This document shows, piece by piece, positions 1-61,229 of a DNA stretch of 61,229 nucleotides. Source of the DNA: an uncultured Clostridia bacterium (GTDB taxonomy: Bacteria; Bacillota; Clostridia; Oscillospirales; Acutalibacteraceae); assembly GCA_947170465.1 (NCBI GenBank), contig CAMVTS010000007.1:1-61229 (forward strand). Reading direction: 5' to 3'. The notes under the pieces are model-generated. The model did not search any database. It was given only the letters and a program-made list of their open reading frames with translations, and was not told the origin of the DNA. The position numbers and the translations under genes were made by a program. Within the stretch, counting starts at the first letter, position 1; each line of letters starts with the position of its first letter.

Positions 1-61
1 GTTCGACGAAAACATCATTCTCGACGGACTCAACGCGATTTATAAGAAGAACAGGCGATGA
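1..61 (+). CDS. 3' end of an unidentified protein
   Basis: The frame starting at base 2 stays open to a TGA at 59-61 and gives the last 19 residues, ending NAIYKKNRR. The upstream part lies outside the window and the fragment is too short to assign a family. Its stop codon overlaps the ATG of the DUF559 gene (ATGA overlap), so the two are probably translationally coupled. Confidence 0.5.
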   Translation, partial: FDENIILDGLNAIYKKNRR

Positions 62-438
62 AGCGCGAGCGTTATCTCCCACAGGATAGGCATTCTTTGC
101 AGCTGGCAAAAGTGTTGCGAAAAAACTGTACGAGAGAAGAAAAACACCTTTGGTATGACTGTCTTAAAAAAATGCCGGTACAATTTTACCGCCAGTATGT
201 GATAGAAAAATATATTGTAGATTTTTTCTGCCCAAAGGCAAATTTGGTGATTGAATTAGATGGTTCTCAGCATTTTGAAGAAGAAGCGATGCTTTATGAT
301 GCGGAACGCACCAAAGTTTTGGAATCGTATGGTTTGTTAGTGCTGCGATATACGAATCACGACATTTACACAAAGTTTGACGATATATGCAAGGATATTT
401 ATCGGCACATCGTTATCCGTACAGAAAGCCTCCCTTAG
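58..438 (+). CDS. DUF559 domain protein (Vsr-like endonuclease fold)
   Basis: A 126-residue protein that is almost entirely a DUF559 domain. This family is related to very-short-patch-repair (Vsr) type nucleases of the PD-(D/E)XK fold. Visible hallmarks are an LRKNCTREEKHLW start, FYRQYVIEKYIVDFFCP in the middle, and the VIELDGSQH motif (about residues 77-85), which carries the acidic residues expected of the active site. The family is small and cytoplasmic and no precise biological role is established for it. It overlaps the preceding gene by ATGA. The last five codons and the TAG stop lie inside a MITE-like repeat that starts at 426, so the native C-terminus may have been replaced when that element inserted. 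The domain call is firm; nuclease activity is inferred. Confidence 0.85.
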   Translation: MKRERYLPQDRHSLQLAKVLRKNCTREEKHLWYDCLKKMPVQFYRQYVIEKYIVDFFCPKANLVIELDGSQHFEEEAMLYDAERTKVLESYGLLVLRYTNHDIYTKFDDICKDIYRHIVIRTESLP

Positions 439-590
439 CAAGGGAGGTGGCACGGCACCTTGTGCCGTGACGGAGGATTCCCTGCACCGTGCTGTCCTTT
501 ATTACCGCGGTATGTTCGGAAAAATCGGTGCGAATAAATCCTCAGTCACGCCGCACAGCGGCGCGACAGCTCCTTTACTAAAGGAGCCTT
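426..590. repeat. MITE-like element of about 165 bp with imperfect terminal inverted repeats
   Basis: The left end (426-475) reads as a short hairpin (CCTCCCTTAGCAAGGGAGG) followed by GTGGCACGGCACCTTGTGCCGTGACGGAGGA. The reverse complement of the right end (541-590) follows the same plan: CTCCTTTAGTAAAGGAG, then CTGTCGCGCCGCTGTGCGGCGTGACTGAGGA. The termini are therefore about 50-bp imperfect inverted repeats, each holding two hairpins, around a core of about 65 bp with no credible gene. This is the form of a non-autonomous, structured mobile repeat. It supplies the stop codon of the DUF559 gene. Confidence 0.75.
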
Positions 591-627
591 TAAAGCGAGA
601 AATCAAAATGCACCGTTTTACCTAACC

Positions 628-649
628 TACACCCGGAATTTCCGGTGTA
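628..649. promoter_or_regulatory. Inverted repeat upstream of the ECF transporter gene
   Basis: TACACC at 628-633 pairs with GGTGTA at 644-649 around a CGGAATTTCC centre. It lies about 60 bases before the start of the ECF S-component gene. It could be a transcription-factor operator or a leader hairpin. It does not match a riboswitch class I know. Confidence 0.35.
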
Positions 650-706
650 AATATTATTTGCGTTTCACCTGCGCGGTATGCAGGGAGACAGCAGGAGGTT
701 TTATTC

Positions 707-1345
707 ATGACACAAGCAAACAAAAAAAACGCACAGCCGAAGTATTTCAAACCGGTATTCGCGGCACTGCTCGCGGCGCTGATTGTGCTGCTGACCTTCA
801 CCATCGGCGGTCTGCGCATCGGTCCGCTGACCATCACCTTTAACTGCCTGCCATTGGCGGTCGGCGCGATTTTCCTCGGCCCCGTTTACGGCGCGGTTCT
901 CGGTCTGGTGTTTGGTCTGTGCAGCTTTCTCGCCAGCTTTACCACCGGTTCGCTCACGACGATTCTGCTCAACGTCAATCCGTTCCTCACGTTTCTGATG
1001 TGCGTGGTTCCCAGGGTTGTCTGCGGCTTTGTACCCGGTCTGATTTACAAGCACCTTCCCAAGAACACGGAGCCCAAGCGTCTGGCAAGCTCCGCGCTTT
1101 CCTGCGCGCTGGTGCCGATTCTCAACACTATCGGCTTTCTCGGACTGATGTGGGTGTTCTTCGCCGGTCAGTTCCTCACCAATGACGACGTTATCGGCAA
1201 GGTTGGCAGCCAGCCTGCCGGCAACGTATTTCTCTTTATCTATTCTTTCGCGGGCATCAACGCGGTCATGGAAATCGTCCTCAACCTCGTTCTGGGTACG
1301 GCGATTTGCAGAGCCCTGCTTGCGGTGACAAAAAATAAAATTTAA
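707..1345 (+). CDS. ECF transporter substrate-binding (S) component, substrate unknown
   Basis: A 212-residue, very hydrophobic protein with about six predicted membrane segments after a short lysine-rich N-terminus, which is the form of S-components of energy-coupling-factor vitamin transporters. Segments start near residues 16, 45, 62, 90, 125 and 170. Gly/Pro-rich stretches such as GPLTITFNCLPLAVGAIFLGP resemble the ECF S family. S-components bind the vitamin and dock on a shared EcfA/A'/T module, which is not in this window. A strong AGCAGGAGG precedes the ATG. The next gene is birA, so a vitamin such as biotin or pantothenate is plausible, but the sequence does not decide this. A terminator follows at once, so it may be transcribed alone. 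Confidence 0.8.
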   Translation: MTQANKKNAQPKYFKPVFAALLAALIVLLTFTIGGLRIGPLTITFNCLPLAVGAIFLGPVYGAVLGLVFGLCSFLASFTTGSLTTILLNVNPFLTFLMCVVPRVVCGFVPGLIYKHLPKNTEPKRLASSALSCALVPILNTIGFLGLMWVFFAGQFLTNDDVIGKVGSQPAGNVFLFIYSFAGINAVMEIVLNLVLGTAICRALLAVTKNKI

Positions 1346-1351
1346 AATGAA

Positions 1352-1376
1352 AGGGCGGATTCTTCCGCCCTGTATT
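1352..1376 (+). terminator. Intrinsic terminator after the ECF transporter gene
   Basis: The stem AGGGCGGA / TCCGCCCT (1352-1371) has a short loop and is followed by a T-rich tract. It lies just downstream of the stop codon. Confidence 0.7.
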
Positions 1377-1398
1377 TTCTTAAAAAGAGGTGGTCGTA

Positions 1399-2367
1399 AT
1401 GAAAAATCAGTTGCTCTCCATTTTAACCGAAACGGAGGACTATGTTTCCGGTCAGGCGCTTGCCGAACAGCTCGGCGTGTCGCGTCAGGCGGTCTGGAAG
1501 GCGATTAAGGCGCTGCGCGACGACGGCTGCGCGATTGACTCCGTCAATAACAAAGGCTACAAGCTGCTCTCGCTGCCCGACAGCCTGAATGAAACGGCGC
1601 TCCGCAAGCATTTGCACACCGCCGTGATTGGCAAAGAGATGGTGGTGCTCGATTCCGTCGGCTCAACCAACGACTACCTCAAACGTCTCGGCGACGACGG
1701 CTGTCCGAACGGCACCGTGGTCGTCACCCGTGAACAGACCAAAGGCAAGGGCAGAATGGGCAGGGTATGGTCGAGCAAGCGCGATGAAAATATTGCGTTT
1801 TCGTTCCTCCTGCGCCCGTCGATTACGCCGCATGAGGTCGGCGCCGTCACGCCGCTTGCCGGTCTTGCTGTCTGCAAGGCGCTGCGTGCGTTCACCGGTC
1901 TTGATTTGAAAATCAAGTGGCCGAACGACGTGATTCTCGGCAAAAAGAAGCTTGTTGGTATTCTCACCGAGATGAGCGCCGAGTTTGACGCAGTGGAGTA
2001 CCTTGTCATCGGTATCGGCATCAACGTTGACCAGGTGGAATTTCCGGAGGAAATCGCCTACAAGGCGACTTCCGTCCTGCTCGAAACCGGCAGGCACTAC
2101 GATAAAAATGAGCTGCTCGCCTGTGTGCTCAACCATCTGGAGGAGGAGTTCACGGTGAACCGCCTGGAGTTTTCGGCGGCAACCGCCAAGGAGTATTCCT
2201 CGCTGTGCGCCACCATCAGCCGCAGCGTCACCTTCCACCGCGGCACGCGCAGTATCAGCGGCGTGGCTGTCGGCGTGAACCTGCGCGGCGAGCTGCGCGT
2301 CATGCTCTCGGACGGCTCTATCTGCAACGTCAATTCCGGCGAGGTCACGGTGCAGGAAATTTATTAA
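1399..2367 (+). CDS. birA: Bifunctional biotin--protein ligase / biotin repressor
   Basis: A 322-residue protein that joins biotin to acceptor lysines through biotinyl-AMP and probably also acts as a biotin-responsive repressor. The N-terminus (about 1-60) is a winged helix (ALAEQLGVSRQAVWKAIKAL) typical of repressing BirA proteins. The catalytic domain shows SVGSTNDYLK, GKGRMGRVWSS (the biotinyl-AMP loop), KWPNDV and GIGINV in the normal order, and the C-terminal SH3-like domain is present (full-length class II enzyme). An in-frame GTG at 1390 overlaps the AAAGAGG ribosome binding site, so the ATG at 1399 is chosen, about 8 nt after it. The upstream ECF transporter gene may be one of its targets (inference). 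Confidence 0.93.
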   Translation: MKNQLLSILTETEDYVSGQALAEQLGVSRQAVWKAIKALRDDGCAIDSVNNKGYKLLSLPDSLNETALRKHLHTAVIGKEMVVLDSVGSTNDYLKRLGDDGCPNGTVVVTREQTKGKGRMGRVWSSKRDENIAFSFLLRPSITPHEVGAVTPLAGLAVCKALRAFTGLDLKIKWPNDVILGKKKLVGILTEMSAEFDAVEYLVIGIGINVDQVEFPEEIAYKATSVLLETGRHYDKNELLACVLNHLEEEFTVNRLEFSAATAKEYSSLCATISRSVTFHRGTRSISGVAVGVNLRGELRVMLSDGSICNVNSGEVTVQEIY

Positions 2368-2373
2368 ACAGAA

Positions 2374-2405
2374 CAGGGTTTGGACAAGTCCAAACCCTGC
2401 TTTTT
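2374..2405. terminator. Bidirectional terminator between birA and pncC
   Basis: The perfect stem CAGGGTTTGGAC / GTCCAAACCCTG lies between the converging birA and pncC genes. T-runs follow on the plus strand and A-runs flank the other side, so it can serve both. Confidence 0.8.
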
Positions 2406-2943
2406 ACTTCTTGTGTGTTTCGCTGATTGCCATGAATAGCGCCGCGCTGCTCGCCATAGCGCGAATGTAATCGCGCGTGTTTTTTTCGCCGAGCAGCAGC
2501 TTCACCGCGTAGGCTTCGCTGTCGGTGCACACGCCGAGAAAGACCAGCCCGACGGGCTTTTGCACGGTGCCGCCTGTCGGTCCGGCGATACCGGTCGTGC
2601 TGACGGCGATATCCGCGCCGGAGAGCTTCTTCACGCCCTCCGCCATCTGTATCGCCGTCTCGGCGGAAACCGCGCCGAGAACGCTGAGCGTGTCGTGCTG
2701 CACGCCGAGCACCTTTTCCTTGATTTCATTCGCGTAGGAGCATACGCCACAGTCAAACACAGCGCTCGCGCCGCTGACGCGCGTAATGCGCTCGCTGATT
2801 AAGCCGCCGGTGCAGCTTTCGGCTGTCGCCACCTTCAAATGCTTTTCGTTCAGCAGCTCCACCAGCCTGTATTCCACTTCCTCCGGCTTCATGCTGTTCT
2901 TTTGCAGCAGCTTGCGGAAGTCCGAAACTGTCAATGTTACCAT
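2404..2943 (-). CDS. pncC: CinA-family nicotinamide-nucleotide amidohydrolase
   Basis: A stand-alone CinA C-terminal domain of about 180 residues. PncC hydrolyses nicotinamide mononucleotide to nicotinate mononucleotide and recycles the pyridine ring in NAD metabolism. The ATAESCTGGLISERIT motif (about residues 40-55), with the conserved Ser and Cys-Thr-Gly-Gly, and the STTGIAGPTGGT loop (about 116-127) are both clear. The N-terminal MoeA-like domain of full CinA is absent, as is common. The ATG at 2943 follows GGAGAGGTGA; a TTG one codon earlier is less likely. It is transcribed divergently from rsmE, with promoters that share a -35 hexamer. Confidence 0.9.
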   Translation of the reverse strand: MVTLTVSDFRKLLQKNSMKPEEVEYRLVELLNEKHLKVATAESCTGGLISERITRVSGASAVFDCGVCSYANEIKEKVLGVQHDTLSVLGAVSAETAIQMAEGVKKLSGADIAVSTTGIAGPTGGTVQKPVGLVFLGVCTDSEAYAVKLLLGEKNTRDYIRAMASSAALFMAISETHKK

Positions 2944-2961
2944 CAAATCACCTCTCCTTTT

Positions 2962-2990
2962 ATTGTACCACTTTCAATTCGATATTGCAA
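2962..2990 (-). promoter_or_regulatory. Sigma-A promoter for pncC
   Basis: On the minus strand TTGCAA (2985-2990) is separated by 17 nt from TACAAT (2962-2967). The -35 hexamer is a palindrome and is the same six bases used by the rsmE promoter on the other strand. Confidence 0.7.
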
Positions 2991-3013
2991 TTCCTTTCGA
3001 TTTGCGCTATCAT
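2985..3013 (+). promoter_or_regulatory. Sigma-A promoter for rsmE-mtnN
   Basis: TTGCAA (2985-2990), 17 nt spacer, TATCAT (3008-3013), about 30 nt before the rsmE start codon. It shares its -35 hexamer with the divergent pncC promoter. Confidence 0.7.
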
Positions 3014-3042
3014 AGTATCAAAACTTATTTTGTGAGGCAGCT

Positions 3043-3768
3043 ATGGCTTGGTTTTTTTCAGGGGAGGAGATCCCGAACGACACCTATCTTCTCAGCGGCG
3101 ATAACGCCAGACACGCCAAGGTGCTCCGCTTGCGCTCCGGCGAGGCGGTCACGGTCGTCACGCCGCAGGGCGTTCAGTGTGAGGGAGAGGTCGCTTCCGT
3201 CACACCGGACAGCGTTATTGTGAATATTCTCAGCAAGCAGCCCTGCCTGAACGAGCCGGATGTGTTCGTCACGCTCTATCAGGCGCTCCCGAAGGGCGAC
3301 AAGATGGATTATATCGTGCAGAAATGCGTCGAACTGGGCGTGAGCCGGATTGTTCCCGTGCTGACAGACCGCTGCGTGTCTCGTCCGGACGAAAAATCCC
3401 TGCGCAAAAAGCGTGAGCGTTGGCAGAAAATCGCTTTGCAGGCGGCAATGCAGAGCCGCCGCGGTATCATTCCGGAGGTCGCCGGCTGCCTGAGCCTTCG
3501 TCAGGCGGCGGAGGAGACGCGTCAGAACGATGCGACCGTCTTTTTCTATGAGCTGGGCGGCGCTTCCGTCAAAGAAATCCTGCGCGAAAAGCCGAAAACC
3601 ATCGGCATGTTCATCGGCAGCGAAGGAGGCTTTGCCGAGGACGAGGCGGCGCTCATGCAGGAGATTGGCGCGCATACGGCAACGCTTGGAAGGCGGATTC
3701 TGCGCGCTGAGACCGCACCCCTGGCGGCGCTTTCTATTATAATGTATCAGACCGATAATTTTTCATAA
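3043..3768 (+). CDS. rsmE: 16S rRNA (uracil1498-N3)-methyltransferase
   Basis: A 241-residue SPOUT-fold methyltransferase that methylates N3 of U1498 in 16S rRNA using S-adenosylmethionine. The N-terminal PUA-like part contains DNARHAKVLRLRSGE. The SPOUT domain carries QALPKGDKMDYIVQKCVELGV, FIGSEGGFAEDE (about residues 190-201, the knotted SAM site) and LGRRILRAETAPLAAL, which are signature motifs of the family. Length is normal. The gene is followed 13 nt later by mtnN, so the two probably form an operon that links a SAM-dependent enzyme with recycling of SAM by-products. Confidence 0.95.
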   Translation: MAWFFSGEEIPNDTYLLSGDNARHAKVLRLRSGEAVTVVTPQGVQCEGEVASVTPDSVIVNILSKQPCLNEPDVFVTLYQALPKGDKMDYIVQKCVELGVSRIVPVLTDRCVSRPDEKSLRKKRERWQKIALQAAMQSRRGIIPEVAGCLSLRQAAEETRQNDATVFFYELGGASVKEILREKPKTIGMFIGSEGGFAEDEAALMQEIGAHTATLGRRILRAETAPLAALSIIMYQTDNFS

Positions 3769-3781
3769 AGGAGACTTTACC

Positions 3782-4474
3782 ATGACAGGCATTATCTGCG
3801 CAATGCAGCTGGAAGCCGACGGGATTCTGGCGCTCTGCGAAAACACGAAAACCGAAACCATCTACGGCATGAATTTTACCACCGGCACACTCCACGGCAA
3901 GGAGCTGACCGTGGTTGTCTGCGGCGAAGGCAAGGTCAACGCCGCTATGTGCACGACCACGCTGATTGACCGTTACCATCCGGCGCTGGTTATCAACAGC
4001 GGCGTCGGCGGCGCGCTGTCTCCGCTTGTCAGTATCGGCGATTTGGTCGTCGGCAGCAAGGCGGTTGAGCACGATATGAACATGACGCCCCTGGGCTATC
4101 AGCAGGGCGAGGTTTGTATTCCCGGCGGCAAGCTGATGTATTTTGAGTGCGATAAGGCGGCTGCCACCAAGCTGGCGGCAATCGGCAAGACTATTCCCGA
4201 CACCCGCGTCGCACAGGGCATTATCGCCAGCGGCGACGTCTTTATTTCCGACCGCAAAAAGCGCCTCCTGCTCAACACGCGCTTCGGCGCTGTCGCCTGT
4301 GAGATGGAGGGTGCCGCCATCGGTCACGTCTGCCATTGCTGCGGCGTACCCTTCGCGATTCTCAGAGCCATCTCCGACGACCTCGACGAGAACAAGGGAA
4401 TGGATTTCAACAAGTTCTGCCGTCTTGCCGCGGAGAAAACCGTCAGGGTGATTGATGGGTTTATGGAGAATTAG
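3782..4474 (+). CDS. mtnN: 5'-methylthioadenosine/S-adenosylhomocysteine nucleosidase
   Basis: A 230-residue purine nucleoside phosphorylase-fold enzyme that removes adenine from methylthioadenosine, S-adenosylhomocysteine and 5'-deoxyadenosine. It begins with the family's IICAMQLEADGI (the acidic residue near 12 is the usual general acid). It has GEGKVNAAMCTT, NSGVGGAL, ASGDVFIS, CEMEGAAIGHVC (substrate-binding Met-Glu pair) and LRAISDDLDE with the catalytic Asp. Length and order are normal. AAAGGAG precedes the start. It sits behind rsmE in one transcription unit. Confidence 0.95.
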   Translation: MTGIICAMQLEADGILALCENTKTETIYGMNFTTGTLHGKELTVVVCGEGKVNAAMCTTTLIDRYHPALVINSGVGGALSPLVSIGDLVVGSKAVEHDMNMTPLGYQQGEVCIPGGKLMYFECDKAAATKLAAIGKTIPDTRVAQGIIASGDVFISDRKKRLLLNTRFGAVACEMEGAAIGHVCHCCGVPFAILRAISDDLDENKGMDFNKFCRLAAEKTVRVIDGFMEN

Positions 4475-4582
4475 TTGTCAGTTATCAGTTGGACAGCGCG
4501 CTGTCGGAGGGAAAAAACGGATTCAAGTTTTCGCAGCTGATAACGAATCACTGCGCTGGCGGCGCAACTCTCAACTCAACTC

Positions 4583-4611
4583 TTGACATTAACGCTTTAA
4601 TGCGGTAAAAT
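4583..4611 (+). promoter_or_regulatory. Strong sigma-A promoter for ilvB
   Basis: Consensus -35 TTGACA (4583-4588), 17 nt spacer and -10 TAAAAT (4606-4611). The leader of about 35 nt is too short for a T-box. The rest of the 179-nt gap holds no gene I can recognise. Confidence 0.8.
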
Positions 4612-4653
4612 AGAATTTGATGTCTTATCAACTATCAGTAAGGGGAAGAACGT

Positions 4654-6321
4654 ATGAAATTAACAGGCGCAGAAATTATTTGCGAATGTCTTTTGGAACA
4701 GGGCGTGGACACCGTATTCGGTTATCCCGGCGGCGCCGCGCTGAATACCTATGACGCGCTCTACAAATACAGCGACCGCATTACCCACATTCTCACCGCG
4801 CATGAGCAGGGCGCTTCCCATGCCGCCGACGGCTATGCGCGCTCTACCGGCAAGACCGGCGTGGTGATTACCACCTCAGGTCCCGGCGCTACCAACATTG
4901 TCACCGGTATCGCCACCGCCAATATCGACTCCATTCCGGTTGTCGCAATTACCGCCAACGTCAACCGCGACCAGCTCGGACGCGACAGCTTCCAGGAGGT
5001 CGATATCGTCAATATCGTCAAGCCGATTACCAAGGCAAGCTACCTCGTCAAGACCATTGAGGAGCTGGCGCCCACCATCCGTCGGGCGTTTGCCCTTGCC
5101 AACGAAGGCAGAAAGGGTCCTGTCCTGCTGGATGTTCCCAAGGATATCACCGCCATGACCACCGACTATGAGCCGGTTGAGGCGCGCCGTTATCCGCTGA
5201 TTCACATGGAGAATCCCGAGAGTATTCCGCGTGTGCAGGAGCTGATTCGTCAGGCAAAGAAGCCCATGCTCTATGCCGGCGGCGGTATTCTCAGCTCCGG
5301 CGCGTGCGAGGAATTTATCCGTTTTGCCGAGCTGATAGACGCGCCCGTTTGCTGTTCGCTGATGGGACTCGGCGCGATTCCGGCAAGCCATCCGCTGTGC
5401 GTCGGCAATATCGGCATGCACGGCGGCTACGAAACCGGTATGATTACCGCGGAGTGTGACCTGATGATTGCCTGCGGTGCGCGTTTTTCCGACCGTGTAG
5501 CCGGCGACAGAGAAAAATTCGGCGAGCAGGCGAAGATTGTCCAGCTCGAAATCGACAAGAAGGAAATCAACAAGAATGTCAAGGTCGACGAGTACGTTCT
5601 CGGCGACGTCAAGGACGCGCTCAAGGCGCTGCTCAACGGTCTGGAGCAGCAGAAGCACCCCGAGTGGCTGGCGCAGATTGACGTGTGGAAAAAAGCCATT
5701 GACAATTCGATTTACAATACCGACGAATTACCGCAGCCCTACGATATTATCGACGCGGTCAACCGCTTCAAGGCGGACGACGATATTATCGCTACCGACG
5801 TCGGTCAGCATCAGATGTGGGTCGCGCAGTTTGCGCGTATTGAAGCCGCGCATACCCTGCTGACCTCCGGCGGCATGGGCACCATGGGCTTCGGCATGGG
5901 CGCCGCGATTGGCGCGCAGGTGTCTCACCCCGACAAGCGCGTGTTCCTTTTTACCGGCGACGGCAGCTTCCACATGAACCTCAACGAGCTGGTGACAATG
6001 AAGTCCTACAACCTGCCCGTTATCGTGCTGGTGATGAACAACACCGTGCTCGGCATGGTGCGCCAGTGGCAAAAGCTGTTCTACGGCAGCCGCTTTTCCC
6101 AGACCGACCCCCACCGAGCGACCGATTTCGTCAAGCTCGCCGAGGCGTTCGGCGTGACCGGCATGAGAATCACCCGCGACAGCGAAATCGACGACACGCT
6201 CAGAAAGGCGCTGGCGCTCAACAAGCCCGTCGTCATCGACGTCCGCATCAGCCCCGACGAAAACGTCCTCCCGATGATTCCTCCGGGAAAGACCGTCAAT
6301 GAAATCGTCACAGAAATGTAA
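4654..6321 (+). CDS. ilvB: Acetolactate synthase, large (catalytic) subunit
   Basis: A 555-residue thiamine-diphosphate enzyme that condenses two pyruvates to acetolactate (valine/leucine) or pyruvate with 2-oxobutyrate (isoleucine). It has the three expected domains. The N-terminal PYR domain contains the catalytic Glu in TAHEQGASHAADGYAR (about 48-63) and TSGPGATN. The central domain contains YAGGGILSSGA. The C-terminal PP domain has GGMGTMGFGMGAAIGAQ and the GDGSFHMNLNEL...MNN metal/ThDP motif (about 434-460). No regulatory subunit gene (ilvN/ilvH) is next to it. Its own promoter and terminator suggest a single-gene transcript. Confidence 0.95.
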   Translation: MKLTGAEIICECLLEQGVDTVFGYPGGAALNTYDALYKYSDRITHILTAHEQGASHAADGYARSTGKTGVVITTSGPGATNIVTGIATANIDSIPVVAITANVNRDQLGRDSFQEVDIVNIVKPITKASYLVKTIEELAPTIRRAFALANEGRKGPVLLDVPKDITAMTTDYEPVEARRYPLIHMENPESIPRVQELIRQAKKPMLYAGGGILSSGACEEFIRFAELIDAPVCCSLMGLGAIPASHPLCVGNIGMHGGYETGMITAECDLMIACGARFSDRVAGDREKFGEQAKIVQLEIDKKEINKNVKVDEYVLGDVKDALKALLNGLEQQKHPEWLAQIDVWKKAIDNSIYNTDELPQPYDIIDAVNRFKADDDIIATDVGQHQMWVAQFARIEAAHTLLTSGGMGTMGFGMGAAIGAQVSHPDKRVFLFTGDGSFHMNLNELVTMKSYNLPVIVLVMNNTVLGMVRQWQKLFYGSRFSQTDPHRATDFVKLAEAFGVTGMRITRDSEIDDTLRKALALNKPVVIDVRISPDENVLPMIPPGKTVNEIVTEM

Positions 6322-6333
6322 ATAGAATAGCAA

Positions 6334-6366
6334 AAGGGTTCGGATTTCCGAACCCTTAGTTTTTTA
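6334..6366. terminator. Bidirectional terminator between ilvB and the LRR-dockerin gene
   Basis: The 11-bp stem AAGGGTTCGGA / TCCGAACCCTT (6334-6357) is followed by AGTTTTTT. It separates two convergent genes. Confidence 0.8.
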
Positions 6367-7371
6367 CAATATGCCGTCGTCGTAGCCTGCGACGTACCGC
6401 TGAATCAGCGTGACGTCCTCTACGCTTACACGGTTGTCGTTGTTGACGTCGGCGAACGCCTGCGCAATCTGCTTGAAGTCGAGATACCCGGCGCAGTACA
6501 TCTGAATCTGCGTTGCGTCGGCGATATTCACGCTGCCGTCAAGGTTGGCGTCGCCGAATACATGCGCGTAGGTGTGATAATCCATGACGAAGTTCTCGTA
6601 GCAGTACTGAGCCGCGTAGGAATCCTCGATACACTGCACCTCCAATGTTGACTGTACCGACATGGGGTAGAGCGCGTAGGCGCCGATATTGCTGATGGCT
6701 TCGGGAATATACAGCTCCGTCATGCCGGCGTCGCCGCGAAACGCCGAAGCGCCGATGGTTTCAAGCGATTCCGGCAGGAATATCGTCTGCAGGGCGCTGG
6801 TTTCAAAGCAGCTTTCGCCAATGGCGGTCACGCCTTCGGGCACTGTCAGCGCCGTGATGCCGCTGTTGCGGAAGGAGGCTGTGCCGAGCCGCTTGACGTC
6901 AGACGGAAGCGTGACGGTCGCAAGCGCCGCGCAGTTCTGGAAAAGATAATCGCTGACCGATGTGATTTTCGTATCGGACAAATCCGCCGCCGTCAGACCG
7001 CTTTCGGCAAAGGCGCCCATATCTATCGCTGTGAGCGAGGACGAGAACTGCACGTTCTGCAGATTTTGACAGTCATAAAAGGCGTAGGAGCCGATATGGG
7101 CGTAGCTGTCGGGAATGCTGACGCTCGTCAGTCCGGTATGCGCGAAGCACCGGCTGGCAATGGAGGTCACCGGCAAATCGCCGAAGCTCTCCGGCAAGGT
7201 CAGCTCCGTGTCACTGCCAAGGTAGGCGTATAAGCCCCATTCGCCGTTGCTGTAGGTATACTGATAGGTGCCGTCGCTGACGGTCACCACCGTTCCTGCG
7301 GAAAAAGCAGAAGCAGACGTCACCACCAATGCAGCCGACAGAATGGCGGCTATTTTTTTGTGAAGCTTCAT
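6364..7371 (-). CDS. Secreted leucine-rich-repeat protein with C-terminal type I dockerin
   Basis: A 335-residue exported protein. Residues 1-26 are a signal peptide (lysines, hydrophobic core, cleavage near SAFSAG). Residues about 55-240 are BspA/TpLRR-type (LRR_5) repeats with the recurrent L-x-S-V-x-I-P-D pattern, as in LTSVSIPDSYAHIGSYAFYD. Residues about 270-335 form a two-segment dockerin with calcium-loop motifs DANLDGSVNIAD and DVNNDNRVSVED. Dockerins bind cohesins on scaffoldins, so this protein probably docks on a cellulosome/amylosome-type complex at the cell surface; no cohesin is in the window. A good promoter lies 40 bp upstream. The ligand of the LRR part is unknown. Confidence 0.88.
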   Translation of the reverse strand: MKLHKKIAAILSAALVVTSASAFSAGTVVTVSDGTYQYTYSNGEWGLYAYLGSDTELTLPESFGDLPVTSIASRCFAHTGLTSVSIPDSYAHIGSYAFYDCQNLQNVQFSSSLTAIDMGAFAESGLTAADLSDTKITSVSDYLFQNCAALATVTLPSDVKRLGTASFRNSGITALTVPEGVTAIGESCFETSALQTIFLPESLETIGASAFRGDAGMTELYIPEAISNIGAYALYPMSVQSTLEVQCIEDSYAAQYCYENFVMDYHTYAHVFGDANLDGSVNIADATQIQMYCAGYLDFKQIAQAFADVNNDNRVSVEDVTLIQRYVAGYDDGIL

Positions 7372-7411
7372 GCGGTCGCCTCCGTTTTCTTTTTAATATT
7401 TATTATAAACT

Positions 7412-7439
7412 ATTATAACATCTTGGTTTGTCAAGTCAA
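7412..7439 (-). promoter_or_regulatory. Sigma-A promoter for the LRR-dockerin gene
   Basis: On the minus strand TTGACT (7434-7439) is followed after 16 nt by a consensus TATAAT (7412-7417), about 40 nt before the start codon. Confidence 0.65.
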
Positions 7440-7542
7440 GACAAAACTTAATTCTAAAAAGAAAGTTTATTGTCTTTTTCAACAACGGAATTGTGAGGTT
7501 TTTGTGAATACATACGAAAATATCAAAAACTATGGAAAATAA

Positions 7543-7571
7543 TTGATTTATTAGGATGAAAACTGTAAAAT
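7543..7571 (+). promoter_or_regulatory. Sigma-A promoter at the head of the surface-fibre cluster
   Basis: TTGATT (7543-7548), 17 nt spacer, TAAAAT (7566-7571), followed by a short AT-rich leader and AAAGGAG before the first gene. It is the only strong promoter seen before the 15-kb run of plus-strand genes. Confidence 0.65.
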
Positions 7572-7612
7572 ATTAATATGTAGAGATTATAAACTGTAAA
7601 GGAGTGTCCGCG

Positions 7613-8428
7613 ATGGGAGTTTTAAAGAGGCTTGCCAAGAGCTTTTCCAGCGAGAAGATGTCTGCCAAAAGCCGCAAAAGACTGATTATCTTTATCGCCA
7701 TCATCACCTTGCTATCCATGACAACCTCCACCGTCGCATGGTTTACGATTAACACCTTCGCCGGTGTAGAAAAGCTGGATGTCCACATCAGCGTAGCGGC
7801 ACAGTTAAAGGTGTCAATGGAAGACCACGGCACGAACCTTGACCAGTATGTCAAGACGATTACCAACGAAATGATAGACACCTATTTGGCAAAGCAAAAT
7901 ACAAAGCTTGCAGATATTGTACTCGATCCGGTAACCACCTCCGACGGCGTTCGTTTTGTCAATCAGCGTAATGTTGAACGGCAGCCGAATCAAAAATCCT
8001 ATCTGGAATTTGAGTGCTATTTTATCGCAACAGAGGATATGTGGGTACATCTCACAACCGAAGCGGCAGAGAATATACCCGGGAGCGAAGGAACCAAGGT
8101 GACGTCCAGTTCACCGTCTCCGCAGAATGACGTTGTCAACTGTACGCGTGTTGACTTCACCACGGATTCCAACGGTACGGCTACCTTTGAGAACAACAAA
8201 GGCACACAGGTGACGCAACTGAACACCTTTGACCTGCCGTCCGGCGCAATGGTGTATTCTGACAGCACACGCCTGTTCCACCTCGATGAAATGACGCCGA
8301 AAAAAGTCACCGTCCGTATTTGGATTGAGGGCGAGGATCCCGAATGTGATGACGATGTTCAGCTTGCAGAGTTGACTGTAGCAATGAGTTTCATCGGTTG
8401 TGACGACAGCAATACCCCGATTGCATAA
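7613..8428 (+). CDS. TasA/CalY-like SipW-dependent exported protein (1)
   Basis: A 271-residue exported protein. After a basic N-terminus (SAKSRKRL) there is one hydrophobic segment (about 24-46) running into TVAWFTINTFAG. This [T/I]-aromatic-[A/C/S]-W-[F/I/Y] signature is typical of SipW-processed TasA/camelysin-type signal peptides. The mature part is predicted to be mainly beta-strand. Near the C-terminus is VRIWIEGEDPEC, a motif that recurs in most of the cluster's exported proteins. TasA-like proteins form surface fibres in Bacillus; fibre formation here is inferred. The ATG at 7613 is chosen over a GTG at 7604 because AAAGGAG lies 8 nt upstream of the ATG. It is the first gene of the cluster. 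Confidence 0.75.
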   Translation: MGVLKRLAKSFSSEKMSAKSRKRLIIFIAIITLLSMTTSTVAWFTINTFAGVEKLDVHISVAAQLKVSMEDHGTNLDQYVKTITNEMIDTYLAKQNTKLADIVLDPVTTSDGVRFVNQRNVERQPNQKSYLEFECYFIATEDMWVHLTTEAAENIPGSEGTKVTSSSPSPQNDVVNCTRVDFTTDSNGTATFENNKGTQVTQLNTFDLPSGAMVYSDSTRLFHLDEMTPKKVTVRIWIEGEDPECDDDVQLAELTVAMSFIGCDDSNTPIA

Positions 8429-8457
8429 GATAACAAATCGTCCTTGGAGTGATTGAA

Positions 8458-9360
8458 ATGTTCGGAAAAAAGAAAACAAAAAGTGAACAGCCCATAACTC
8501 CAGAGGAGTTAAGTCAGTTAAATGACAAGCAGACAGCTGACCCGACGATACGAAAATTCCACGTCACTACCGACTCCGCCAAGATTATGGCGCTTAAAAA
8601 GCGGCGCAGAATTCTCAGTATCATTATCGGCGGCGTCGCGACCATGCTGTTGATTCTGTTTTTGGTTTCGCTGCTGGTCACCAAATGGGGCGATTTGGTC
8701 ATCGAGATTGACCGTCCGGCAGTTGCCAAGGGTTTTACCCTCAGCGAGAGCGAGGACTTTGCCAGCAAGTCGGTATCTCTCAGCGCCAAGCAGGCGCTTG
8801 ACGTTACCAACATCACCTACAGTTGGCTGCCCACCGACCTCGACACCAGCAAGGACGGCGAGCACAACGGTGATAATTACGTCGCCTATACCTTCTATAT
8901 GCGCAACGACGGCGAAGAACAGATTGACTACATCACCACCCTCGACATCACCGGTGTCGCCAAGTCCGCGGACGAAGCGGTTCGCGTGATGATTTACAAG
9001 AACGGTGAGCCGAGCATTTACGCCAAGGGTCAGTACGACGACCGTGAACAGCCCGAGACCGACGCAACGCGCTTTGTAGACGACAAGATTGTCATGCAGA
9101 CCAAGTCCGAGGCGTTCAAGCCCGGCGACGTGGACAAATACACCGTGGTCGTCTGGATTGAGGGCAACGACCCTGAATGCGTTGACGATATCCGCGACGG
9201 CTACGTCCGTATGAGAATGCTGTTCAAGCTCGACGACCCCGACGCTACCCAGAGCCCGTTCGGCGATTATTACAACAACGGCGAGCTGGTCGAGGACACC
9301 AAGAACTACAACGAAGGTCAGGGAATCGGCACGGACGTGACGACAGCCCCGGCAAACTAA
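8458..9360 (+). CDS. Membrane-anchored TasA-like protein with cytoplasmic N-terminal tail
   Basis: A 300-residue protein with a different topology from its neighbours. A charged cytoplasmic tail of about 45 residues precedes a transmembrane helix (about 50-74, IIIGGVATMLLILFLVSLLV) with no obvious cleavage site or AWF signature. The external part ends with the same family motif, VVVWIEGNDPEC. It probably stays in the membrane and could anchor or nucleate fibres made by the neighbouring exported proteins (inference). The start is placed at the ATG of MFGKKK, 8 nt after GGAG; a GTG three codons earlier is less likely. It lies 29 nt after the preceding gene. Confidence 0.65.
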   Translation: MFGKKKTKSEQPITPEELSQLNDKQTADPTIRKFHVTTDSAKIMALKKRRRILSIIIGGVATMLLILFLVSLLVTKWGDLVIEIDRPAVAKGFTLSESEDFASKSVSLSAKQALDVTNITYSWLPTDLDTSKDGEHNGDNYVAYTFYMRNDGEEQIDYITTLDITGVAKSADEAVRVMIYKNGEPSIYAKGQYDDREQPETDATRFVDDKIVMQTKSEAFKPGDVDKYTVVVWIEGNDPECVDDIRDGYVRMRMLFKLDDPDATQSPFGDYYNNGELVEDTKNYNEGQGIGTDVTTAPAN

Positions 9361-9450
9361 CATTGGTATTAAGCGCGCAAGCGCTGATATAATCAAAATA
9401 TCCCTATGGTGTTTTAGGGACAAAAAATTATTTTTAGGAGGAATTTCTCA

Positions 9451-10302
9451 ATGAAAGCAAAATCAAGAAAGAGATTATTAATCTCGTCCGTAGCAATGCT
9501 GCTCGTAGCAATGCTCGCACTCGGAACCGCGACCTTCGCATGGTTTACAACTAGCCCTACTGCCAATGCAAGCGGTGTGATTTTAAAAGCAACCGCTTCA
9601 CAAGGTCTCAAAGTTTTAACAGAATCTCATAAGACTGCTGCACCTCAGGCAGAGTATCTGTCAAGTGATTATCTTAACTATGACAGTACTACACAAATTT
9701 CTTCTACGACTGCAAAATATTTGAACCCCGCTTCCTATGCTTTTACAGTTGGTTCTGCTCTTGGCACTCCTTTCAAAACAACTGCGGATAGCGACACTGC
9801 ATACAATGCTGACACATCTGCAGAAGTTGCACCTGCCACTGCTGGTTGGAGCGGTACTAACGATGTTTACGCTGAAAAGATTTACTGTAAATTAGTTGGC
9901 GCATCCTCATCTACTGACACAGCTGCTCTTTCACTTACTAGCGTTTCTATTTCAAATGTGACAGCTGAAGCGTATCCGATGATTAATTCTATGCGTGTTA
10001 TTATTACATATAACGGCGATGTAAAGGGCGCTTATGCATTACAGGCAGTAAACGGTGAAGTAACCTTATCGGCTGTCGGAACTCCGAATACTTACGAAAA
10101 TGCTACTAAGAGCACTGGCTCATTTACACAGTGGACAAGCGCTTCTAATGTTGCTCTCGGCAGCGTAGGAACTAGTGGAAATGATTACGTAGGTGTTCAT
10201 ATTTATCTTGATGGTGAAGATACAAACTGTAAATCTTCTAACATTAAGGTTGACAATCTGTTCAGCAACATTACCGTTAATCTTGCAATTCCCACCACTT
10301 AA
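9451..10302 (+). CDS. TasA/CalY-like SipW-dependent exported protein (2), candidate major fibre subunit
   Basis: A 283-residue protein with a textbook SipW-type signal: KAKSRKRLL, a hydrophobic core (about 9-28), then GTATFAWFTTSPTANAS with a likely cleavage after the ANA. The mature protein is Ser/Thr/Ala rich, low in charge, and carries VHIYLDGEDTNC near the C-terminus, a variant of the cluster motif. It has the strongest ribosome binding site of the cluster (TTAGGAGGAA), AT-richer codons than its neighbours, and lies directly before a SipW-type peptidase gene. These points suggest an abundant subunit matured by that enzyme. TasA-type amyloid-like fibre formation is an inference from the family. 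Confidence 0.78.
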   Translation: MKAKSRKRLLISSVAMLLVAMLALGTATFAWFTTSPTANASGVILKATASQGLKVLTESHKTAAPQAEYLSSDYLNYDSTTQISSTTAKYLNPASYAFTVGSALGTPFKTTADSDTAYNADTSAEVAPATAGWSGTNDVYAEKIYCKLVGASSSTDTAALSLTSVSISNVTAEAYPMINSMRVIITYNGDVKGAYALQAVNGEVTLSAVGTPNTYENATKSTGSFTQWTSASNVALGSVGTSGNDYVGVHIYLDGEDTNCKSSNIKVDNLFSNITVNLAIPTT

Positions 10303-10354
10303 TCTTTTAAGTCTTAAATATTTGCTATAATAATATGAAATGGAGACCCTCTGA

Positions 10355-11077
10355 ATGAAAGTAGCTAAAAAAATATTTAATGTATTTATTGATATTGTTA
10401 TTGTATTGATAATGATTGTTTCCGTCATTACTGTAACCTTATCAATTACGTCGAAATCATCGGGGGTCTCCAATATTTTTGGTATTGCTCCTATGAGTGT
10501 AGCTTCAAACTCCATGGCAGATACTATCAATCAGGGAGATTTGATTTTCGGAAAGATTGATTCCAACAGAACCGAACCCTATGAGGTAGGTGATATTGTA
10601 TCGTTCTATCAGGAAATTGAAGGGCAGAATCAAATCAATACGCACCGCATTATCGAAGTGGTAAATGACGGTGGCGTGGTTTATTACAGAACTCAGGGCG
10701 ATAACAAAAACACTAATCCCGATCCAGATCCGGAACTTAAATCGCAGGATATGATTCTTGCGAAATATACCGGCACCAAAATCCCGGGTATCGGCAATTT
10801 CTTCAGTTTCATCAGAACTCAGCTTGGATTCTTCCTCGTGATTCTGCTGCCGATGATTCTCTTCTTTGTTTATCAGGCGATTCGTGTGATTATGAACATC
10901 ATCGCCTACAACAAGGAGAAGGCTGCCGAGGAAGCAGCGGCGGCTGTGGCAAACTCTGAACTCACAGAGGAGCAGAAACAGCGCGCGATTGAAGAGTATC
11001 TTGCCAAGCAGAAAGCACAGGAAAGTGAAACCGCGGTACAAACACCTGCCGACGGTGAATCTTCCGACGCTGAGTAA
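10355..11077 (+). CDS. sipW: SipW-type signal peptidase I (first of three)
   Basis: A 240-residue membrane serine peptidase of the archaeal/ER-type (S26B) branch, which uses Ser-His-Asp rather than Ser-Lys. An N-terminal membrane helix (about 8-31) precedes the catalytic Ser in VASNSMAD (Ser53), the His in INTHRII (His97) and the GD motif in RTQGDNKNT (Asp116). A second membrane helix (about 148-175) is followed by a charged cytoplasmic tail of about 60 residues rich in Ala/Glu. SipW processes TasA-like precursors in Bacillus; the adjacent gene encodes just such a precursor. An extended -10 (TGCTATAAT, TATAAT at 10326-10331) may give it a secondary promoter. Confidence 0.88.
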   Translation: MKVAKKIFNVFIDIVIVLIMIVSVITVTLSITSKSSGVSNIFGIAPMSVASNSMADTINQGDLIFGKIDSNRTEPYEVGDIVSFYQEIEGQNQINTHRIIEVVNDGGVVYYRTQGDNKNTNPDPDPELKSQDMILAKYTGTKIPGIGNFFSFIRTQLGFFLVILLPMILFFVYQAIRVIMNIIAYNKEKAAEEAAAAVANSELTEEQKQRAIEEYLAKQKAQESETAVQTPADGESSDAE

Positions 11078-11136
11078 ACAAACAAAACAAATTTGTCCCT
11101 AATGCACGTAGGTGCAACTAACATTTGAACGGTCAT

Positions 11137-11240
11137 TCTTTCCGGCCGAAAGGTCGGTCGGAAAGATAACCGTGCCTTATCCAAACACAAGGGCTTTGCC
11201 CGATAAATTAGAGAGATTTCAGCCGTAAGGCTGTTGGTAG
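11137..11240 (+). promoter_or_regulatory. Structured leader before the McrB-like gene: two hairpins, the second terminator-like
   Basis: The 187-nt gap contains a long hairpin at 11137-11166 (TCTTTCCG / CGGAAAGA with an inner GCCG / CGGT stem) and a smaller CAGCC-GTAA-GGCTG hairpin at 11220-11233 followed by TTGGTAGATTTTTTT. The second could act as a partial terminator or attenuator and so lower expression of the ATPase genes relative to the fibre genes. No clear promoter was seen here. Confidence 0.45.
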
Positions 11241-11264
11241 ATTTTTTTAAGGAGACGATGAGCC

Positions 11265-12809
11265 GTGGATACAGTATTTGACTTTCTGTTTCAGTTTCTC
11301 GGCCAGTTTTTTGGCTCACTGTGGTCAATTATAACAGGCATTTTCAGCGGAATCGCTGGCATGTTCAACTTCCCGAAATATATCCAGATTATCAACGACT
11401 TTACCACGGAGCTCGGCGGTTTGGCATGGGTTATCGCAATTATCGCGATTATTCTGCTCGCCGCGCTGATGGGACTGATTGTCTGGCTCATTATCGTCGC
11501 CATAAAAAAGTTTATCAAGTCGCGCCGCAGCCGCAAGGACAACGCGTCGCTTGTCAAAGAAGTTCAGGCGCTCAACAAAGAGGTTATGCGCCTCAACCTC
11601 GAGAAGGACAAGATTCTCTCCATGAAGGTTTCTCAAATTGGTCTGAATCCCAACGAGATTGCCGAGCTTACCGGCGAGGAAATCGAAGCGCTCAACGCCG
11701 GCGGCGAAGAGGGCGACGAGGATACCGGCGGCATCCGCTTCCTCAAGCTTTGCCAGATCGACGAGGAATGGGCGGATTATCAGCCGCCTGTCTATGACAA
11801 CGACATCACCCTTCCGGAGTTCTGCGACCGCTTCCGTCTGTTCGCCTGCTCACGTCTGGGTCTGTTCTATGACATCAGCATGATTCGCCGTTTCGTGGCT
11901 GCTTTCGCTTCCACCAGACTGATTGTCTTACAGGGTATTTCCGGTACCGGTAAAACCTCACTTGCTTACGCCTTCGGTAAGTTCGTCTGCAATCCTTCCG
12001 TCATTACGCCGGTTCAGCCTTCCTGGCGTGACCGTTCCGAGCTGTTCGGCTACTTCAACGAATTTACCAAGAAATACAACGAAACCGAGTTGCTTCGCGC
12101 TATGTACGAAGCAAGATATAACGAAAACGTCTACCTGGTTATCCTCGATGAGATGAACATCGCGCGTGTTGAGTACTACTTCGCCGAGATGCTCTCTATT
12201 CTGGAAATGCCGAGACGCGAGGAATGGATTGTCGACCTCGTTCCCAGCCAGTGGAAGAACGACCCGAAGCTGCTTGACCACGGCAAATTCACCATTCCGC
12301 CAAACATGTGGTACTGCGGTACCATCAACAACGATGACTCGACCTTCGCCGTTACCGATAAGGTTTACGACCGTGCGATGCCGATTAACATCGACAACAA
12401 GGGCGTTGCCTTTGACGCACCCGACACACCGCCTGTTGTTATCAATTATCATCACTTTGAGGATATCCTCAACAAAGCAAAGGCGGACAATCCTGTTTCC
12501 GCTGACCTGCTCGATAAGCTCGCTTTGCTGGATGATTACATCATCAACCACTTCCGCGTAGCTTTCGGTAACCGTATTATGAAGCAGATTAAGGACTATG
12601 TTCCTGCTTATGTTGGCACCGGCGGAACCGAAATCGATGGTCTGGACTACATCCTCGCGCGTAAGGTACTGCGTAAGTTTGAGGCGCTGAACCTTTCCTA
12701 CATCCGCGACGAAATCGACGGCTTGATTGCCTACATGGACGAGCTTTTCGGCGAGGAGAATATGGGTGAGTGCAAGAGTTATCTGCTCATGCTCAAGAAA
12801 CTGGTATAA
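11265..12809 (+). CDS. Membrane-anchored McrB-like AAA+ ATPase
   Basis: A 514-residue AAA+ protein. Residues 1-36 are hydrophobic/amphipathic and 52-80 form a clear transmembrane helix, followed by a basic stop-transfer patch (KKFIKSRRSRK) and a short coiled coil (about 95-122). The ATPase domain has Walker A GISGTGKT (224-231), Walker B LVILDEMN (291-298), a sensor-1 Asn in GTINNDDST and a DR pair (369-370) as likely arginine finger. Together these are the McrB/MoxR-like pattern. McrB proteins are GTP/ATP motors that work with McrC. Here the N-terminus is a membrane anchor instead of a DNA-binding domain. The start is GTG, 10 nt after AAGGAG. It pairs with the DUF2357 gene and sits inside a surface-protein cluster. 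The family call is firm; its role is unknown. Confidence 0.85.
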   Translation: MDTVFDFLFQFLGQFFGSLWSIITGIFSGIAGMFNFPKYIQIINDFTTELGGLAWVIAIIAIILLAALMGLIVWLIIVAIKKFIKSRRSRKDNASLVKEVQALNKEVMRLNLEKDKILSMKVSQIGLNPNEIAELTGEEIEALNAGGEEGDEDTGGIRFLKLCQIDEEWADYQPPVYDNDITLPEFCDRFRLFACSRLGLFYDISMIRRFVAAFASTRLIVLQGISGTGKTSLAYAFGKFVCNPSVITPVQPSWRDRSELFGYFNEFTKKYNETELLRAMYEARYNENVYLVILDEMNIARVEYYFAEMLSILEMPRREEWIVDLVPSQWKNDPKLLDHGKFTIPPNMWYCGTINNDDSTFAVTDKVYDRAMPINIDNKGVAFDAPDTPPVVINYHHFEDILNKAKADNPVSADLLDKLALLDDYIINHFRVAFGNRIMKQIKDYVPAYVGTGGTEIDGLDYILARKVLRKFEALNLSYIRDEIDGLIAYMDELFGEENMGECKSYLLMLKKLV

Positions 12810-12897
12810 TCTCACATAGTATGCTTGCGGGATGTCAAAAAGTCTTTTCGGCATCCCAAAAGGCGTTTATTCAAAAGATAATTGAGGTGAAGTTGTT

Positions 12898-15417
12898 TTG
12901 GAAAATTTTGATCAGTATTATCGTTCCTATAAATACATGCAGAAGCACCTCGCGTCTGACTTTACCGCAAATTATCTTCACTCCAACATGGAGGACGCCG
13001 ACAACGGCAAGGACGTGCTCTCCGGTAAGCTCCATGAAAAGGTTATCGACATGGAATGGGTTATCGCGATTGAGGATACCCTTCCTTACATTGAAAAAGC
13101 AATCGACGAACAGCGCCGCTTCATCATTGAAAACAATGAGGTTTATCGTATTGACAAGGCGAAAATTATTAACAAGGATTCAGTCAAGCACCTGATTCAG
13201 CACACCAACTTTATCGACAGCATTGACGAGCACGGTAAGGTTACGCCGAATAAGGTTCTCACCATTGAACGTGAGGACAGCTTTGAAACCTACGAGAACC
13301 GCTTCCTCATTACGCTGATTGAAACCGCGCTGAACTTTGTTGCGGATAAATATCGCAAGATGGTGGACGCGCCCACAGATACCTACAATAAGGTGGAAAT
13401 GGAGCGCGATTTGGTGCTGAATAACCAGCGCATCACCTTCAGAACAGAATATTCCAACGAGGTTAAGGACGCACAGGACGCGTTGCTCGACGTCAAGGAT
13501 TACGAGAAGCTCTCGGATTTTGACCGTGTACGCCGTATCCGTGAAAAATTAAATTCTTTCCTCAATACCGATATGATGATTGCGCTCAAGAAGTGCATTC
13601 GCGTCAAGCCGCCCATCAACCGCACCAACCTGATGACCAAGAACCCGAACTACAAGGCGTCGCTGGATTTGTTCACCTATCTTGGCGCCTACAATAAGCC
13701 GGGTTATGAAATCATCGGAAAAGAGTTTTCCGGTAAGATGGATAAGGACGTGCAGGAAGCAGTCTATATGTCTCAGGGTTTCCAGCATTTCATGATTAGT
13801 ATCGCTACGAACCCGGCGCTCAAGAGAATGTTGGAGGAGCGCTATCAGGAATCAAAATCCGGCCGCGGCAAGGCAGGCGACTCCGAGTTGGCGGAAATGA
13901 TTGAAAAAGTCCGCCAGGAAGAAATGAAAATCCGCTTGCAGGAAATCCGCGAGCGCGAGAAAATAATCCGTGACCAGAAATCTGAAATCGCTGCGCTGAA
14001 ACGCGAAATAGAAAAACGTGACCGCACGATTGAATCCCTCAAGAGCACTATCAAACAGCTTGAGGAGCAGGTCAAAGAACTCAAGAACGAACTGCAGAAG
14101 GTCAAGGCAGAGCTTATCAAGGCGAAGGAACGTATCGCTGAGCTGGAAGCCAAGGTTGCCGAACTTGAAGCGCGTATCGCCGAGCTGGAAGCCATGGTGG
14201 CGGCGCTCACCGCACAGGTTGCGGAGCTTGAAGCGCAGAAGGCGGCGCTCGAAGCCAAGGTTGCCGAGCTGGAGCAGGTTGTTGAAGAACAAAAAGCTAA
14301 AATTGCCGAGCAGGAGCGCACGATTATCAGTCTCCGTCAGCGTATTGAAGAACTGGAAGTCTACGTCGCCGAACTGGAAAAGACAAAGGCGCAGTTAGAG
14401 CAGAAAGTCAGCGCACTTGAAGCTGAGAACGCCGAGCAGAAAACTACCATCGCCACACACGAAGCGACAATTGCAACGCAGCTGGCGGCTATCGCCGGGC
14501 TGGAAACCGAAATTGCCGGCGCGAAGTCGCAGCTTGCCGACCTCAACAGCACGCTTTCACAGCGTGAAGCCACTATTGTCGAGCAGACCGAAAAAATCAA
14601 CGGACTCACCGGTAATGTGGCACAGCTTACTTCTGATTTGGCAGCCGAAAAGCAGGCGCGCCGTGACGAGGTAGAAGCGCTTAACAAGAAATTTGAAGAT
14701 GAAAAGGCTGCTATGCTCGCGGCGCAGAACGCCGAGCGTGAACGCCTTGAAAAAGCGCATCAGGCAGCGCTTGATAAGCTCGATAAACAGAAAGAAAACG
14801 AAAAGGCGAAAATCCAGAAGGATGCTGACAGCCGCGTGAAGTCGGTTCAGAAAGAAGCCGACAGCCGCGTCAAGACAGTCCAGAAGGACGCCGAAAAGAA
14901 GGCGCAGACGCAAATCCGCGAAGCCAACAAAAAGGCGAGCTCCGCAGCTGCCATGTACAAGAAGGAACTCAAAATCGACCGTGGCAACGACGGACTCTTC
15001 AAGTTTGACTTCCCGGTCGGCGCACTGGGCGTGCAGGGCATGAAGGCGGTTTCGCTCGCCGCAAACGGCGATGACATGAGCCGTCTGCCGAACAGCAGAA
15101 ATTTGCAGTGTCTCTTCATTGTCAGCGACGGCAAGAAGGTCACCCTCTATTCCGGCTCACACAACAAGCTGCAGGTCATTCAGAATTTCCGCAACACCAC
15201 AGACATCAACGTATGCCGGGAGGCGGTGGCAGAAAATCTGCAAAACGCCGATACCTCCTGCGCGTACCTCACTTATAAATCCGTAGACAAAAATCTCGTC
15301 AGCAATTTCGCTGCCTACCTCAAATCCGCGGCGAAATTTGCGGCAACCCAGACATTCCACAACAAATCGCAGAAAAGCGGTAAATCCGCGTTAGGTATTT
15401 ACTTCTACAGAGGTTAA
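12898..15417 (+). CDS. McrC-like DUF2357 protein with very long coiled coil and no visible nuclease
   Basis: An 839-residue protein. The N-terminal about 300 residues match the DUF2357/McrC-type region, including the hallmark YENRFLITLIE (about 140-150). About residues 320-690 are an almost unbroken heptad-rich coiled coil built of repeats such as IAELEAKVAELEA, continuing into a Lys/Asp-rich stretch. The last about 140 residues form a separate globular domain ending SALGIYFYRG. I see no PD-(D/E)XK nuclease motif, which McrC and many DUF2357 proteins carry. The start is TTG with GAGGTGA 7 nt upstream. It follows the McrB-like gene by 88 nt and ends 2 nt before a TasA-like gene. It is probably the partner of the ATPase, bridging it to another structure (inference). 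Confidence 0.8.
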   Translation: MENFDQYYRSYKYMQKHLASDFTANYLHSNMEDADNGKDVLSGKLHEKVIDMEWVIAIEDTLPYIEKAIDEQRRFIIENNEVYRIDKAKIINKDSVKHLIQHTNFIDSIDEHGKVTPNKVLTIEREDSFETYENRFLITLIETALNFVADKYRKMVDAPTDTYNKVEMERDLVLNNQRITFRTEYSNEVKDAQDALLDVKDYEKLSDFDRVRRIREKLNSFLNTDMMIALKKCIRVKPPINRTNLMTKNPNYKASLDLFTYLGAYNKPGYEIIGKEFSGKMDKDVQEAVYMSQGFQHFMISIATNPALKRMLEERYQESKSGRGKAGDSELAEMIEKVRQEEMKIRLQEIREREKIIRDQKSEIAALKREIEKRDRTIESLKSTIKQLEEQVKELKNELQKVKAELIKAKERIAELEAKVAELEARIAELEAMVAALTAQVAELEAQKAALEAKVAELEQVVEEQKAKIAEQERTIISLRQRIEELEVYVAELEKTKAQLEQKVSALEAENAEQKTTIATHEATIATQLAAIAGLETEIAGAKSQLADLNSTLSQREATIVEQTEKINGLTGNVAQLTSDLAAEKQARRDEVEALNKKFEDEKAAMLAAQNAERERLEKAHQAALDKLDKQKENEKAKIQKDADSRVKSVQKEADSRVKTVQKDAEKKAQTQIREANKKASSAAAMYKKELKIDRGNDGLFKFDFPVGALGVQGMKAVSLAANGDDMSRLPNSRNLQCLFIVSDGKKVTLYSGSHNKLQVIQNFRNTTDINVCREAVAENLQNADTSCAYLTYKSVDKNLVSNFAAYLKSAAKFAATQTFHNKSQKSGKSALGIYFYRG

Positions 15418-15419
15418 AT

Positions 15420-16757
15420 ATGAGCAGGAAAACAGGCAGCGGCAGGCGCTTCATGATTGCCAAAAACTTAATAATGATGCTTGCGACGCTGGCTGCGATT
15501 CTTGTTGCGATTTTCGCGTGGTTTGGTTCAAACAACGAAGCAAAAGCCAGTGGCATCTCCATGAAAACCAAAACTCCGGACAAGATTGAACTGGCGGTTC
15601 CAGATAAAGTGGAGGTTGATGGCAAGATTGTGGATTCTTTCCCTCTTGACAATCTGAAATGGAAAACCTCATTAGATTTTTCTTTGTCCGGCTATCTGAA
15701 AAACATGGTAAAAGATGTCACCAGTGACGGTAAGCAGTTTGCGGTTCCGAACTTTGCCGCGGCGAATAACCTGGCAGAGGGCAGAAGGGTAATCGCAGAC
15801 GACGTATGGGTAGATGGTTTATCCAGCAAAGAGGCACTGACTAACGACAAACCAAATGATGACGATCAGTATCATTACGTTTCGCTGGATTTTTATGTAC
15901 GTTCGCTGCAGCCTAATCCGGTGCGTATCACAGAGGATTCGTATCTTGCCGCGGGCTCTGAGATTGGCATCAAAGACGATTTAACGGATGGCGGCAAGGA
16001 TAGTGCAAGATTACTGAAAGGCAGTAATGTTTACCGCCCCAGTTCCTATGGCGCGTCTAAAAGCGATGATTCGTTTTCAGCCGATGCTATAATCGGCGCC
16101 ATGCGCGTGTCGCTTGTCGGGGCGCAGGTTGATTCGGTTCAGACAACTTCTCATGACACAATTGATTCCGTTACGCAGGAACAGGTGACCAGAGATGTCA
16201 CCACCGAGACCGCCTACAACGGCGGTACCTGGGCTAAGAAGGCTGCGTTGAAGCTTCTTTGGCTGCCGCGTCCGGATATTTATCTGCAGACGGACAACAA
16301 TCAGGATCAGTGGAAACTGTATACTGACATTAAACCGAACAGCGAACTGGCCAGTAAAACCTATATTCATTCTTTCTATTTGGGACAAACTCAACCAGAC
16401 GGAACTGCTTCTGTCAAAAAGGGACTGACCTATACACAGTATAGTGATGCAAATGTAAAAACAATAGACGGCACTGCTGACCACGATGGTGTCTATAAAG
16501 TGAGTAAAATCGACATTAATGACAAAGAGCTGGGTAAGACAAAAGGTTACTATCCGACTTTTGGACAGCAGCAGGAAATAGCGAGTGGTTCAACACCTTC
16601 CCAGATTACGTTTGTGGAAAGTGCAACTAATCCGACAACAACGGGTTATTACGTTTATAAATTCACATTGAATCTGTGGATTGAAGGCGAGGACGCTGAG
16701 GCTCGTCGTTCAATGAACACCGGCATATTCAATCTGATGCTTGGCTTTGAGGCATAA
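15420..16757 (+). CDS. TasA/CalY-like SipW-dependent exported protein (3)
   Basis: A 445-residue exported protein. The basic N-terminus is followed by a hydrophobic segment (about 14-32) and IFAWFGSNNEAKAS, a SipW-type signal with likely cleavage after the AKA. The large mature region is rich in Asp, Lys and Thr and shows no enzyme motif. The C-terminus carries LNLWIEGEDAEARR followed by a terminal beta-strand, as in the other cluster proteins but without the Cys. The gene starts 2 nt after the DUF2357 gene, which makes co-translation likely and ties the ATPase pair physically to the exported proteins. Confidence 0.75.
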   Translation: MSRKTGSGRRFMIAKNLIMMLATLAAILVAIFAWFGSNNEAKASGISMKTKTPDKIELAVPDKVEVDGKIVDSFPLDNLKWKTSLDFSLSGYLKNMVKDVTSDGKQFAVPNFAAANNLAEGRRVIADDVWVDGLSSKEALTNDKPNDDDQYHYVSLDFYVRSLQPNPVRITEDSYLAAGSEIGIKDDLTDGGKDSARLLKGSNVYRPSSYGASKSDDSFSADAIIGAMRVSLVGAQVDSVQTTSHDTIDSVTQEQVTRDVTTETAYNGGTWAKKAALKLLWLPRPDIYLQTDNNQDQWKLYTDIKPNSELASKTYIHSFYLGQTQPDGTASVKKGLTYTQYSDANVKTIDGTADHDGVYKVSKIDINDKELGKTKGYYPTFGQQQEIASGSTPSQITFVESATNPTTTGYYVYKFTLNLWIEGEDAEARRSMNTGIFNLMLGFEA

Positions 16758-16799
16758 CGCGGTCAGATACAACAAAATACGATGAAAAGAGGTGAAATT

Positions 16800-18074
16800 A
16801 TGGGCAAATTCAGAAGCAGATTCTCTGCAATGGTTTTTAATGCAGTGGCTTCGCGAAAAACGAGCAAGAAACAACTCGCCTTGTCTGTAATTTCACTTTG
16901 TCTTGCGGCAGTGGTTCTGATCACCGGAACCTACTGCTGGTTCGCGCTGTCTAAGAGTAAGGCGGAAGGTAATAACATCAACCTTGTTGTCGGAAACGGT
17001 TTGCGTGTAAACGACTTGGGTGAGGCTTCACAGAAGTTTAACGACAAATCCTATCTGCAGCCTGCCTCCTCGGTAGACGGCAGAAACTTGTTTTTTCCAA
17101 CAGACGGCACCGATTTTTCAAAGGAAACTGCGTCAATGACATTCCGCAGTGCCAACGCCGGTGACCGTAATTACAATTACGTTCAGCTGGACTTCAACCT
17201 GACCGCTGAAGCAAACTACACCAGTATTTATCTCGATAAAAACACCAGTCTGAAAATTGAAGTTCCCAATCAGAGCGAGTTCGCCAGCCCGGATGATTAC
17301 GAGGCTTATAAGACGAAGGCGGAGAGAGCTGAAAAAGCACTGCGTATGGCGATTTATTACGACGGCATGGATAAGCCGGTCGTTTTCACCTCACAAATGA
17401 ACCCTTGGCCGCTTGATGCGGTGAAGGATATTGACCGTACAACCGGTCGTTTTCTGGAAAGCGCCAACCAGGTTGCCTATCCGTTTAAGGATTATTCCTA
17501 CGGAAAAAATCAACTTGCTGTTCTCAACCAGGGCGAAACCAGACCATTTTCACTGATTATCTGGCTGGAAGGAACCGATACAGAAAACTGTATCAGCGAC
17601 GCAGTAATGCTTAAACAGCTGGTACTGAACCTGACGTTTACTACCTCCTGGGACAACACCGAAGAGATTACATTTGAGGATGCAACAGAGGGATACAGCG
17701 TACGCCAGCTTCTGAAAGATTATCCTGCTTATTCCCTGGTGCTGGATTATGACGATTCCGTACACAATGTCAACCACATGAGATTTACCATGCAGAAGGC
17801 AGAAGCAACACAGGATAATTATCAGTGGAAGTGTAATCTTCCCGGTATTGCTCATAACAACATCCGTTTCCTTGTACTGGACGGTTCAGGAAATATAGTT
17901 GAGGAATGGAGCAAAACAACGGGAGGCGCGTCAACACTGAACCGTGGCACAGCGACCAAGTATACGGCGGATACGTTAGCGCTCAAAGACTCATGCGGAC
18001 ACTGGTATGACGGTGATATTGAACAGCATGGCGAGGGTCACGACAGCGGTGTCCCGGATGACGATGATTGGTAA
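16800..18074 (+). CDS. TasA/CalY-like exported protein (4) with acidic C-terminal extension
   Basis: A 424-residue exported protein. The signal runs from a basic N-terminus through a hydrophobic core (about 28-46) to GTYCWFALSKSKAEG. The family motif appears as LIIWLEGTDTENC near residue 250. Unlike shorter members it continues for about 150 more residues, including DYDDSVHNVNHMRFTM and an acidic tail ending DDDDW. The extension may be a second domain or an interaction region; I recognise no family in it. The ATG at 16800 follows AAGAGGTG with good spacing; an upstream in-frame ATG at 16782 precedes that site and is unlikely. Confidence 0.72.
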   Translation: MGKFRSRFSAMVFNAVASRKTSKKQLALSVISLCLAAVVLITGTYCWFALSKSKAEGNNINLVVGNGLRVNDLGEASQKFNDKSYLQPASSVDGRNLFFPTDGTDFSKETASMTFRSANAGDRNYNYVQLDFNLTAEANYTSIYLDKNTSLKIEVPNQSEFASPDDYEAYKTKAERAEKALRMAIYYDGMDKPVVFTSQMNPWPLDAVKDIDRTTGRFLESANQVAYPFKDYSYGKNQLAVLNQGETRPFSLIIWLEGTDTENCISDAVMLKQLVLNLTFTTSWDNTEEITFEDATEGYSVRQLLKDYPAYSLVLDYDDSVHNVNHMRFTMQKAEATQDNYQWKCNLPGIAHNNIRFLVLDGSGNIVEEWSKTTGGASTLNRGTATKYTADTLALKDSCGHWYDGDIEQHGEGHDSGVPDDDDW

Positions 18075-18095
18075 TTAAGGAAAGGAGGCGCTGCT

Positions 18096-20678
18096 ATGAA
18101 AAAAAAGAATAAAAAAAATGTTCTGCTGTCAGTAGCGGCGTTTATCCTTGTGGCTGTCACGGTTGTAGGTGTGACGTATAGCTGGATTGACGATGTAAAG
18201 CTGGTACAATTCCAGAACGCTGACGTCAGCGACGGCGCTCCGCTGAAAACCGGCGTCGATATCAATGCCAACGTGAATATCACATCAGCAGATACTTCAG
18301 TCAATCTTGGTAATCTGCTGGGGTTGAATGAATACACGTATTCTTACTCTGATGGCGATAATCAGAAAACCCACATCCGCTATGACGGCAGCAATGACGA
18401 CAGTAAAAAGCCAAATTGGAATACAATCAACCAGAACAAAGGTTACTTCTATGAATCGGGAGACATGCATTTGTCGCCTTGCTACAGCGATGGCGAGACC
18501 TTCTATTTCCCGACCAGTCAGGAGAACGTTTACCGCGAAGGCAACAAGGACGACGAAAACGTCAACTACATCAGCTTTACGGTTAAGGTGAGCTCGCCGG
18601 AGCAGAATGTTGATTTGTGGTTTGAGGAAGAACCGTCAATCTGCTATCTGGACAGCAACGATACTTTGCAGTCGATAGAGCAAGCGCGTTTTGCGATTAG
18701 TATTGACGGTAAATCCCACATATATTCTCCTACCGGAGAAGCACTGACCTGTAACAACGATCTGAACGACACGACAGATGTACAGGGCGTCAGAAAGACA
18801 ACTGAGTATACCTATAACCATTCCGACAATGACAATGCCCGCGGTACAAACAGCAACGTCCTCTTTTCTATCAAAAAGGGCGGTACTGTTACCATGAATG
18901 TCAAAATCTGGCTTGAAGGCGGCTATGATACCAATATTACCGCTTCCAATATCAACTTCAAGCTGATTTCTTCGCGCAACATGACACGTGAGTTTGTTAT
19001 TGTTGACAGAACTACATCAAACTCCAAAAAGAGCTGGTTGGATGACGATGGTGCTACCATGTTTATGACGTTTCCCTCGGTTTTGGATATGTATACACGC
19101 ACATTGATGGGAAACGATTATAATTCAGAGGAAGAAGATCCGGCTGATTACTGGGACGACTTACGAAATGATATACGCCATCGTTTCCCGGATGCACCTT
19201 TTTACGAATTAAAAAAGGATGCAGCAACGTCAACCGCTATGGGATTTGATGTTCTGTCTCCCTATATAGGCAGTACAAAGGTGGAAATCCCCTATTATTT
19301 CAACGGTGAAGAAATGATTATTTTCCGTTGTACAAATCAGGGGTGGAATACTTATGCGACAAATAATGACAATCAGATTGTGACCCCCAAGCGAAGTGAC
19401 TACAAGGTTTATGCGTGGAACTGGTGGCAGACGACTATTCCAAACGCTTATTCCACCGGCGTCTATACACTCTATGGTGGTTCTCACGATCAATACGCAG
19501 CTCCTATTTTCACAGACGATAAAAAAGCAAATACCGATTTGGGTTACGGAACATGGGGCGATGTTATCACTATTACAGTAGAACAATCCTACAATGGAGT
19601 GGATTGGGCGAAGAAAAATAGTGATAACAACAACGTATACATCCGAGATTATACGGATGCAGATACGACAGGGGAAACTTATATTCACTCCATGTACTGG
19701 GATACCAACAAATGGACAGCAACGATTCCAAAGTCATCTGTTTTATTGCAGTTTAATTACACAGAGAACCAAAGTATTCTAGGTTGTTACGGTTATAATT
19801 CCTACAACAGCACAAACCCGCAGCAACGACCGGAAGGGTCATTAAAATACACCTTTACTGTTAAGCGTGACAATGATAGTAATACAAACGGTATGGGATA
19901 TTGGGAGGGTGCCAACCATATTTATATGATTAAAAACGGGGTTTTTGCGACGGCATCTACACTGAAGGCGCATATTTTCTATAAGCATAAAACAGATAAT
20001 AACGCCGATTTAACGGTTGTCAACGCCGCATTCCCAGGTGCTGACCTGAGTGTGGTGGAAAACGTAGACTATAAGGGAAAGAGTGTATACCAGTCGCAGG
20101 AGCTTGACGCGTCCCCCGGGCTCTATCCAGACAGAAGGGTCGAAGGATATAAAAGCGATTATATGGACACACAAGTCGTATTTAATAATGGCAGTGATTC
20201 AACGAAGACCAATGACTTACTCGTTTTCCCGGGTTGCTATTACAACCCGGAAGGAAATGAATGGTTAGGCAGCCTCCACGGCAAGGGAAGAGCCGCTGCT
20301 ATAACAGATACCGACGACGGCACCGACGATAGTGGCGGCGGAGATTCGTCTGCAGACCATGGCGATATGACTGGCTATACGACGGAGACGAATTTTGTTT
20401 TCAAAATCAGTGGTAAGGAATATAAGGCGTATTCCAATGGTACGAATTATCGTGTTAAACTGCCGCTCAAGGTTGGCGACAACTGGACAACGGTTTTGGA
20501 AGGCAGTACTAACTACGGTCTGGAAGAGGCAAGCAAGTACTATACTGCTCCCGGCGGATCGGTAAATATTAACAGCGCACACAGAAATAACTTCTCGTTC
20601 AGAGCGTTTGCAGCGGGTAACTATGTCATTCAGTTTACCAAGAGCGGAGATACGCTGAGCCTGACGAGCTTGAGCTGA
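18096..20678 (+). CDS. Large TasA-like exported protein (5)
   Basis: An 860-residue exported protein, the longest of the family here. A lysine-rich start (MKKKNKKN) and hydrophobic core (about 9-24) lead to VTYSWIDD. The first about 290 residues resemble the other members and end with VKIWLEGGYDTN. The remaining about 570 residues form a large aromatic-, Asn- and Asp-rich region, with a stretch around VYAWNWWQTTIPNAY that recalls carbohydrate-binding modules, a TDTDDGTDDSGGGD linker near residue 740, and a final beta-rich domain ending LSLTSLS. It could be a fibre tip or an adhesive component; that is inference. An AAAGGAGG site precedes the ATG. It lies 21 nt after the previous gene. Confidence 0.68.
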   Translation: MKKKNKKNVLLSVAAFILVAVTVVGVTYSWIDDVKLVQFQNADVSDGAPLKTGVDINANVNITSADTSVNLGNLLGLNEYTYSYSDGDNQKTHIRYDGSNDDSKKPNWNTINQNKGYFYESGDMHLSPCYSDGETFYFPTSQENVYREGNKDDENVNYISFTVKVSSPEQNVDLWFEEEPSICYLDSNDTLQSIEQARFAISIDGKSHIYSPTGEALTCNNDLNDTTDVQGVRKTTEYTYNHSDNDNARGTNSNVLFSIKKGGTVTMNVKIWLEGGYDTNITASNINFKLISSRNMTREFVIVDRTTSNSKKSWLDDDGATMFMTFPSVLDMYTRTLMGNDYNSEEEDPADYWDDLRNDIRHRFPDAPFYELKKDAATSTAMGFDVLSPYIGSTKVEIPYYFNGEEMIIFRCTNQGWNTYATNNDNQIVTPKRSDYKVYAWNWWQTTIPNAYSTGVYTLYGGSHDQYAAPIFTDDKKANTDLGYGTWGDVITITVEQSYNGVDWAKKNSDNNNVYIRDYTDADTTGETYIHSMYWDTNKWTATIPKSSVLLQFNYTENQSILGCYGYNSYNSTNPQQRPEGSLKYTFTVKRDNDSNTNGMGYWEGANHIYMIKNGVFATASTLKAHIFYKHKTDNNADLTVVNAAFPGADLSVVENVDYKGKSVYQSQELDASPGLYPDRRVEGYKSDYMDTQVVFNNGSDSTKTNDLLVFPGCYYNPEGNEWLGSLHGKGRAAAITDTDDGTDDSGGGDSSADHGDMTGYTTETNFVFKISGKEYKAYSNGTNYRVKLPLKVGDNWTTVLEGSTNYGLEEASKYYTAPGGSVNINSAHRNNFSFRAFAAGNYVIQFTKSGDTLSLTSLS

Positions 20679-20704
20679 AATACAGATAAAAAGGTGGTGA
20701 TACC

Positions 20705-22015
20705 ATGAAACTGAATAAAAAACTGGCGGTGGCGATACTCGCGCTCGTTGTAGGAATTACATCATTTATTCCGTCGACGTTTTCATGGTATGACCATGAC
20801 GACACGCTTTCCGGTGTGAAGATGGGGTACAGCCGGGAGAATCTTCCTGTTTCTTCCGGTGAAGCAAGCAACCTGCACATGACCACCAAAAAATACCGTA
20901 TGGACGGTAAAAAGGTGTTCTATGATGATAAGGGCAACAAGGAGTACGCGAAAACGAACTACGACGGAACAGGAACAGAGCTTCCTCCCATCAATACAGA
21001 CTCGGTAGCTCCCGATACCACTCAGTACTATGGCACAACTTTCACGAACTATAACAGCGCACCGGCATATGTAAACTTGTACCTCAAGGATTTCTCCAAT
21101 AATCCAAATAATTACATTGGCACAACTGCGCCGAGCTTGACGCACAAGGGTTTATCATCAACTGTTCATCTGAAAAACCGCAATCAGGTTCGTGTATACT
21201 GTCAGTTTTTTGCCGCCAACGACTGGAAAGAAGACGGCGCGAAACGTTATCTTGTATATAAGGTAAAGGGAGACGACACTTTTCATTACAGCGAAATCAC
21301 ACAACAGACACCGACAAAGATTACAGTCAAAGAAGGTAACGCAGATGTTGCCAAAGATACCTATTATGCGGATTTGCCGGATCATACTACCGAGTTTTTC
21401 TTTGCAACAGACGGAAAAAAATCTGGCTTTGTCGGAAGCGAGGGTGTCTTTTCCAGCGTAACCAATCCGTGGTACAGAAGCAATACGATTACCAACATTC
21501 AGCCGGGCGTATGCTATCGCCTTACCGGTGCGTCAGATGATACGACGTGGTTTGCGGCGCATACAACGGTTGACGTACCGAACGGCATCAGCATTATGAC
21601 CAGCTTCGATACGCTTACGATCAGTGGCGGTCAGAGTGCATACGTTACGTTGACAGGCGGCACTAACTTTACCGGTGTCAGCGCATCATACGCGTGTACC
21701 GGAGATAATCTTTCGGTCAACGCCAATACCGGTTATGTCACTGCGTCTGCCGGATTTTCAAGCGGCACCATTACCACGACTGTTACAGGCGGTCTGGGAG
21801 ATATAACAACTTTTGAGACACAGGTTTCCAATCCCGAAACATTGAAATCTGTGACAGTTGCGATGAATGTTGAGGTTCCCGGAGCCACACCGGATCCGGA
21901 TGATGACAAGAAAATCATTCCCGGAAAAACAGAGATTGTTTGGTATATCGCCAATGAACAGACAGGGGCTTCTTCGGGGGAAGCAGCGTTTACTGCGATT
22001 TATTACACCAAATAA
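20705..22015 (+). CDS. TasA-like exported protein (6), with Ig-like region
   Basis: A 436-residue exported protein. The signal (MKLNKKLAVAILALVV...STFSWYDHD) has the SipW-type aromatic signature but a less clear cleavage site. Residues about 295-385 look like a bacterial Ig-like domain (TISGGQSAYVTLTGGTNFTGVSASYAC). The C-terminus (KTEIVWYIANEQTG...AIYYTK) is a diverged form of the family's terminal strand; the WxEGxD motif is lost. The gene ends 3 nt before the second SipW-type peptidase gene, so the two are tightly coupled. Confidence 0.65.
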   Translation: MKLNKKLAVAILALVVGITSFIPSTFSWYDHDDTLSGVKMGYSRENLPVSSGEASNLHMTTKKYRMDGKKVFYDDKGNKEYAKTNYDGTGTELPPINTDSVAPDTTQYYGTTFTNYNSAPAYVNLYLKDFSNNPNNYIGTTAPSLTHKGLSSTVHLKNRNQVRVYCQFFAANDWKEDGAKRYLVYKVKGDDTFHYSEITQQTPTKITVKEGNADVAKDTYYADLPDHTTEFFFATDGKKSGFVGSEGVFSSVTNPWYRSNTITNIQPGVCYRLTGASDDTTWFAAHTTVDVPNGISIMTSFDTLTISGGQSAYVTLTGGTNFTGVSASYACTGDNLSVNANTGYVTASAGFSSGTITTTVTGGLGDITTFETQVSNPETLKSVTVAMNVEVPGATPDPDDDKKIIPGKTEIVWYIANEQTGASSGEAAFTAIYYTK

Positions 22016-22018
22016 ACG

Positions 22019-22579
22019 ATGAAAGAAAGAAACTTACAGATTATGCGCCGCGTGAAGAATATCGCTTTGATAGCGATAATCGCGGCGCTCGCTGTTGTCA
22101 TGGCGTTTACGGTGATTTCGCGCATGATAGGTATGCCGCCGACGATATTTGGATTGACGATGTACCGCGTCAGCTCCGGAAGCATGGAACCGGCGTTAGC
22201 AGTCGGGGACATCATTATTGTGCAGGATTGTGGCGGAAACACAGTCAAAGAAAATGACATTGTTTCCTATCTGTCCGATTCCGGAGAGACGACAGGGCAA
22301 ATTGTCACACACCGGGTAGTCAGGGCGCCGTACCAAAAAGGCGACGCGACATATCTGGTGACAAAGGGCGACGCCAATTCAGCCGAGGATCGCCCTATAT
22401 TGGTAGCACAAGTAAAGGGCAAAATGCTGTGTAAACTGCCGTTTTTGAAATGGCTGTTTGACATCTTTTCAACACCTTGGGGCATGCTGGCGCTGATTGC
22501 GCTGGTGCTTTTGGCTTTTTCCGGTGAAATTATCCAGCTGATAAAAACCCTTCGCGGTAACGAAAAACCGAATAACTAA
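22019..22579 (+). CDS. sipW: SipW-type signal peptidase I (second of three)
   Basis: A 186-residue S26B-type signal peptidase. It has an N-terminal membrane helix (about 14-36), Ser55 in VSSGSMEPAL, His98 in IVTHRVV and Asp118 in TKGDANSAED, giving the Ser-His-Asp set of SipW/ER-type enzymes. A C-terminal helix (about 152-172) is followed by a short tail. It is closer in motifs to the third copy than to the first, which has SNSM and an alanine-rich tail. It is the last gene of the cluster; a terminator follows immediately. Confidence 0.88.
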   Translation: MKERNLQIMRRVKNIALIAIIAALAVVMAFTVISRMIGMPPTIFGLTMYRVSSGSMEPALAVGDIIIVQDCGGNTVKENDIVSYLSDSGETTGQIVTHRVVRAPYQKGDATYLVTKGDANSAEDRPILVAQVKGKMLCKLPFLKWLFDIFSTPWGMLALIALVLLAFSGEIIQLIKTLRGNEKPNN

Positions 22580-22582
22580 GTT

Positions 22583-22615
22583 AGCGCGCCCTTGTGGCGC
22601 GCTGTTGTTTTCTTT
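22583..22615 (+). terminator. Intrinsic terminator ending the surface-fibre cluster
   Basis: The GC-rich stem AGCGCGCC / GGCGCGCT (22583-22603) with loop CTTGT is followed by GTTGTTTTCTTT, 4 nt after the peptidase stop codon. Confidence 0.8.
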
Positions 22616-22704
22616 CGAATTGGTATAAAAAACAAAAATACTGAGTTGTAATTGGACAACCTTACGAATTTGACGGAATAGCACACAATTTTGCTTTGTG
22701 CATG

Positions 22705-22733
22705 TTGATAAAAAATATCTTTTATGATAAAAT
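22705..22733 (+). promoter_or_regulatory. Sigma-A promoter for the giant secreted protein
   Basis: TTGATA (22705-22710), 17 nt spacer, TAAAAT (22728-22733), with a leader of about 85 nt and GGAGG before the start codon. It gives the giant gene its own transcription start. Confidence 0.65.
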
Positions 22734-22822
22734 TAAAATGTATAATTATGGAGCAGTAGGCTTTTTACAAACACAATCCCTGCGTTTCTATAGATTCAGA
22801 ATCCCCAACTGGAGGTATCGCT

Positions 22823-25800
22823 ATGAAAAAGAGAATCCGACATTTTTCAAAATCTACGTTGTCAATTATTCTGTCACTGTGTATGCTCATCTCATGCGTC
22901 AGCGTCGGTCTGATCGCTACCGACGCGGCAAGGATTGCAGAGGAAGAAAGAGTAGGATGGGATACTAATTCCTTAACATTTAACGGGCAAATAAAAACAG
23001 ACAAATCCGGTTATTCTAGTGAGTGGCAAACCATCACGATGAGTGGTAATAGCTCAAACTATTATTATTTTTGGGCAATTATTGAAAAAAATAAAACCGT
23101 ATCTTTTGGCTTTAAGGATCAGTGGAATCAATATTTGAAAGGCGGAACTAAAACTGCAGTAAATGCAACAAACAGCACAACAGGCATTTCACGAAACTAC
23201 TGGACCGGAATGAGTAAGAATGAATCCGGAGCCGATTTGAGCTTCACAACGCCGAATAGCACATATAGTCAATATATTGTTATTGTTCAGTGTTGGACGG
23301 ACAATTGGAACGTTCGAGTTGATATGATTCCTTGCATACCTAGTACAGTAAATGTACATTATCAGGATCAGTACGGCTCGTACCATAAATATCTTTATGC
23401 ATGGCAAAGCTATCATGGAGGTTCTTCTTATAACTCTACCAATGCAGTGACAAATTATACTAATCATGTTGGCGATAGAGAATTAAACGGTTCTTATGAC
23501 AGTGTTCCGCAAGATACTAGAGCCGCAGAAGGAGTGACAGAGTATACCCAAGATTGGAATACACATAATTTATCCTACTATGATTATCCTTCAAATTATG
23601 GAGTATTTTACGTAAAGATGAAGGATAGTAGCGGTGCGTCACAAGATTTGACCATCAATAGAGATGATGTGTCAGGTAAAAGCGAGATTTGGGTTTATAA
23701 CGCTTCAAATGACAATACCACAATAGTCGTTACTGATCGTGTAGCGTTACGCAATAAGATTAATGACACTGATATTGTTAATGCATATAATAGTGGCGCA
23801 AATACTGTTTATACTGTTGAATCTTATACGACTTTCAAAACAGCCTATCAAGATGCTGCCCGTAAGTTTTCGGCATACGCAACCACGCAGGCTGAAATCA
23901 ATTCAGCAATTACGTCCTTGCAGTCTGCGTTTGACGCATTGGAAATAGCATCTACCCCTTCTCTCGACTCCTTTACGATCGACGGCGCTGCTTCCAAGAC
24001 ACTTAATATTGGCGAAGAAGCGACGCTTGCTTCAACGACAAGCCACACCGATAACGAGGTGACATATTCTACTGCAAGCGACGCTATCAGCATTACCGGC
24101 ACAACAGTGAAGGCGTTAAAGCCTGTAAGCAGTGCAACCATTACCGCAACATTGGTAGATGGTGAAACATATACCAAGACGGTTACCGTAAAGGTGAATA
24201 CACCTGCACTGACGCTGACATATAATCCTGCAACGATTCTAACAGGCGGAGCTACCACCAAAGCGCCAACAGTTACGGCGACAGGTGCGAATGCTTCATC
24301 TGAGATTAGCAATAAAACCTTTACAATCACTTCGGGAGGCACTTCCGGTACAGTTGCTGCCGACGGAAAAGTGACGTCAACATCCGTCGCCGGTACGGTT
24401 ACAGTTCAGGTGACCGGCACCGTCAGCCACAACGGTGTGTCGTATACCTCTGCTACCGGCACAGCGAATATTACGGTACAGGAGCCGGCAAGTGTGTATT
24501 TTAAGTACGATCAGAGTGGCGGTACGAATACCAAGGGACTTGACGGTACAAAAATGGCGTATGATAATTCCCTGAACCTTTATAAACTGAGCGTTGACTT
24601 AGAAAAGGGTACCGAGGGTAATTGGTATTATATTGTAGTTTACGACGCAAGCGAGTCTAACAACCTTTCCCATTACGATGAAGTATTAACAGAGGAATTA
24701 AGAACCGGAGGCGGTCACACCCTTTATTCAGGGAACAATGAAGATCATCCTATTCATCTTGTGGCTACCGTTACCGGTACGTATAATTTTTACTTTGACG
24801 CGGCAAATAATAAACTGTATGTTGAATATCCTCACACCGTCACCTTTAATATGAATAATCACGGAGATGCTCCGGATTCGCAGGTGATCACCTACGGTGG
24901 GAAGGCAACAAAGCCTGATGACCCAACAGCGACGGGATATACCTTTGGCGGATGGTATAAGGAGAGCGACTGCACCAATGCCTTCAACTTCGATACAGAT
25001 ACCATTACTGCCAACACGACCCTTTACGCCAAGTGGTCGTCGCTTCCTCAGCTTGGTGCGCCGGATATCAAATATAACAACGCTGCCACTACCCCGGTCA
25101 CAATGGATGCGGCAGAAGGCAGCAAGGCGAGAATTACATGGGCTGCCGTCAATAACGCAGGCTCTTATGAGATTTTCAAGGATGGCGATCCCCTGGGAAC
25201 CACCACGAATCTGTATTTTGACATCGAACGCGGTTATTCCCACAGCGGTACCTATACGGTAAAAGCCATTCCGGGCAATGCTGCTGCGCACAGTCCCTCC
25301 AATGCTTCCAATGGTATTCAATTTACTTTTAACAAAGTCCAGCTGACGGCTCCCGTTGTGGCGGCGGATCACGACTGGGTTCTCCACGGTCATGGTGTTA
25401 CATTCAGTATTTCCGGCGGCAGCAGTACGGCTACGCTGGGGAAAGATTTCAAATATCAGCACACCGGAGCCGACGAAACATCATACACTGACGTTTCTGG
25501 AAGCAGCTGGTCTACCGAAAACCTGACGAATACAACTGCCGCAGATGCGACGCCCACCTTCAAATTCAAGGCTGTGGCGCTAAAGACAGACTATTTTGCT
25601 GACAGTTCGGAAACCTCTAAGCAAATCACTGTAAAGCCTTCCTTTGCACTGGACTCCGGCAAAACAAGTACGTTTACTCCCGGCACAGGTACCGAGATGG
25701 TCTATGACGCAACGAAAGGCGCCTATTATTTGTCCGTCACAGTCTCCGATACTTCAAAGTACTATTTCCGTTTCAACCAAAAGGATGCAAACCGAAAGTG

Positions 25801-28800
25801 GGCTGGTGATTGGAATGGTAATTATCCCAATGTACACGATGTCGTTGTGGACGGCGAAAAGGTGGCAGCGGCCACAGATGTATCTGGTTGGGATAACAAA
25901 GCCTCGCTGCACTATTCCGGAGCAGCGAAGAAAATCATTGTCTGGTTTGATTACGCCGCCAAGAAAACATGGATTGTTGGCAACAGCACGACATATCAGG
26001 TCACTTTTACCCAGCCTTCATCCGCCGGTTCAAGCATCAAGGTGGCGGACAGCACCACTTCTCCGCATACTTTCTATGAAGGAGAAACGGCGGAATATAC
26101 GGTCACGGCAGGTACCGGGTATGTGATTACAAGCGTTACCGCTAATGGTTCAACCGTTGCGGTTGACCGTCAGAGCACGTATACCGGCAGCTTCTCGGTG
26201 TCAGCGGATACCAGCGTAAGCGCTGAGATTGTTCCACAGTATACTATCACCAAAGGAGAAGCCGCCGGAGGTTCCTTTACGGTAAAGCGTGACAATATGG
26301 AGGTTACGCAGTTTATCGCCGGCGACGAACTAACGCTGACAGCAACAGCGGACGCCTATCACGATTTTACAAAGTTTGCAGTTACGGGTGGCAAAACTGC
26401 GACATTCAACAACTCTCCCGCAACGTTGGATACTACCGGGGCAACCGGTAACATCACGATTACCCCTACTTTTACAGCGAAAAGCTACTCCTATACGACC
26501 GAGGCATACTATTCTGCCACCGGAGCGGATGGCTCTTATACAAACGCTTTGTCAAATGCGGTTACGCCGGCTTCCGGCAGCGCGACGTATGAAAACGGCG
26601 TAACGGTTACTGCTGCAAGCAAAGACGGCTATTCCTTCTACAAATGGAGCGTGTCTGGTGGTGAGGTTGATAACGCGAACAGTGCTTCGACTACCTTCAA
26701 ACCGACGGCAAACGGCGCAAAGGCAACTGCTTTGTACAAGCGGGCGTATACCATTACGTCCAATACGCCTACCGGCGGCACGGTGACAGTTGATAAAGAA
26801 CATCCTGTTGCAGGTGAAAGCTATACGGTAACAGTTGCAGCTTCCACCGGCTACAAGTTCAAATCTCTGACCGTCGGCGGCGCAAGCGTTACGGTTTCGA
26901 ACAACAAATATACGGCGACGGCTTCCGGTGAAACAGCAACCGTTCCGGTTGTCGCAGAATTTGAACCGGACACAACGCTCGAATTCTATATTGCCGGTCG
27001 TTTTCATGTCAGAACAGCGGCGGGCAGCAATGACTGGACAAATTCATTTGACAGCGGTGACTGGGCGAATGACGGAGGAAAGAATATTAAGTTTTCCTAT
27101 GACCATGGCACCCTTTACAAAGTTGAAACCTATGCGAGTCCAAAAGAGCTGACAACAACGATTTCAAATCAAACCCCGTGGTTCTTTGTCTATGATAAAA
27201 CCCATGATAAGCAATGGCATCCGGCAAGCGGTGTTAGCTTTGATAATACGACAACATCAGCTAATCTGACCTCGAACAATGCAGAAAACAATGTCAGGTT
27301 TAACAGCAGCTCGACGGATACGCCTGTTACCATTTATTTCGATGCAGCAACGCACAAGTTGAGCTATGAGATTCCAGTGTTCTATGACGTGACAATCACG
27401 GAGGCAACCGGCGGCACTGTTACCGCAAGCCCTGCCCGCGCAACGGAGGATACCGAGATTACATTAACGGTGACTCCTGATACCGGTTATCATCTGGACA
27501 GTCTAACGGTCATCAAAGACGGAGAACAGGGTCCGATTCAGGTAACGAATAATAAGTTCACCATGCCTGCCGGCAACGTTACCGTTACGGCTGTGTTTGC
27601 GAAGAACGTCTATTCCGGCTTTATCTATCAGGCAAAGGCTTCCGAGTCCGGAAACGCCCTGACGGATGCGGCATTTGAAACCTATACGCACGATTTGAGC
27701 AGCGCTGTTACCGGAGCAGCGACCGGCAACGAGATTGACGGCATTGCCATTAATGCCGCTAAGTCCGGCTATACGTTCTACAAATGGGTCGTCACCGGCG
27801 GTACACTGACCAAGGCGGATACGACTGCCAGCAACACCTTTAAGCCGACCGCTAATGGCGCAACGCTGACGGCGTATTTCAGAAAGAACTACACACTTTC
27901 ATTGACGCAGAGCACCGGCGGTGCAATCGCAGCTGATAAAACGGAGCTCGCTGCCGGCGACGCATACACCATCACCGCAACCCCGGAAAGCGGACAAAAG
28001 CTCAGTAAGCTTCTTGTTGGTGGCACCGACGTTATTTCCAGCGTGGAAAATCAGATATACAACGGAAAAGCCGGCGGAAACAGCGATACCATTACGGTTG
28101 TTCCGACCTTCACGACGATTCCGCCGACAACTGTCCGCATCAACAAACGAGTTACCAACTACACCCATATTTATATATGGACAACGATTAATGACGAACG
28201 CAATCCTGTTGTGGACTGGCCGGGTGAAGAATTTAAGAACGATTCTGACTGGACGGTGGATCCGGTGTATCCGGACTACTATGTCCGTAACTTCCAGAAG
28301 GACTGGGGCGGTTTCCAGGTTATCTTCAGCTCCGGCAAAGATACAACCCAGACTGCTGACAGTGCTGTTTATGAGAATGGCGAGCAGTACTTTATTGATT
28401 TTGTAGACGGTACGAACGCGCCGGTATTGACCAAGGGCTTACCTACTTACACCATCGCCGGAACGAAAGGCATGATGGGTTCCGAATGGTCGACTACGGA
28501 TACCAACAACAATATGACTGCCGGTGACAACAACACCTTCACTTTAGAGAAAACAAACGTTTCCAAGGGTCATCATGAATTTAAGGTTGTCACCAACCAT
28601 GATTACGAAAACGGCAGTTATCCGACTAATAATCAGACGCTGGACGTGCTCTACAACCATTCTACGGTCAACTTTACCTATAGCCCGACAGCAGCAAGCA
28701 ACAAGCTCACGGCGGTTGTCAGCGGCGGTGATTTTGAGGTAAAAACCGAGGCAACCAACGGCACGGCGGTCATCAGTCAAAGCGCACCGGTTTCCGGCGA

Positions 28801-31800
28801 CGCCACCAGTCTCACACTCAACGCATTTGCGAATCCGAGTGCAACGACCTATGATGTTTATGTCAAAGTGACGCCTGATGAGCATTATGAGGTGACCGGA
28901 TGGTCGCAAGAGCCTGTCGGAACACCGACCAAAGTGGGCGACGTGGTAACAGCCAAGTTTACCGTTACCAACGACGTTACCATCACGCCGACGATTGCCA
29001 AGAAGAAGCATAACGTTGTCTTTACCAACCAGAATACCGGCGGTACGGTTGCAGTGAATAGTCAAACTGCTTCTCCGCAGGTTGTCAATGAGGCGGAAAC
29101 CTATACGGTAACGCTTACGCCTGCAACAGGCTATGAGGTCAACACCTTTACTATCAACGGCACCAGCCATAAAGGCGATTTGACGAATCCTGACGCTGCA
29201 TGCAGCTACACAGCGACAATGGGTAACGCGGACGAAACCATTTCCGTCACCTTTACCAAAATCAACTATTCGCTTTCCGGTGCTGCAACCCCGGATTACG
29301 GTTCGGTGAAATTCTACTCTGATTCCGATTGTACGAATGAAATCACCACCGCTACCTATCAGCAGACCATATACGCAAAATTCCTTCCGGCAACCGCGTA
29401 TTACGCGCTCGGCAGCTATTCTGTCAGTAGCGGTTCCGGCGCAACCGTCAACAGCGGAACCGGCAACATCCGTCCGGTTGTAATGGGTGCGCATGATTTA
29501 ACGCTGACAGCTAATGTTGTCGCGGCAACTCCGGTTATCGGCTCGTGCCCGAGCATGACGGTTCCCGCCAACGAGGGCTTCACATACGCGCAGCCTTCTG
29601 TAACGCCGCCTGCAAACAGCACGCTGACATTCAGCTATACGTTCCAGGGTGAGACGAACAACACCGGTACCTTTACAGCGCCTGTCACTGCCGGAACCTA
29701 TCCACTGACCATTACGGCGAGCAACAAGCCTGACGGCATTTCTGTTGCGGCAACAGCGTCTGTAACGGTTACTATTACTGTTACTTACCGCAACGAAGAA
29801 ATCACCTACTACGTGGATATGCACGACAACGTCATTTCCGGTTCTGGCGTTGAGGTGGCAATTGTGGACGCACAGAACAGCAGCAAAGTGAAATCTATCG
29901 ATGGCGAGGCGTGCAAAGCAACACTTACGCAGCAAGGAGTTGGTACCAATCACCCCAGCTCGGTCTATGCTGCCGGCATTAAAACACCGTTTGTTAAAAA
30001 CGGCGATGAATATAATGCCCTCCATATCCGCATAACCTATAATGGTGTATCTTATTGGAAGGAACTCAATTCCAACCAGATTAAAACAGTGCAGAATACA
30101 AAAAGTATGTGGTTTGAAGCCGTCAACGAATCTTCACTGGATTTGAAGCTGACAACGGCAGATTACACAGGAACGCCGAAGGTTGCCAGCGGTAAAAAAC
30201 GAATTTACGTGGCAAAGCCCATCAGTTGGGAAAGTGACACACCGTGGACAACGGTTGGTATCTATTACTGGGATAAGGATATTTCGACCGAATGGAAATC
30301 AGCAGATAATGAAATGAAGCATCTTGGTAAGGATAGTGACTATCATTACTACTATGCGGACATTCCTTCCGGCGCGAACAATATTATCTTCCAGGGTCGC
30401 GAGGGAGTCGATACCTATTCTCAGACAAATAATATCGAGAATATCAAGACGAACAGCTTCGTGCTCTATAAAGACGGTACCAGCCCCAAGGGTAAGGCTG
30501 CTGACGCGGCAGCTGCCATTCCTGCGCTGACAAAGTATATCAGCACTGCTCAGATGAATAAGGGCGCCAACAATGTTGATATTTCTCCTGTGAGATACAC
30601 AGCTGCCAGCGTAAAATACGACAATTCGAATGATACCGTGGTAAGCGTCACTGATGAGGGCAAAATTAATGCGCTGAAGTCCGGAACCGCTACCATCACC
30701 GTGAAGCTGCACAGCTCTATCAGCGAAAAAATAACAACCCCCGGAGCTTACTTCAATGATGACGTGATTTCCTTCGACATTTCAGTTACCGTCCATGATC
30801 CGAATCAGTTCTATGGCTTCAACATCATGTCTCTCGGCACCTCAGAGTATACGTTTGATATTCCGCAGGTGAGCAACAACAACAAAATCATTCAGCCGGG
30901 TTATTTCGTCATGGGTAAGAATGACATCGCCGTTACCGTTACAGGTCTGGTTGGCGTTGGCAGCTCCACAAAATCCGCTGTCATTACCTCAGACGAAACA
31001 GTTTCTGTAACGGATCTCGGTTCCCAGACCACGCGGGTCAAAGTAAAATATGCCGATCCGGAAGAAGCGTTTACCACTGATTACAGCAATATTTGTCTGA
31101 ACGGAACCATTACAACCCGTTCTATTCGCACGGATGCCGGCTCCCGCTATGGCTTTACCGAATGGCAAAAGGCGGATGAATCGAAGCCTGACTATAAGGT
31201 GAAAAAGACCATTTCTGAACATCAGACTGAACCAGCGCTGGATGGCGTTGAAACGGCAGTGACTTCGAGCTTTGAATTTGACCGCACTTCCACCTATTAT
31301 AAGGCGGTGTTCACTCCTTATGAGTATGTTGATGTTACCTTCACGTATCAATACTACGAGTACAAGCCGCGTCTGGTTGATGGTTTGTTCAACTATCAGT
31401 ATGAGTACGACAACGGGGACTATCTGGATGAAACGGTCGGCACCGAAAAGTTTAAAGCGTGTCATAATGCAAAAGAATATGTCAGAACAAAGTTTGAGGT
31501 GCGCAAAAAGACAGCAGCATCGATAGAAGTAGATGACGATTTGGTCACTCAGGCATGCAAGGCGATTGAGGCAATGCCGCAGAACAGTTACTATGACTAC
31601 TCCATTGACACATCTTGTATTACAATCGAGAGCAGAAACGCAGGCACCTATTCTGCAGAGGTTACGGTAAAACTGAAACATAAGCCCAGAATGTATTCGG
31701 TTTATGTGAATGGCGGCGAGAATCCGATAGGAGAGTATTACTATCAGCAGTATGTAACCGTCAACAAGCCGGTTGGACTTGGCGAACATGTGAAGTGGTA

Positions 31801-32680
31801 TGAATGTGAGGACAATGATGTTGATTTAACAACCGGTACGCCCAATTATCCGCTGCTTTCAACTGGCAACAGCTATAAATTCCGCGTAAAGGATGATACT
31901 CACCTTCGTGTTGTCAACGGTTCGCTTAACGCGCAGGACTTCAACCGTTCCGAGGTTGACTTCATGGATTATGACCTGACGCATCTGAACAATAAAGAGT
32001 ATGTCATGCAGAACTTCTATATTGCAGACTTCTTTAATCCGATGGAAACATACGAAACGGCAACCAGAAAATGTGACGACGCAACCTTTGTTGGCGGCGG
32101 CGTGGTTTACTATTCCATGAAGGGCGGTTCTCCGAACAGCGCAACTGCCGCTTATGTGGATCAGGACACCGGCACGATTGACAAGGAAGCCATCGCGGAG
32201 ATGCTGAAGGAGAATATCGAGTCCAGTATTACTGAGGATAAATACAGCAAGACGTTTGAGCAGTATGAGGCGGAGCTGGGTACGGATGAAGCGATGAAAA
32301 TCGCCTACGGAACGGAAATTCCGGTAACCCAGAACTATGACCGAAACGGTAAAACCGGCATTATGTACCGCTATTTGCCCTTGCAGACGTATCAGACGAA
32401 TAAAAACAAGGAGCTTATTGTTGATGAAAACGGCAATTTTGTAACCACCGTCAACGACAACACCTTCCGTTACTCCAACACACTGCAGGCATATCAGTAT
32501 ATCTACGCCAGCGGCAACGAGAACAAAGAGACCAATGAAGGAAGAAACATGAGGCTGTATGCTTATTATGTCTATTCCTACCAAGGCTATGATTTGGAGA
32601 CCAATGTTCCCGAAACGCGCTATGTGGTGGTGATTTCGGATAACTATTCTGACGCTTCCACCTACTGGGCAGGCAACTAA
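22823..32680 (+). CDS. Giant secreted multidomain repeat protein (3285 residues) with starch-binding-like modules
   Basis: A 3285-residue exported protein. Residues 1-35 are a signal peptide. In order I see: an aromatic N-terminal region; a FIVAR-like helical region (about 302-374); two Ig-like domains (about 380-553); a carbohydrate-module-like stretch (about 556-670); an InlB B-type (Flg_new) repeat with GYTFGGWYKE...TTLYAKW (about 671-740); many divergent bacterial repeat domains with GGTVT and GYxFxxW patterns; and two regions resembling CBM25/26 starch-binding modules (IYIWTTINDERNPVVDWPG near 1780; VGIYYWDKDISTEW near 2475). The C-terminal about 450 residues are unassigned. No LPXTG, dockerin or SLH anchor is visible. 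It is probably a surface adhesin for glycan or starch (inference). A terminator follows. Confidence 0.8.
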   Translation: MKKRIRHFSKSTLSIILSLCMLISCVSVGLIATDAARIAEEERVGWDTNSLTFNGQIKTDKSGYSSEWQTITMSGNSSNYYYFWAIIEKNKTVSFGFKDQWNQYLKGGTKTAVNATNSTTGISRNYWTGMSKNESGADLSFTTPNSTYSQYIVIVQCWTDNWNVRVDMIPCIPSTVNVHYQDQYGSYHKYLYAWQSYHGGSSYNSTNAVTNYTNHVGDRELNGSYDSVPQDTRAAEGVTEYTQDWNTHNLSYYDYPSNYGVFYVKMKDSSGASQDLTINRDDVSGKSEIWVYNASNDNTTIVVTDRVALRNKINDTDIVNAYNSGANTVYTVESYTTFKTAYQDAARKFSAYATTQAEINSAITSLQSAFDALEIASTPSLDSFTIDGAASKTLNIGEEATLASTTSHTDNEVTYSTASDAISITGTTVKALKPVSSATITATLVDGETYTKTVTVKVNTPALTLTYNPATILTGGATTKAPTVTATGANASSEISNKTFTITSGGTSGTVAADGKVTSTSVAGTVTVQVTGTVSHNGVSYTSATGTANITVQEPASVYFKYDQSGGTNTKGLDGTKMAYDNSLNLYKLSVDLEKGTEGNWYYIVVYDASESNNLSHYDEVLTEELRTGGGHTLYSGNNEDHPIHLVATVTGTYNFYFDAANNKLYVEYPHTVTFNMNNHGDAPDSQVITYGGKATKPDDPTATGYTFGGWYKESDCTNAFNFDTDTITANTTLYAKWSSLPQLGAPDIKYNNAATTPVTMDAAEGSKARITWAAVNNAGSYEIFKDGDPLGTTTNLYFDIERGYSHSGTYTVKAIPGNAAAHSPSNASNGIQFTFNKVQLTAPVVAADHDWVLHGHGVTFSISGGSSTATLGKDFKYQHTGADETSYTDVSGSSWSTENLTNTTAADATPTFKFKAVALKTDYFADSSETSKQITVKPSFALDSGKTSTFTPGTGTEMVYDATKGAYYLSVTVSDTSKYYFRFNQKDANRKWAGDWNGNYPNVHDVVVDGEKVAAATDVSGWDNKASLHYSGAAKKIIVWFDYAAKKTWIVGNSTTYQVTFTQPSSAGSSIKVADSTTSPHTFYEGETAEYTVTAGTGYVITSVTANGSTVAVDRQSTYTGSFSVSADTSVSAEIVPQYTITKGEAAGGSFTVKRDNMEVTQFIAGDELTLTATADAYHDFTKFAVTGGKTATFNNSPATLDTTGATGNITITPTFTAKSYSYTTEAYYSATGADGSYTNALSNAVTPASGSATYENGVTVTAASKDGYSFYKWSVSGGEVDNANSASTTFKPTANGAKATALYKRAYTITSNTPTGGTVTVDKEHPVAGESYTVTVAASTGYKFKSLTVGGASVTVSNNKYTATASGETATVPVVAEFEPDTTLEFYIAGRFHVRTAAGSNDWTNSFDSGDWANDGGKNIKFSYDHGTLYKVETYASPKELTTTISNQTPWFFVYDKTHDKQWHPASGVSFDNTTTSANLTSNNAENNVRFNSSSTDTPVTIYFDAATHKLSYEIPVFYDVTITEATGGTVTASPARATEDTEITLTVTPDTGYHLDSLTVIKDGEQGPIQVTNNKFTMPAGNVTVTAVFAKNVYSGFIYQAKASESGNALTDAAFETYTHDLSSAVTGAATGNEIDGIAINAAKSGYTFYKWVVTGGTLTKADTTASNTFKPTANGATLTAYFRKNYTLSLTQSTGGAIAADKTELAAGDAYTITATPESGQKLSKLLVGGTDVISSVENQIYNGKAGGNSDTITVVPTFTTIPPTTVRINKRVTNYTHIYIWTTINDERNPVVDWPGEEFKNDSDWTVDPVYPDYYVRNFQKDWGGFQVIFSSGKDTTQTADSAVYENGEQYFIDFVDGTNAPVLTKGLPTYTIAGTKGMMGSEWSTTDTNNNMTAGDNNTFTLEKTNVSKGHHEFKVVTNHDYENGSYPTNNQTLDVLYNHSTVNFTYSPTAASNKLTAVVSGGDFEVKTEATNGTAVISQSAPVSGDATSLTLNAFANPSATTYDVYVKVTPDEHYEVTGWSQEPVGTPTKVGDVVTAKFTVTNDVTITPTIAKKKHNVVFTNQNTGGTVAVNSQTASPQVVNEAETYTVTLTPATGYEVNTFTINGTSHKGDLTNPDAACSYTATMGNADETISVTFTKINYSLSGAATPDYGSVKFYSDSDCTNEITTATYQQTIYAKFLPATAYYALGSYSVSSGSGATVNSGTGNIRPVVMGAHDLTLTANVVAATPVIGSCPSMTVPANEGFTYAQPSVTPPANSTLTFSYTFQGETNNTGTFTAPVTAGTYPLTITASNKPDGISVAATASVTVTITVTYRNEEITYYVDMHDNVISGSGVEVAIVDAQNSSKVKSIDGEACKATLTQQGVGTNHPSSVYAAGIKTPFVKNGDEYNALHIRITYNGVSYWKELNSNQIKTVQNTKSMWFEAVNESSLDLKLTTADYTGTPKVASGKKRIYVAKPISWESDTPWTTVGIYYWDKDISTEWKSADNEMKHLGKDSDYHYYYADIPSGANNIIFQGREGVDTYSQTNNIENIKTNSFVLYKDGTSPKGKAADAAAAIPALTKYISTAQMNKGANNVDISPVRYTAASVKYDNSNDTVVSVTDEGKINALKSGTATITVKLHSSISEKITTPGAYFNDDVISFDISVTVHDPNQFYGFNIMSLGTSEYTFDIPQVSNNNKIIQPGYFVMGKNDIAVTVTGLVGVGSSTKSAVITSDETVSVTDLGSQTTRVKVKYADPEEAFTTDYSNICLNGTITTRSIRTDAGSRYGFTEWQKADESKPDYKVKKTISEHQTEPALDGVETAVTSSFEFDRTSTYYKAVFTPYEYVDVTFTYQYYEYKPRLVDGLFNYQYEYDNGDYLDETVGTEKFKACHNAKEYVRTKFEVRKKTAASIEVDDDLVTQACKAIEAMPQNSYYDYSIDTSCITIESRNAGTYSAEVTVKLKHKPRMYSVYVNGGENPIGEYYYQQYVTVNKPVGLGEHVKWYECEDNDVDLTTGTPNYPLLSTGNSYKFRVKDDTHLRVVNGSLNAQDFNRSEVDFMDYDLTHLNNKEYVMQNFYIADFFNPMETYETATRKCDDATFVGGGVVYYSMKGGSPNSATAAYVDQDTGTIDKEAIAEMLKENIESSITEDKYSKTFEQYEAELGTDEAMKIAYGTEIPVTQNYDRNGKTGIMYRYLPLQTYQTNKNKELIVDENGNFVTTVNDNTFRYSNTLQAYQYIYASGNENKETNEGRNMRLYAYYVYSYQGYDLETNVPETRYVVVISDNYSDASTYWAGN

Positions 32681-32693
32681 TTGAATTTCTGAA

Positions 32694-32722
32694 AAAGGGT
32701 TGTTTTTACAACCCTTTTTTAT
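32694..32722 (+). terminator. Intrinsic terminator after the giant gene
   Basis: The stem AAAGGGTTGT / ACAACCCTTT with a T-run (CCCTTTTTTATT) lies 14 nt after the stop codon. Confidence 0.8.
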
Positions 32723-32757
32723 TATAATAAAAACATCAAAGCATAAGGAATACCGCC

Positions 32758-33471
32758 ATGAAAATGAGTCTGAAAGAAAAAATATACCACAAAATCCCCG
32801 AAAGCAAGCGCGAAGGAGCTGTCAAGGCGGTTCACGCGCTGCGGATTGCCAAGAACATCATCTGTTGGAGCTTGATTATCGTATTGGTTATCATCGTGAT
32901 TGTCTCGCTGATGATGCGCATGCGCGGCGAAACGCCAGCCATTTTTGGCTATACCTTGCAGCGCGTTTCAACGGGAAGCATGGTGCCGGCTCTGGAGGTT
33001 GGAGACGTATTCCTGAGCAAAAACGTAGACGACGTGAACATACTTGCTGTCGGCGATATTATCACCTACGAGGGCGGAGCCAATTTTGACTACAAGCATG
33101 TTACCCACCGCGTGGTGGCGGCTCCTTATAAAGATGATACCGGCGCATTGGTGCTTCGCACAAAGGGTGACGCGAACAATACAGAAGACCCGGTTCTTCC
33201 TGCTGAGCGCGTGGAATCGAAATACATTGTCAAAATCACGTTCCTCACGAAGCTCTATGAGGTGTTCCTCTCACCCTGGGGACTGCTGATTTTCGTCGGG
33301 CTGCTGTTGTTGGTGTTCTTTGACGAGCTGTTAAATGTTGTCCGGATTCTCAGCGGCAATTACTCTGACGAGGACGAGGAGGATATCAACGACATTATCG
33401 CGCGGATTCAGCGTGAGGACAAGGAAAAGGCGCTTGCCGAGAAAAAGCCGGAGGACGAGAATGCAGACTAA
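32758..33471 (+). CDS. sipW: SipW-type signal peptidase I (third of three)
   Basis: A 237-residue S26B-type signal peptidase. A longer basic cytoplasmic N-terminus (about 1-33) precedes the first membrane helix (about 34-53). Ser74 lies in STGSMVPALE, His117 in HVTHRVV and Asp138 in RTKGDANNTED. A second membrane helix (about 168-186) is followed by an acidic, highly charged tail (YSDEDEEDIND...). It is separated from the main fibre cluster by the 10-kb giant gene and lies behind a terminator, so it may be expressed apart from the other copies. Its last codons overlap the start of the Ogt-like gene by 11 nt. Confidence 0.88.
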   Translation: MKMSLKEKIYHKIPESKREGAVKAVHALRIAKNIICWSLIIVLVIIVIVSLMMRMRGETPAIFGYTLQRVSTGSMVPALEVGDVFLSKNVDDVNILAVGDIITYEGGANFDYKHVTHRVVAAPYKDDTGALVLRTKGDANNTEDPVLPAERVESKYIVKITFLTKLYEVFLSPWGLLIFVGLLLLVFFDELLNVVRILSGNYSDEDEEDINDIIARIQREDKEKALAEKKPEDENAD

Positions 33472-33769
33472 ATCCTTCTACGAGCGGATTTATGACGCGG
33501 TGTGCACGATACCGCCGGGGAAGGTGGCGACCTACGGACAGATAGCCGCACTTGCCGGAAACGGCGGCGCGGCGCGTGCAGTGGGCAACGCGCTGCACAT
33601 CAATCCATCTCCCGGCGTGATACCCTGTCACCGCGTCGTCAACGCGCAGGGCAGATTAGCGCCGCATTTCGCCTTTGGCGGCGACGAGGAGCAGCAGCGC
33701 CTGCTCGAAGCCGAGGGCGTCGTCGTCCGTGACCACCACGTCGATTTGAAAATCTATCAGATGAGATAA
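33461..33769 (+). CDS. Ogt/MGMT-type methylated-DNA--cysteine methyltransferase, catalytic domain only
   Basis: A 102-residue protein that consists of the C-terminal domain of O6-alkylguanine-DNA alkyltransferases. It has PPGKVATYGQIAALAG (helix-turn-helix with the arginine-finger region) and the active-site PCHRVVNAQGRL. The Cys is present, so it is an active-type transferase rather than a non-catalytic Atl protein, which has Trp at that position. The N-terminal domain of full Ogt is missing, as in many short relatives. The ATG at 33461 lies inside the end of the third signal peptidase gene. This overlap implies translational coupling between functionally unrelated genes. A terminator follows. 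Confidence 0.9.
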   Translation: MQTKSFYERIYDAVCTIPPGKVATYGQIAALAGNGGAARAVGNALHINPSPGVIPCHRVVNAQGRLAPHFAFGGDEEQQRLLEAEGVVVRDHHVDLKIYQMR

Positions 33770-33772
33770 TCT

Positions 33773-33802
33773 GCCGCCCGAATTTCCCGGGCGGTTTTTC
33801 TG
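33773..33802 (+). terminator. Intrinsic terminator after the Ogt-like gene
   Basis: The stem CCGCCCG / CGGGCGG around AATTTCC is followed by TTTTTC, 4 nt after the stop codon. Confidence 0.8.
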
Positions 33803-33856
33803 AACCAAAACGTCTCCTCCTGTGTCTGTATTAACAGAGAAAGGCGCGGTGACAGC

Positions 33857-35626
33857 ATGAAGAAACCACAATATGACGTCAATCAGCGGCAGCTGCGGCG
33901 CTGTGTCAAAAAAGCGCAGCGCGGTGACAAACGGGCGAAGGAGCAGCTCGTCGGCATGACCTATTCCTACGTTTATTACTACTGCCTCAAAATGCTCCGC
34001 AGCGAGGACAAGGCGCGCGACGCGGCGCAGGATATTTTTGTAACGGTTTTTGAGAAGCTCTCCACCGTCAAAAAGCCGGAAGCCTTCTTTGGCTGGCTGA
34101 AAACCGTCATGGCGAACCACTGCCGCAATCTGGTGACGCGGCAGCGTGAGACAGAGGAGCTGCGCGAGGACTGGGAGGACGACAATCCGCAGGTGGTGCC
34201 GGAGGAATGTCTGGAAACAGAGGAAACCTGCGCCATCATTCGCGCGGCTGTGGACGCGCTGCCGGAGATTCAGCGCGAGGTAATTCTTCTGTATTACTAC
34301 CAGCAGCGCAGCGTGAAGGAAATCGCGGATTTGCTTGAAATCAAAGAAGGAACCGTCAAGAGCCGCCTGTATACGGCGCGGCAGGCGCTGCGGAGAGTGC
34401 TCAGTTATTATGACAGAGATGAATTGTCATTCTCCATGCTTTCCTATGCGCTGTTCAGCGAAGCAAAGGCAAAAAGCGGTGCGGCGGCTGCGGTAACGCT
34501 CGGCACAGGCGAGGTGCTTGCCATTTCTTCAACCGCGAAGGTCGGCACAATTGCCGGAGCCGGAATCGGCGTCAAGGTGGCGGCGTCTTCTTGTGCCGGG
34601 GTTCTGGCGGCAACCGGTACGGGAACGTATCTTTACGCGCAGCATGTTTCCGTACAAAATAATGCGGCTTTGATGACGGCGCAGGAGAAAATCGCGGAGC
34701 CGACAGAAGCGGAGCTGTGGGCGCTGTTTTATCTGACGTTTACCGACGCGGACAGGCGGCGAACGCTGACCTTTCACGCGGACGAGCCGTTAAACTCCGC
34801 CGCCAACAAGGACTATCTTCTTGACCGTGCGTGCAACACGGCGGATTTCTTTCACACCCTGCAGGCGACCAATTACCAGTTTGACAAGGCGCATCCGGAG
34901 AATCAGAACGCAAAAGACAGCGCTCGTTACGTAACCTACAGCTGCGACGCGGGCAGCCGGCGCGCCAAGGAGCTGACCTGCTCGGCAGATGGACAGCCGG
35001 TTTCCTATTACCTGTTTCAGAATCACAAGTTCTACGACGCCGATTGCGGCACAGAGGAATGGACAGCCTACGCCGATTATGATTCGACGGTTGCGGAAAA
35101 GGTCAAAAACGCACGTCCCAAGCGGCGCTTGCAGGAATTGTACCGCAATCATTACGTCCGCGTCAATTTTCTGGACGGCGGTGATTATATCGCCTTTGTT
35201 GATGTGTCAAAGCGCCGACGCTACATGCCGGAGCTGGAGCCCGATCCGAATCCCTATACCTATTATCTGCGCCCGGATTTTTTCGGGACGCCCAATGTTC
35301 AGTACCAGCCGGAGCCGCTGCTCATGCGGATGGGCATGTACGATACCGACTCATGGGAGATTACCGGCGAGACGGAGCAATTCGGCAGACCGTGCCTGAC
35401 CGTCAGGGGCGCTGCCAAGGAGCCCTATGACATCTATTCCTATCGGCTTACCATGGACAAGGAAACCGGTGTGCTGATTGCCTATGACTGCTTTGACGAA
35501 AACGGTACGCTGACGCGGCAATTAGTGACTTATGAATTGATTGTAGACGAGCCACTTGACAACAGTATCTTTGACGATACCGCCGGCATCCGTCAGTTGC
35601 CGGGAGGTGGTTTGAATGACCAATAA
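33857..35626 (+). CDS. ECF-type sigma factor fused to a membrane segment and extracytoplasmic domain
   Basis: A 589-residue fusion. Residues about 18-95 are sigma-70 region 2 (YYYCLKMLRSEDKARDAAQDIF...FFGWLKTVMANHCRN). Residues about 130-185 are region 4 (LPEIQREVILLYYYQQRSVKEIADLLEIKEGTVKSRL). A Gly/Ala-rich hydrophobic segment (about 228-258) probably crosses the membrane. Residues about 260-580 form an external domain that resembles LolA/RseB-like lipoprotein-sensor folds in its last third (DSWEITGETEQFGRPCLTVRG...DKETGVLIAYDCFDENG). Normal ECF sigmas are about 180 residues and soluble. A tethered sigma with its own sensor suggests control by envelope stress or by release through proteolysis (inference). 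It overlaps the next gene by 11 nt. Confidence 0.82.
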   Translation: MKKPQYDVNQRQLRRCVKKAQRGDKRAKEQLVGMTYSYVYYYCLKMLRSEDKARDAAQDIFVTVFEKLSTVKKPEAFFGWLKTVMANHCRNLVTRQRETEELREDWEDDNPQVVPEECLETEETCAIIRAAVDALPEIQREVILLYYYQQRSVKEIADLLEIKEGTVKSRLYTARQALRRVLSYYDRDELSFSMLSYALFSEAKAKSGAAAAVTLGTGEVLAISSTAKVGTIAGAGIGVKVAASSCAGVLAATGTGTYLYAQHVSVQNNAALMTAQEKIAEPTEAELWALFYLTFTDADRRRTLTFHADEPLNSAANKDYLLDRACNTADFFHTLQATNYQFDKAHPENQNAKDSARYVTYSCDAGSRRAKELTCSADGQPVSYYLFQNHKFYDADCGTEEWTAYADYDSTVAEKVKNARPKRRLQELYRNHYVRVNFLDGGDYIAFVDVSKRRRYMPELEPDPNPYTYYLRPDFFGTPNVQYQPEPLLMRMGMYDTDSWEITGETEQFGRPCLTVRGAAKEPYDIYSYRLTMDKETGVLIAYDCFDENGTLTRQLVTYELIVDEPLDNSIFDDTAGIRQLPGGGLNDQ

Positions 35627-36044
35627 AAGCAAGGAAGCGCTGAAAGGAATTGTCGGAATCCTGCTCGGGCTGACGGTCTTTCTGGAATACATACCCGGCT
35701 TGTTTCCGCTCATCTGGCTGCTGCAGCCGTTTTTAATCGCTTACGCGCAGCTGATGGTTCGGGAAAAGCGGTGGTATCGCGCTTCTATCGGCACGCTGCT
35801 TGCCGCTAACGCGGTCAATGTGTTGGTGCTGATCGTTCAGGCGCTGCGCTCACAGGCGCTCACCGAGGAGCTGAAACAGCGCAACCTGATAGCCGGCGAG
35901 AACTTTTCTTATGTTGTGACCGTGGCGGTGCTGCCTGCCATTTATAAGGCGGCGGCGATGGCTGCCTTTGTCAGTTTTGTCATTGTGTTTTTGGAGTGTA
36001 TCATTCTGTCAGGCAAGCGTGACAGAAAGAATACTATCGCTTAA
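35616..36044 (+). CDS. Small membrane protein, possible partner of the fused sigma factor
   Basis: A 142-residue protein with about three to four predicted membrane helices (about 10-28, 30-47, 55-75, 103-133). I recognise no family. It overlaps the end of the sigma-factor gene by 11 nt, so the two are very likely co-translated. By position it could modulate the sigma factor at the membrane, but no anti-sigma motif is visible. Confidence 0.6.
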   Translation: MTNKSKEALKGIVGILLGLTVFLEYIPGLFPLIWLLQPFLIAYAQLMVREKRWYRASIGTLLAANAVNVLVLIVQALRSQALTEELKQRNLIAGENFSYVVTVAVLPAIYKAAAMAAFVSFVIVFLECIILSGKRDRKNTIA

Positions 36045-36068
36045 TCACCCGGTAATATCCTGCAAAAT

Positions 36069-36097
36069 TTGCATTTTTTGCCGACTTGTGTTATAAT
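36069..36097 (+). promoter_or_regulatory. Sigma-A promoter for the HAD phosphatase gene
   Basis: TTGCAT (36069-36074), 17 nt spacer, consensus TATAAT (36092-36097), about 38 nt before the start codon. Confidence 0.75.
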
Positions 36098-36135
36098 ACA
36101 GGCAGATTGTGTGAATCCAGTTAAACGGTGATAAA

Positions 36136-36954
36136 ATGGACTACAAACTGATTGCGGTCGATATCGACGGTACACTGACGAATTCCAAAAAAGAACTCAC
36201 GCCGCATACGCGATACACCCTGCTCGAAGCGCAGAAGCAGGGCAAGCGTGTGATTATCGCCTCCGGCAGACAGCCGCTGGGCGTGTATCCGCTGGCGGAG
36301 GATTTGATGCTTGACCGCTACAACGGCTACATCATGTGCTACAACGGCGGCAAAATTATCAGCTGCGCTGACAACCGCACAATTCTGACTAAGCTGTTCC
36401 CGCGCGAATATCTCAGCGACATTGTCGCGGTGCTCAAGGATTCGAACATCACCATGATGACCTTCGACGACAAGAAGATTATCGCTGACAAGAAGGTCAA
36501 CGACTACACCTATGTTGAAACGGAGGTCTGCAAGACCGACATGGTGACCTTCGACGATTTTGTCGCGGCGGTGAAGTTTGACTTCAACAAGATTCTGCTC
36601 GCCGGAGAGCCGCTGGAGCTTGACCGCTACCAGCAGGTGCTGCAAAAGCGTTATGACGGCTTGCTCGACGTCTACAAGAGCGCGCCGTATTTCATGGAGA
36701 TTATGCCCTTCGGCGTATCGAAAGGCTCCATGCTGCCGCTGCTTGTCGAGCACCTCGGAATGAGCAGGGAAGAGCTGATTGCCTTCGGCGACCACTACAA
36801 CGACATCACCATGATTGGCTATGCCGGCATGGGCGTGGCGATGGGCAACGCCGAGGAAGGCGTCAAAAAGGTCGCCAACTACGTTTGCGAGACCAACGAT
36901 GACGACGGTGTGGCAAAAACCGTCGAAAAATACGTATTGAACCGTCCCCTGTGA
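36136..36954 (+). CDS. Cof-type HAD-superfamily phosphatase
   Basis: A 272-residue HAD hydrolase of the Cof/class IIB type. Motif I is AVDIDGTLTNSKKEL (nucleophile and acid Asp at about residues 8 and 10). Motif II is IIASGRQPLGV. The C2 cap lies between about residues 85 and 190, and motif IV is AFGDHYNDITMIGYAGMGVAMGNA. Such enzymes dephosphorylate sugar phosphates, pyridoxal phosphate or flavin nucleotides; the substrate cannot be read from the sequence. It has its own promoter and terminator. Confidence 0.9.
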   Translation: MDYKLIAVDIDGTLTNSKKELTPHTRYTLLEAQKQGKRVIIASGRQPLGVYPLAEDLMLDRYNGYIMCYNGGKIISCADNRTILTKLFPREYLSDIVAVLKDSNITMMTFDDKKIIADKKVNDYTYVETEVCKTDMVTFDDFVAAVKFDFNKILLAGEPLELDRYQQVLQKRYDGLLDVYKSAPYFMEIMPFGVSKGSMLPLLVEHLGMSREELIAFGDHYNDITMIGYAGMGVAMGNAEEGVKKVANYVCETNDDDGVAKTVEKYVLNRPL

Positions 36955-36960
36955 CGGAGA

Positions 36961-36988
36961 AAGCCGGCTGTATGCCGGCTTTTTGCTT
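36961..36988 (+). terminator. Intrinsic terminator after the HAD phosphatase gene
   Basis: The stem AAGCCGGC / GCCGGCTT with loop TGTAT is followed by TTTGCTTG. Confidence 0.8.
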
Positions 36989-37019
36989 GCATGTTTTTCT
37001 CACACGTTGCTGAACGCGC

Positions 37020-37055
37020 AAGGCTTCAAAAGGCGGAGAAAGTGCCCACCGGTAC
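37020..37055 (+). repeat. 36-nt intergenic repeat with hairpin, copy 1
   Basis: It matches 58482-58517 without gaps at 31 of 36 positions. Both copies share AAAGGCGGAGAAAG followed by a five-base-pair hairpin with CACC loop; here the stem is GTGCC / GGTAC. It lies about 140 nt before the amylase start. Confidence 0.6.
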
Positions 37056-37151
37056 CGCTTTATTTAAATTACACAAATATTGCGCTGAAATTTTGGCAGG
37101 CGGCAAAAAACTATATTTCTAATAAAGAAAAATAGCTGTTTTCAAATCCTC

Positions 37152-37157
37152 TATAAT
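37152..37157 (+). promoter_or_regulatory. Probable -10 element for the amylase gene
   Basis: A consensus TATAAT lies 38 nt before the start codon, but no convincing -35 hexamer is found 16-18 nt upstream, so an activator may be needed. Confidence 0.4.
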
Positions 37158-37195
37158 AATATTGGATATGTATCAAATCATAAGGAGGAGAATGT

Positions 37196-39451
37196 ATGGC
37201 AAAGTTCAAGAAAATTCTTGCCCTGATACTTGCCGTTTGCGTTATCTGCACCGCAGGCGTTATCGCGGTCAATGCCGCCGAAACCGACGCCGAGGCTGCA
37301 GACGTCGGCGCGGGTGGTATCACCATTCACTATTATTGCGAGTCAGGCACTCCCACCATTTACTACTGGAACAGCCTGCCGACCAATCTGGTGACGAGTT
37401 ATCCCGGCAAGACGATGACTGCGGAAGGCAACGGCTTCTACAAGTACACCTTCAGCAACGTGACGAAGATTAACTTCCTGTTTGTCGTCAACGGCAAGCA
37501 GTCCGACGAATACACCCAGAACACCGGCGAATGGTGGCTCAAGAACAACCGCTGGACAAGCAAAGACCCCAGCTCCGGCGTAGTATGGGACAGAGTTGAC
37601 CTGCGTGAGGATTCCATCTATTTTGTCATCACCACCCGTTTTTATGACGGCGACAAGGGCAACAACGTCCACTGCTGGGATGACAAGACCGCCGGCAACC
37701 CCGATTCCGACCCGGCATGGCGCGGCGATTTCAAGGGCTTGATTCAGAAGCTCGACTATATCAAGGCGCTCGGCTTCTCCGCTATCTGGATTACGCCGGT
37801 TGTCGAGAATGCCTCCGGCTACGACTACCACGGTTATCACGCGCTCGATTTCTCCAAGGTTGACCCCCGTTACGAGAGCAAGGGCGCTTCCTATCAGGAT
37901 TTGATTGACGCGGCGCATGAAAAGGGCATGAAGATTGTCCAGGACGTTGTATGGAACCATACCGGCAACTGGGGCGAGAGCTTCCTGTGCCCAATCTTCC
38001 GCAAGAACTACAGCAAGGATCTGGCTTCCGCTGACTGTATGGAGATTATCCCCGGCAGTGAGATGGCGACCGGTTATCCGAACTACGCTTCTCTCAAGCC
38101 CGGCGACCAGTTCCAGGCGCGTCTGGACGTGATGCAGGCGACTAAGAACCCGAAGTACAACTCCAAGGGCTACTACCACGACCCGGAGAACGCCGGTTGG
38201 GGACAGGCGACCGAGCAGACCGGCTCCATCGAGGGCGACTGCCGTGACGTCAACACCGAGAACCAGCCCGTAGCGGACTACATCAACAAGGCTTATACCC
38301 AGTATGTCGATATGGGCGTTGACGCGTTCCGTCTCGACACGGAAAAGCATATCAACCGCTGGACGCTCAACAGCGCCTACTTCCCGACCTACAGTAAGTA
38401 TAAGAACTTCTATATCTTCGGCGAGGTTTGCGCAAGATGGAGTGAGTTCATCAACGAGGGCGGCGCTTCCGACTCCTGCTTCTTCTACACCTGGAAGGAG
38501 ACCGACAGCAAGTGGATGAACAACTGGAGCAAGACCCCGTTCACCGATTCTTCTCACAACGGTACGAACATTAAGCTCTCCATGGAGCACTACGGTCAGT
38601 ATCAGCAGAAGAGCGTGCCCAACACCAGCAAGAACGCCATGCTTGAGGGTGTGAAGTATCATACTCCCGACTACAGCAAGGCGAACGGCACCGGCGTTAT
38701 CGACTTTACCATGCACTGGAACTTCGAGAACGCGAACAAGGCGTTCAACACCGCGCTCGGTGAAGACCACGCCTTTAACGATTCCACTTGGAACGTTACC
38801 TACGTAGATTCCCACGACTATTCTCCCGACTTCTGCCAGAAGGTTCGCTATATCGGCGGTACTCAGGCATGGGCGGAGAATATGGACTTGATGTTCACCT
38901 TCCGCGGTATTCCCTGTCTGTACTACGGCTCTGAGGTCGAGTTCCAGAAGGGTGCCGAAATTGACGTCGGTCCCAACGCGCCTCTGTCCAAGACGGGCCG
39001 TGCGTACTTCGGTGACAACATCGAGGGCAACGTCACCGCGACCGACTTCGGCAAGTACACCGCCAGCGGCAACGCGCAGACCACGCTGAACAAGCCCCTT
39101 GCTCAGCACGTGAGAAAGCTCAACATGATTCGCCGTGCGATTCCGGCTCTCCAGAAGGGTCAGTACACCACCTCCAACGTGAGCGGCGGCAACATGGCGT
39201 TCACCAGACGTTACACCGCGAACGGCGTAGACAGCCTGGCGTGCGTAGCGATTTCCGGCGGCGCAACCTTCAAGAACCTGCCTGACGGCAAGTACATCGA
39301 CGCGGTTACCGGCGACGTCAAGAATGTTTCCGGCGGCACCCTGACCGTTTCCAGCGTCGGCAGCGCCAACATGAGAGTATATGTCTGCTGCGCAAGCGGC
39401 TTCAAGGGCATCTCCGGCAAAATCGGCGATACCGGCACCTATCTCAAATAA
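37196..39451 (+). CDS. Secreted GH13 alpha-amylase with N-terminal starch-binding-like module
   Basis: A 751-residue extracellular alpha-amylase that cuts internal alpha-1,4 bonds of starch. Residues 1-28 are a signal peptide. Residues about 41-120 (ITIHYYCESGTPTIYYWN...YPGKTM...GEWWLKNNRW) resemble CBM25/26-type starch-binding modules. The GH13 barrel (from about 138) has all conserved regions: DVVWNH (250-255), GVDAFRLDTEKH with nucleophile Asp381, FGEV with acid/base Glu410, and VDSHD with His540-Asp541. An all-beta C-terminal domain follows. There is no dockerin or cell-wall anchor, so the enzyme is either free or held by its binding module. AAGGAGG precedes the ATG. Confidence 0.92.
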   Translation: MAKFKKILALILAVCVICTAGVIAVNAAETDAEAADVGAGGITIHYYCESGTPTIYYWNSLPTNLVTSYPGKTMTAEGNGFYKYTFSNVTKINFLFVVNGKQSDEYTQNTGEWWLKNNRWTSKDPSSGVVWDRVDLREDSIYFVITTRFYDGDKGNNVHCWDDKTAGNPDSDPAWRGDFKGLIQKLDYIKALGFSAIWITPVVENASGYDYHGYHALDFSKVDPRYESKGASYQDLIDAAHEKGMKIVQDVVWNHTGNWGESFLCPIFRKNYSKDLASADCMEIIPGSEMATGYPNYASLKPGDQFQARLDVMQATKNPKYNSKGYYHDPENAGWGQATEQTGSIEGDCRDVNTENQPVADYINKAYTQYVDMGVDAFRLDTEKHINRWTLNSAYFPTYSKYKNFYIFGEVCARWSEFINEGGASDSCFFYTWKETDSKWMNNWSKTPFTDSSHNGTNIKLSMEHYGQYQQKSVPNTSKNAMLEGVKYHTPDYSKANGTGVIDFTMHWNFENANKAFNTALGEDHAFNDSTWNVTYVDSHDYSPDFCQKVRYIGGTQAWAENMDLMFTFRGIPCLYYGSEVEFQKGAEIDVGPNAPLSKTGRAYFGDNIEGNVTATDFGKYTASGNAQTTLNKPLAQHVRKLNMIRRAIPALQKGQYTTSNVSGGNMAFTRRYTANGVDSLACVAISGGATFKNLPDGKYIDAVTGDVKNVSGGTLTVSSVGSANMRVYVCCASGFKGISGKIGDTGTYLK

Positions 39452-39468
39452 TTATCCGACATAGCAAA

Positions 39469-39496
39469 AGGCAGCCTGTACGGGCTGCCTTTGTTT
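39469..39496 (+). terminator. Intrinsic terminator after the amylase gene
   Basis: The stem AGGCAGCC / GGCTGCCT with loop TGTACG is followed by TTGTTT. Confidence 0.75.
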
Positions 39497-39507
39497 ATGG
39501 TTAATTT

Positions 39508-39533
39508 AAGCCTTCCCCCCCGGGGGAAGGCTT
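39508..39533. repeat. Perfect palindrome in the amylase/LRR intergenic gap
   Basis: AAGCCTTCCCCC and GGGGGAAGGCTT are perfectly complementary around a two-base centre. The sequence recalls the terminal hairpin of the MITE-like element at 426-590 (both begin AAGCCT) and may be a solo remnant of that repeat family. The rest of the 244-nt gap between the two genes holds only terminators. Confidence 0.5.
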
Positions 39534-39611
39534 TCGCTTTGTTAAACGTTGTCCTGTAAAACATGTCTGAATTTGTAATCATGGAATACAATACAATTAT
39601 CTTTCCCCAAA

Positions 39612-39645
39612 ACAAAAACCGCTGTGCAAAGACAGCGGTTTTTGT
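39612..39645. terminator. Bidirectional terminator serving the long LRR-dockerin gene
   Basis: The stem AAAAACCGCTGT / ACAGCGGTTTTT with loop GCAAAG lies about 50 bases beyond the stop codon of the minus-strand LRR gene, with A/T runs on both sides. Confidence 0.75.
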
Positions 39646-39695
39646 GGTTATGCAGCGAAAAGGGTGGAGTACGCTGCGAGGGGATTGTTGATTGG

Positions 39696-42600
39696 TTATG
39701 CGCCGAGGTGGTCGATTAATTCGGCAATATAATTCTGAATCGCGGTAGCGTCGGTGACGTCGATTTTGCCGTCGCCGTTGGCGTCGGCAACAGCCAGCTG
39801 TGCCGGTGACAGCTCCGCCATTTCCGCGAGGTACTGCTGTAACAGAGTGGCGTCGGTAACGTCTACCTTGCCGTCGCTGTTGACGTCGCCGATAATGCCG
39901 GCATTGACGGTCTCGGTGGTCGGCTCGGCGGTCACGCCGCTGTAGCTCTGTGCGCCGTCGGTGACGGTGAAGGTGATTTCCGGCTTGACGGCCTTGCCGG
40001 TAATGGTGAAGGTGTCGGCAAACTCGTCGCCCTCAGCGAGATAAACCGGGGTAATCACCGCGTCGTCAAGCCCGTCAATGGTGACGGTTTCCACGTTGAC
40101 GGTTTCGGGCTTCATGAATTTGCTGAATTTCAGGATATAACCGCCGTTTTCCTCGTCAGCGGTAATGGTCGCCGCCGCGTGGGTGGTGGTATCGACTAAG
40201 CTGAAATCGAGGTTGAGCTTCTCCGGCGGAATGTCGAACGCCTCGGAGGTCTGAGGCTCGTAGCCGTCCTTGGAGATGGTGACGCGGAAGGTGCCTTCGT
40301 CGGTCATCCAGGCGTAAGCGCCCTCGCTGTCGGTCAGCTGGGGATTCTCCTGCTCGTAGTCAGCGGCGTTCCAGGGCTCCCATTCGCTCGTTTCCTCGTT
40401 GAGCTTTTCGATAGTCGCAGTCGCACCCTCTACGCGGTTGCCTCTGACCGCTTCATAGACAATGCCGGACGGGTCAATGGCGTTGCGCTGTTTGCTGTCC
40501 TTTGAGGGATCCTTGTTGTACATATCCGTGTCGCCGGGCAGAATAGGCAGTCCGTCAGGTCCCAGACGGACGCCGCCGTGCGTCATGCGGAAGAAGTTGT
40601 CGTCCGTATTGCCCCATTGCCACAGGCATTGGAGACCGCCGACAACAGTGTCCTTGAACGCGTCAGCCCATTCGCCCTTGATAATGTTGATGAATACGTC
40701 CTTGGCGGTGTTTTTGGCGGTTTCGCGGTAGTCGCCGAGGTCGCCGTGCGGCTTGCCGTCCTTATCGTAATAGAAAATCTTTTCTACGTGGGAGGTATCG
40801 TTGATGTCGCCGGGTGCGCCCACCGTCTCAGTACGCTTGGCGGGTCCGTAGAGACTGGACTTGTAGGTGTCCTTGCGTTCGCCGTAGAACCAGAACAGGT
40901 TCAGCGCGCCGGGAACGTAGGTCTGACCGGAAGTCAGCTCGTGGTTGGCAATGTCAAAATAGCCCTCGCCAATCCACTTGTCGGTTTCCGCGTCGTAGAA
41001 CAGCGGCATAAACTTCCAGTCGTCTCCCTTGTGGCTCATCAGCACCATGGAATGGATATTCTCGTCGTTTTCAAGCTCAAACTCGAAGCGCAGCATTTCA
41101 GCGGGATTGATTTTCACGACGGGGCTGGTGCCCTTGGTGAACATGCCGGTGATGTCGTAGGTGTTTGCCTGACCACCGTGGGAAAGGTTGGTCTGATGCG
41201 GCGCGATAAATCTCGTGATGTTCACGGTCTCGGTTGCCTTGACAATCCTGACCGCGCCGGGCGTGTAGGTGAAGCGGACAGCGTCGCTTCTTGCGCCGTT
41301 ACATTCGGCGTAAACCTCAAACACGTCGCCGTTGACGGCGGTCTTGTCCGACGGAACAATGCTCAGGCTGTCGGAGATGTACTTGCCTGTGTACTTGTTC
41401 GGGGTGACGGTGTGGGTGACGGAAGCGTTGTCCTTGACTCTGGTGATATGAATGTTGACGTCCTTGCCGGAAGCGGCGCTGTAGCCGGAGACAATGACGG
41501 TCGGTTCGGTCACAGAGGAATTCGCGAAAAGCGAGAGCTTCGCGGTGGTGAACTGTACTTCGCCCAGTGGCTTTCTGAAATAGGTGCCGCTGTGATTGAA
41601 TTCCAGCTCGGCGGTCACGTTTTTCAGAACATCGTTGGCGCTGTTGACGTATGCGGAGAAGCGCAGCTCGCCCTTTGTTTTGGCACCGCTGAGGTCAAAG
41701 CTCTTGTAGTCGCCGGTGTACGCGGCGTTGTCAAATTCAAAGCCCTCGGCGGCAAAGGAGTTGGTGATAAGATCGATATTATCGGGTGTGTTGAGGTAAA
41801 GCCGCCTCATTTGGATATCCTCGTCGTTCCAGTCGTCGCGGATGTCGTACTTGACGGTGAAGTGAACCAGCGTGTGGTCGGTGCCGATATTGCCGGTGGA
41901 TTCAATGCCGGTGTTTTCGGGATTGAATACATAGAAGCGGCGGTCGGTGAACTTGGGGCAGTCCTTGAAGGTGGAGTTGTTGAACGTCGCTTCCTGAACA
42001 GCGGTGTTCAGGGTGGTGAGCTCGTAGCAGCGCTCAAACGCATAGTCGCCAATGCTTTCGAGCTCGTCGGAGCAATCAACCTGTGTGAGCTTATGGCAGT
42101 CCTTGAACGCTGCGTTGGAGATATAGTGCAGCGACTGCGGCAGCTTGATATAGCTGATGTTGGAATTAATAAAGACGTTGCTCTCCATATCGACGACGGT
42201 TTCGGGAATGACGACGTTCTGCAGCATATCGCAGCCGTAGAAGCAAGACGACGGCAGCTTTCTTACGCCGGCGCCGATCTGGACGGCGCAGAGGTTGTCG
42301 CACTCCTCAAACAGGCTGCTGCCGAGGGTTTTGACGTTGTCGGGAATGATGAGGACTTCCAGGTTGGAGCCTCTGAAACAGTAGTTGCCCAGCTTCACGA
42401 CGGTTGCGGGAATTGTGAGGTAGGTCAGGCTCTTATCGTCGGTGAACAGGTTTTCCGTCAGCGTGGCGATGCCTTCGGCGAAGGTCACGCTGCTGATGTT
42501 GGAAAACGCAAACGGTGATTCGGTGGTTGACAGGGTTTTGGGAATGTAAATGGTTGTCAGCGCGCTGTTTTCAAACACGTGGTAGCCGAGCGTCTGTATG

Positions 42601-43988
42601 CCTTCATGGAGTGTAAAGTCTGTCAGGGAAGTGGTATTCAGGAATGCGCACCTCTCAATGGTCTTGACGCTCTTCGGAATGTCAACGTGGTTCAGTGCGG
42701 TGCAGCCGCTGAAGGCGTGTGCTTTGATTGTTCTGAGTGAAGAGGGAAGAGTGATGTTTGCCAGCTTCTGACAGCCGCTGCACAGTGAGTCGCTGATTTC
42801 GGTGACGCTATCGGGAATGATGACGTTTTCCACTGCGGAATTTTTCAGCATGCCTTCAACCAGCGTGGTGGTGCCTTCGGCAAAACGAACGGTTTTCAGG
42901 CTCGCGCACTGATGGAACGTATTGTTGCCCTTGCTGACGGAAGCCGGAATGGTCACCTCGGTGACTGCCGTTCTCTCGAAGGAATAAGAACCGACGTCGG
43001 TGAGATTCTGGCTGAATGTGACCTTGGCAAGCTTGGAGCAATCCTTGAAGGCGGCGTTGCCGATGGCGGTGACGTTGTCCGGAATGGTGATTTCAGTGAG
43101 GTTGGTGCAGCCCTCAAACGCACCGGCAGGAATATAGGTGACGCCCTTGCCGATGGTGACGCTCTTCAGCTTCGGACACTGGTACAGCACATAGTCACCC
43201 AATTCGGTCACGCTGTCGGGAATGACGATGGACTCCAGCGCTTTCATGCTTGCCAGGGAGTCCTTGCCAAGTGTGGTGACGGTGCCGGGAATGGTCAGCG
43301 TGCGCAGGGAGCTGTTGTTCTCAAACATGTCGTTGGGAATCGCGGTGGTACCTTCACCAAAGGTGACAGCGTCGAGCAGCTCCATATCCGCGAAGCACTG
43401 GTCGGCGTAGGTAACGGTGGACGGAACGCAGATTTCCGAAACGACCGTACCGGCTAAGAAACGGTTGCCCAGCTTTTCGGTGCCCTCGTGCAGGGTGACG
43501 TTGCCGAGAATCGGGCACTGGTTGAAGGCGCCGTCCCCAATGCTCTTGACGGTTGCCGGAATGTCAACCGACTGCAGCGCCGCGCACTTCTCAAACGCGC
43601 GGAAGCCGATGGTGGTGACGGTGGACGAGAAGTTGATTGTTTCCAGCAAGCCGCAGTTGGCAAAGGCGTATTCTCCGATGGTCTGAATACCCTCGGAGAA
43701 GGTGACGGTCACGATTTCGGTGTTGCCGTTGAAGGCTCCGCTGCCGATGGCGGAAACGGTCTTTCCGCCGAGCGTTGCCGGAATCGTCAGCGTTGCCGCT
43801 GTGCCGTTGTATTTGGTAAGCTGCGCGGTATCGTCGCCGAGCACTTCATAGGTGAAGTCGCCGTCGGTCAGGGCTTCGGCGGCGTATGCCGTGGTACCAA
43901 ACACGTTTCCGACCATGACCATGCTGAGCAGCAAGGTCACGGCAAGTGTGACTGACAAGATTCTTGTCAGCGATTTGTGTTGTTTCAT
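39696..43988 (-). CDS. Very long secreted BspA-type LRR protein with C-terminal type I dockerin
   Basis: A 1430-residue exported protein. Residues 1-33 are a signal peptide. About residues 40-680 hold more than twenty BspA-type LRR_5 repeats (for example LTEITIPDNVTAIGNAAFKDCSKL). The middle part (about 690-1230) is beta-rich with Ig-like stretches. Around 1190-1260 a carboxypeptidase-regulatory-like domain (YEAVRGNRVEGATATIEK...FRVTISKDGYEPQTS) is visible. The end is a two-segment dockerin with intact calcium loops DVNSDGKVDVTD and DANGDGKIDVTD. The start is the ATG preceded by AAGGAGG; the open frame extends seven codons upstream without a better site. It probably attaches to a cohesin-bearing scaffold; the LRR ligand is unknown. 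Confidence 0.88.
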   Translation of the reverse strand: MKQHKSLTRILSVTLAVTLLLSMVMVGNVFGTTAYAAEALTDGDFTYEVLGDDTAQLTKYNGTAATLTIPATLGGKTVSAIGSGAFNGNTEIVTVTFSEGIQTIGEYAFANCGLLETINFSSTVTTIGFRAFEKCAALQSVDIPATVKSIGDGAFNQCPILGNVTLHEGTEKLGNRFLAGTVVSEICVPSTVTYADQCFADMELLDAVTFGEGTTAIPNDMFENNSSLRTLTIPGTVTTLGKDSLASMKALESIVIPDSVTELGDYVLYQCPKLKSVTIGKGVTYIPAGAFEGCTNLTEITIPDNVTAIGNAAFKDCSKLAKVTFSQNLTDVGSYSFERTAVTEVTIPASVSKGNNTFHQCASLKTVRFAEGTTTLVEGMLKNSAVENVIIPDSVTEISDSLCSGCQKLANITLPSSLRTIKAHAFSGCTALNHVDIPKSVKTIERCAFLNTTSLTDFTLHEGIQTLGYHVFENSALTTIYIPKTLSTTESPFAFSNISSVTFAEGIATLTENLFTDDKSLTYLTIPATVVKLGNYCFRGSNLEVLIIPDNVKTLGSSLFEECDNLCAVQIGAGVRKLPSSCFYGCDMLQNVVIPETVVDMESNVFINSNISYIKLPQSLHYISNAAFKDCHKLTQVDCSDELESIGDYAFERCYELTTLNTAVQEATFNNSTFKDCPKFTDRRFYVFNPENTGIESTGNIGTDHTLVHFTVKYDIRDDWNDEDIQMRRLYLNTPDNIDLITNSFAAEGFEFDNAAYTGDYKSFDLSGAKTKGELRFSAYVNSANDVLKNVTAELEFNHSGTYFRKPLGEVQFTTAKLSLFANSSVTEPTVIVSGYSAASGKDVNIHITRVKDNASVTHTVTPNKYTGKYISDSLSIVPSDKTAVNGDVFEVYAECNGARSDAVRFTYTPGAVRIVKATETVNITRFIAPHQTNLSHGGQANTYDITGMFTKGTSPVVKINPAEMLRFEFELENDENIHSMVLMSHKGDDWKFMPLFYDAETDKWIGEGYFDIANHELTSGQTYVPGALNLFWFYGERKDTYKSSLYGPAKRTETVGAPGDINDTSHVEKIFYYDKDGKPHGDLGDYRETAKNTAKDVFINIIKGEWADAFKDTVVGGLQCLWQWGNTDDNFFRMTHGGVRLGPDGLPILPGDTDMYNKDPSKDSKQRNAIDPSGIVYEAVRGNRVEGATATIEKLNEETSEWEPWNAADYEQENPQLTDSEGAYAWMTDEGTFRVTISKDGYEPQTSEAFDIPPEKLNLDFSLVDTTTHAAATITADEENGGYILKFSKFMKPETVNVETVTIDGLDDAVITPVYLAEGDEFADTFTITGKAVKPEITFTVTDGAQSYSGVTAEPTTETVNAGIIGDVNSDGKVDVTDATLLQQYLAEMAELSPAQLAVADANGDGKIDVTDATAIQNYIAELIDHLGA

Positions 43989-44060
43989 GTTGTATCCTCC
44001 TTGAAGCATTATTTATGAAAATCGCAGTCATTCTGCGACTTTCTTGTTTTAATATACCAT

Positions 44061-44089
44061 ATTCTAACACTTAAGTCCATAACTGTCAT
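44061..44089 (-). promoter_or_regulatory. Sigma-A promoter for the long LRR-dockerin gene
   Basis: On the minus strand ATGACA (44084-44089), 17 nt spacer, TAGAAT (44061-44066). A hairpin in the leader (about 44018-44045, TCGCAG / CTGCGA) lies between it and the start codon. Confidence 0.6.
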
Positions 44090-44147
44090 AAAAATGTCCG
44101 TGACTCTTGTGAACATGGGCATCATCCTGAATCCGTGAAACTGATAG

Positions 44148-44223
44148 GTAGGGGACGGCTTCCCAGACGTCCCGTAACGCCTAATGTTTTGTTCAGCGGG
44201 ACGTGTAGGAACCCGTCCCCTAC
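44148..44223. repeat. 76-bp inverted-repeat element
   Basis: GTAGGGGACGGCTTCC at the left is almost the exact reverse complement of GGAACCCGTCCCCTAC at the right, with an inner pair GACGTCCCG / CGGGACGT. The whole piece can fold into one long hairpin, typical of small MITE- or REP-like intergenic repeats. It occupies the middle of the 342-nt gap between two divergent genes, which otherwise holds only their promoters. Confidence 0.65.
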
Positions 44224-44274
44224 GGAAAGGTATCATGAAGATTTTCCGAACGCACACATTCGCTTGAAAGAATG

Positions 44275-44303
44275 TTGCTTTTTGGTATGGATTATTGTAT
44301 AAT
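44275..44303 (+). promoter_or_regulatory. Sigma-A promoter for the ABC exporter operon
   Basis: TTGCTT (44275-44280), 17 nt spacer, consensus TATAAT (44298-44303), 27 nt before the chosen TTG start. Confidence 0.7.
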
Positions 44304-44330
44304 AATATGGATTAAAAGGAGATGGTTGAC

Positions 44331-45065
44331 TTGATAGAAGTACAGCGCTTTACCAAGAAATTCGGCGACAAAACCGTCGTCAGGGATATCTCGTTTATCG
44401 CAAGAGACGGCGCGATTACCGGCTTTATCGGACACAACGGCGCCGGAAAATCCACTACCATCAAGGCGATTACCGGCGTGATTCAGCCGACAGAGGGCAC
44501 GATTCTGATTAACGGCGTGGATATCGTCAGGGATTCGATGAACGCCAAGCGGCAGTTTGGCTATGTGTCGGACAGCCCCGACCATTTTCTGCGGCTGAAC
44601 GGTCTGGAATATCTCCACTTCATGGCGGATATCTATGACGCGCCGGCAGACGGCAGGGCGGAATTTATCGAAAGCTACGCCAAGCGCTTTGGCATTTACG
44701 ACGCGCTCGGCAGCTCCATTCTGTCCTACTCCCACGGCATGCGCCAGAAAATCATGATTATGGGTGCGCTGATCCACAATCCGTCCGTGTGGATTCTGGA
44801 CGAGCCGATGACCGGACTCGATCCGCAGTCGGCGTTTGAGCTCAAGCAGATGATGCGCGAGCACGTTGAAAAGGGCAACTCGGTCTTTTTCTCCACCCAT
44901 GTGCTCGAGGTCGCCGAAAAGCTCTGCGACGAAATCTGCATTATCAAGGCAGGCGAGCTGCTCTACAGCGGTACCATGGACAATTTGAAGGCGACGCACA
45001 AGTCGCAGGCGTCCCTGGAAAATATTTTCCTGGAATTAACGGAAACAAACAAATCGGAGGGTTAA
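44331..45065 (+). CDS. ABC transporter ATP-binding protein
   Basis: A 244-residue ABC ATPase of the exporter (ABC-2-linked) type. It has Walker A GHNGAGKST (about 35-43), the signature SYSHGMRQK, Walker B WILDEPMTGLDP and the H-loop STHVLEVAE. It ends with the ENIFLELTE stretch common in this subfamily. The TTG at 44331 is chosen because AAGGAG (44316-44321) is 9 nt away; the ATG at 44322 directly abuts that site. It heads a three-gene operon with a small membrane protein and a large permease. Substrate unknown. Confidence 0.92.
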   Translation: MIEVQRFTKKFGDKTVVRDISFIARDGAITGFIGHNGAGKSTTIKAITGVIQPTEGTILINGVDIVRDSMNAKRQFGYVSDSPDHFLRLNGLEYLHFMADIYDAPADGRAEFIESYAKRFGIYDALGSSILSYSHGMRQKIMIMGALIHNPSVWILDEPMTGLDPQSAFELKQMMREHVEKGNSVFFSTHVLEVAEKLCDEICIIKAGELLYSGTMDNLKATHKSQASLENIFLELTETNKSEG

Positions 45066-45069
45066 AAGT

Positions 45070-45411
45070 ATGAATCAGATGTGGCCTTTTTTACTTGCGG
45101 CGCTGGCAGTATACAGTATCTTCCTCGGCGTGAGAATCCTGCTCACCGGCAGACTGACAGAAAAAGAAGAAGCAAAGCTGAAGGACTTTTCCAACAAGGG
45201 CGCGAGAACCTACAAGCTCGTTTACGCCGTCGTCAGTATTGTCGGCGGACTGCTGATTTTGGCTGTTGCGGTCATCAGATTTTTGGAAAATATGAAGAGT
45301 ATCGGCGACACGTTCGTGCTCAGACTGGTCTTTATCGGCGTGGCGCTGGCGATAGGACTGTCGATGCTGTTCGTCCGCAACGCCTGTAAGAAGATGAAAG
45401 ATGATGAATAA
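45070..45411 (+). CDS. Small membrane protein in the ABC exporter operon
   Basis: A 113-residue protein with three predicted membrane helices (about 5-26, 48-70, 80-102) separated by charged loops. No family is recognised. It lies 4 nt after the ATPase gene and overlaps the permease gene by 11 nt, so it is probably an accessory subunit of the exporter. Confidence 0.7.
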   Translation: MNQMWPFLLAALAVYSIFLGVRILLTGRLTEKEEAKLKDFSNKGARTYKLVYAVVSIVGGLLILAVAVIRFLENMKSIGDTFVLRLVFIGVALAIGLSMLFVRNACKKMKDDE

Positions 45412-47101
45412 GAAAACAACAACGGGGAGCTTCTCCAAGGTGTGGAAGCTCATCACCGTTTTACAGAAGTGCAACGGCAAGGGCGTGATTGGCGGCAAGG
45501 ACGCGCTGATTTCGCCGGCGGCGGCAAAAATTCTCGCGGTCACCGGACTGGTGCTGCTGACCGGCGCCATCGGTCTGGTGGCGTTCTTTACGGAGCCGTT
45601 TATCGCGCAGGCGGTTGAGGTGATGGATATCGCCAAATCGCTGATGCTGATGATGCTGTTGGTGAGCTTTATGCTCTCCGTCAAAAACGTCGTCACGGTG
45701 CTCTATACCGCGGACGACCTCGCCGCGCTGCTGCCCATGCCGTTTTCGGCAAACCAGATTGTCGCCGCCAAGCTCGCGGTCACCCTGCGGTTTCCGCTGG
45801 GTCTGAGCATGGTTGTGCTCAACTCCGTCTGTCTCGGTCTCGGACTGCGTGCCGGAAAGGGCGCGGCGTTTATCGCCGGCACTCTGCTTTCCAGCGTGAT
45901 GATTCCCGTGACCGGTCTGGCGATTGCCGCCTTGCTGGTTGTGGTGGCTTTTCGCGTGTTCGGCTTTATCCGCAACCGCGACATCACAGCGGCGCTCGGC
46001 GGCCTCTTTACGCTGGCAATCACGGTTGCCTATATCATTATCAGCAACCGTCTGAGGAACAACGGTTCCTCTCAGGCAGCCGCCGCGATGACGGCGTTTG
46101 CTTCCGTTTCGGACAGCTTCCCGAATATTTCGTTCATGACGCGCTTTATGGCTGAGGGCAGCGTCCTTTGGCTACTGCTGAGTCTGGCGGTCTCGCTGGC
46201 GGCGATGGCGCTCGCCATGCTGGCGGTCAGGCTGTTCTATCTCTCCACCGCGCTTGCAATGCAGAGCACCGGCACCGGCAAAAAGACAGTTTCCAAGGGT
46301 GCTCTCTCCGGAAAAAAGCAAGCCGACACCGGCAAAGCGCTGTTTTCCTGTGAGGCGAAGCTGACGCGACGGAATCCTGCCTACCTGATTTACGGCTTTG
46401 CCATGACCTTTATCTGGCCGCTGATGATTGTCCTGCCGTTTGTGTTCGGCAATAGTTCCTTTGACGGGATTCTCCGTTTGCCCATCAGCACAGGCGCGTC
46501 GCTGCTCTGCGCCGTTTCGCTCGGTCTGGCGGCTTCCTGCTTTGCCTGCGGCTTCAATAACCTCGCCGTGACCGCGTTTACACGCGAGGGCAGCAATTTC
46601 TCCGCGCTCAAAGCCATGCCGCTGGATTTCAAGGCGTATTACAACAGCAAGCGCAACCTTTCTCTGTTGGTATGCTCGCTCGGCAGCGTGCTCTATATCA
46701 TCATTCTCGGCGTTGTCTGCCTGATGACGGGCTTTATCACCATTCAGAGCAGCTGGACGGTTCTCTGCGGCGCCGTCATTGCCTTTCTGAGCAACATTAT
46801 TATTATCAATTGTATGCTCCTCAAAAACGCCAAAAAGCCCCGGTTTGACTGGGACAGCGAAACCGAGTTTTCCAGAAGGCTGACATGGCTGAACGTCGTG
46901 GCAATCGTCATCGGCACGGTCGCGTTTATCGCGTTTTTCATCGCCCTGTTCGTACCGGCTGCGCTCGGCGAGAATGGCATGATTCTGCCGCTTGCCGCCG
47001 GTATCTTCGTCCTGCTCGCGGCAGCTCTCGCCGCGACTGCCTTCGCCGTCAGCCGCGCGTTTGTCAGAATAGCGGAAAAATCCCTGATGGCAGTGGAATA
47101 A
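45401..47101 (+). CDS. ABC transporter permease (large, 12-helix type)
   Basis: A 566-residue integral membrane protein with about twelve predicted helices in two halves separated by a hydrophilic loop (about 300-325). It matches the form of large single-chain ABC-exporter permeases of Firmicutes. A conserved-looking motif, LYTADDLAALLPMPFSANQIVAAK, lies after the second helix pair, as is usual in that group. It overlaps the upstream gene by 11 nt. The cargo is unknown; drug, peptide or lipid export are all possible. Confidence 0.82.
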   Translation: MMNKKTTTGSFSKVWKLITVLQKCNGKGVIGGKDALISPAAAKILAVTGLVLLTGAIGLVAFFTEPFIAQAVEVMDIAKSLMLMMLLVSFMLSVKNVVTVLYTADDLAALLPMPFSANQIVAAKLAVTLRFPLGLSMVVLNSVCLGLGLRAGKGAAFIAGTLLSSVMIPVTGLAIAALLVVVAFRVFGFIRNRDITAALGGLFTLAITVAYIIISNRLRNNGSSQAAAAMTAFASVSDSFPNISFMTRFMAEGSVLWLLLSLAVSLAAMALAMLAVRLFYLSTALAMQSTGTGKKTVSKGALSGKKQADTGKALFSCEAKLTRRNPAYLIYGFAMTFIWPLMIVLPFVFGNSSFDGILRLPISTGASLLCAVSLGLAASCFACGFNNLAVTAFTREGSNFSALKAMPLDFKAYYNSKRNLSLLVCSLGSVLYIIILGVVCLMTGFITIQSSWTVLCGAVIAFLSNIIIINCMLLKNAKKPRFDWDSETEFSRRLTWLNVVAIVIGTVAFIAFFIALFVPAALGENGMILPLAAGIFVLLAAALAATAFAVSRAFVRIAEKSLMAVE

Positions 47102-47120
47102 TTTTTTTCCGGAGTACCTT

Positions 47121-47155
47121 TTGTCATGATGTTGTCATACTCGGTGTGCTATACT
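47121..47155 (+). promoter_or_regulatory. Pho-box-like promoter, copy 1
   Basis: The direct repeat TTGTCAT-GATG-TTGTCAT (47121-47138) is followed after 11 nt by an extended -10, TGCTATACT (TATACT at 47150-47155). The 7-4-7 layout and the distance to the -10 match the known PhoB box design (CTGTCAT repeats replacing a -35). Nearly the same sequence precedes the gene at 57475 on the minus strand, and a weaker version precedes 49670. Confidence 0.6.
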
Positions 47156-47186
47156 ATAGCCATCAAAGAGAAAAGGAGCCTTCAAA

Positions 47187-47651
47187 ATGAAAAAGATGAC
47201 TGTCAACAACGAATTAACCCTTTCCTATAACGAGCCCTTCACCATCATGACTGCCGGTGAACTGACGAAATACTGCGGCACCGCTAAAAATCACTGGGGC
47301 ATTGCCGATAAGGCAAGCCACAGCCTGTTCATCGTCTCGTGGACAAAACCGGGCTTGCTGAACTTTTTTACCGACGCAAAGACGATTCTGAATCAGATTG
47401 AGCGCTGCATGAAAAGAAATCTCCGCCAATATGACCGCGAGGACAGCTTTATCATCAGCGTCGCCGGCAAGGACGCGCGCGGTATCCGCTTTACCTACGC
47501 TGCAAACGACGTGAACGTGATGCAAATCGGCGAAACCTCCGTGTTCCGCGCGAACAAAAAGTTCTACGTGATTCAGTACGTTTCCCGCGTGGAAGGCGAC
47601 GCGCATAACCGCGGCGTGTATCACAACATCTTAAAGACCGTTACCGTATAA
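47187..47651 (+). CDS. Conserved-looking cytoplasmic protein of unknown function
   Basis: A 154-residue protein without signal peptide or membrane helix. It is an alpha/beta protein with strands such as FIISVAGKDARGIRFTYAAN and KKFYVIQYVSRVEG. I cannot assign a family. AAAGGAG precedes the start. Its promoter carries the Pho-box-like repeat shared with two genes for envelope proteins, which suggests common control. A terminator follows. Confidence 0.65.
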   Translation: MKKMTVNNELTLSYNEPFTIMTAGELTKYCGTAKNHWGIADKASHSLFIVSWTKPGLLNFFTDAKTILNQIERCMKRNLRQYDREDSFIISVAGKDARGIRFTYAANDVNVMQIGETSVFRANKKFYVIQYVSRVEGDAHNRGVYHNILKTVTV

Positions 47652-47655
47652 CACA

Positions 47656-47696
47656 AAACGGCTCGGAACATTTTGAAGTTCTGAGCCGTTTATTAT
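47656..47696 (+). terminator. Intrinsic terminator after the unknown 154-residue gene
   Basis: The long stem AAACGGCTCGGAAC / GTTCTGAGCCGTTT with loop ATTTTGAA is followed by ATTATT. Confidence 0.75.
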
Positions 47697-47765
47697 TGCG
47701 AAAAAATATGGCGGACGCGCGTTATCTATGGTATACTTATTTTGAAAATATAGGGAGGTGGCGTT

Positions 47766-49286
47766 ATGCTCTATACACCATTAACGAAAAAAGCGCTGAT
47801 GATTTCCTTCAACGCGCATAAAAATCAAACGGACAAAAGCGGCATGCCATACGTCTATCATCCGTTTCACCTCGCTGAGCAGATGGACAGCGAATACGCC
47901 GTCTGCGTCGCCCTGCTGCATGATGTGGTTGAGGACACCGACATGACGCTTGAAGATTTGAGAGAAGCAGGCTTTCCGCCGGAGGTCATCGAAGCGCTGG
48001 CGCTGATGACGCATCATGACGGTGTGCCGTATATGGATTATGTCCGCCGGCTCAGCGGCAATCCGCTGGCGAAGCAGGTCAAGCTGGCAGACCTCCGTCA
48101 CAACAGCGACCTCACCCGGCTGGATTATGTAGATGATACAGCCCGTCGGCGCGTCGAAAAATATCAGCAGGCGATAGACTTGCTTACGGGCAAGGTTCCT
48201 GTTCTGCAAGACCGTATCCGCGGCTGCCTGATTGGCGGCGCGGCAGGAGACGCGCTTGGCTATCCGGTGGAATTTATCTCCGAGAGAGAAATTGATAAAA
48301 GATACGGCTCAGGAGGCATTCAGGAATATGAGATGAGCCGTTACAGCCATAAGGCGCTGATTTCCGACGATACCCAGATGACGCTTTTTTCCGCGGCGGC
48401 GGTGGCGGCATGTATTACACGCGCCAACCATCGCGGCATTGCCGCAGACCCGAGGGTTTACGCCAATTTTGCCTATCAGGGCTGGCTAGTCACGCAGGAA
48501 ATGAGCTTTGACGAGGTGCGCAAAGCCGAAAAAGACAATCAGGTTGACATTTGCGCCGGCTTTTTGATGGAGCAGCCAAAATTATATGCCAGAAGAGCGC
48601 CGGGTATCACCTGCCTTTCCGCGCTGCATACCAGAAAGCGGCAGCGCGAGGAAAAAATATACGTCAACAGCTATGTGAAGGATGTTATCAACAATTCCAA
48701 GGGATGCGGCGGCGTGATGCGCGTGGCGCCTGTCGGCATGCTGAATACCGATGATATGGACTTGCTCGACCGGGAGGGCGCTGAGTTTGCCGCCATTACC
48801 CATTGTCATTCTCTGGGGTATATGCCGGGCGCGGTGCTGACGCATGTCGTTCACCGCTGCCTTTACCGCAAGGGTCAGACGCTCCGGGAGATTGTGGAGG
48901 AAGCGCGCGACTCGGTGGCAAGACTGTATGCTGAGGATGAGCATATCGGCACGCTGGTTGATATTATCAACCTTGCTATCGCACTTTCCGAAAACGACGC
49001 GCCTGACCTTCAGAATATTCACGAGCTTGGAGAAGGCTGGATTGCGGAGGAGGCGCTCGCCATCGCGCTTTATTGCTGCCTGCGCTATCCGGACGACTTT
49101 TCAAAGTGCCTTGTCGTCTCCGTCAACCACAAGGGCGACAGCGATTCTACCGGCGCGATTGCCGGCAATATCCTCGGCGCGTGGTCTGGCTATGAAGCGA
49201 TGGACAACAAGTGGAAGCAAAATCTGGAGCTGTCCGATGTGATGCTGGAGTTGGCGGACAGCATTTACGGCGAGGTGAGAAAGTGA
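47766..49286 (+). CDS. Fusion of RelA/SpoT-like HD hydrolase and ADP-ribosylglycohydrolase
   Basis: A 506-residue two-domain protein. Residues about 1-145 form an HD domain like the ppGpp-hydrolase part of SpoT/Mesh1: His in VYHPFHLAEQM, the HD pair in LLHDVVEDTD, and KLADLRHN. Residues about 152-500 form an ADP-ribosylglycohydrolase of the DraG/ARH type: GCLIGGAAGDALGYPVEF, SDDTQMTLF (metal ligands), and NHKGDSDSTGAIAGNILGA with the C-terminal Asp-Ser-Asp metal site. Each half alone is common; the combination suggests an enzyme that clears both an alarmone-type nucleotide and ADP-ribosyl marks (inference). GGAGGTG precedes the ATG, and an extended -10 (TGGTATACT) lies upstream. Confidence 0.88.
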   Translation: MLYTPLTKKALMISFNAHKNQTDKSGMPYVYHPFHLAEQMDSEYAVCVALLHDVVEDTDMTLEDLREAGFPPEVIEALALMTHHDGVPYMDYVRRLSGNPLAKQVKLADLRHNSDLTRLDYVDDTARRRVEKYQQAIDLLTGKVPVLQDRIRGCLIGGAAGDALGYPVEFISEREIDKRYGSGGIQEYEMSRYSHKALISDDTQMTLFSAAAVAACITRANHRGIAADPRVYANFAYQGWLVTQEMSFDEVRKAEKDNQVDICAGFLMEQPKLYARRAPGITCLSALHTRKRQREEKIYVNSYVKDVINNSKGCGGVMRVAPVGMLNTDDMDLLDREGAEFAAITHCHSLGYMPGAVLTHVVHRCLYRKGQTLREIVEEARDSVARLYAEDEHIGTLVDIINLAIALSENDAPDLQNIHELGEGWIAEEALAIALYCCLRYPDDFSKCLVVSVNHKGDSDSTGAIAGNILGAWSGYEAMDNKWKQNLELSDVMLELADSIYGEVRK

Positions 49287-49510
49287 AGCTGTTTAGACGT
49301 TTTTCGTCCGCGGAATTTGACAAACCGGCGTTTCCTCCCGAAACTCATGACGCGGTGATTCGCAGCTCCATCTGCACCGGCGAAAAGGTCGCCGGCTTCA
49401 GGAACAAAAAGGACGGCAATTTCACCGAGGTCATGCTGATTCGTTCGGACAAGGACTTGGAGGAGTTCAAGACGCGGTACCATGTCACAACCATCAAAAC
49501 AATCTATTGA
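49283..49510 (+). CDS. Small protein coupled to the HD-ADP-ribosylglycohydrolase gene
   Basis: A 75-residue soluble protein (starting KLFRRFSSAEFDK; GFRNKKDGNFTEVMLIR in the middle). The GTG start overlaps the stop of the preceding gene (GTGA) and is preceded by GAGGTGA, so translation is coupled. No family is recognised. By position it may assist or regulate the fusion enzyme. A terminator follows. Confidence 0.65.
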   Translation: MKLFRRFSSAEFDKPAFPPETHDAVIRSSICTGEKVAGFRNKKDGNFTEVMLIRSDKDLEEFKTRYHVTTIKTIY

Positions 49511-49515
49511 CAGCG

Positions 49516-49548
49516 TTCCCCACAGCCGGCACTGTGGGGAAAATTTTT
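49516..49548 (+). terminator. Intrinsic terminator
   Basis: The stem TTCCCCACAG / CTGTGGGGAA with loop CCGGCA is followed by AATTTTTTG. Confidence 0.8.
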
Positions 49549-49573
49549 TGAAAAATTCGGATTTTCTCGTTTT

Positions 49574-49608
49574 TTGTCAGGGTTTTGTTGTACTGTGTTT
49601 GCTATACT
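49574..49608 (+). promoter_or_regulatory. Pho-box-like promoter, copy 2 (weaker)
   Basis: TTGTCAG-GGTT-TTGTTGT (49574-49591), then 11 nt, then TGCTATACT (TATACT at 49603-49608). Spacing is identical to the copies at 47121 and 57535; the second half-site has two mismatches. Confidence 0.5.
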
Positions 49609-49669
49609 AAGCTTGTAAAAAACAAAGCAATCAAAATGAAATCAACAAAATGAAAAAGGAGAAATCATC

Positions 49670-50425
49670 ATGAAAAAGACCATCATCATTCCTGCAATCA
49701 TCGCTGTTATTGCCGCAACGGCTTCCGCATTCGCCATGACCGCCTGCAATCCTTCCGTTGCTCAGTCCGCCGCCAAAATCGTGGCGGCGACTCCCGTCAA
49801 GAAGGCAATCGAAGTTGTGACCCAGAAGCCGACCAGTGTTCCCACTACTGCACCGACTACCGCCGCACCGACCACTGCGCCTGCTACGCAGGCTTCCAAA
49901 AAGGCTCCCATTCAGGAAAAGAAGGAAAATCCGGCTCCCAAAAAGGCTCCCGTTCAGGAAAAGAAGGAAAATCCGGCTCCCAAGACCGATGCCGAGAAGG
50001 TTTATGCTGCCGCCAAGGAAGCCGTTGCCAAGTGCACCAACGAGGGCATGACCAAGGAGCAGAAGCTCAGAGCGGCTTTCGATTACCTCAAGAACAATTA
50101 CATGGAAGGCATTCGCCGCAGCGACTACAGAGAGATGGACTGGCCGGTGGTTTACGGCACGGATATGCTCATCAACGGCAAGGGCGACTGCTTCAGCTAT
50201 GGCGCTTCCTTCGCGTACATGGCAAAGGCGATCGGCTGCTCCGACTGCTACGCCTGCAACAGCGGCGGACACGGCTGGGCTGAGGTCGAGGGCAAAATCT
50301 ACGACCCCGAATGGAGCAAGCACAGCACCAACTACTCCTACTTCGGCATGAGCTACGACGAGCCCTGCGACGTTCCCTACAAGGGCGCGCTCGGTTCCGC
50401 CGGCTGGATGCACGTCGCGGTTTGA
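49670..50425 (+). CDS. Transglutaminase-like lipoprotein
   Basis: A 251-residue exported protein. The signal ends in FAMTAC, an acceptable lipobox with the Cys near residue 26. Then comes a Thr/Pro/Ala-rich linker (about 50-75) and a duplicated 14-residue Lys/Glu/Pro unit (KKAPIQEKKENPAP and KKAPVQEKKENPAP). The C-terminal domain (about 105-251) is transglutaminase-like, with the Cys in GKGDCFSYGASFAYMAKAIG, the His in GGHGWAEVEG and the Asp in IYDPEW forming the expected Cys-His-Asp triad. Such bacterial domains act as cysteine proteases, amidases or cross-linkers at the cell surface; which one is unknown. The promoter carries the Pho-box-like repeat. Confidence 0.82.
   Translation: MKKTIIIPAIIAVIAATASAFAMTACNPSVAQSAAKIVAATPVKKAIEVVTQKPTSVPTTAPTTAAPTTAPATQASKKAPIQEKKENPAPKKAPVQEKKENPAPKTDAEKVYAAAKEAVAKCTNEGMTKEQKLRAAFDYLKNNYMEGIRRSDYREMDWPVVYGTDMLINGKGDCFSYGASFAYMAKAIGCSDCYACNSGGHGWAEVEGKIYDPEWSKHSTNYSYFGMSYDEPCDVPYKGALGSAGWMHVAV
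49896..49979 (+). repeat. Two tandem 42-bp units inside the transglutaminase-like gene
   Basis: Units 49896-49937 and 49938-49979 differ at only one or two positions and encode the duplicated 14-residue Lys/Glu/Pro linker. Near-identity of DNA points to a recent duplication; copy number may vary between strains. Confidence 0.85.
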
Positions 50426-50464
50426 TATATTATACTATCTGACAACTCACAATTACCCACTGAA

Positions 50465-50492
50465 AAACGGACGTGTTGCCACGTCCGTTTGG
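50465..50492. terminator. Bidirectional terminator between convergent genes
   Basis: The stem AAACGGACGTG / CACGTCCGTTT with loop TTGC lies between the transglutaminase-like and CotH-dockerin stop codons, with A/T runs on both sides. Confidence 0.8.
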
Positions 50493-50493
50493 T

Positions 50494-51933
50494 TTACTTT
50501 ACGCCGGTTTTGCCGACGGGTGACGTCACCTCGTAGCCTGCGAGGTACATCTGGATTTCGGTCGCGTCTGCAATGCTCATTTTCTCACCGCGAACGCTGC
50601 CGCGCAGTTCGATTTCACCGTCCGGATCGTCCTCCAGCTCGCTGAGCAGCCTTTGCAGCAGCGTCACGTCCTCAATGCTGACAGCGCCGCTGCCGTCGCA
50701 GTCGCCGACGGTGTAGTACAGTTCGTTAATCTTGAAATAATCGTCCAGCCACGCAGAGCGCGTCTGTCCCCATTCAAGGAGGTAATCGACGTTTTCCTGA
50801 TAGGTGGGGAAGGGCGGCATCATGACGTTGATTGCGTAGTAGATGCGCCAGCCCGCTTCCTTGTAGTTGCGCGCAAATACGTCGCCATACGTGTCAATCA
50901 GTTGTTCCGCTCTGCCGCCTTCGACAAACAGGCTGCGGAAATAATCCGCGTGACGCGCGTACTCGCGGCGGATTTCCAGATTGAACCAGTCGTAGGTGCA
51001 CAGCTTGGCGTAGTACAGCTTGTCGTTGATGTGCAGTCCTTCCGGAAGAATACAAATCGCGGAACGCGGTGAGAAGTCCTTGTTGATGTTGCCCATTGTC
51101 AGGTCATAGTCCCACGGAGGTCCTGCGTGGAATTTGCCGCCTCTGTAGTAGAAATACACGGAGCTGAAATCGAAGTCGTTCGTCTTGAGGAACTCGTTGA
51201 GCACGTAGTACTTGACGAAGGACGGCATGTCTATGATTTCCTCCATGCGTTCACGGTCGCCGCTGGCAACCGCGTCGTCGAGCTTGTCAATCAGGGTTTT
51301 GATATTCGCCTGCATGGCTTCATCCGGCTCGTCCGGGTCGTTCACGCCAAAGCGCAGACCGCTCTTGCTGGTGATGTAGGTGGTGCCCTCGTCAACACGG
51401 CTGCGCTCATATTCCAGCGTAAATTCACCGCTTTTATCATCGATATCCGCCTTTACCGGCGTCATCAGCGTGTAACAGCCGCGGAAGGTGCCGTCCAGCC
51501 ACAGCTCCACGTAACGCTGACGGGAGGTGTTCTCGATGCCCAGCTCATTCGCCATTTCAAAGGCGAGGTAGTTGCGCAGGAAGGTCGGGTCAAAGGCGTT
51601 GGCGAGCAGTACCCATTTTTTGCTCTTGCCCATGCCGAGCAAGTCCTGCTTTTTGTCAAACTTGAAGGTAAAGGGCTTTTTTGCCACCATGGCGGTGCTG
51701 TTTCCTCTCACCTTGACAACCATGTCCTTGTCAATCACGGTGTCCTCGCTGTCGGTGATGACGACGTGGCCGTTGACGTAGCCGTCCTCTTTCTTGAGCG
51801 AGGTACCGTTGCCGTCGGCGGTGGTGATGTAAATTTTCGGCACCTCCGCTTTTTCGGTTTCGGCTGCGGAGACAAGGGGAACGGCGCACACTAGCATGGC
51901 GCAGGCGAGCAGGATGGCAAGTATTTGTTTCAT
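50494..51933 (-). CDS. Secreted CotH-family protein with C-terminal dockerin
   Basis: A 479-residue exported protein. Residues 1-23 are a signal peptide. Residues about 33-385 are a CotH kinase-like domain: VKVRGNSTAMVAKKPFTFKF (ATP-binding part), KWVLLANAFDPTFLRNYLAFE, and GPPWDYDLTMGN with the catalytic/metal Asp residues. CotH of Bacillus phosphorylates spore-coat proteins, and CotH-dockerin fusions are known in cellulosome-type bacteria. Residues about 413-470 are a dockerin whose second segment is degenerate: the first has DCDGSGAVSIED, but the second (GSVRGEKMSIAD) lacks the Asp/Asn residues of the calcium loop. It lies 5 nt behind trmO. Confidence 0.88.
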   Translation of the reverse strand: MKQILAILLACAMLVCAVPLVSAAETEKAEVPKIYITTADGNGTSLKKEDGYVNGHVVITDSEDTVIDKDMVVKVRGNSTAMVAKKPFTFKFDKKQDLLGMGKSKKWVLLANAFDPTFLRNYLAFEMANELGIENTSRQRYVELWLDGTFRGCYTLMTPVKADIDDKSGEFTLEYERSRVDEGTTYITSKSGLRFGVNDPDEPDEAMQANIKTLIDKLDDAVASGDRERMEEIIDMPSFVKYYVLNEFLKTNDFDFSSVYFYYRGGKFHAGPPWDYDLTMGNINKDFSPRSAICILPEGLHINDKLYYAKLCTYDWFNLEIRREYARHADYFRSLFVEGGRAEQLIDTYGDVFARNYKEAGWRIYYAINVMMPPFPTYQENVDYLLEWGQTRSAWLDDYFKINELYYTVGDCDGSGAVSIEDVTLLQRLLSELEDDPDGEIELRGSVRGEKMSIADATEIQMYLAGYEVTSPVGKTGVK

Positions 51934-51938
51934 TGCGT

Positions 51939-52619
51939 TTACTCCTTGTGAATTTTTTCAGCAGAAAGGACGGTGACGGTGCTGTTTGCCACCCTGAAGC
52001 GCACGTCATAGCCGGCGTAGGCAAAGCCGTATACGCGCTGCGGGTCGTCCTGATAGCCCGGTCTGGGGTCATAGGAGAGCGCTTCGTGCAGGGCGGCAAG
52101 CTGTGTTTCGTTAAAGAGCGCCGCCACCTCCGGCGGCATTGTCACGCGGAGCGGTTCTGTCGAGCCGTAGCTGCCGCCCTTTGCGCTGGGAACGCTGTCG
52201 GCAAAGGGGAGATAGGGCTTGATGTCCAGAATCGCCGTGCCGTTCATCAAATCGGCGCCGGCAACGGTCAGCACCATGCCGCGTTCGCCGTCCGGTTTGG
52301 CGGAAATCAGCTTCACGCGCGTCAGTCCGATGGGATTCGGACGGTTGGGAGAACGCGTGGCGAATACGCCGGCGCGCTTGTTGCCGCCAAGCTTCGGCGG
52401 TCTCACCGTCGGCGACCAGCTGCGCTTGCCCATCGGGTCAAACAGCCAGATCAGCCACAGGTACTCAAACGTCTCGATTCCCCTGAACGCCTCCGGCTGG
52501 CGAAAGTCGGGCTCCATCACGATTTCCGAGAGCAGATGCTCCGACATGCCGCTCTGACGCGGCAGCCCGAATTTGGTCGGGAAATCATTGTAAATCCGCG
52601 CGATGGGTTCAAACTCCAC
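51939..52619 (-). CDS. trmO: tRNA (N6-threonylcarbamoyladenosine37-N6)-methyltransferase
   Basis: A 226-residue TrmO/TsaA (UPF0066) protein that methylates t6A37 in tRNA-Thr using S-adenosylmethionine. It begins MEFEPIARIYNDFPTKFGLPRQ. It has FEYLWLIWLFD, the signature GVFATRSPNRPNPIGLTRVKL (about 105-125), and LDIKPYLPFADS, all diagnostic, followed by the usual C-terminal domain. It has a good promoter, and the CotH-dockerin gene follows 5 nt later, so a housekeeping tRNA gene and a secreted kinase-like protein share a transcript. Confidence 0.94.
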   Translation of the reverse strand: MEFEPIARIYNDFPTKFGLPRQSGMSEHLLSEIVMEPDFRQPEAFRGIETFEYLWLIWLFDPMGKRSWSPTVRPPKLGGNKRAGVFATRSPNRPNPIGLTRVKLISAKPDGERGMVLTVAGADLMNGTAILDIKPYLPFADSVPSAKGGSYGSTEPLRVTMPPEVAALFNETQLAALHEALSYDPRPGYQDDPQRVYGFAYAGYDVRFRVANSTVTVLSAEKIHKE

Positions 52620-52649
52620 GCCGTCACATCCTTGTAATTTGCTGTGTAT

Positions 52650-52678
52650 AGTATACCATTCTATCGAATAAATTGCAA
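52650..52678 (-). promoter_or_regulatory. Sigma-A promoter for trmO and the CotH-dockerin gene
   Basis: On the minus strand TTGCAA (52673-52678), 17 nt spacer, extended -10 TGGTATACT (TATACT at 52650-52655), about 31 nt before the trmO start. Confidence 0.7.
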
Positions 52679-52695
52679 TCCTAAAATTATTCCGG

Positions 52696-52724
52696 TTGAC
52701 CTGAGGCTGGTTTTTGTGTAAAAT
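52696..52724 (+). promoter_or_regulatory. Sigma-A promoter for the TIR remnant and deaminase-SLOG gene
   Basis: TTGACC (52696-52701), 17 nt spacer, TAAAAT (52719-52724), about 45 nt before the start codon of the TIR remnant. Confidence 0.7.
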
Positions 52725-52769
52725 GAATGTAAGAACAGATATCTTTTTCGAAGGGGCAGGAGAAAAGAC

Positions 52770-52811
52770 ATGAGTAAACCGGCAGATGTTTTTATCAGCT
52801 ATAAGTCATAA
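52770..52811 (+). pseudogene. Remnant of a TIR-domain gene (first 13 codons)
   Basis: An ATG preceded by GGAGAAAAGAC opens the peptide MSKPADVFISYKS and then a TAA stop. DVFISYKS is the characteristic first beta-strand and BB-side start of bacterial TIR domains, where a domain of about 130 residues should follow. The rest is missing, and only 47 nt separate the stop from the next gene, so an internal deletion probably removed the body of the gene while keeping promoter, ribosome binding site and start. Confidence 0.7.
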
Positions 52812-52858
52812 TCAATAAGAGACAAGAAAGAAAAGCTGTTATAAGAGGAATCACCGAG

Positions 52859-55309
52859 ATGTTTGGAAAATTTTATCTTGACAAGGAAAAGGACGTCATT
52901 ATCGAGCTGGATATGACGAAAGAGGGCTTGTTCTACACCCTGCGCACGCCCAATCATGCCAAGGGTAATTTGATTACCAATCTGGCAAATCTCTGCTCGC
53001 TGCCGCTCAGTACCGGCGACGACGGCCTCAAGGTGATACAGGGCGGGGTGCCGTGCTATGTGGACGAGCGCAACCGCGAGGTATACGTCCTGCGGCTGGC
53101 GGACACCAAGGTCGCCAACATCTATCCCGACGGCGAAATTGAGCGCAAGGCGTATATTCCGGCGATATCCAAAACCCTGATGAGCCAGACCAAGGACTAC
53201 CGTCTTGACGCGCGCAAAACACTGGTCAAGACCTATATCCGCCGTGAATACAAATTCCGCACCGATTTGCACACCCACATGAACGCCAACCTCGACGCGG
53301 ATATCCTGATAGCGCTCGGCATTTTTCACCAGATTCGCTATCCGCTCTACTACGTCAAAAAGCTGAACCTCCGGCTGACGCAGGCGCAGAAGGATATCCT
53401 GTCGGAGCGCCGTCAGGAGGCCGCCAAGGGCTTTGTCCATTCCGCGCTGACCGGCAAGTACCTCACGCGCAAGATTGACGACAACACCTTTCTCAATTTT
53501 GCCGACTTGATTCTCAACAATCCCGACGCCGCCTATAATATTCCGAAAATCCGCGCGTCTCTGACGATTCTGAAGGACGGACAGGCAGTGTTCACCAATC
53601 TGGAGAAGGTCTATCTCTACCGCTACGTGTTCACCAAGGGACAGCCCTCTGAGGAGAGAATAGCGCTTGACAATTACCGCGACATTCCCGACGGGGATAT
53701 CGCACAAGCAGTCGGACAAATGCTGCGAGACAAAGAACAGCCTGCCTACGCGCACTTGACGCTGTTTCAGAATAAGCTGCTGTGGGTGGCAAGAGGCTTT
53801 CAGCGACGCGGTGTACTCTATGCGGAAATTTCCGACACCACCCTTGTCAAGCCGGAGGCTTCGGTGCACATGCTGCGGCAGGTGCATGAGGTCATGCCGG
53901 AAATCACACGCGAAACCGGCGTGGTGCTGCGCTTTTTGGCGGCTATCCGAAGGATTCCGCTCACCATTGTGCGCGACAATGCCGTACAGGACGACGTCGC
54001 GCAGCAGCTGCGCATTATCAGGGCGCTCGCCGTTGACCCCTACGTCGCCGGCAGCGATATTATCGGCGAGGAAATCAACGATATCCGCGATTTGCGGCAG
54101 GTGCTTGCGGAGCTGGTGATGATTGCCGGAGAAAATCCCGGCTTTGTCATTCGGATTCACGCCGGCGAGAACGACAGTCTGCGCGATAACGTCGCCAATT
54201 CCCTTGCCTGCGTGAAGGACGCGCTGGCTCCCGGTCAGCCCATGCCCCGGCTGCGTATCGGTCACGGACTCTACACCGCCAATCTTCACACGCCCAAGGG
54301 TCAGCAGCTCATTGAACAGCTGCGCGACAGCGGCGCGGTGCTGGAATTTCAGCTCACCTCCAACGTCCGTCTCAACAACCTCAGCACCCTCGGCAGGCAT
54401 CCGCTGCGCGATTACCTCAAGGGCGGCGTGCGGTGCGTACAGGGTACCGACGGCGGCGCGATTTACGGAACCGATTCGATTGACGAGCAGCTCGCGCTTG
54501 AACGCCTGCTCGACCTCTCCTATGAGGAGATGCTGGCAATGCGCCGTGCCGAGGACGAGATTTTTACCGGCAGTCTGCGCACCTTCAACGAACGCGGCGC
54601 GCACTTCCGTCAGCTTTGCGGCGGTGATATAGACAGGTTTCTCCGACAGCGCATTGCGCAGACCAAGGGCGGCGATACCGCCATGAGCATTGCGCCGCAG
54701 AAGCTCGACAGCGAACAAGTCCTGCGCGACCGGATTCGGGAGATTCCCACCGACAAGGTACCGGTGATTCTGCTCGGCGGCAGCTTCAACAGCAGCCGTC
54801 ACGCCACGCGCATGAGAGAGCCGCTCAGAGAACTCCTCCGCGAACTGGTTGACCGTCTTGACCCGGAGCAGGTCTGCTTCGTGATTGGCAGCCGCCTGAC
54901 CGGCTACGAGCGCGAGCTGGTGGAGCTGGCAGCGGATAAATTTGAGATTTTCGCGATTGTGCCCACCCGTCTGAACGCCGCCGAGGTCAAGCGCCTGCGG
55001 CAGAGCGGTGTTGGCGTGCGCGTGTCGATTGAGCCGACGCGCATGGGGCTGTACAAGAGCTTTGCCTATGAGATTTTCAAACGCCGTCCCTCGGTGGTGC
55101 TCGCCTTTGACGGCAATTCCGCCGGCGCCAACACCGTCCAGGAAGCCAAAAACGGCAAGCGCGAGGCGCGTATCTTTGTCAACCGCCATGCGAGGGTGCT
55201 CTACGCCAAGGCGCAGACGATTCAGGGCTACGTCAGCGTGATTGACGGCGTTCAGGACGTCGATATGATTCTCGCCTCCGTCCGCCGCGTCCGGAACGCG
55301 ATGAAATAA
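52859..55309 (+). CDS. Adenosine-deaminase-like protein with C-terminal SLOG-like nucleotide-sensing domain
   Basis: An 816-residue cytoplasmic protein. Residues 1-130 are an unassigned N-terminal domain. Residues about 133-600 form an adenosine/AMP-deaminase-like metal barrel: DLHTHMN (His138, His140), RIHAGEN (His434, Glu437), RIGHG (His469) and TSNVRLNN...VQGTDGG (Asp531). The usual second Asp of the TDDP motif is Gly here, so the substrate may differ from adenosine. Residues about 633-816 look like a SLOG/LOG Rossmann domain (VILLGGSFNSSRHA, CFVIGSRLTGYERELVELA, VLAFDGNSAGANTVQEAK). SLOG domains often bind nucleotides or NAD-derived signals in defence systems. The gene directly follows a TIR remnant under one promoter. 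ADA assignment strong; SLOG assignment moderate; defence role inferred. Confidence 0.8.
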   Translation: MFGKFYLDKEKDVIIELDMTKEGLFYTLRTPNHAKGNLITNLANLCSLPLSTGDDGLKVIQGGVPCYVDERNREVYVLRLADTKVANIYPDGEIERKAYIPAISKTLMSQTKDYRLDARKTLVKTYIRREYKFRTDLHTHMNANLDADILIALGIFHQIRYPLYYVKKLNLRLTQAQKDILSERRQEAAKGFVHSALTGKYLTRKIDDNTFLNFADLILNNPDAAYNIPKIRASLTILKDGQAVFTNLEKVYLYRYVFTKGQPSEERIALDNYRDIPDGDIAQAVGQMLRDKEQPAYAHLTLFQNKLLWVARGFQRRGVLYAEISDTTLVKPEASVHMLRQVHEVMPEITRETGVVLRFLAAIRRIPLTIVRDNAVQDDVAQQLRIIRALAVDPYVAGSDIIGEEINDIRDLRQVLAELVMIAGENPGFVIRIHAGENDSLRDNVANSLACVKDALAPGQPMPRLRIGHGLYTANLHTPKGQQLIEQLRDSGAVLEFQLTSNVRLNNLSTLGRHPLRDYLKGGVRCVQGTDGGAIYGTDSIDEQLALERLLDLSYEEMLAMRRAEDEIFTGSLRTFNERGAHFRQLCGGDIDRFLRQRIAQTKGGDTAMSIAPQKLDSEQVLRDRIREIPTDKVPVILLGGSFNSSRHATRMREPLRELLRELVDRLDPEQVCFVIGSRLTGYERELVELAADKFEIFAIVPTRLNAAEVKRLRQSGVGVRVSIEPTRMGLYKSFAYEIFKRRPSVVLAFDGNSAGANTVQEAKNGKREARIFVNRHARVLYAKAQTIQGYVSVIDGVQDVDMILASVRRVRNAMK

Positions 55310-55373
55310 TTTCAGTATTTTTTAATCTTGCAGTGGTAGAATACTGACAAATCCAGACAAGGAGGTATTCACC

Positions 55374-56786
55374 ATGAAATTCAAAGTGACAAAATCGTAC
55401 ATCATACTGATATCCCTGCTGACGGCGACTGCGACGGGCATGACAATCAGCGGCTGCGGAAGCCAAGGGCAGACTTCCGCGACCTCGGCGGTATCCGAAG
55501 CGACGCAGAGTGAAGCGACAACCGCGGCAAGCACGACAGCGCCGGCAACCACCAAACGCCTTTCGGAGAGCGACGTTACCGTCAATGAGACTGTTTCCAA
55601 CACAGAGGACGGCGGTCACGCGATAACGGCGGACGGCGAGAGCGCCGATTACAGCCATATCCTTGTCACCAAAACCGGCGAAGCCGACGGCGACGAGGCG
55701 GACTTCTACGGCGAGAACGCCGCGATATTTGCCACCAACGGCGGCACGCTGAATCTCAGCGATATCGTCGTCAAGACAGACGGCACGCACGCGAACGGCG
55801 TATTCAGCTACGGCGAGGGGACGACGGTCAATATTGCCGATTCCTATATCAACACCACCGGCAACTGCTCCGGCGGTCTGATGACGACCGGCGGCGGTAC
55901 CATGAACGCGAGCAACCTCACCATTGAAACCTCCGGCAATTCCTCGGCGGCAATCCGTTCCGACAGAGGCGGCGGCACCGTCAACGTCAGCGGCGGTTAT
56001 TACGCGACAAGCGGCAAGGGCTCGCCGGTGATTTATTCCACCGCTGATATCACGGTCAGCGACGCGGAGATGGTTTCCACCGCTTCTCAGGGAGTTGTGG
56101 TTGAGGGCAAAAACTCCGTAACGCTCAACAACGTTTCGCTGACAGCCGACAATAATCAGAAGAACAGCGACAAATCCAGCTTCTATCAGGCGGTCATGAT
56201 TTATCAGTCCATGTCGGGCGACGCGGCGCAGGGACTTTCCGGCTTCACCATGAACGGCGGCAGTCTTGTCAATCAGAACGGCGACGTGTTTTTTGTCAAC
56301 AATACCGCGACCGAAATCAGCCTGAATAACGCCGAAATCACCAACAACGGCGACGGCGTATTTCTCAGAGCGGCTGCCGCCGGTTGGGGCAAGGAAGGCT
56401 CGAACGGCGGTCAGGTCAAGCTGACGGCGGAAAACCAGACCATCAACGGCGATATGCTGGTTGACAGCGTTTCGACGCTCAATCTCTATCTCAGGAGCAA
56501 TTCCGCCTTTACCGGCGCCATCAATCCCGACGGCGCGCAGGGTGACGTCTACGTCGAAATCGAAAGCGGCTCCACATGGACGCTGACGGCGGATTCCTAT
56601 ATTTCCTCGCTCACCTGCGACGCGAGTGCTATCCGGCTTAACGGTCACAAGCTCTTTATCGACGGCAAGGAATACACAGAAGGCTCCGCTTTACAGGGAA
56701 CAGCAATTGAAATCCAGGTTTCTTCCTCCGGCGGCGGTCATGAAGGCGGCAAGCCGGAAGGCAATCCTCCGGCAAAACCCGACTAA
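55374..56786 (+). CDS. Lipoprotein with right-handed beta-helix-like repeats
   Basis: A 470-residue exported lipoprotein. The signal ends with the lipobox TISGC (Cys at about residue 28), followed by a Ser/Thr/Ala-rich linker (about 30-65). Residues about 80-430 consist of short strands with recurring Gly, Asn and Thr (GGTLNLSDIVVKT, GGGTMNASNLTIET, GGGTVNVSGGYYAT), the pattern of parallel beta-helix or polymorphic adhesin-like surface proteins. The tail is Gly/Pro/Lys rich. No catalytic motif is seen; adhesion or polysaccharide binding is likely. AAGGAGG precedes the start and a terminator follows. Confidence 0.78.
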   Translation: MKFKVTKSYIILISLLTATATGMTISGCGSQGQTSATSAVSEATQSEATTAASTTAPATTKRLSESDVTVNETVSNTEDGGHAITADGESADYSHILVTKTGEADGDEADFYGENAAIFATNGGTLNLSDIVVKTDGTHANGVFSYGEGTTVNIADSYINTTGNCSGGLMTTGGGTMNASNLTIETSGNSSAAIRSDRGGGTVNVSGGYYATSGKGSPVIYSTADITVSDAEMVSTASQGVVVEGKNSVTLNNVSLTADNNQKNSDKSSFYQAVMIYQSMSGDAAQGLSGFTMNGGSLVNQNGDVFFVNNTATEISLNNAEITNNGDGVFLRAAAAGWGKEGSNGGQVKLTAENQTINGDMLVDSVSTLNLYLRSNSAFTGAINPDGAQGDVYVEIESGSTWTLTADSYISSLTCDASAIRLNGHKLFIDGKEYTEGSALQGTAIEIQVSSSGGGHEGGKPEGNPPAKPD

Positions 56787-56793
56787 TACAAAA

Positions 56794-56832
56794 CACCGCC
56801 TGATTCACAGCGAATCGGGCGGTGCGTTTTAT
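56794..56832. terminator. Intrinsic terminator after the beta-helix lipoprotein gene
   Basis: The stem CACCGCCTGATTC / GAATCGGGCGGTG with loop ACAGC is followed by CGTTTTATT. It lies between convergent genes and has an A-run on the other side. Confidence 0.8.
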
Positions 56833-56854
56833 TATGAAAGAGGTGATGTGTCTG

Positions 56855-57475
56855 TTATTCCGCGTTCTGCCAGCCGGTGCCGTTGTGTACCGGAATCACG
56901 GCGGTGAGCTCGGCTGCGGCTTCGGTTGCGGGCTGGGTCACTTTTTCGTCGAGCTGCTTCTGGAGCTGCCTGACGTTCTGCTGCAAGGTCTCGATTGCCT
57001 TCTTGCTTTCTTCTCTCTCAGCGGCGAGCTTCTTTTCCTCGGCGGCTTTTTTTGCCTCGGCGAGCTTTTTGGCTTCGGCTGCCTTCTTTGCTTCCGCGGC
57101 TTTTTTTGCTTCGGCTGCTTTTTGGGCTTCGGCGGCTTTCTTAGCTTCCTCCGCCTTCTTGTCCGCTGCTACCTTTTCTTCAACCGCTTTCTTTGCGGCG
57201 GCTGCCATTTGCTTCTCGGCGGTCTGCCTGGCAATGACGGCCTGCTTCTCCTGTGCGGCTCTCTGCTGGATTAACTTCTGCGCCTGCTGCTTTGCTAAAT
57301 CCAATGCGGAGGCTTTCTTTTCCGCCGCAACGGTGGCGCTCTGGGTGGTGGCTGCCTTCTGCTTGTTGTTGTTGATGACGTTGACGCCGACGACGGTTCC
57401 GATAGCGGATACGCCTGCGATGGCTGCGAGTACAATGGCGATGATGGCGACTTTCTTTTCGTTGTTCTTTTTCAT
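56855..57475 (-). CDS. TolA-like Ala/Lys/Glu-rich coiled-coil membrane protein
   Basis: A 206-residue protein with a short basic N-terminus, one membrane segment (about 9-31, VAIIAIVLAAIAGVSAIGTVVGV) and a long Ala/Lys/Glu helix. Repeats of AEAKKAAEAKK in the middle resemble the stalk of TolA. A second coiled coil (EESKKAIETLQQNVRQLQKQLDEK) is followed by a short C-terminal tail. It probably stands out from the membrane as a rod; partners are unknown. The ATG at 57475 follows AAAGGAGA; the open frame extends 35 codons further across the promoter and is not used. The promoter carries the Pho-box-like repeat shared with the gene at 47187. Confidence 0.75.
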   Translation of the reverse strand: MKKNNEKKVAIIAIVLAAIAGVSAIGTVVGVNVINNNKQKAATTQSATVAAEKKASALDLAKQQAQKLIQQRAAQEKQAVIARQTAEKQMAAAAKKAVEEKVAADKKAEEAKKAAEAQKAAEAKKAAEAKKAAEAKKLAEAKKAAEEKKLAAEREESKKAIETLQQNVRQLQKQLDEKVTQPATEAAAELTAVIPVHNGTGWQNAE

Positions 57476-57534
57476 GGTGATGTCTCCTTTAGATTGATTG
57501 TATTCAGTGGGTTTGTTCCCTTGACTGTGACTAA

Positions 57535-57569
57535 AGTATACCAGACCGACTATGACAACATCATGACAA
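57535..57569 (-). promoter_or_regulatory. Pho-box-like promoter, copy 3
   Basis: On the minus strand TTGTCAT-GATG-TTGTCAT (57552-57569), 11 nt, then TATACT with an upstream TGG (57535-57540). Across about 44 nt it differs from the promoter at 47121 at only about five positions. Confidence 0.6.
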
Positions 57570-57600
57570 AAAACAGGCAAAATAAAAAAATTTCAAAAAA

Positions 57601-57638
57601 AATTCCGCATGGCTGTGACCATGCGGAATTTTACGCAA
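57601..57638. terminator. Terminator downstream of the SDR gene
   Basis: The stem AATTCCGCATGG / CCATGCGGAATT with loop CTGTGA has A-rich and T-rich flanks. On the minus strand it lies about 50 nt after the SDR stop codon. Confidence 0.7.
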
Positions 57639-57679
57639 CAGCTGTTTAAGAATTCTATTTAAGAATAGTATTACTCTTA

Positions 57680-58417
57680 TTAAATGATAAAGCCGCCGTT
57701 CACGCCGAGCACCTGTCCGGTGATGAAGTCCGCCTTGCCGGAACAGAGGAACACCGCCGCGTCGGCGATTTGCTGTGGCGTGCCGAGCGAATTCAGGGGC
57801 GTTTCGTCTTGGAGCTCACGGAGCGTACTTTCGTCGAAGCCCTTCATCATGTCGGTCATCACCACGCCGGGCGCAATGCAGTTGACGCGCACGCCGGAGA
57901 GTCCGACCTCCTTGGCGAGCGCCTTGGTCAAGCCGATTACGCCGGCCTTTGCGGCGCTGTAATGCACCTCACAGGACGCGCCGACCTGTCCCCACATGGA
58001 GCTGATGTTGAGAATCACGCCGCCGTGGTTGGGCAGCAGCCAGCGCTTCAAGACCTCGCGGCAGCAGTAGAACACACCGTCGAGATTCACGCCGGTCATG
58101 GCTTTCCAGTCCCCGTCGGTGAGGTCGGTGAACAGCTTTTGCTGCGCGATACCGGCGTTGTTGACGAGCACGTCAAGCTGTCCAAGCGTCCGGCTGATTT
58201 CGTCCATCATGGCGCTGACCGAAGCGCTGTCCGCAACGTCGGCGCAGACGGCGACGGCGTTCACGCCGTATTGCGACGAAAGCCGTTTTGCAAGCTGCTC
58301 CGCTTTTTCGCGGCTGTGGTGATAATGTACGGCGACGTTGCAGCCGGCTTCGGCAAAGGCTTCACAAAGCGCCGAGCCAATACCGCCGGCGCCGCCGGTA
58401 ATCAATATATTTTTCAT
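57680..58417 (-). CDS. SDR-family oxidoreductase, FabG-like
   Basis: A 245-residue classical short-chain dehydrogenase/reductase. It has the NAD(P)-binding TGGAGGIGSALCEAF (about 8-22), NNAG (about 88-91), the catalytic Ser in NISSMWGQ (about 142), the YSAAK Tyr/Lys pair (about 155-159) and PGVVMTDMM. It resembles 3-oxoacyl-ACP reductase (FabG), but no fatty-acid genes are near, so the substrate is open. The ATG at 58417 is chosen over a TTG two codons earlier; no clear Shine-Dalgarno sequence is seen. Confidence 0.9.
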   Translation of the reverse strand: MKNILITGGAGGIGSALCEAFAEAGCNVAVHYHHSREKAEQLAKRLSSQYGVNAVAVCADVADSASVSAMMDEISRTLGQLDVLVNNAGIAQQKLFTDLTDGDWKAMTGVNLDGVFYCCREVLKRWLLPNHGGVILNISSMWGQVGASCEVHYSAAKAGVIGLTKALAKEVGLSGVRVNCIAPGVVMTDMMKGFDESTLRELQDETPLNSLGTPQQIADAAVFLCSGKADFITGQVLGVNGGFII

Positions 58418-58481
58418 AAGCAATTAAATAATTGTAATACGACGATTTGACCCGCCGTTCATGAAACATTGGTAAATAGTG

Positions 58482-58517
58482 AAGGTTTCCAAAGGCGGAG
58501 AAAGCGCCCACCGGCGC
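58482..58517 (+). repeat. 36-nt intergenic repeat with hairpin, copy 2
   Basis: Matches 37020-37055 at 31 of 36 positions. The stem here is GCGCC / GGCGC around CACC. A T-A pair of copy 1 is a C-G pair here, a compensatory change that favours a selected RNA or DNA hairpin. It lies just beyond the glnS stop codon. Confidence 0.6.
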
Positions 58518-58518
58518 A

Positions 58519-60200
<1,682 letters not shown>

Positions 60201-60201
<1 letters not shown>

Positions 60202-61229
60202 TATTCGTCGCCTCCGTTTAATTTTTCCAAACCGATTTCGAGCCTTCTCAGGGACTCGTCTCTGCCCAGAATATCCAGAATTTCAATCGCGCCGCCGGGT
60301 GTGACGGTCTTGCCTGCGGCGGCGATACGCACCGGCCACATGACGGTGCCGTTTTTCAAGCCCTTTTCGGTCGCCATGTTGATCAGGCAGTCGTGAATCG
60401 GCTCCGCTTCCCAGGCAGGCAGCGCTTTCAGGCGTTCGTAGGCTTCTTTGAGCACCACCGGCGCGTTTTCAAGGTTGGTCTTGCTCTTTTTGTTGACAAA
60501 GAGCTCTTTGTCATACTCCGGAAGTGCCGCGAAGAAATCGAGCATTTCCGGAATCTGCGTCAGCCGGGTGACGCGCTTCTGGAGAATGTCGGCGAACTTC
60601 TCATAGGGCATGTCCTTGCCGCCGAACAGCTGCTGATAATACGGCATGGCGACGGCGGTAAATTCCTCCGGGGTCATATTCTTGATATACTCGCCGTTGA
60701 ACCAGCTGAGCTTGTCGTAGTCAAAGACGGACGGCGATTTGCTGATACCGCTGATGTCAAACGCCGCCTCCAGCTCCTTCAGGGTGAAAAGCTCCTGATT
60801 ATCCTTGGGGCACCAGCCCAGCAGGGCGATATAGTTGATAATCGCCTGCGGCAGATAGCCGTCGTCAATCAAATCGTAGAAGCCGGTCGCGCCGTGACGC
60901 TTGCTCAGCTTGGACACGTTGCCTTCCTCGTCCTTGCCCATAATCAGCGGCAGGTGAATGTAGGTCGGAATCTCCCAGCCGAAGGCTTCATAGAGCAGGT
61001 TGTACTTCGGCGTGGAGCTGAGGTACTCGGAGCCGCGGACAACGTGCGTAATGCCCATGGTGTGGTCGTCAATGACGTTGGCGAAATTGTAGGTCGGGTA
61101 GCCGTCGGTCTTAATCAGAATCTGATCCTGCAGCTCACTGTTCTCGACGGTAATCTCGCCGAACACCGCGTCGTTGAAGGTCGTGCTGCCCTCAGTGGGC
61201 ATTTTCTGACGGATAACGTAGGGCGTTCC
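60201..61229 (-). CDS. gltX: Glutamyl-tRNA synthetase, C-terminal part
   Basis: The 3' about 343 codons of gltX; the N-terminal HIGH part lies beyond the window edge. Visible are [39 protein letters not shown], the KLSKRHG (KMSKS-type) motif and the helical anticodon-binding domain. The frame is open up to base 61229, reading [11 protein letters not shown] at the edge, so the annotated Met at 61202 is internal. It is upstream of glnS in the same operon with a one-base overlap. Confidence 0.95.

Follow-up and report, generated by a model that had tools for sequence, protein, structure and literature searches.

What joins a run of fibre-like surface proteins to a McrB/McrC pair of restriction ancestry? 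This question is raised by a locus in a 61,229 nucleotide stretch of DNA (the window) from a gut clostridium of the Ruminococcus group. According to the ORF list, seven secreted or anchored proteins (p1–p7) and two SipW-type signal peptidases lie co-directionally between positions 7604 and 22579, with intergenic gaps of 2 to 187 bp; the original prediction of six exported proteins and one anchored protein in one direction with short gaps is thus borne out in place and strand. Its right border for the cluster, 22579, agrees with a strong terminator-like stem-loop that ends the run (22582–22604, + strand; 9 pairs, 7 of them G-C). The genes around the cluster are housekeeping genes. Overlooked at that stage were three kinds of genes within the run, namely two SipW peptidases, a McrB-like NTPase and a McrC/DUF2357-like coiled-coil protein, as well as the constant gene order and the pairing of McrB/McrC with the fibre family. 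On balance, we think that the locus probably encodes a CoCoPALM-type surface-fibre system, in which SipW-processed subunits form a donor-strand pilus on a membrane base, p2, and an NTPase serves this base from the cytosol.

All genes of the run are on the + strand. It opens with the exported TasA-like subunit p1 (7604–8428), which has an AWF signal and a WIEGEDPEC motif and measures 274 aa from a GTG start at 7604, or 271 aa from an alternative ATG at 7613. The membrane-anchored subunit p2 (8449–9360; 303 aa; WIEGNDPEC) and the exported subunit p3 (9451–10302; 283 aa; AWFT signal; motif variant YLDGEDTNC) follow. Beyond the first peptidase and the McrB/McrC pair lie the exported subunits p4 (15420–16757; 445 aa; AWF signal; WIEGED near the C-terminus) and p5 (16782–18074; 430 aa; CWF signal; WLEGTD at 261, then a C-terminal extension) and the exported proteins p6 (18096–20678; 860 aa; SWI signal; WLEG at 272) and p7 (20705–22015; 436 aa; SWY signal; no WxEG motif). 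The W-[IL]-E-G motif that had been proposed as a common feature is present in p1, p2, p4, p5 and p6 (five of the seven proteins, against never more than two in 5,000 shuffles of the seven), but p3 carries the YLDGED variant and p7 has none. Among p1 and p2 orthologues, the motif lengthens to an invariant W-x-x-G-x-D-x-x-C. Profile comparison unites p1–p6 in one family (hhalign probabilities mostly 95–99.9%, the weakest pairs being p2–p4 at 91% and p2–p6 at 78%, with negative controls at ≤7.4%), and p7 is related to the other subunits through its signal region only.

The aromatic signal held up in all six exported proteins as A/C/S-W-[FIY]. These cleavage-type sites stand at the end of the hydrophobic region (AWF in p1, p3 and p4, CWF in p5, SWI in p6 and SWY in p7), and an AWF-type site recurs in 57/60 p1, 49/49 p3 and 41/42 p4 homologues. 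TasA and CalY have a SipW-type signal whose cleavage site is followed by aromatic residues, and the same is found here; the AWF sites are as in TasA/CalY, and the AWFT of this family is identical to that of clostridial PF12389 proteins. The NCBIfam model of the SipW-cognate signal gave weak matches, in just 7 of 40 p3 homologues. The anchored p2 has a cytosolic tail of ~54 residues and a single transmembrane segment (55–73) and lacks the A-aromatic-aromatic cleavage site, which is likewise absent in 63 of its 67 homologues; the orientation is N-in in 64 of the 67. Cleavage could be supplied by SipA (10355–11077; 240 aa), a SipW-type (ER-type, Ser/His) signal peptidase that matches NF046067 (E 1.7e-32), and by a second SipW-type enzyme, SipB (22019–22579; 186 aa). 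Three SipW genes were found in the genome in total, the third (32758–33471) being located downstream of the fibre cluster, after a 3285-aa protein.

The label “TasA-like” required some refinement. We rejected p1–p7 as members of the TasA family: PF12389 matched none of them, nor anything in the genome at E 1, and is not listed among 47 p1 homologues. p2 and clostridial PF12389 proteins give a weak colinear alignment in which WIEGNDPEC falls on the GxxTxNxYQG loop. A PDB sequence-profile search with the p1 and p3 families returned nothing even at E 10. Gram-negative bacteria, archaea and Bacillus are all known to make donor-strand filaments. AlphaFold (AF2) predicts beta-rich folds for p1 and p3 with confidence (pLDDT 90, pTM 0.87–0.88). 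Among 350,542 PDB chains, the top match of p3 is the bundling pilus of Pyrobaculum, which is TasA-like (E 3.4e-4, probability 0.97), followed by the TasA fibre (E 0.022, probability 0.47, TM about 0.27). p1 comes closest to 7pnb, a donor-strand thread from archaea (E 7.8e-3, probability 0.80), and the TasA fibre falls outside its top 50 structural matches. In these models, the nearest solved folds of p1 and p3 are donor-strand fibre proteins, but with low global TM-scores (0.26–0.36) against the TasA and thread structures. The first residues are disordered in both mature models, as expected of a free donor strand. Given the low TM-scores and the lack of a PF12389 match, donor-strand assembly stays putative, and “TasA-like” is apt for the fold neighbours and the export route, not for family membership.

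The low TM-scores would also suit a reading in which the seven proteins are separate adhesins or coat proteins of the cell surface, with an export signal and a beta-sandwich domain in common; the long variable C-terminal parts of p5 and p6 and the relation of p7 by signal alone fit it too. We nevertheless judge this very improbable, because the top two fold matches of p3 and the top one of p1 are filament subunits, and because dedicated SipW peptidases belong to known filament operons. Within the preferred fibre reading, p3 is a candidate major subunit, p6 a candidate tip or adhesin (its WLEG at 272 closes a TasA-like N-domain, with ~580 residues of unassigned sequence beyond it), and p2 the proposed fibre base.

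The McrB-like AAA+ NTPase (11265–12809; 514 aa) begins with a transmembrane segment (59–77, N-out) and a short coiled coil, followed by Walker A, Walker B and an NxD motif (NNDD). Among solved structures, it is most closely related to E. coli McrB (E 1.5e-8). Walker A plus the NxDD motif, and likewise GTxNxDDS, are found in 79/79 homologues, in all of which the orientation of the transmembrane segment is consistent with positive-inside. Residues 57–110 give a weak FtsL-type match (E 0.009), and the region is FtsB-like by its layout of transmembrane segment and coiled coil. The McrC-like protein (12898–15417; 839 aa) consists of a DUF2357 N-domain (PF09823 in 7/7 members; YENR in 77/77) and a long coiled coil, matches to which span 335–580 and after which most aligned homologues stop. 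Domain searches of this protein gave no match to the PD-(D/E)xK nuclease family, and the DUF2357 profile had no significant match in the PDB. A modified-base-binding specificity domain is absent among the Pfam/NCBIfam matches of the NTPase, whose N-terminal part is the TM/coiled-coil region. As no nuclease domain was found, we rejected the pair as a plain restriction system, and it is unlikely to cut nucleic acid.

A defence module could still share the locus, as a type IV restriction relative whose NTPase kills or blocks invading nucleic acid while the fibres serve as barrier or sensor. The McrBC ancestry of the pair, the match of the NTPase to the PADLOC candidate family PDC-M26A (E 3.4e-42) and the prediction of the sister CoCoNuT systems as defence systems (PMC11090510) all point this way. 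We consider it improbable in view of the McrC-like protein without a detected nuclease domain, the SipW and WxEG proteins that constantly adjoin the pair, the housekeeping neighbours, and its presence in 16 of the 23 relatives of the genus that were sampled. A search of 72,556 plasmids and 50,697 phages moreover found no full-length NTPase homologue, and on this ground we also rejected a mobile element.

The fibre system finds further support in its linkage. Among 80 related loci, SipW, McrC and a WxEG protein each occur in 75, and all three in 66; the nearest recognised neighbours stand in the order SipW-McrB-McrC in 60 of 79 loci. In our sample of 243 Clostridia genomes, 10 encode a strong McrB (at least 500 bits), every one with SipW on the same contig, against a SipW background of 58/243 (10/10 overlap, hypergeometric 3e-7). 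The p2 family occurs in exactly these 10 genomes and no other of the 243, a figure to be read with the bias that the p1 and p2 profiles, made from McrB-linked loci, carry toward finding them together. Mutual exclusion with PF12389 proteins, carried by 18/243 genomes, was discarded: with just 0.7 overlaps expected by chance, the observed 0/10 is uninformative. Within the genus, identity is 66–87% for the NTPase versus down to 21–65% for the subunits, so the machine genes are conserved and the subunits variable.

These distributions bear on a further possibility, namely that a TasA-like fibre or matrix self-assembles as in Bacillus, with McrB/McrC just positioning the secretion site or sensing the envelope and dispensable for assembly. 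In its favour, no NTPase takes part in the assembly of TasA and BsaA (PMC9674648, PMC7395162), the FtsB-like segment and coiled coil suggest a scaffold role, and 48 of the 58 SipW genomes, as well as two genomes of the same genus (G005, G021), have SipW but not this McrB. We hold this to be rather unlikely: the confinement of the WxEGxDxxC p2 family to the NTPase genomes suggests a tighter need, and the conservation of Walker A and NxD in 79/79 homologues indicates that nucleotide turnover probably matters.

For the favoured fibre system, we tentatively suggest a class of monoderm pili in which a domesticated McrB, together with a nuclease-less McrC, binds the base subunit and powers or gates the donor-strand assembly of SipW-processed subunits. 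Judging from their sequences, p1 and p3–p7 would be exported by Sec and cleaved by SipW-type peptidases at the A-W-F type site. The freed, extended N-terminus may then enter the groove of the next subunit, as the fold neighbours suggest. Uncleaved p2, with its fibre domain outside and its basic tail inside, would form the base that starts and holds the fibre. The N-terminal helix of the NTPase would anchor it in the membrane and leave its AAA+ domain on the cytosolic side; stimulation would come from the DUF2357/coiled-coil partner, by analogy with McrC. For the pair, control of the p2-SipW base is more likely than nucleic-acid cleavage, as a switch or a power source for initiation, for the order of subunits or for anchoring; its role as a motor is one that we infer. 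The variable, probably adhesive outer parts would be p4–p6 and the long C-terminal extensions. Counting against this explanation, TasA and BsaA fibres show that an NTPase is not needed in principle, and the explanation does not cover p7 or the C-terminal regions of p5 and p6.

To our knowledge, no energy source is known for donor-strand filament assembly in Gram-positives. The gut and rumen gene set described here, widespread and uncharacterised, couples fibres of this kind to an NTPase of McrBC descent that seems to have given up nucleic-acid restriction. If true, our proposal would explain the purpose of CoCoPALM systems, give an example of a restriction NTPase recruited to the cell surface, supply filaments so far held to assemble without a motor with a cytosolic one, and define a fixed, testable gene set (p2, SipW, McrB, McrC). 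The variability of the fibre genes next to a constant machine also suggests that the surface structures of gut clostridia change fast.

Among known systems, motifs, domains and neighbours make the assignment of the locus to the CoCoPALM type well supported. That type is described in a single short passage that leaves its cargo undescribed and mentions no SipW, TasA, pilin or fibre (Bell et al., eLife 2024, PMC11090510). Both have an NxD-clade McrB-like GTPase with an N-terminal TM/coiled-coil part, a McrC homologue with a coiled coil and without a nuclease, and an adjoining signal peptidase (PMC11090510). In our locus these correspond to the NNDD motif and E. coli McrB as closest solved chain, the FtsB-like TM 59–77 with a coiled-coil-like region after it, a DUF2357 McrC with a coiled coil of the kind that often lacks an active nuclease, and SipW (75/80 loci; same contig in 10/10 class-level genomes). 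What differs is that a cargo is identified here, a WxEGxDxxC subunit family with one anchored member that co-occurs with the NTPase. TasA/TapA/SipW of B. subtilis and CalY/TasA of B. cereus share the SipW-type peptidase, aromatic signal and beta-sandwich subunits, but comprise one or two such proteins rather than seven, whereas our locus has an anchored base, two SipW genes, the NTPase with its coiled-coil partner, and no PF12389. The archaeal bundling pili (AbpA, 7ueg) and threads (Saci_0406, 7pnb), donor-strand filaments called TasA-like or analogous (PMC9674648, PMC9715654), are the best fold neighbours of p3 and p1, respectively, yet they are archaeal, share 8–13% sequence identity and have no described McrB-like NTPase. 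The sipW-bsaABCRSD operon of Clostridium perfringens likewise combines SipW with filament-forming and accessory secreted proteins, but as described it has no NTPase, is under two-component regulation, and its BsaA polymerises alone (PMC7395162). The McrB/McrC pairing and constant gene order thus mark our system as distinct from known TasA operons.

Eleven genes form a run on the + strand (7604-22579) that encodes, in order, the surface proteins p1, p2 and p3, the SipW-type signal peptidase SipA, a McrB-like NTPase, a McrC-like coiled-coil protein, the surface proteins p4, p5, p6 and p7, and a second SipW-type peptidase, SipB. The original prediction described the surface proteins and overlooked the NTPase/McrC-like pair in mid-run. 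The W[IL]EG motif it proposed is borne out: 5/7 proteins carry it, against at most 2 in any of 5,000 shuffles. In homologue alignments, W, G, D and C of W-x-x-G-x-D-x-x-C are invariant across 47 p1 proteins, and W-x-E-G-x-D-x-x-C across 39 p2 proteins at identities as low as 23%; the p3 family consensus is VYVWxEGxDxxC, and the window's own p3 reads YLDGEDTNC. Profile-profile comparison links p1-p6 to one another, mostly at 95-99.9% (weakest p2-p4, 91%, and p2-p6, 78%; negative controls McrB, McrC and SipW, at most 7.4%), and links p7 to them through the signal region only. Judged by these profiles, six of the seven proteins therefore have a domain in common, and p7 shares only their export route.

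The TasA likeness originally claimed for these proteins depends on the level of comparison. A profile search with PF12389, the TasA/CalY (camelysin) family, found no match in p1-p7 or anywhere in the genome. The export signal does agree: the AWF site ends the hydrophobic stretch in 57/60 p1, 49/49 p3 and 41/42 p4 homologues, retrieved clostridial PF12389 proteins carry an identical AWFT, and the TasA substrate of SipW has an aromatic residue shortly after the cut (PMC10269814). Predicted structures were confident for p1 (pLDDT 90.3, pTM 0.88) and p3 (pLDDT 90.6, pTM 0.87). Among 350,542 PDB chains, the p3 model matched a Pyrobaculum bundling pilus first and the TasA fibre second; the best PDB match of the p1 model was a Sulfolobus thread. 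These models suggest that p1 and p3 are probably TasA-like in fold, distantly, and we claim nothing firmer because TM-scores to the matched structures were only 0.26-0.36. The anchored p2 aligned weakly and colinearly with PF12389 proteins (probability 34%), placing its WIEGNDPEC loop on their GxxTxNxYQG loop, a possible lead.

In domain content, the NTPase (11265-12809) has Walker A and B motifs and an NxD motif followed by D (NNDD), the last of these kept in 79/79 homologues, as is a single N-terminal membrane helix whose positive side faces the AAA+ domain. Among solved chains, E. coli McrB comes nearest to it (E 1.5e-8). The following gene encodes a DUF2357 protein in 7/7 family members, with a YENR motif (77/77), a long coiled coil and no match to any nuclease family. 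The NTPase also matches PDC-M26A, a candidate defence family in PADLOC (E 3.4e-42), and automatic defence annotation of such loci may be misleading. One relative, L041, has a DUF559 (restriction-endonuclease-like) gene between the pair (5405-5770), which a solitary 126-aa ORF at window 58-438 resembles.

Scanning genomes for the NTPase turned up 558 relatives, of which 80 were kept for locus counts. SipW, the McrC-like protein and a membrane-exported WxEG protein each occur in 75/80 loci and together in 66/80, many exceptions being short contigs; in 60/79, SipW precedes and McrC follows the NTPase as nearest recognised neighbours. Among 243 evenly drawn Clostridia genomes, which are related and not independent, 10 have a strong NTPase match (at least 500 bits). 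SipW occurs in 10/10 of these versus 58/243 overall (hypergeometric 3.2e-7, ignoring kinship) and shares the NTPase contig in all ten, mostly a few kilobases away. With profiles built from NTPase-linked loci, p2 was found in exactly these 10 genomes and p1 in the same 10 plus one marginal match. Weaker McrB matches (at most 120 bits) had no SipW on their contig among the matches listed. Linkage of the NTPase with SipW, the McrC-like protein and WxEG subunits is thus strong. Two genomes of the same genus (G005, G021) have SipW with no McrB-like NTPase found, and partial or different SipW systems therefore exist in the genus.

Sequence comparison points to a constant core with variable fibre genes: within the genus, identity is 66-87% for the NTPase, 35-60% for p2, 23-65% for p1 and 21-49% for p4, and the smallest loci (L132, L129; Christensenellaceae and a Candidatus Ornithoclostridium) retain p2, NTPase, SipW and McrC. 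The relatives are MAGs that bear the labels Ruminococcus sp. and uncultured Clostridia. Genes for the four-helix-bundle 23S rRNA-intervening-sequence family (PF05635) recur between relatives' fibre genes at differing positions (L042 2326-2688 and 4729-5073; L056 16695-17036; L041 11217-11612).

A good terminator-like stem (22582-22604) directly follows the run. Downstream lie a 3285-aa protein (22823-32680, +), outside the conserved core of relatives' loci, and a third SipW (32758-33471), the last of three found in the genome; the two may form a second unit served by a promoter-like site of its own (22705-22733, consensus match only). The 3285-aa protein is secreted, has five Flg_new_2 (InlB B-like) repeats and one Flg_new repeat, shows a match below threshold to starch-binding CBM26 (E 5.8e-4), and may be a starch-directed adhesin. 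Just 3' of the third SipW, the gene at 33857-35626 (+) joins an ECF sigma factor to a long C-terminal region that has MucB/RseB- and LolA-like matches, and its product is a possible envelope-stress regulator. The surroundings are amylosome- or cellulosome-like, as is seen in ruminococci that degrade starch, with a secreted CBM26 alpha-amylase (37196-39451, +) and two dockerin-bearing leucine-rich repeat proteins of the BspA type (6364-7371 and 39696-44009, both -).

By rule-based topology, p2 homologues have a cytosolic tail (median 52 residues) and one membrane helix, N-in in 64/67 and lacking a cleavage site in 63/67, which makes p2 a natural link between cytosolic NTPase and outside fibre. 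The NTPase would contact p2 physically and could energise or gate fibre assembly. For the pilus-like roles originally proposed, our guess from anatomy is p2 as fibre base, p1 as second core subunit, p4-p6 as minor subunits with variable extensions and p6 (860 aa) as likeliest adhesive tip; p3, adjoining SipA and giving the best TasA-like model, is a candidate major subunit. The original observation stands, its interpretation only in part.

Systems of this kind are known as CoCoPALM, defined by an NxD GTPase that carries a fused FtsB-like TM/coiled-coil part, a coiled-coil McrC and a nearby signal peptidase (PMC11090510); NTPase, coiled-coil McrC-like partner and adjacent signal peptidase are common to these and the present locus. 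Bell et al. 2024 deferred its fuller description, and their main text mentions no SipW, TasA, pilin or fibre (PMC11090510). A search of mostly open-access papers found no later one applying the term to such systems. The putative motor's part in the fibre system is a testable question. SipW/TasA fibres and CoCoPALM are both known kinds, and we would rather call the locus a CoCoPALM-type fibre system, one for which a cargo family is now identified.

Follow-up and report, generated by a model that had tools for sequence, protein, structure and literature searches.

Three promoter sites in a stretch of 61,229 nucleotides from an uncultured Clostridia bacterium (the window; its genome is called G000 below) belong, judged by their sequence, to a regulon for secreted and surface proteins. 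We consider it very probable that this regulon is read by response regulators composed of a receiver and a SARP-like output domain, which work together with LytS-type kinases and which recognize several different repeat words. The case is built from the motif and its regulon, the covariation of the half-sites, the co-occurrence and linkage of boxes and regulators, and the matching of recognition helix to word; from these features we infer binding, activation, phosphorylation and the paralogue that would read the window sites.

The Promoter Sites in the Window

The preliminary description had pointed to an identical layout at three promoters, in which two copies of TTGTCAT separated by 4 nt are followed by 11 nt and TATACT. 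Two of them match TTGTCAT-N4-TTGTCAT-N11-TATAMT with 0 mismatches (47121-47155 on the plus strand and 57535-57569 on the minus strand), and these two, sites 1 and 3, agree as closely as had been stated for about 44 nt. Site 2 (49574-49608, plus strand), however, reads TTGTCAG-GGTT-TTGTTGT, which is 3 mismatches away from the TTGTCAT pattern, so that the layout is exact at two of the promoters and degenerate at the third. The TG upstream of TATACT, also noted earlier, is present at all three sites, each time one base 5′ of the hexamer. In shuffles of the window the pattern was matched 0.00 times, even with 3 mismatches allowed.

The repeat in fact has a period of 11 bp: TTGTCATnnTn occurs twice, and 7 nt separate the second unit from the −10 element. 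When the sites are aligned, they show in succession a T-run, TTGTCAnnnTn, TTGTCATAGTC, nGTnTGn, TATACT and nTAGTCACAGTCAAGGGAA (Table 1). The spacing between TTGTCA and TATACT is 12 and 23 nt, and the reading of the repeat as an ordinary −35 element was rejected because neither copy is at a usable distance. The proposal that the direct repeat replaces the −35, and would be bound by a regulator, is supported; there is no −35 at the normal distance from TATACT.

Table 1. Promoter elements and target genes of the window, and tandem boxes in three genomes. E values are genome-wide and refer to a 65-nt profile in whose building the three window sites were included.
Feature	Description	Position	Strand	Profile E value
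Site 1, repeat	two 11-bp direct units, TTGTCATGATG TTGTCATACTC	47121..47142	+	2.2e-14
Site 1, −10	TATACT with TG upstream (extended −10), 7 nt past the repeat	47150..47155	+	
Site 1, leader	degenerate nTAGTCACAGTCAAGGGAA element, ATAGCCATCAAAGAGAA	47156..47180	+	
Target gene 1	154-aa soluble protein, weak similarity to DcrB	47187..47651	+	
Site 2, repeat	degenerate/mixed units, TTGTCAGGGTT TTGTTGTACTG	49574..49595	+	2.8e-10
Site 2, −10	TATACT with TG	49603..49608	+	
Target gene 2	transglutaminase-like lipoprotein	49670..50425	+	
Site 3, repeat	11-bp direct units, TTGTCATGATG TTGTCATAGTC	57548..57569	-	1.9e-19
Site 3, −10	TATACT with TG	57535..57540	-	
Site 3, leader	consensus form, TTAGTCACAGTCAAGGGAACAAACC	57510..57534	-	
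Target gene 3	206-aa membrane-anchored rod rich in Ala, Lys and Glu, TolA-like composition	56855..57475	-	
Tandem boxes	TTGCAAAG-type	G000 C5:51449-51591; G021 C58:318-881; G053 C33:22859-23490 (L130, L151, L153)		

A Promoter Class of the Genus

The window sites belong to a promoter class that is found genus-wide and consists of two 11-bp direct repeats TTGnnnnnnnn, 7 nt, TGn-TATAMT and a conserved leader, CACAGTCAAGGGAA, which is probably the start of the transcript. G000 contains 8 matches at ≤3 mismatches, all with an ORF and a ribosome-binding site downstream, as compared with 1 match of the reversed pattern; when ≤2 mismatches were allowed, a scan of 60 genomes of the genus gave 60 matches versus 5 for the reversed control. 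Both counts are above what chance would give, which the preliminary description had named as the alternative outcome of such a scan. The 65-nt profile, derived from sequence only, detects 14 sites in G000 (E ≤ 0.01) and sites in 41 of the 60 relatives, including many sites in other genomes outside its building set. The exact pattern was searched for in 84,980 named species, near relatives possibly being left out, and yielded one match, in an Ignavibacteriae MAG, which is about the chance rate; no match was found in viral contigs.

The repeats are written in several words, TTGTCAT, TTGTTGTA, TTGCAAAG, TTGTCCCC, TTGTTGGA and TTGTCTTC, all in one frame, and at least four of them are present in G000. 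The two halves of a box covary: they are identical at 4.27 of the 5 variable positions, against a mean of 1.97 and a maximum of 3.0 for shuffled halves. Promoters with boxes of the TTGCAAAG type also occur in tandem, at a spacing of about 100-130 bp, before one secreted-protein gene (Table 1). Possibly the leader has a separate function, since it is found as ATAGCCACAGTCAAGGGGACA at a promoter of G000 that has no clear 11-bp repeat (C25:23729-23759, L131).

Target Genes

Box targets encode mostly secreted, lipid-anchored or membrane-anchored proteins. A signal peptide or membrane segment, recognized as a hydrophobic N-terminus, is predicted for 64 of 75 targets but for only 46 of 176 background ORFs (p=1e-18), which bears out the envelope regulon suspected earlier. 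Among the products are a chagasin-type (I42) protein, a beta-helix protein and a small-domain family with the sequence GKTSYGYDW. Target gene 1 of the window departs from this rule in that its product is soluble, as few others are. In G052 a homologue with 39% identity is located next to two boxes, on a contig that also carries a SARP-like regulator. Target gene 2 has a paralogue (61% over 139 aa) within a box-driven kinase/regulator operon on contig C151.

Three other ORFs of the window may be mentioned here. The one adjoining target gene 1 (47766-49286) combines an N-terminal HD domain (weak match) with an ADP-ribosylglycohydrolase (Pfam E=5e-62), the one downstream of target gene 2 (50494-51933) encodes a CotH-kinase-domain protein (Pfam E=7e-36), and on the plus strand 22823-32680 is a single ORF of 3285 aa.

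Response Regulators with a SARP-Like Output Domain

Beside boxes in G032 and G052 there are genes for response regulators in which the receiver is joined to a C-terminal domain that no Pfam model covers. Kinases of the LytS type (PF06580) adjoin the regulator in G032 and the regulators in G000. The receiver is closest to the receivers of LytR/BtsR, and a Pfam search of the regulators returned the receiver only, with no LytTR output domain. When a profile of the C-terminal domain was compared with the PDB, the top matches were EmbR (E=0.008) and AfsR (E=0.046), both of which are SARPs, the similarity being weak. The SARP-like output region comprises only about 137 aa and ends shortly past a CDYY..WAE motif; a complete BTAD activation domain is absent, its C-terminal part being truncated.

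Boxes and regulators occur together. Both were found in 24 of 60 genomes, the box only in 3, the regulator only in 8 and neither in 25 (Fisher p=4e-7, kinship ignored), and the numbers of boxes and regulators per genome are correlated (Spearman 0.84, kinship again ignored). They are also linked, 29 of 114 boxes lying ≤10 kb from a SARP-like regulator versus 2.5 expected (kinship likewise ignored), where the linkage at the first two regulators is circular because both were found through their nearness to boxes. Three genomes (G001, G007 and G048) have a strong box and no detected regulator; two of the three are 85-87% complete. In G018 (contig C68, L348 at about 4106-4150) a box of TTGTTGGA twice, in the near-perfect form TTGTTGGACAT/TTGTTGGACAA, stands before the regulator gene, which suggests that this SARP-like regulator may be self-regulated.

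As a side-by-side dimer, SARPs occupy 11-bp direct repeats immediately 5′ of the −10 element and contact the first 8 of the 11 bp; the 3′ repeat is located about 8 bp from the −10 (PMC10936776). The boxes have direct repeats with an 11-bp period as in SARP-type promoters, and the distance from the second 11-mer to TATAMT is 7 nt, in keeping with the SARP-type spacing of about 8 bp.

Matching of Recognition Helix and Word

Across species, the same type of regulator is found with the same word: with TTGCAAAG at 6 loci, with TTGTTGTA-like words at about 10, with TTGTCCCC at 4 (G005, G053, G036 and G037), with TTGTCTTC at 2 and with TTGTTGGA in G018 and G035, a third TTGTTGGA locus being approximate. 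G000 contains a regulator of the TTGTCCCC type, and three TTGTCCCC boxes are present elsewhere in its genome.

Residue T88 of AfsR is in contact with base pair −36 (PMC10936776), which is position 5 of the upstream repeat in the register that we read from the numbering in that paper; the equivalent residue of the regulators was taken from the match of the output-domain profile to AfsR. Lys at this position goes with C at base 5 of both halves at 14 of 14 loci and Thr at 0 of 15 (p=1.3e-8, kinship ignored), and the regulators with Lys fall into two well-separated subfamilies. Clustering by whole-domain identity at 70-78%, which is too coarse, gave no significant relation to the word, nor did a Mantel test with 15 non-redundant regulators (p about 0.12).

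Two regulators of G000 are candidates for reading the window sites. The gene for one is split over contigs C142 and C47, the ends of which overlap by exactly 55 nt. Regulators with its helix type adjoin mixed TTGTTGTA/TTGTCATA boxes in G024 and G046, and it has Thr at the key position, a residue that elsewhere is mostly associated with TTGTT. The other is encoded on contig C151 in an operon for a membrane protein, a kinase, the regulator and a transglutaminase-like protein, in front of which there is a TTGTAAG/TTGTCAT box. Most likely TTGTCAT in G000 is read by one of these two regulators, and for the window sites we lean slightly towards that of C142/C47.

Other Readings of the Boxes

OmpR-family sites, too, typically have an 11-bp direct repeat upstream of the −10, and G000 encodes 8 regulators of the OmpR/PhoB family (PF00486), one of which, possibly a core one, might read the boxes, as the preliminary description had thought of an OmpR-family regulator. 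We regard this as improbable. When 18 genomes were compared, 10 of them with boxes and 8 lacking them, no more than two PF00486 regulators were common to all, their recognition helices are essentially invariant regardless of the repeat word or the presence of boxes, and no PF00486 regulator was found that tracks both box presence and word; G033 has 8 boxes, yet only the two core regulators. The OmpR analogy is nevertheless close in fold class, because SARPs have an OmpR-type winged helix, but it is wrong in family and signal.

The boxes could also be parts of a promoter/leader cassette copied by duplication or recombination, the repeat having no dedicated regulator. The similarity runs on into the leader CACAGTCAAGGGAA, and a clear repeat is missing from the G000 promoter at C25:23729, which does have the leader. 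This explanation is nonetheless quite unlikely, since the flanks and the genes are unrelated, since different words appear in one frame with halves that match far above shuffled halves, and since the words follow the regulator type.

Proteobacterial PhoB boxes have a 7-4-7 layout, and on this likeness it had been suspected that the boxes are Pho boxes, that PhoB binds to them and that the regulon answers phosphate limitation; this is very unlikely indeed, since the targets are secreted proteins, G000 has no recognizable match to PstS, the TTGTCAT box is absent from the pstS loci of relatives (best fits with 5-8 mismatches), and in the genus a separate Pho-type box, TTTACAT-N4-TTTACAT (L054 5200-5332; L078; L228; L231), is found at the pstS promoters of several relatives and at a G000 operon for what by sequence are a PhoB-type regulator, a kinase and a Na/Pi cotransporter. 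Phosphate genes were not found in the box regulon.

Proposed Mechanism and Its Breadth

For regulation by receiver/SARP-like proteins we propose that the two 11-bp repeats would be occupied by two adjacent copies of the regulator through their predicted winged helices, and that these copies would bring RNA polymerase to a promoter which has an extended −10 but lacks a good −35. The LytS-type membrane kinase encoded beside the regulator would phosphorylate it. Paralogous kinase/regulator pairs in one genome would read different five-base words in the constant frame TTG-NNNNN-nnn, and with a different word for each pair separate sets of surface proteins could be switched separately.

A broader proposal is that there is a recognition code for receiver-SARP regulators throughout the class, in which TTG-NNNNN-nnn occurs twice, a few helix residues determine the five-base word, paralogous pairs partition sets of secreted proteins and the rule extends beyond the genus; here we see the chances as evenly balanced. 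When 293 genomes from 181 genera of the class were sampled, 46 genomes (42 genera) had matches to the output-domain profile, and some of these matches are within larger proteins. At several of these loci in other families the regulator is accompanied by perfect 11-bp repeats, among them TTGTTGTCCTT twice, TTGTTGCGGTT twice and TGTCACGG twice, the first two each 7 nt before TATAAT. A word-free repeat detector, applied to the full regions of other genera, gave 9 matches versus about 4 expected from control loci (0.2 in shuffles); because the enrichment over control loci is about twofold, the extension to other genera is only suggestive.

A dedicated study of regulators with the SARP-like output domain was not found in a literature search over 5.4 million papers. 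The analysis provides a candidate binding site, a regulon and a proposed specificity rule for a two-component family whose output domain has no Pfam model; it connects its kinases with many unannotated secreted proteins, and it makes the regulons predictable from sequence.

Comparison with Known Systems

With the Pho box of PhoB/PhoP the boxes have in common a tandem direct repeat with an 11-bp period in place of the −35; they differ from it in the word, which for the Pho box of the genus is TTTACAT, and in the family of the regulator. The PF06580-type kinase and the LytR/BtsR-like receiver are shared with the LytS/LytTR systems, whereas the output domain is not LytTR, and LytTR sites differ from 11-bp tandem units.

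Shared with the SARP systems (AfsR, EmbR, ActII-4 and relatives) are the 11-bp direct repeats, which overlap the −35 region and end a few bp before the −10; a weak profile match to EmbR and AfsR points to an OmpR-type winged helix in the regulators as well. The systems differ in that the domain here serves as output of a receiver-containing response regulator with a LytS-type kinase, in that the BTAD part is truncated, in that several words coexist in one genome, and in their targets, which for SARPs are antibiotic clusters and here are secreted and surface proteins. Regulation by SARPs at direct repeats is known; what would be new is a two-component form of it with a word code.
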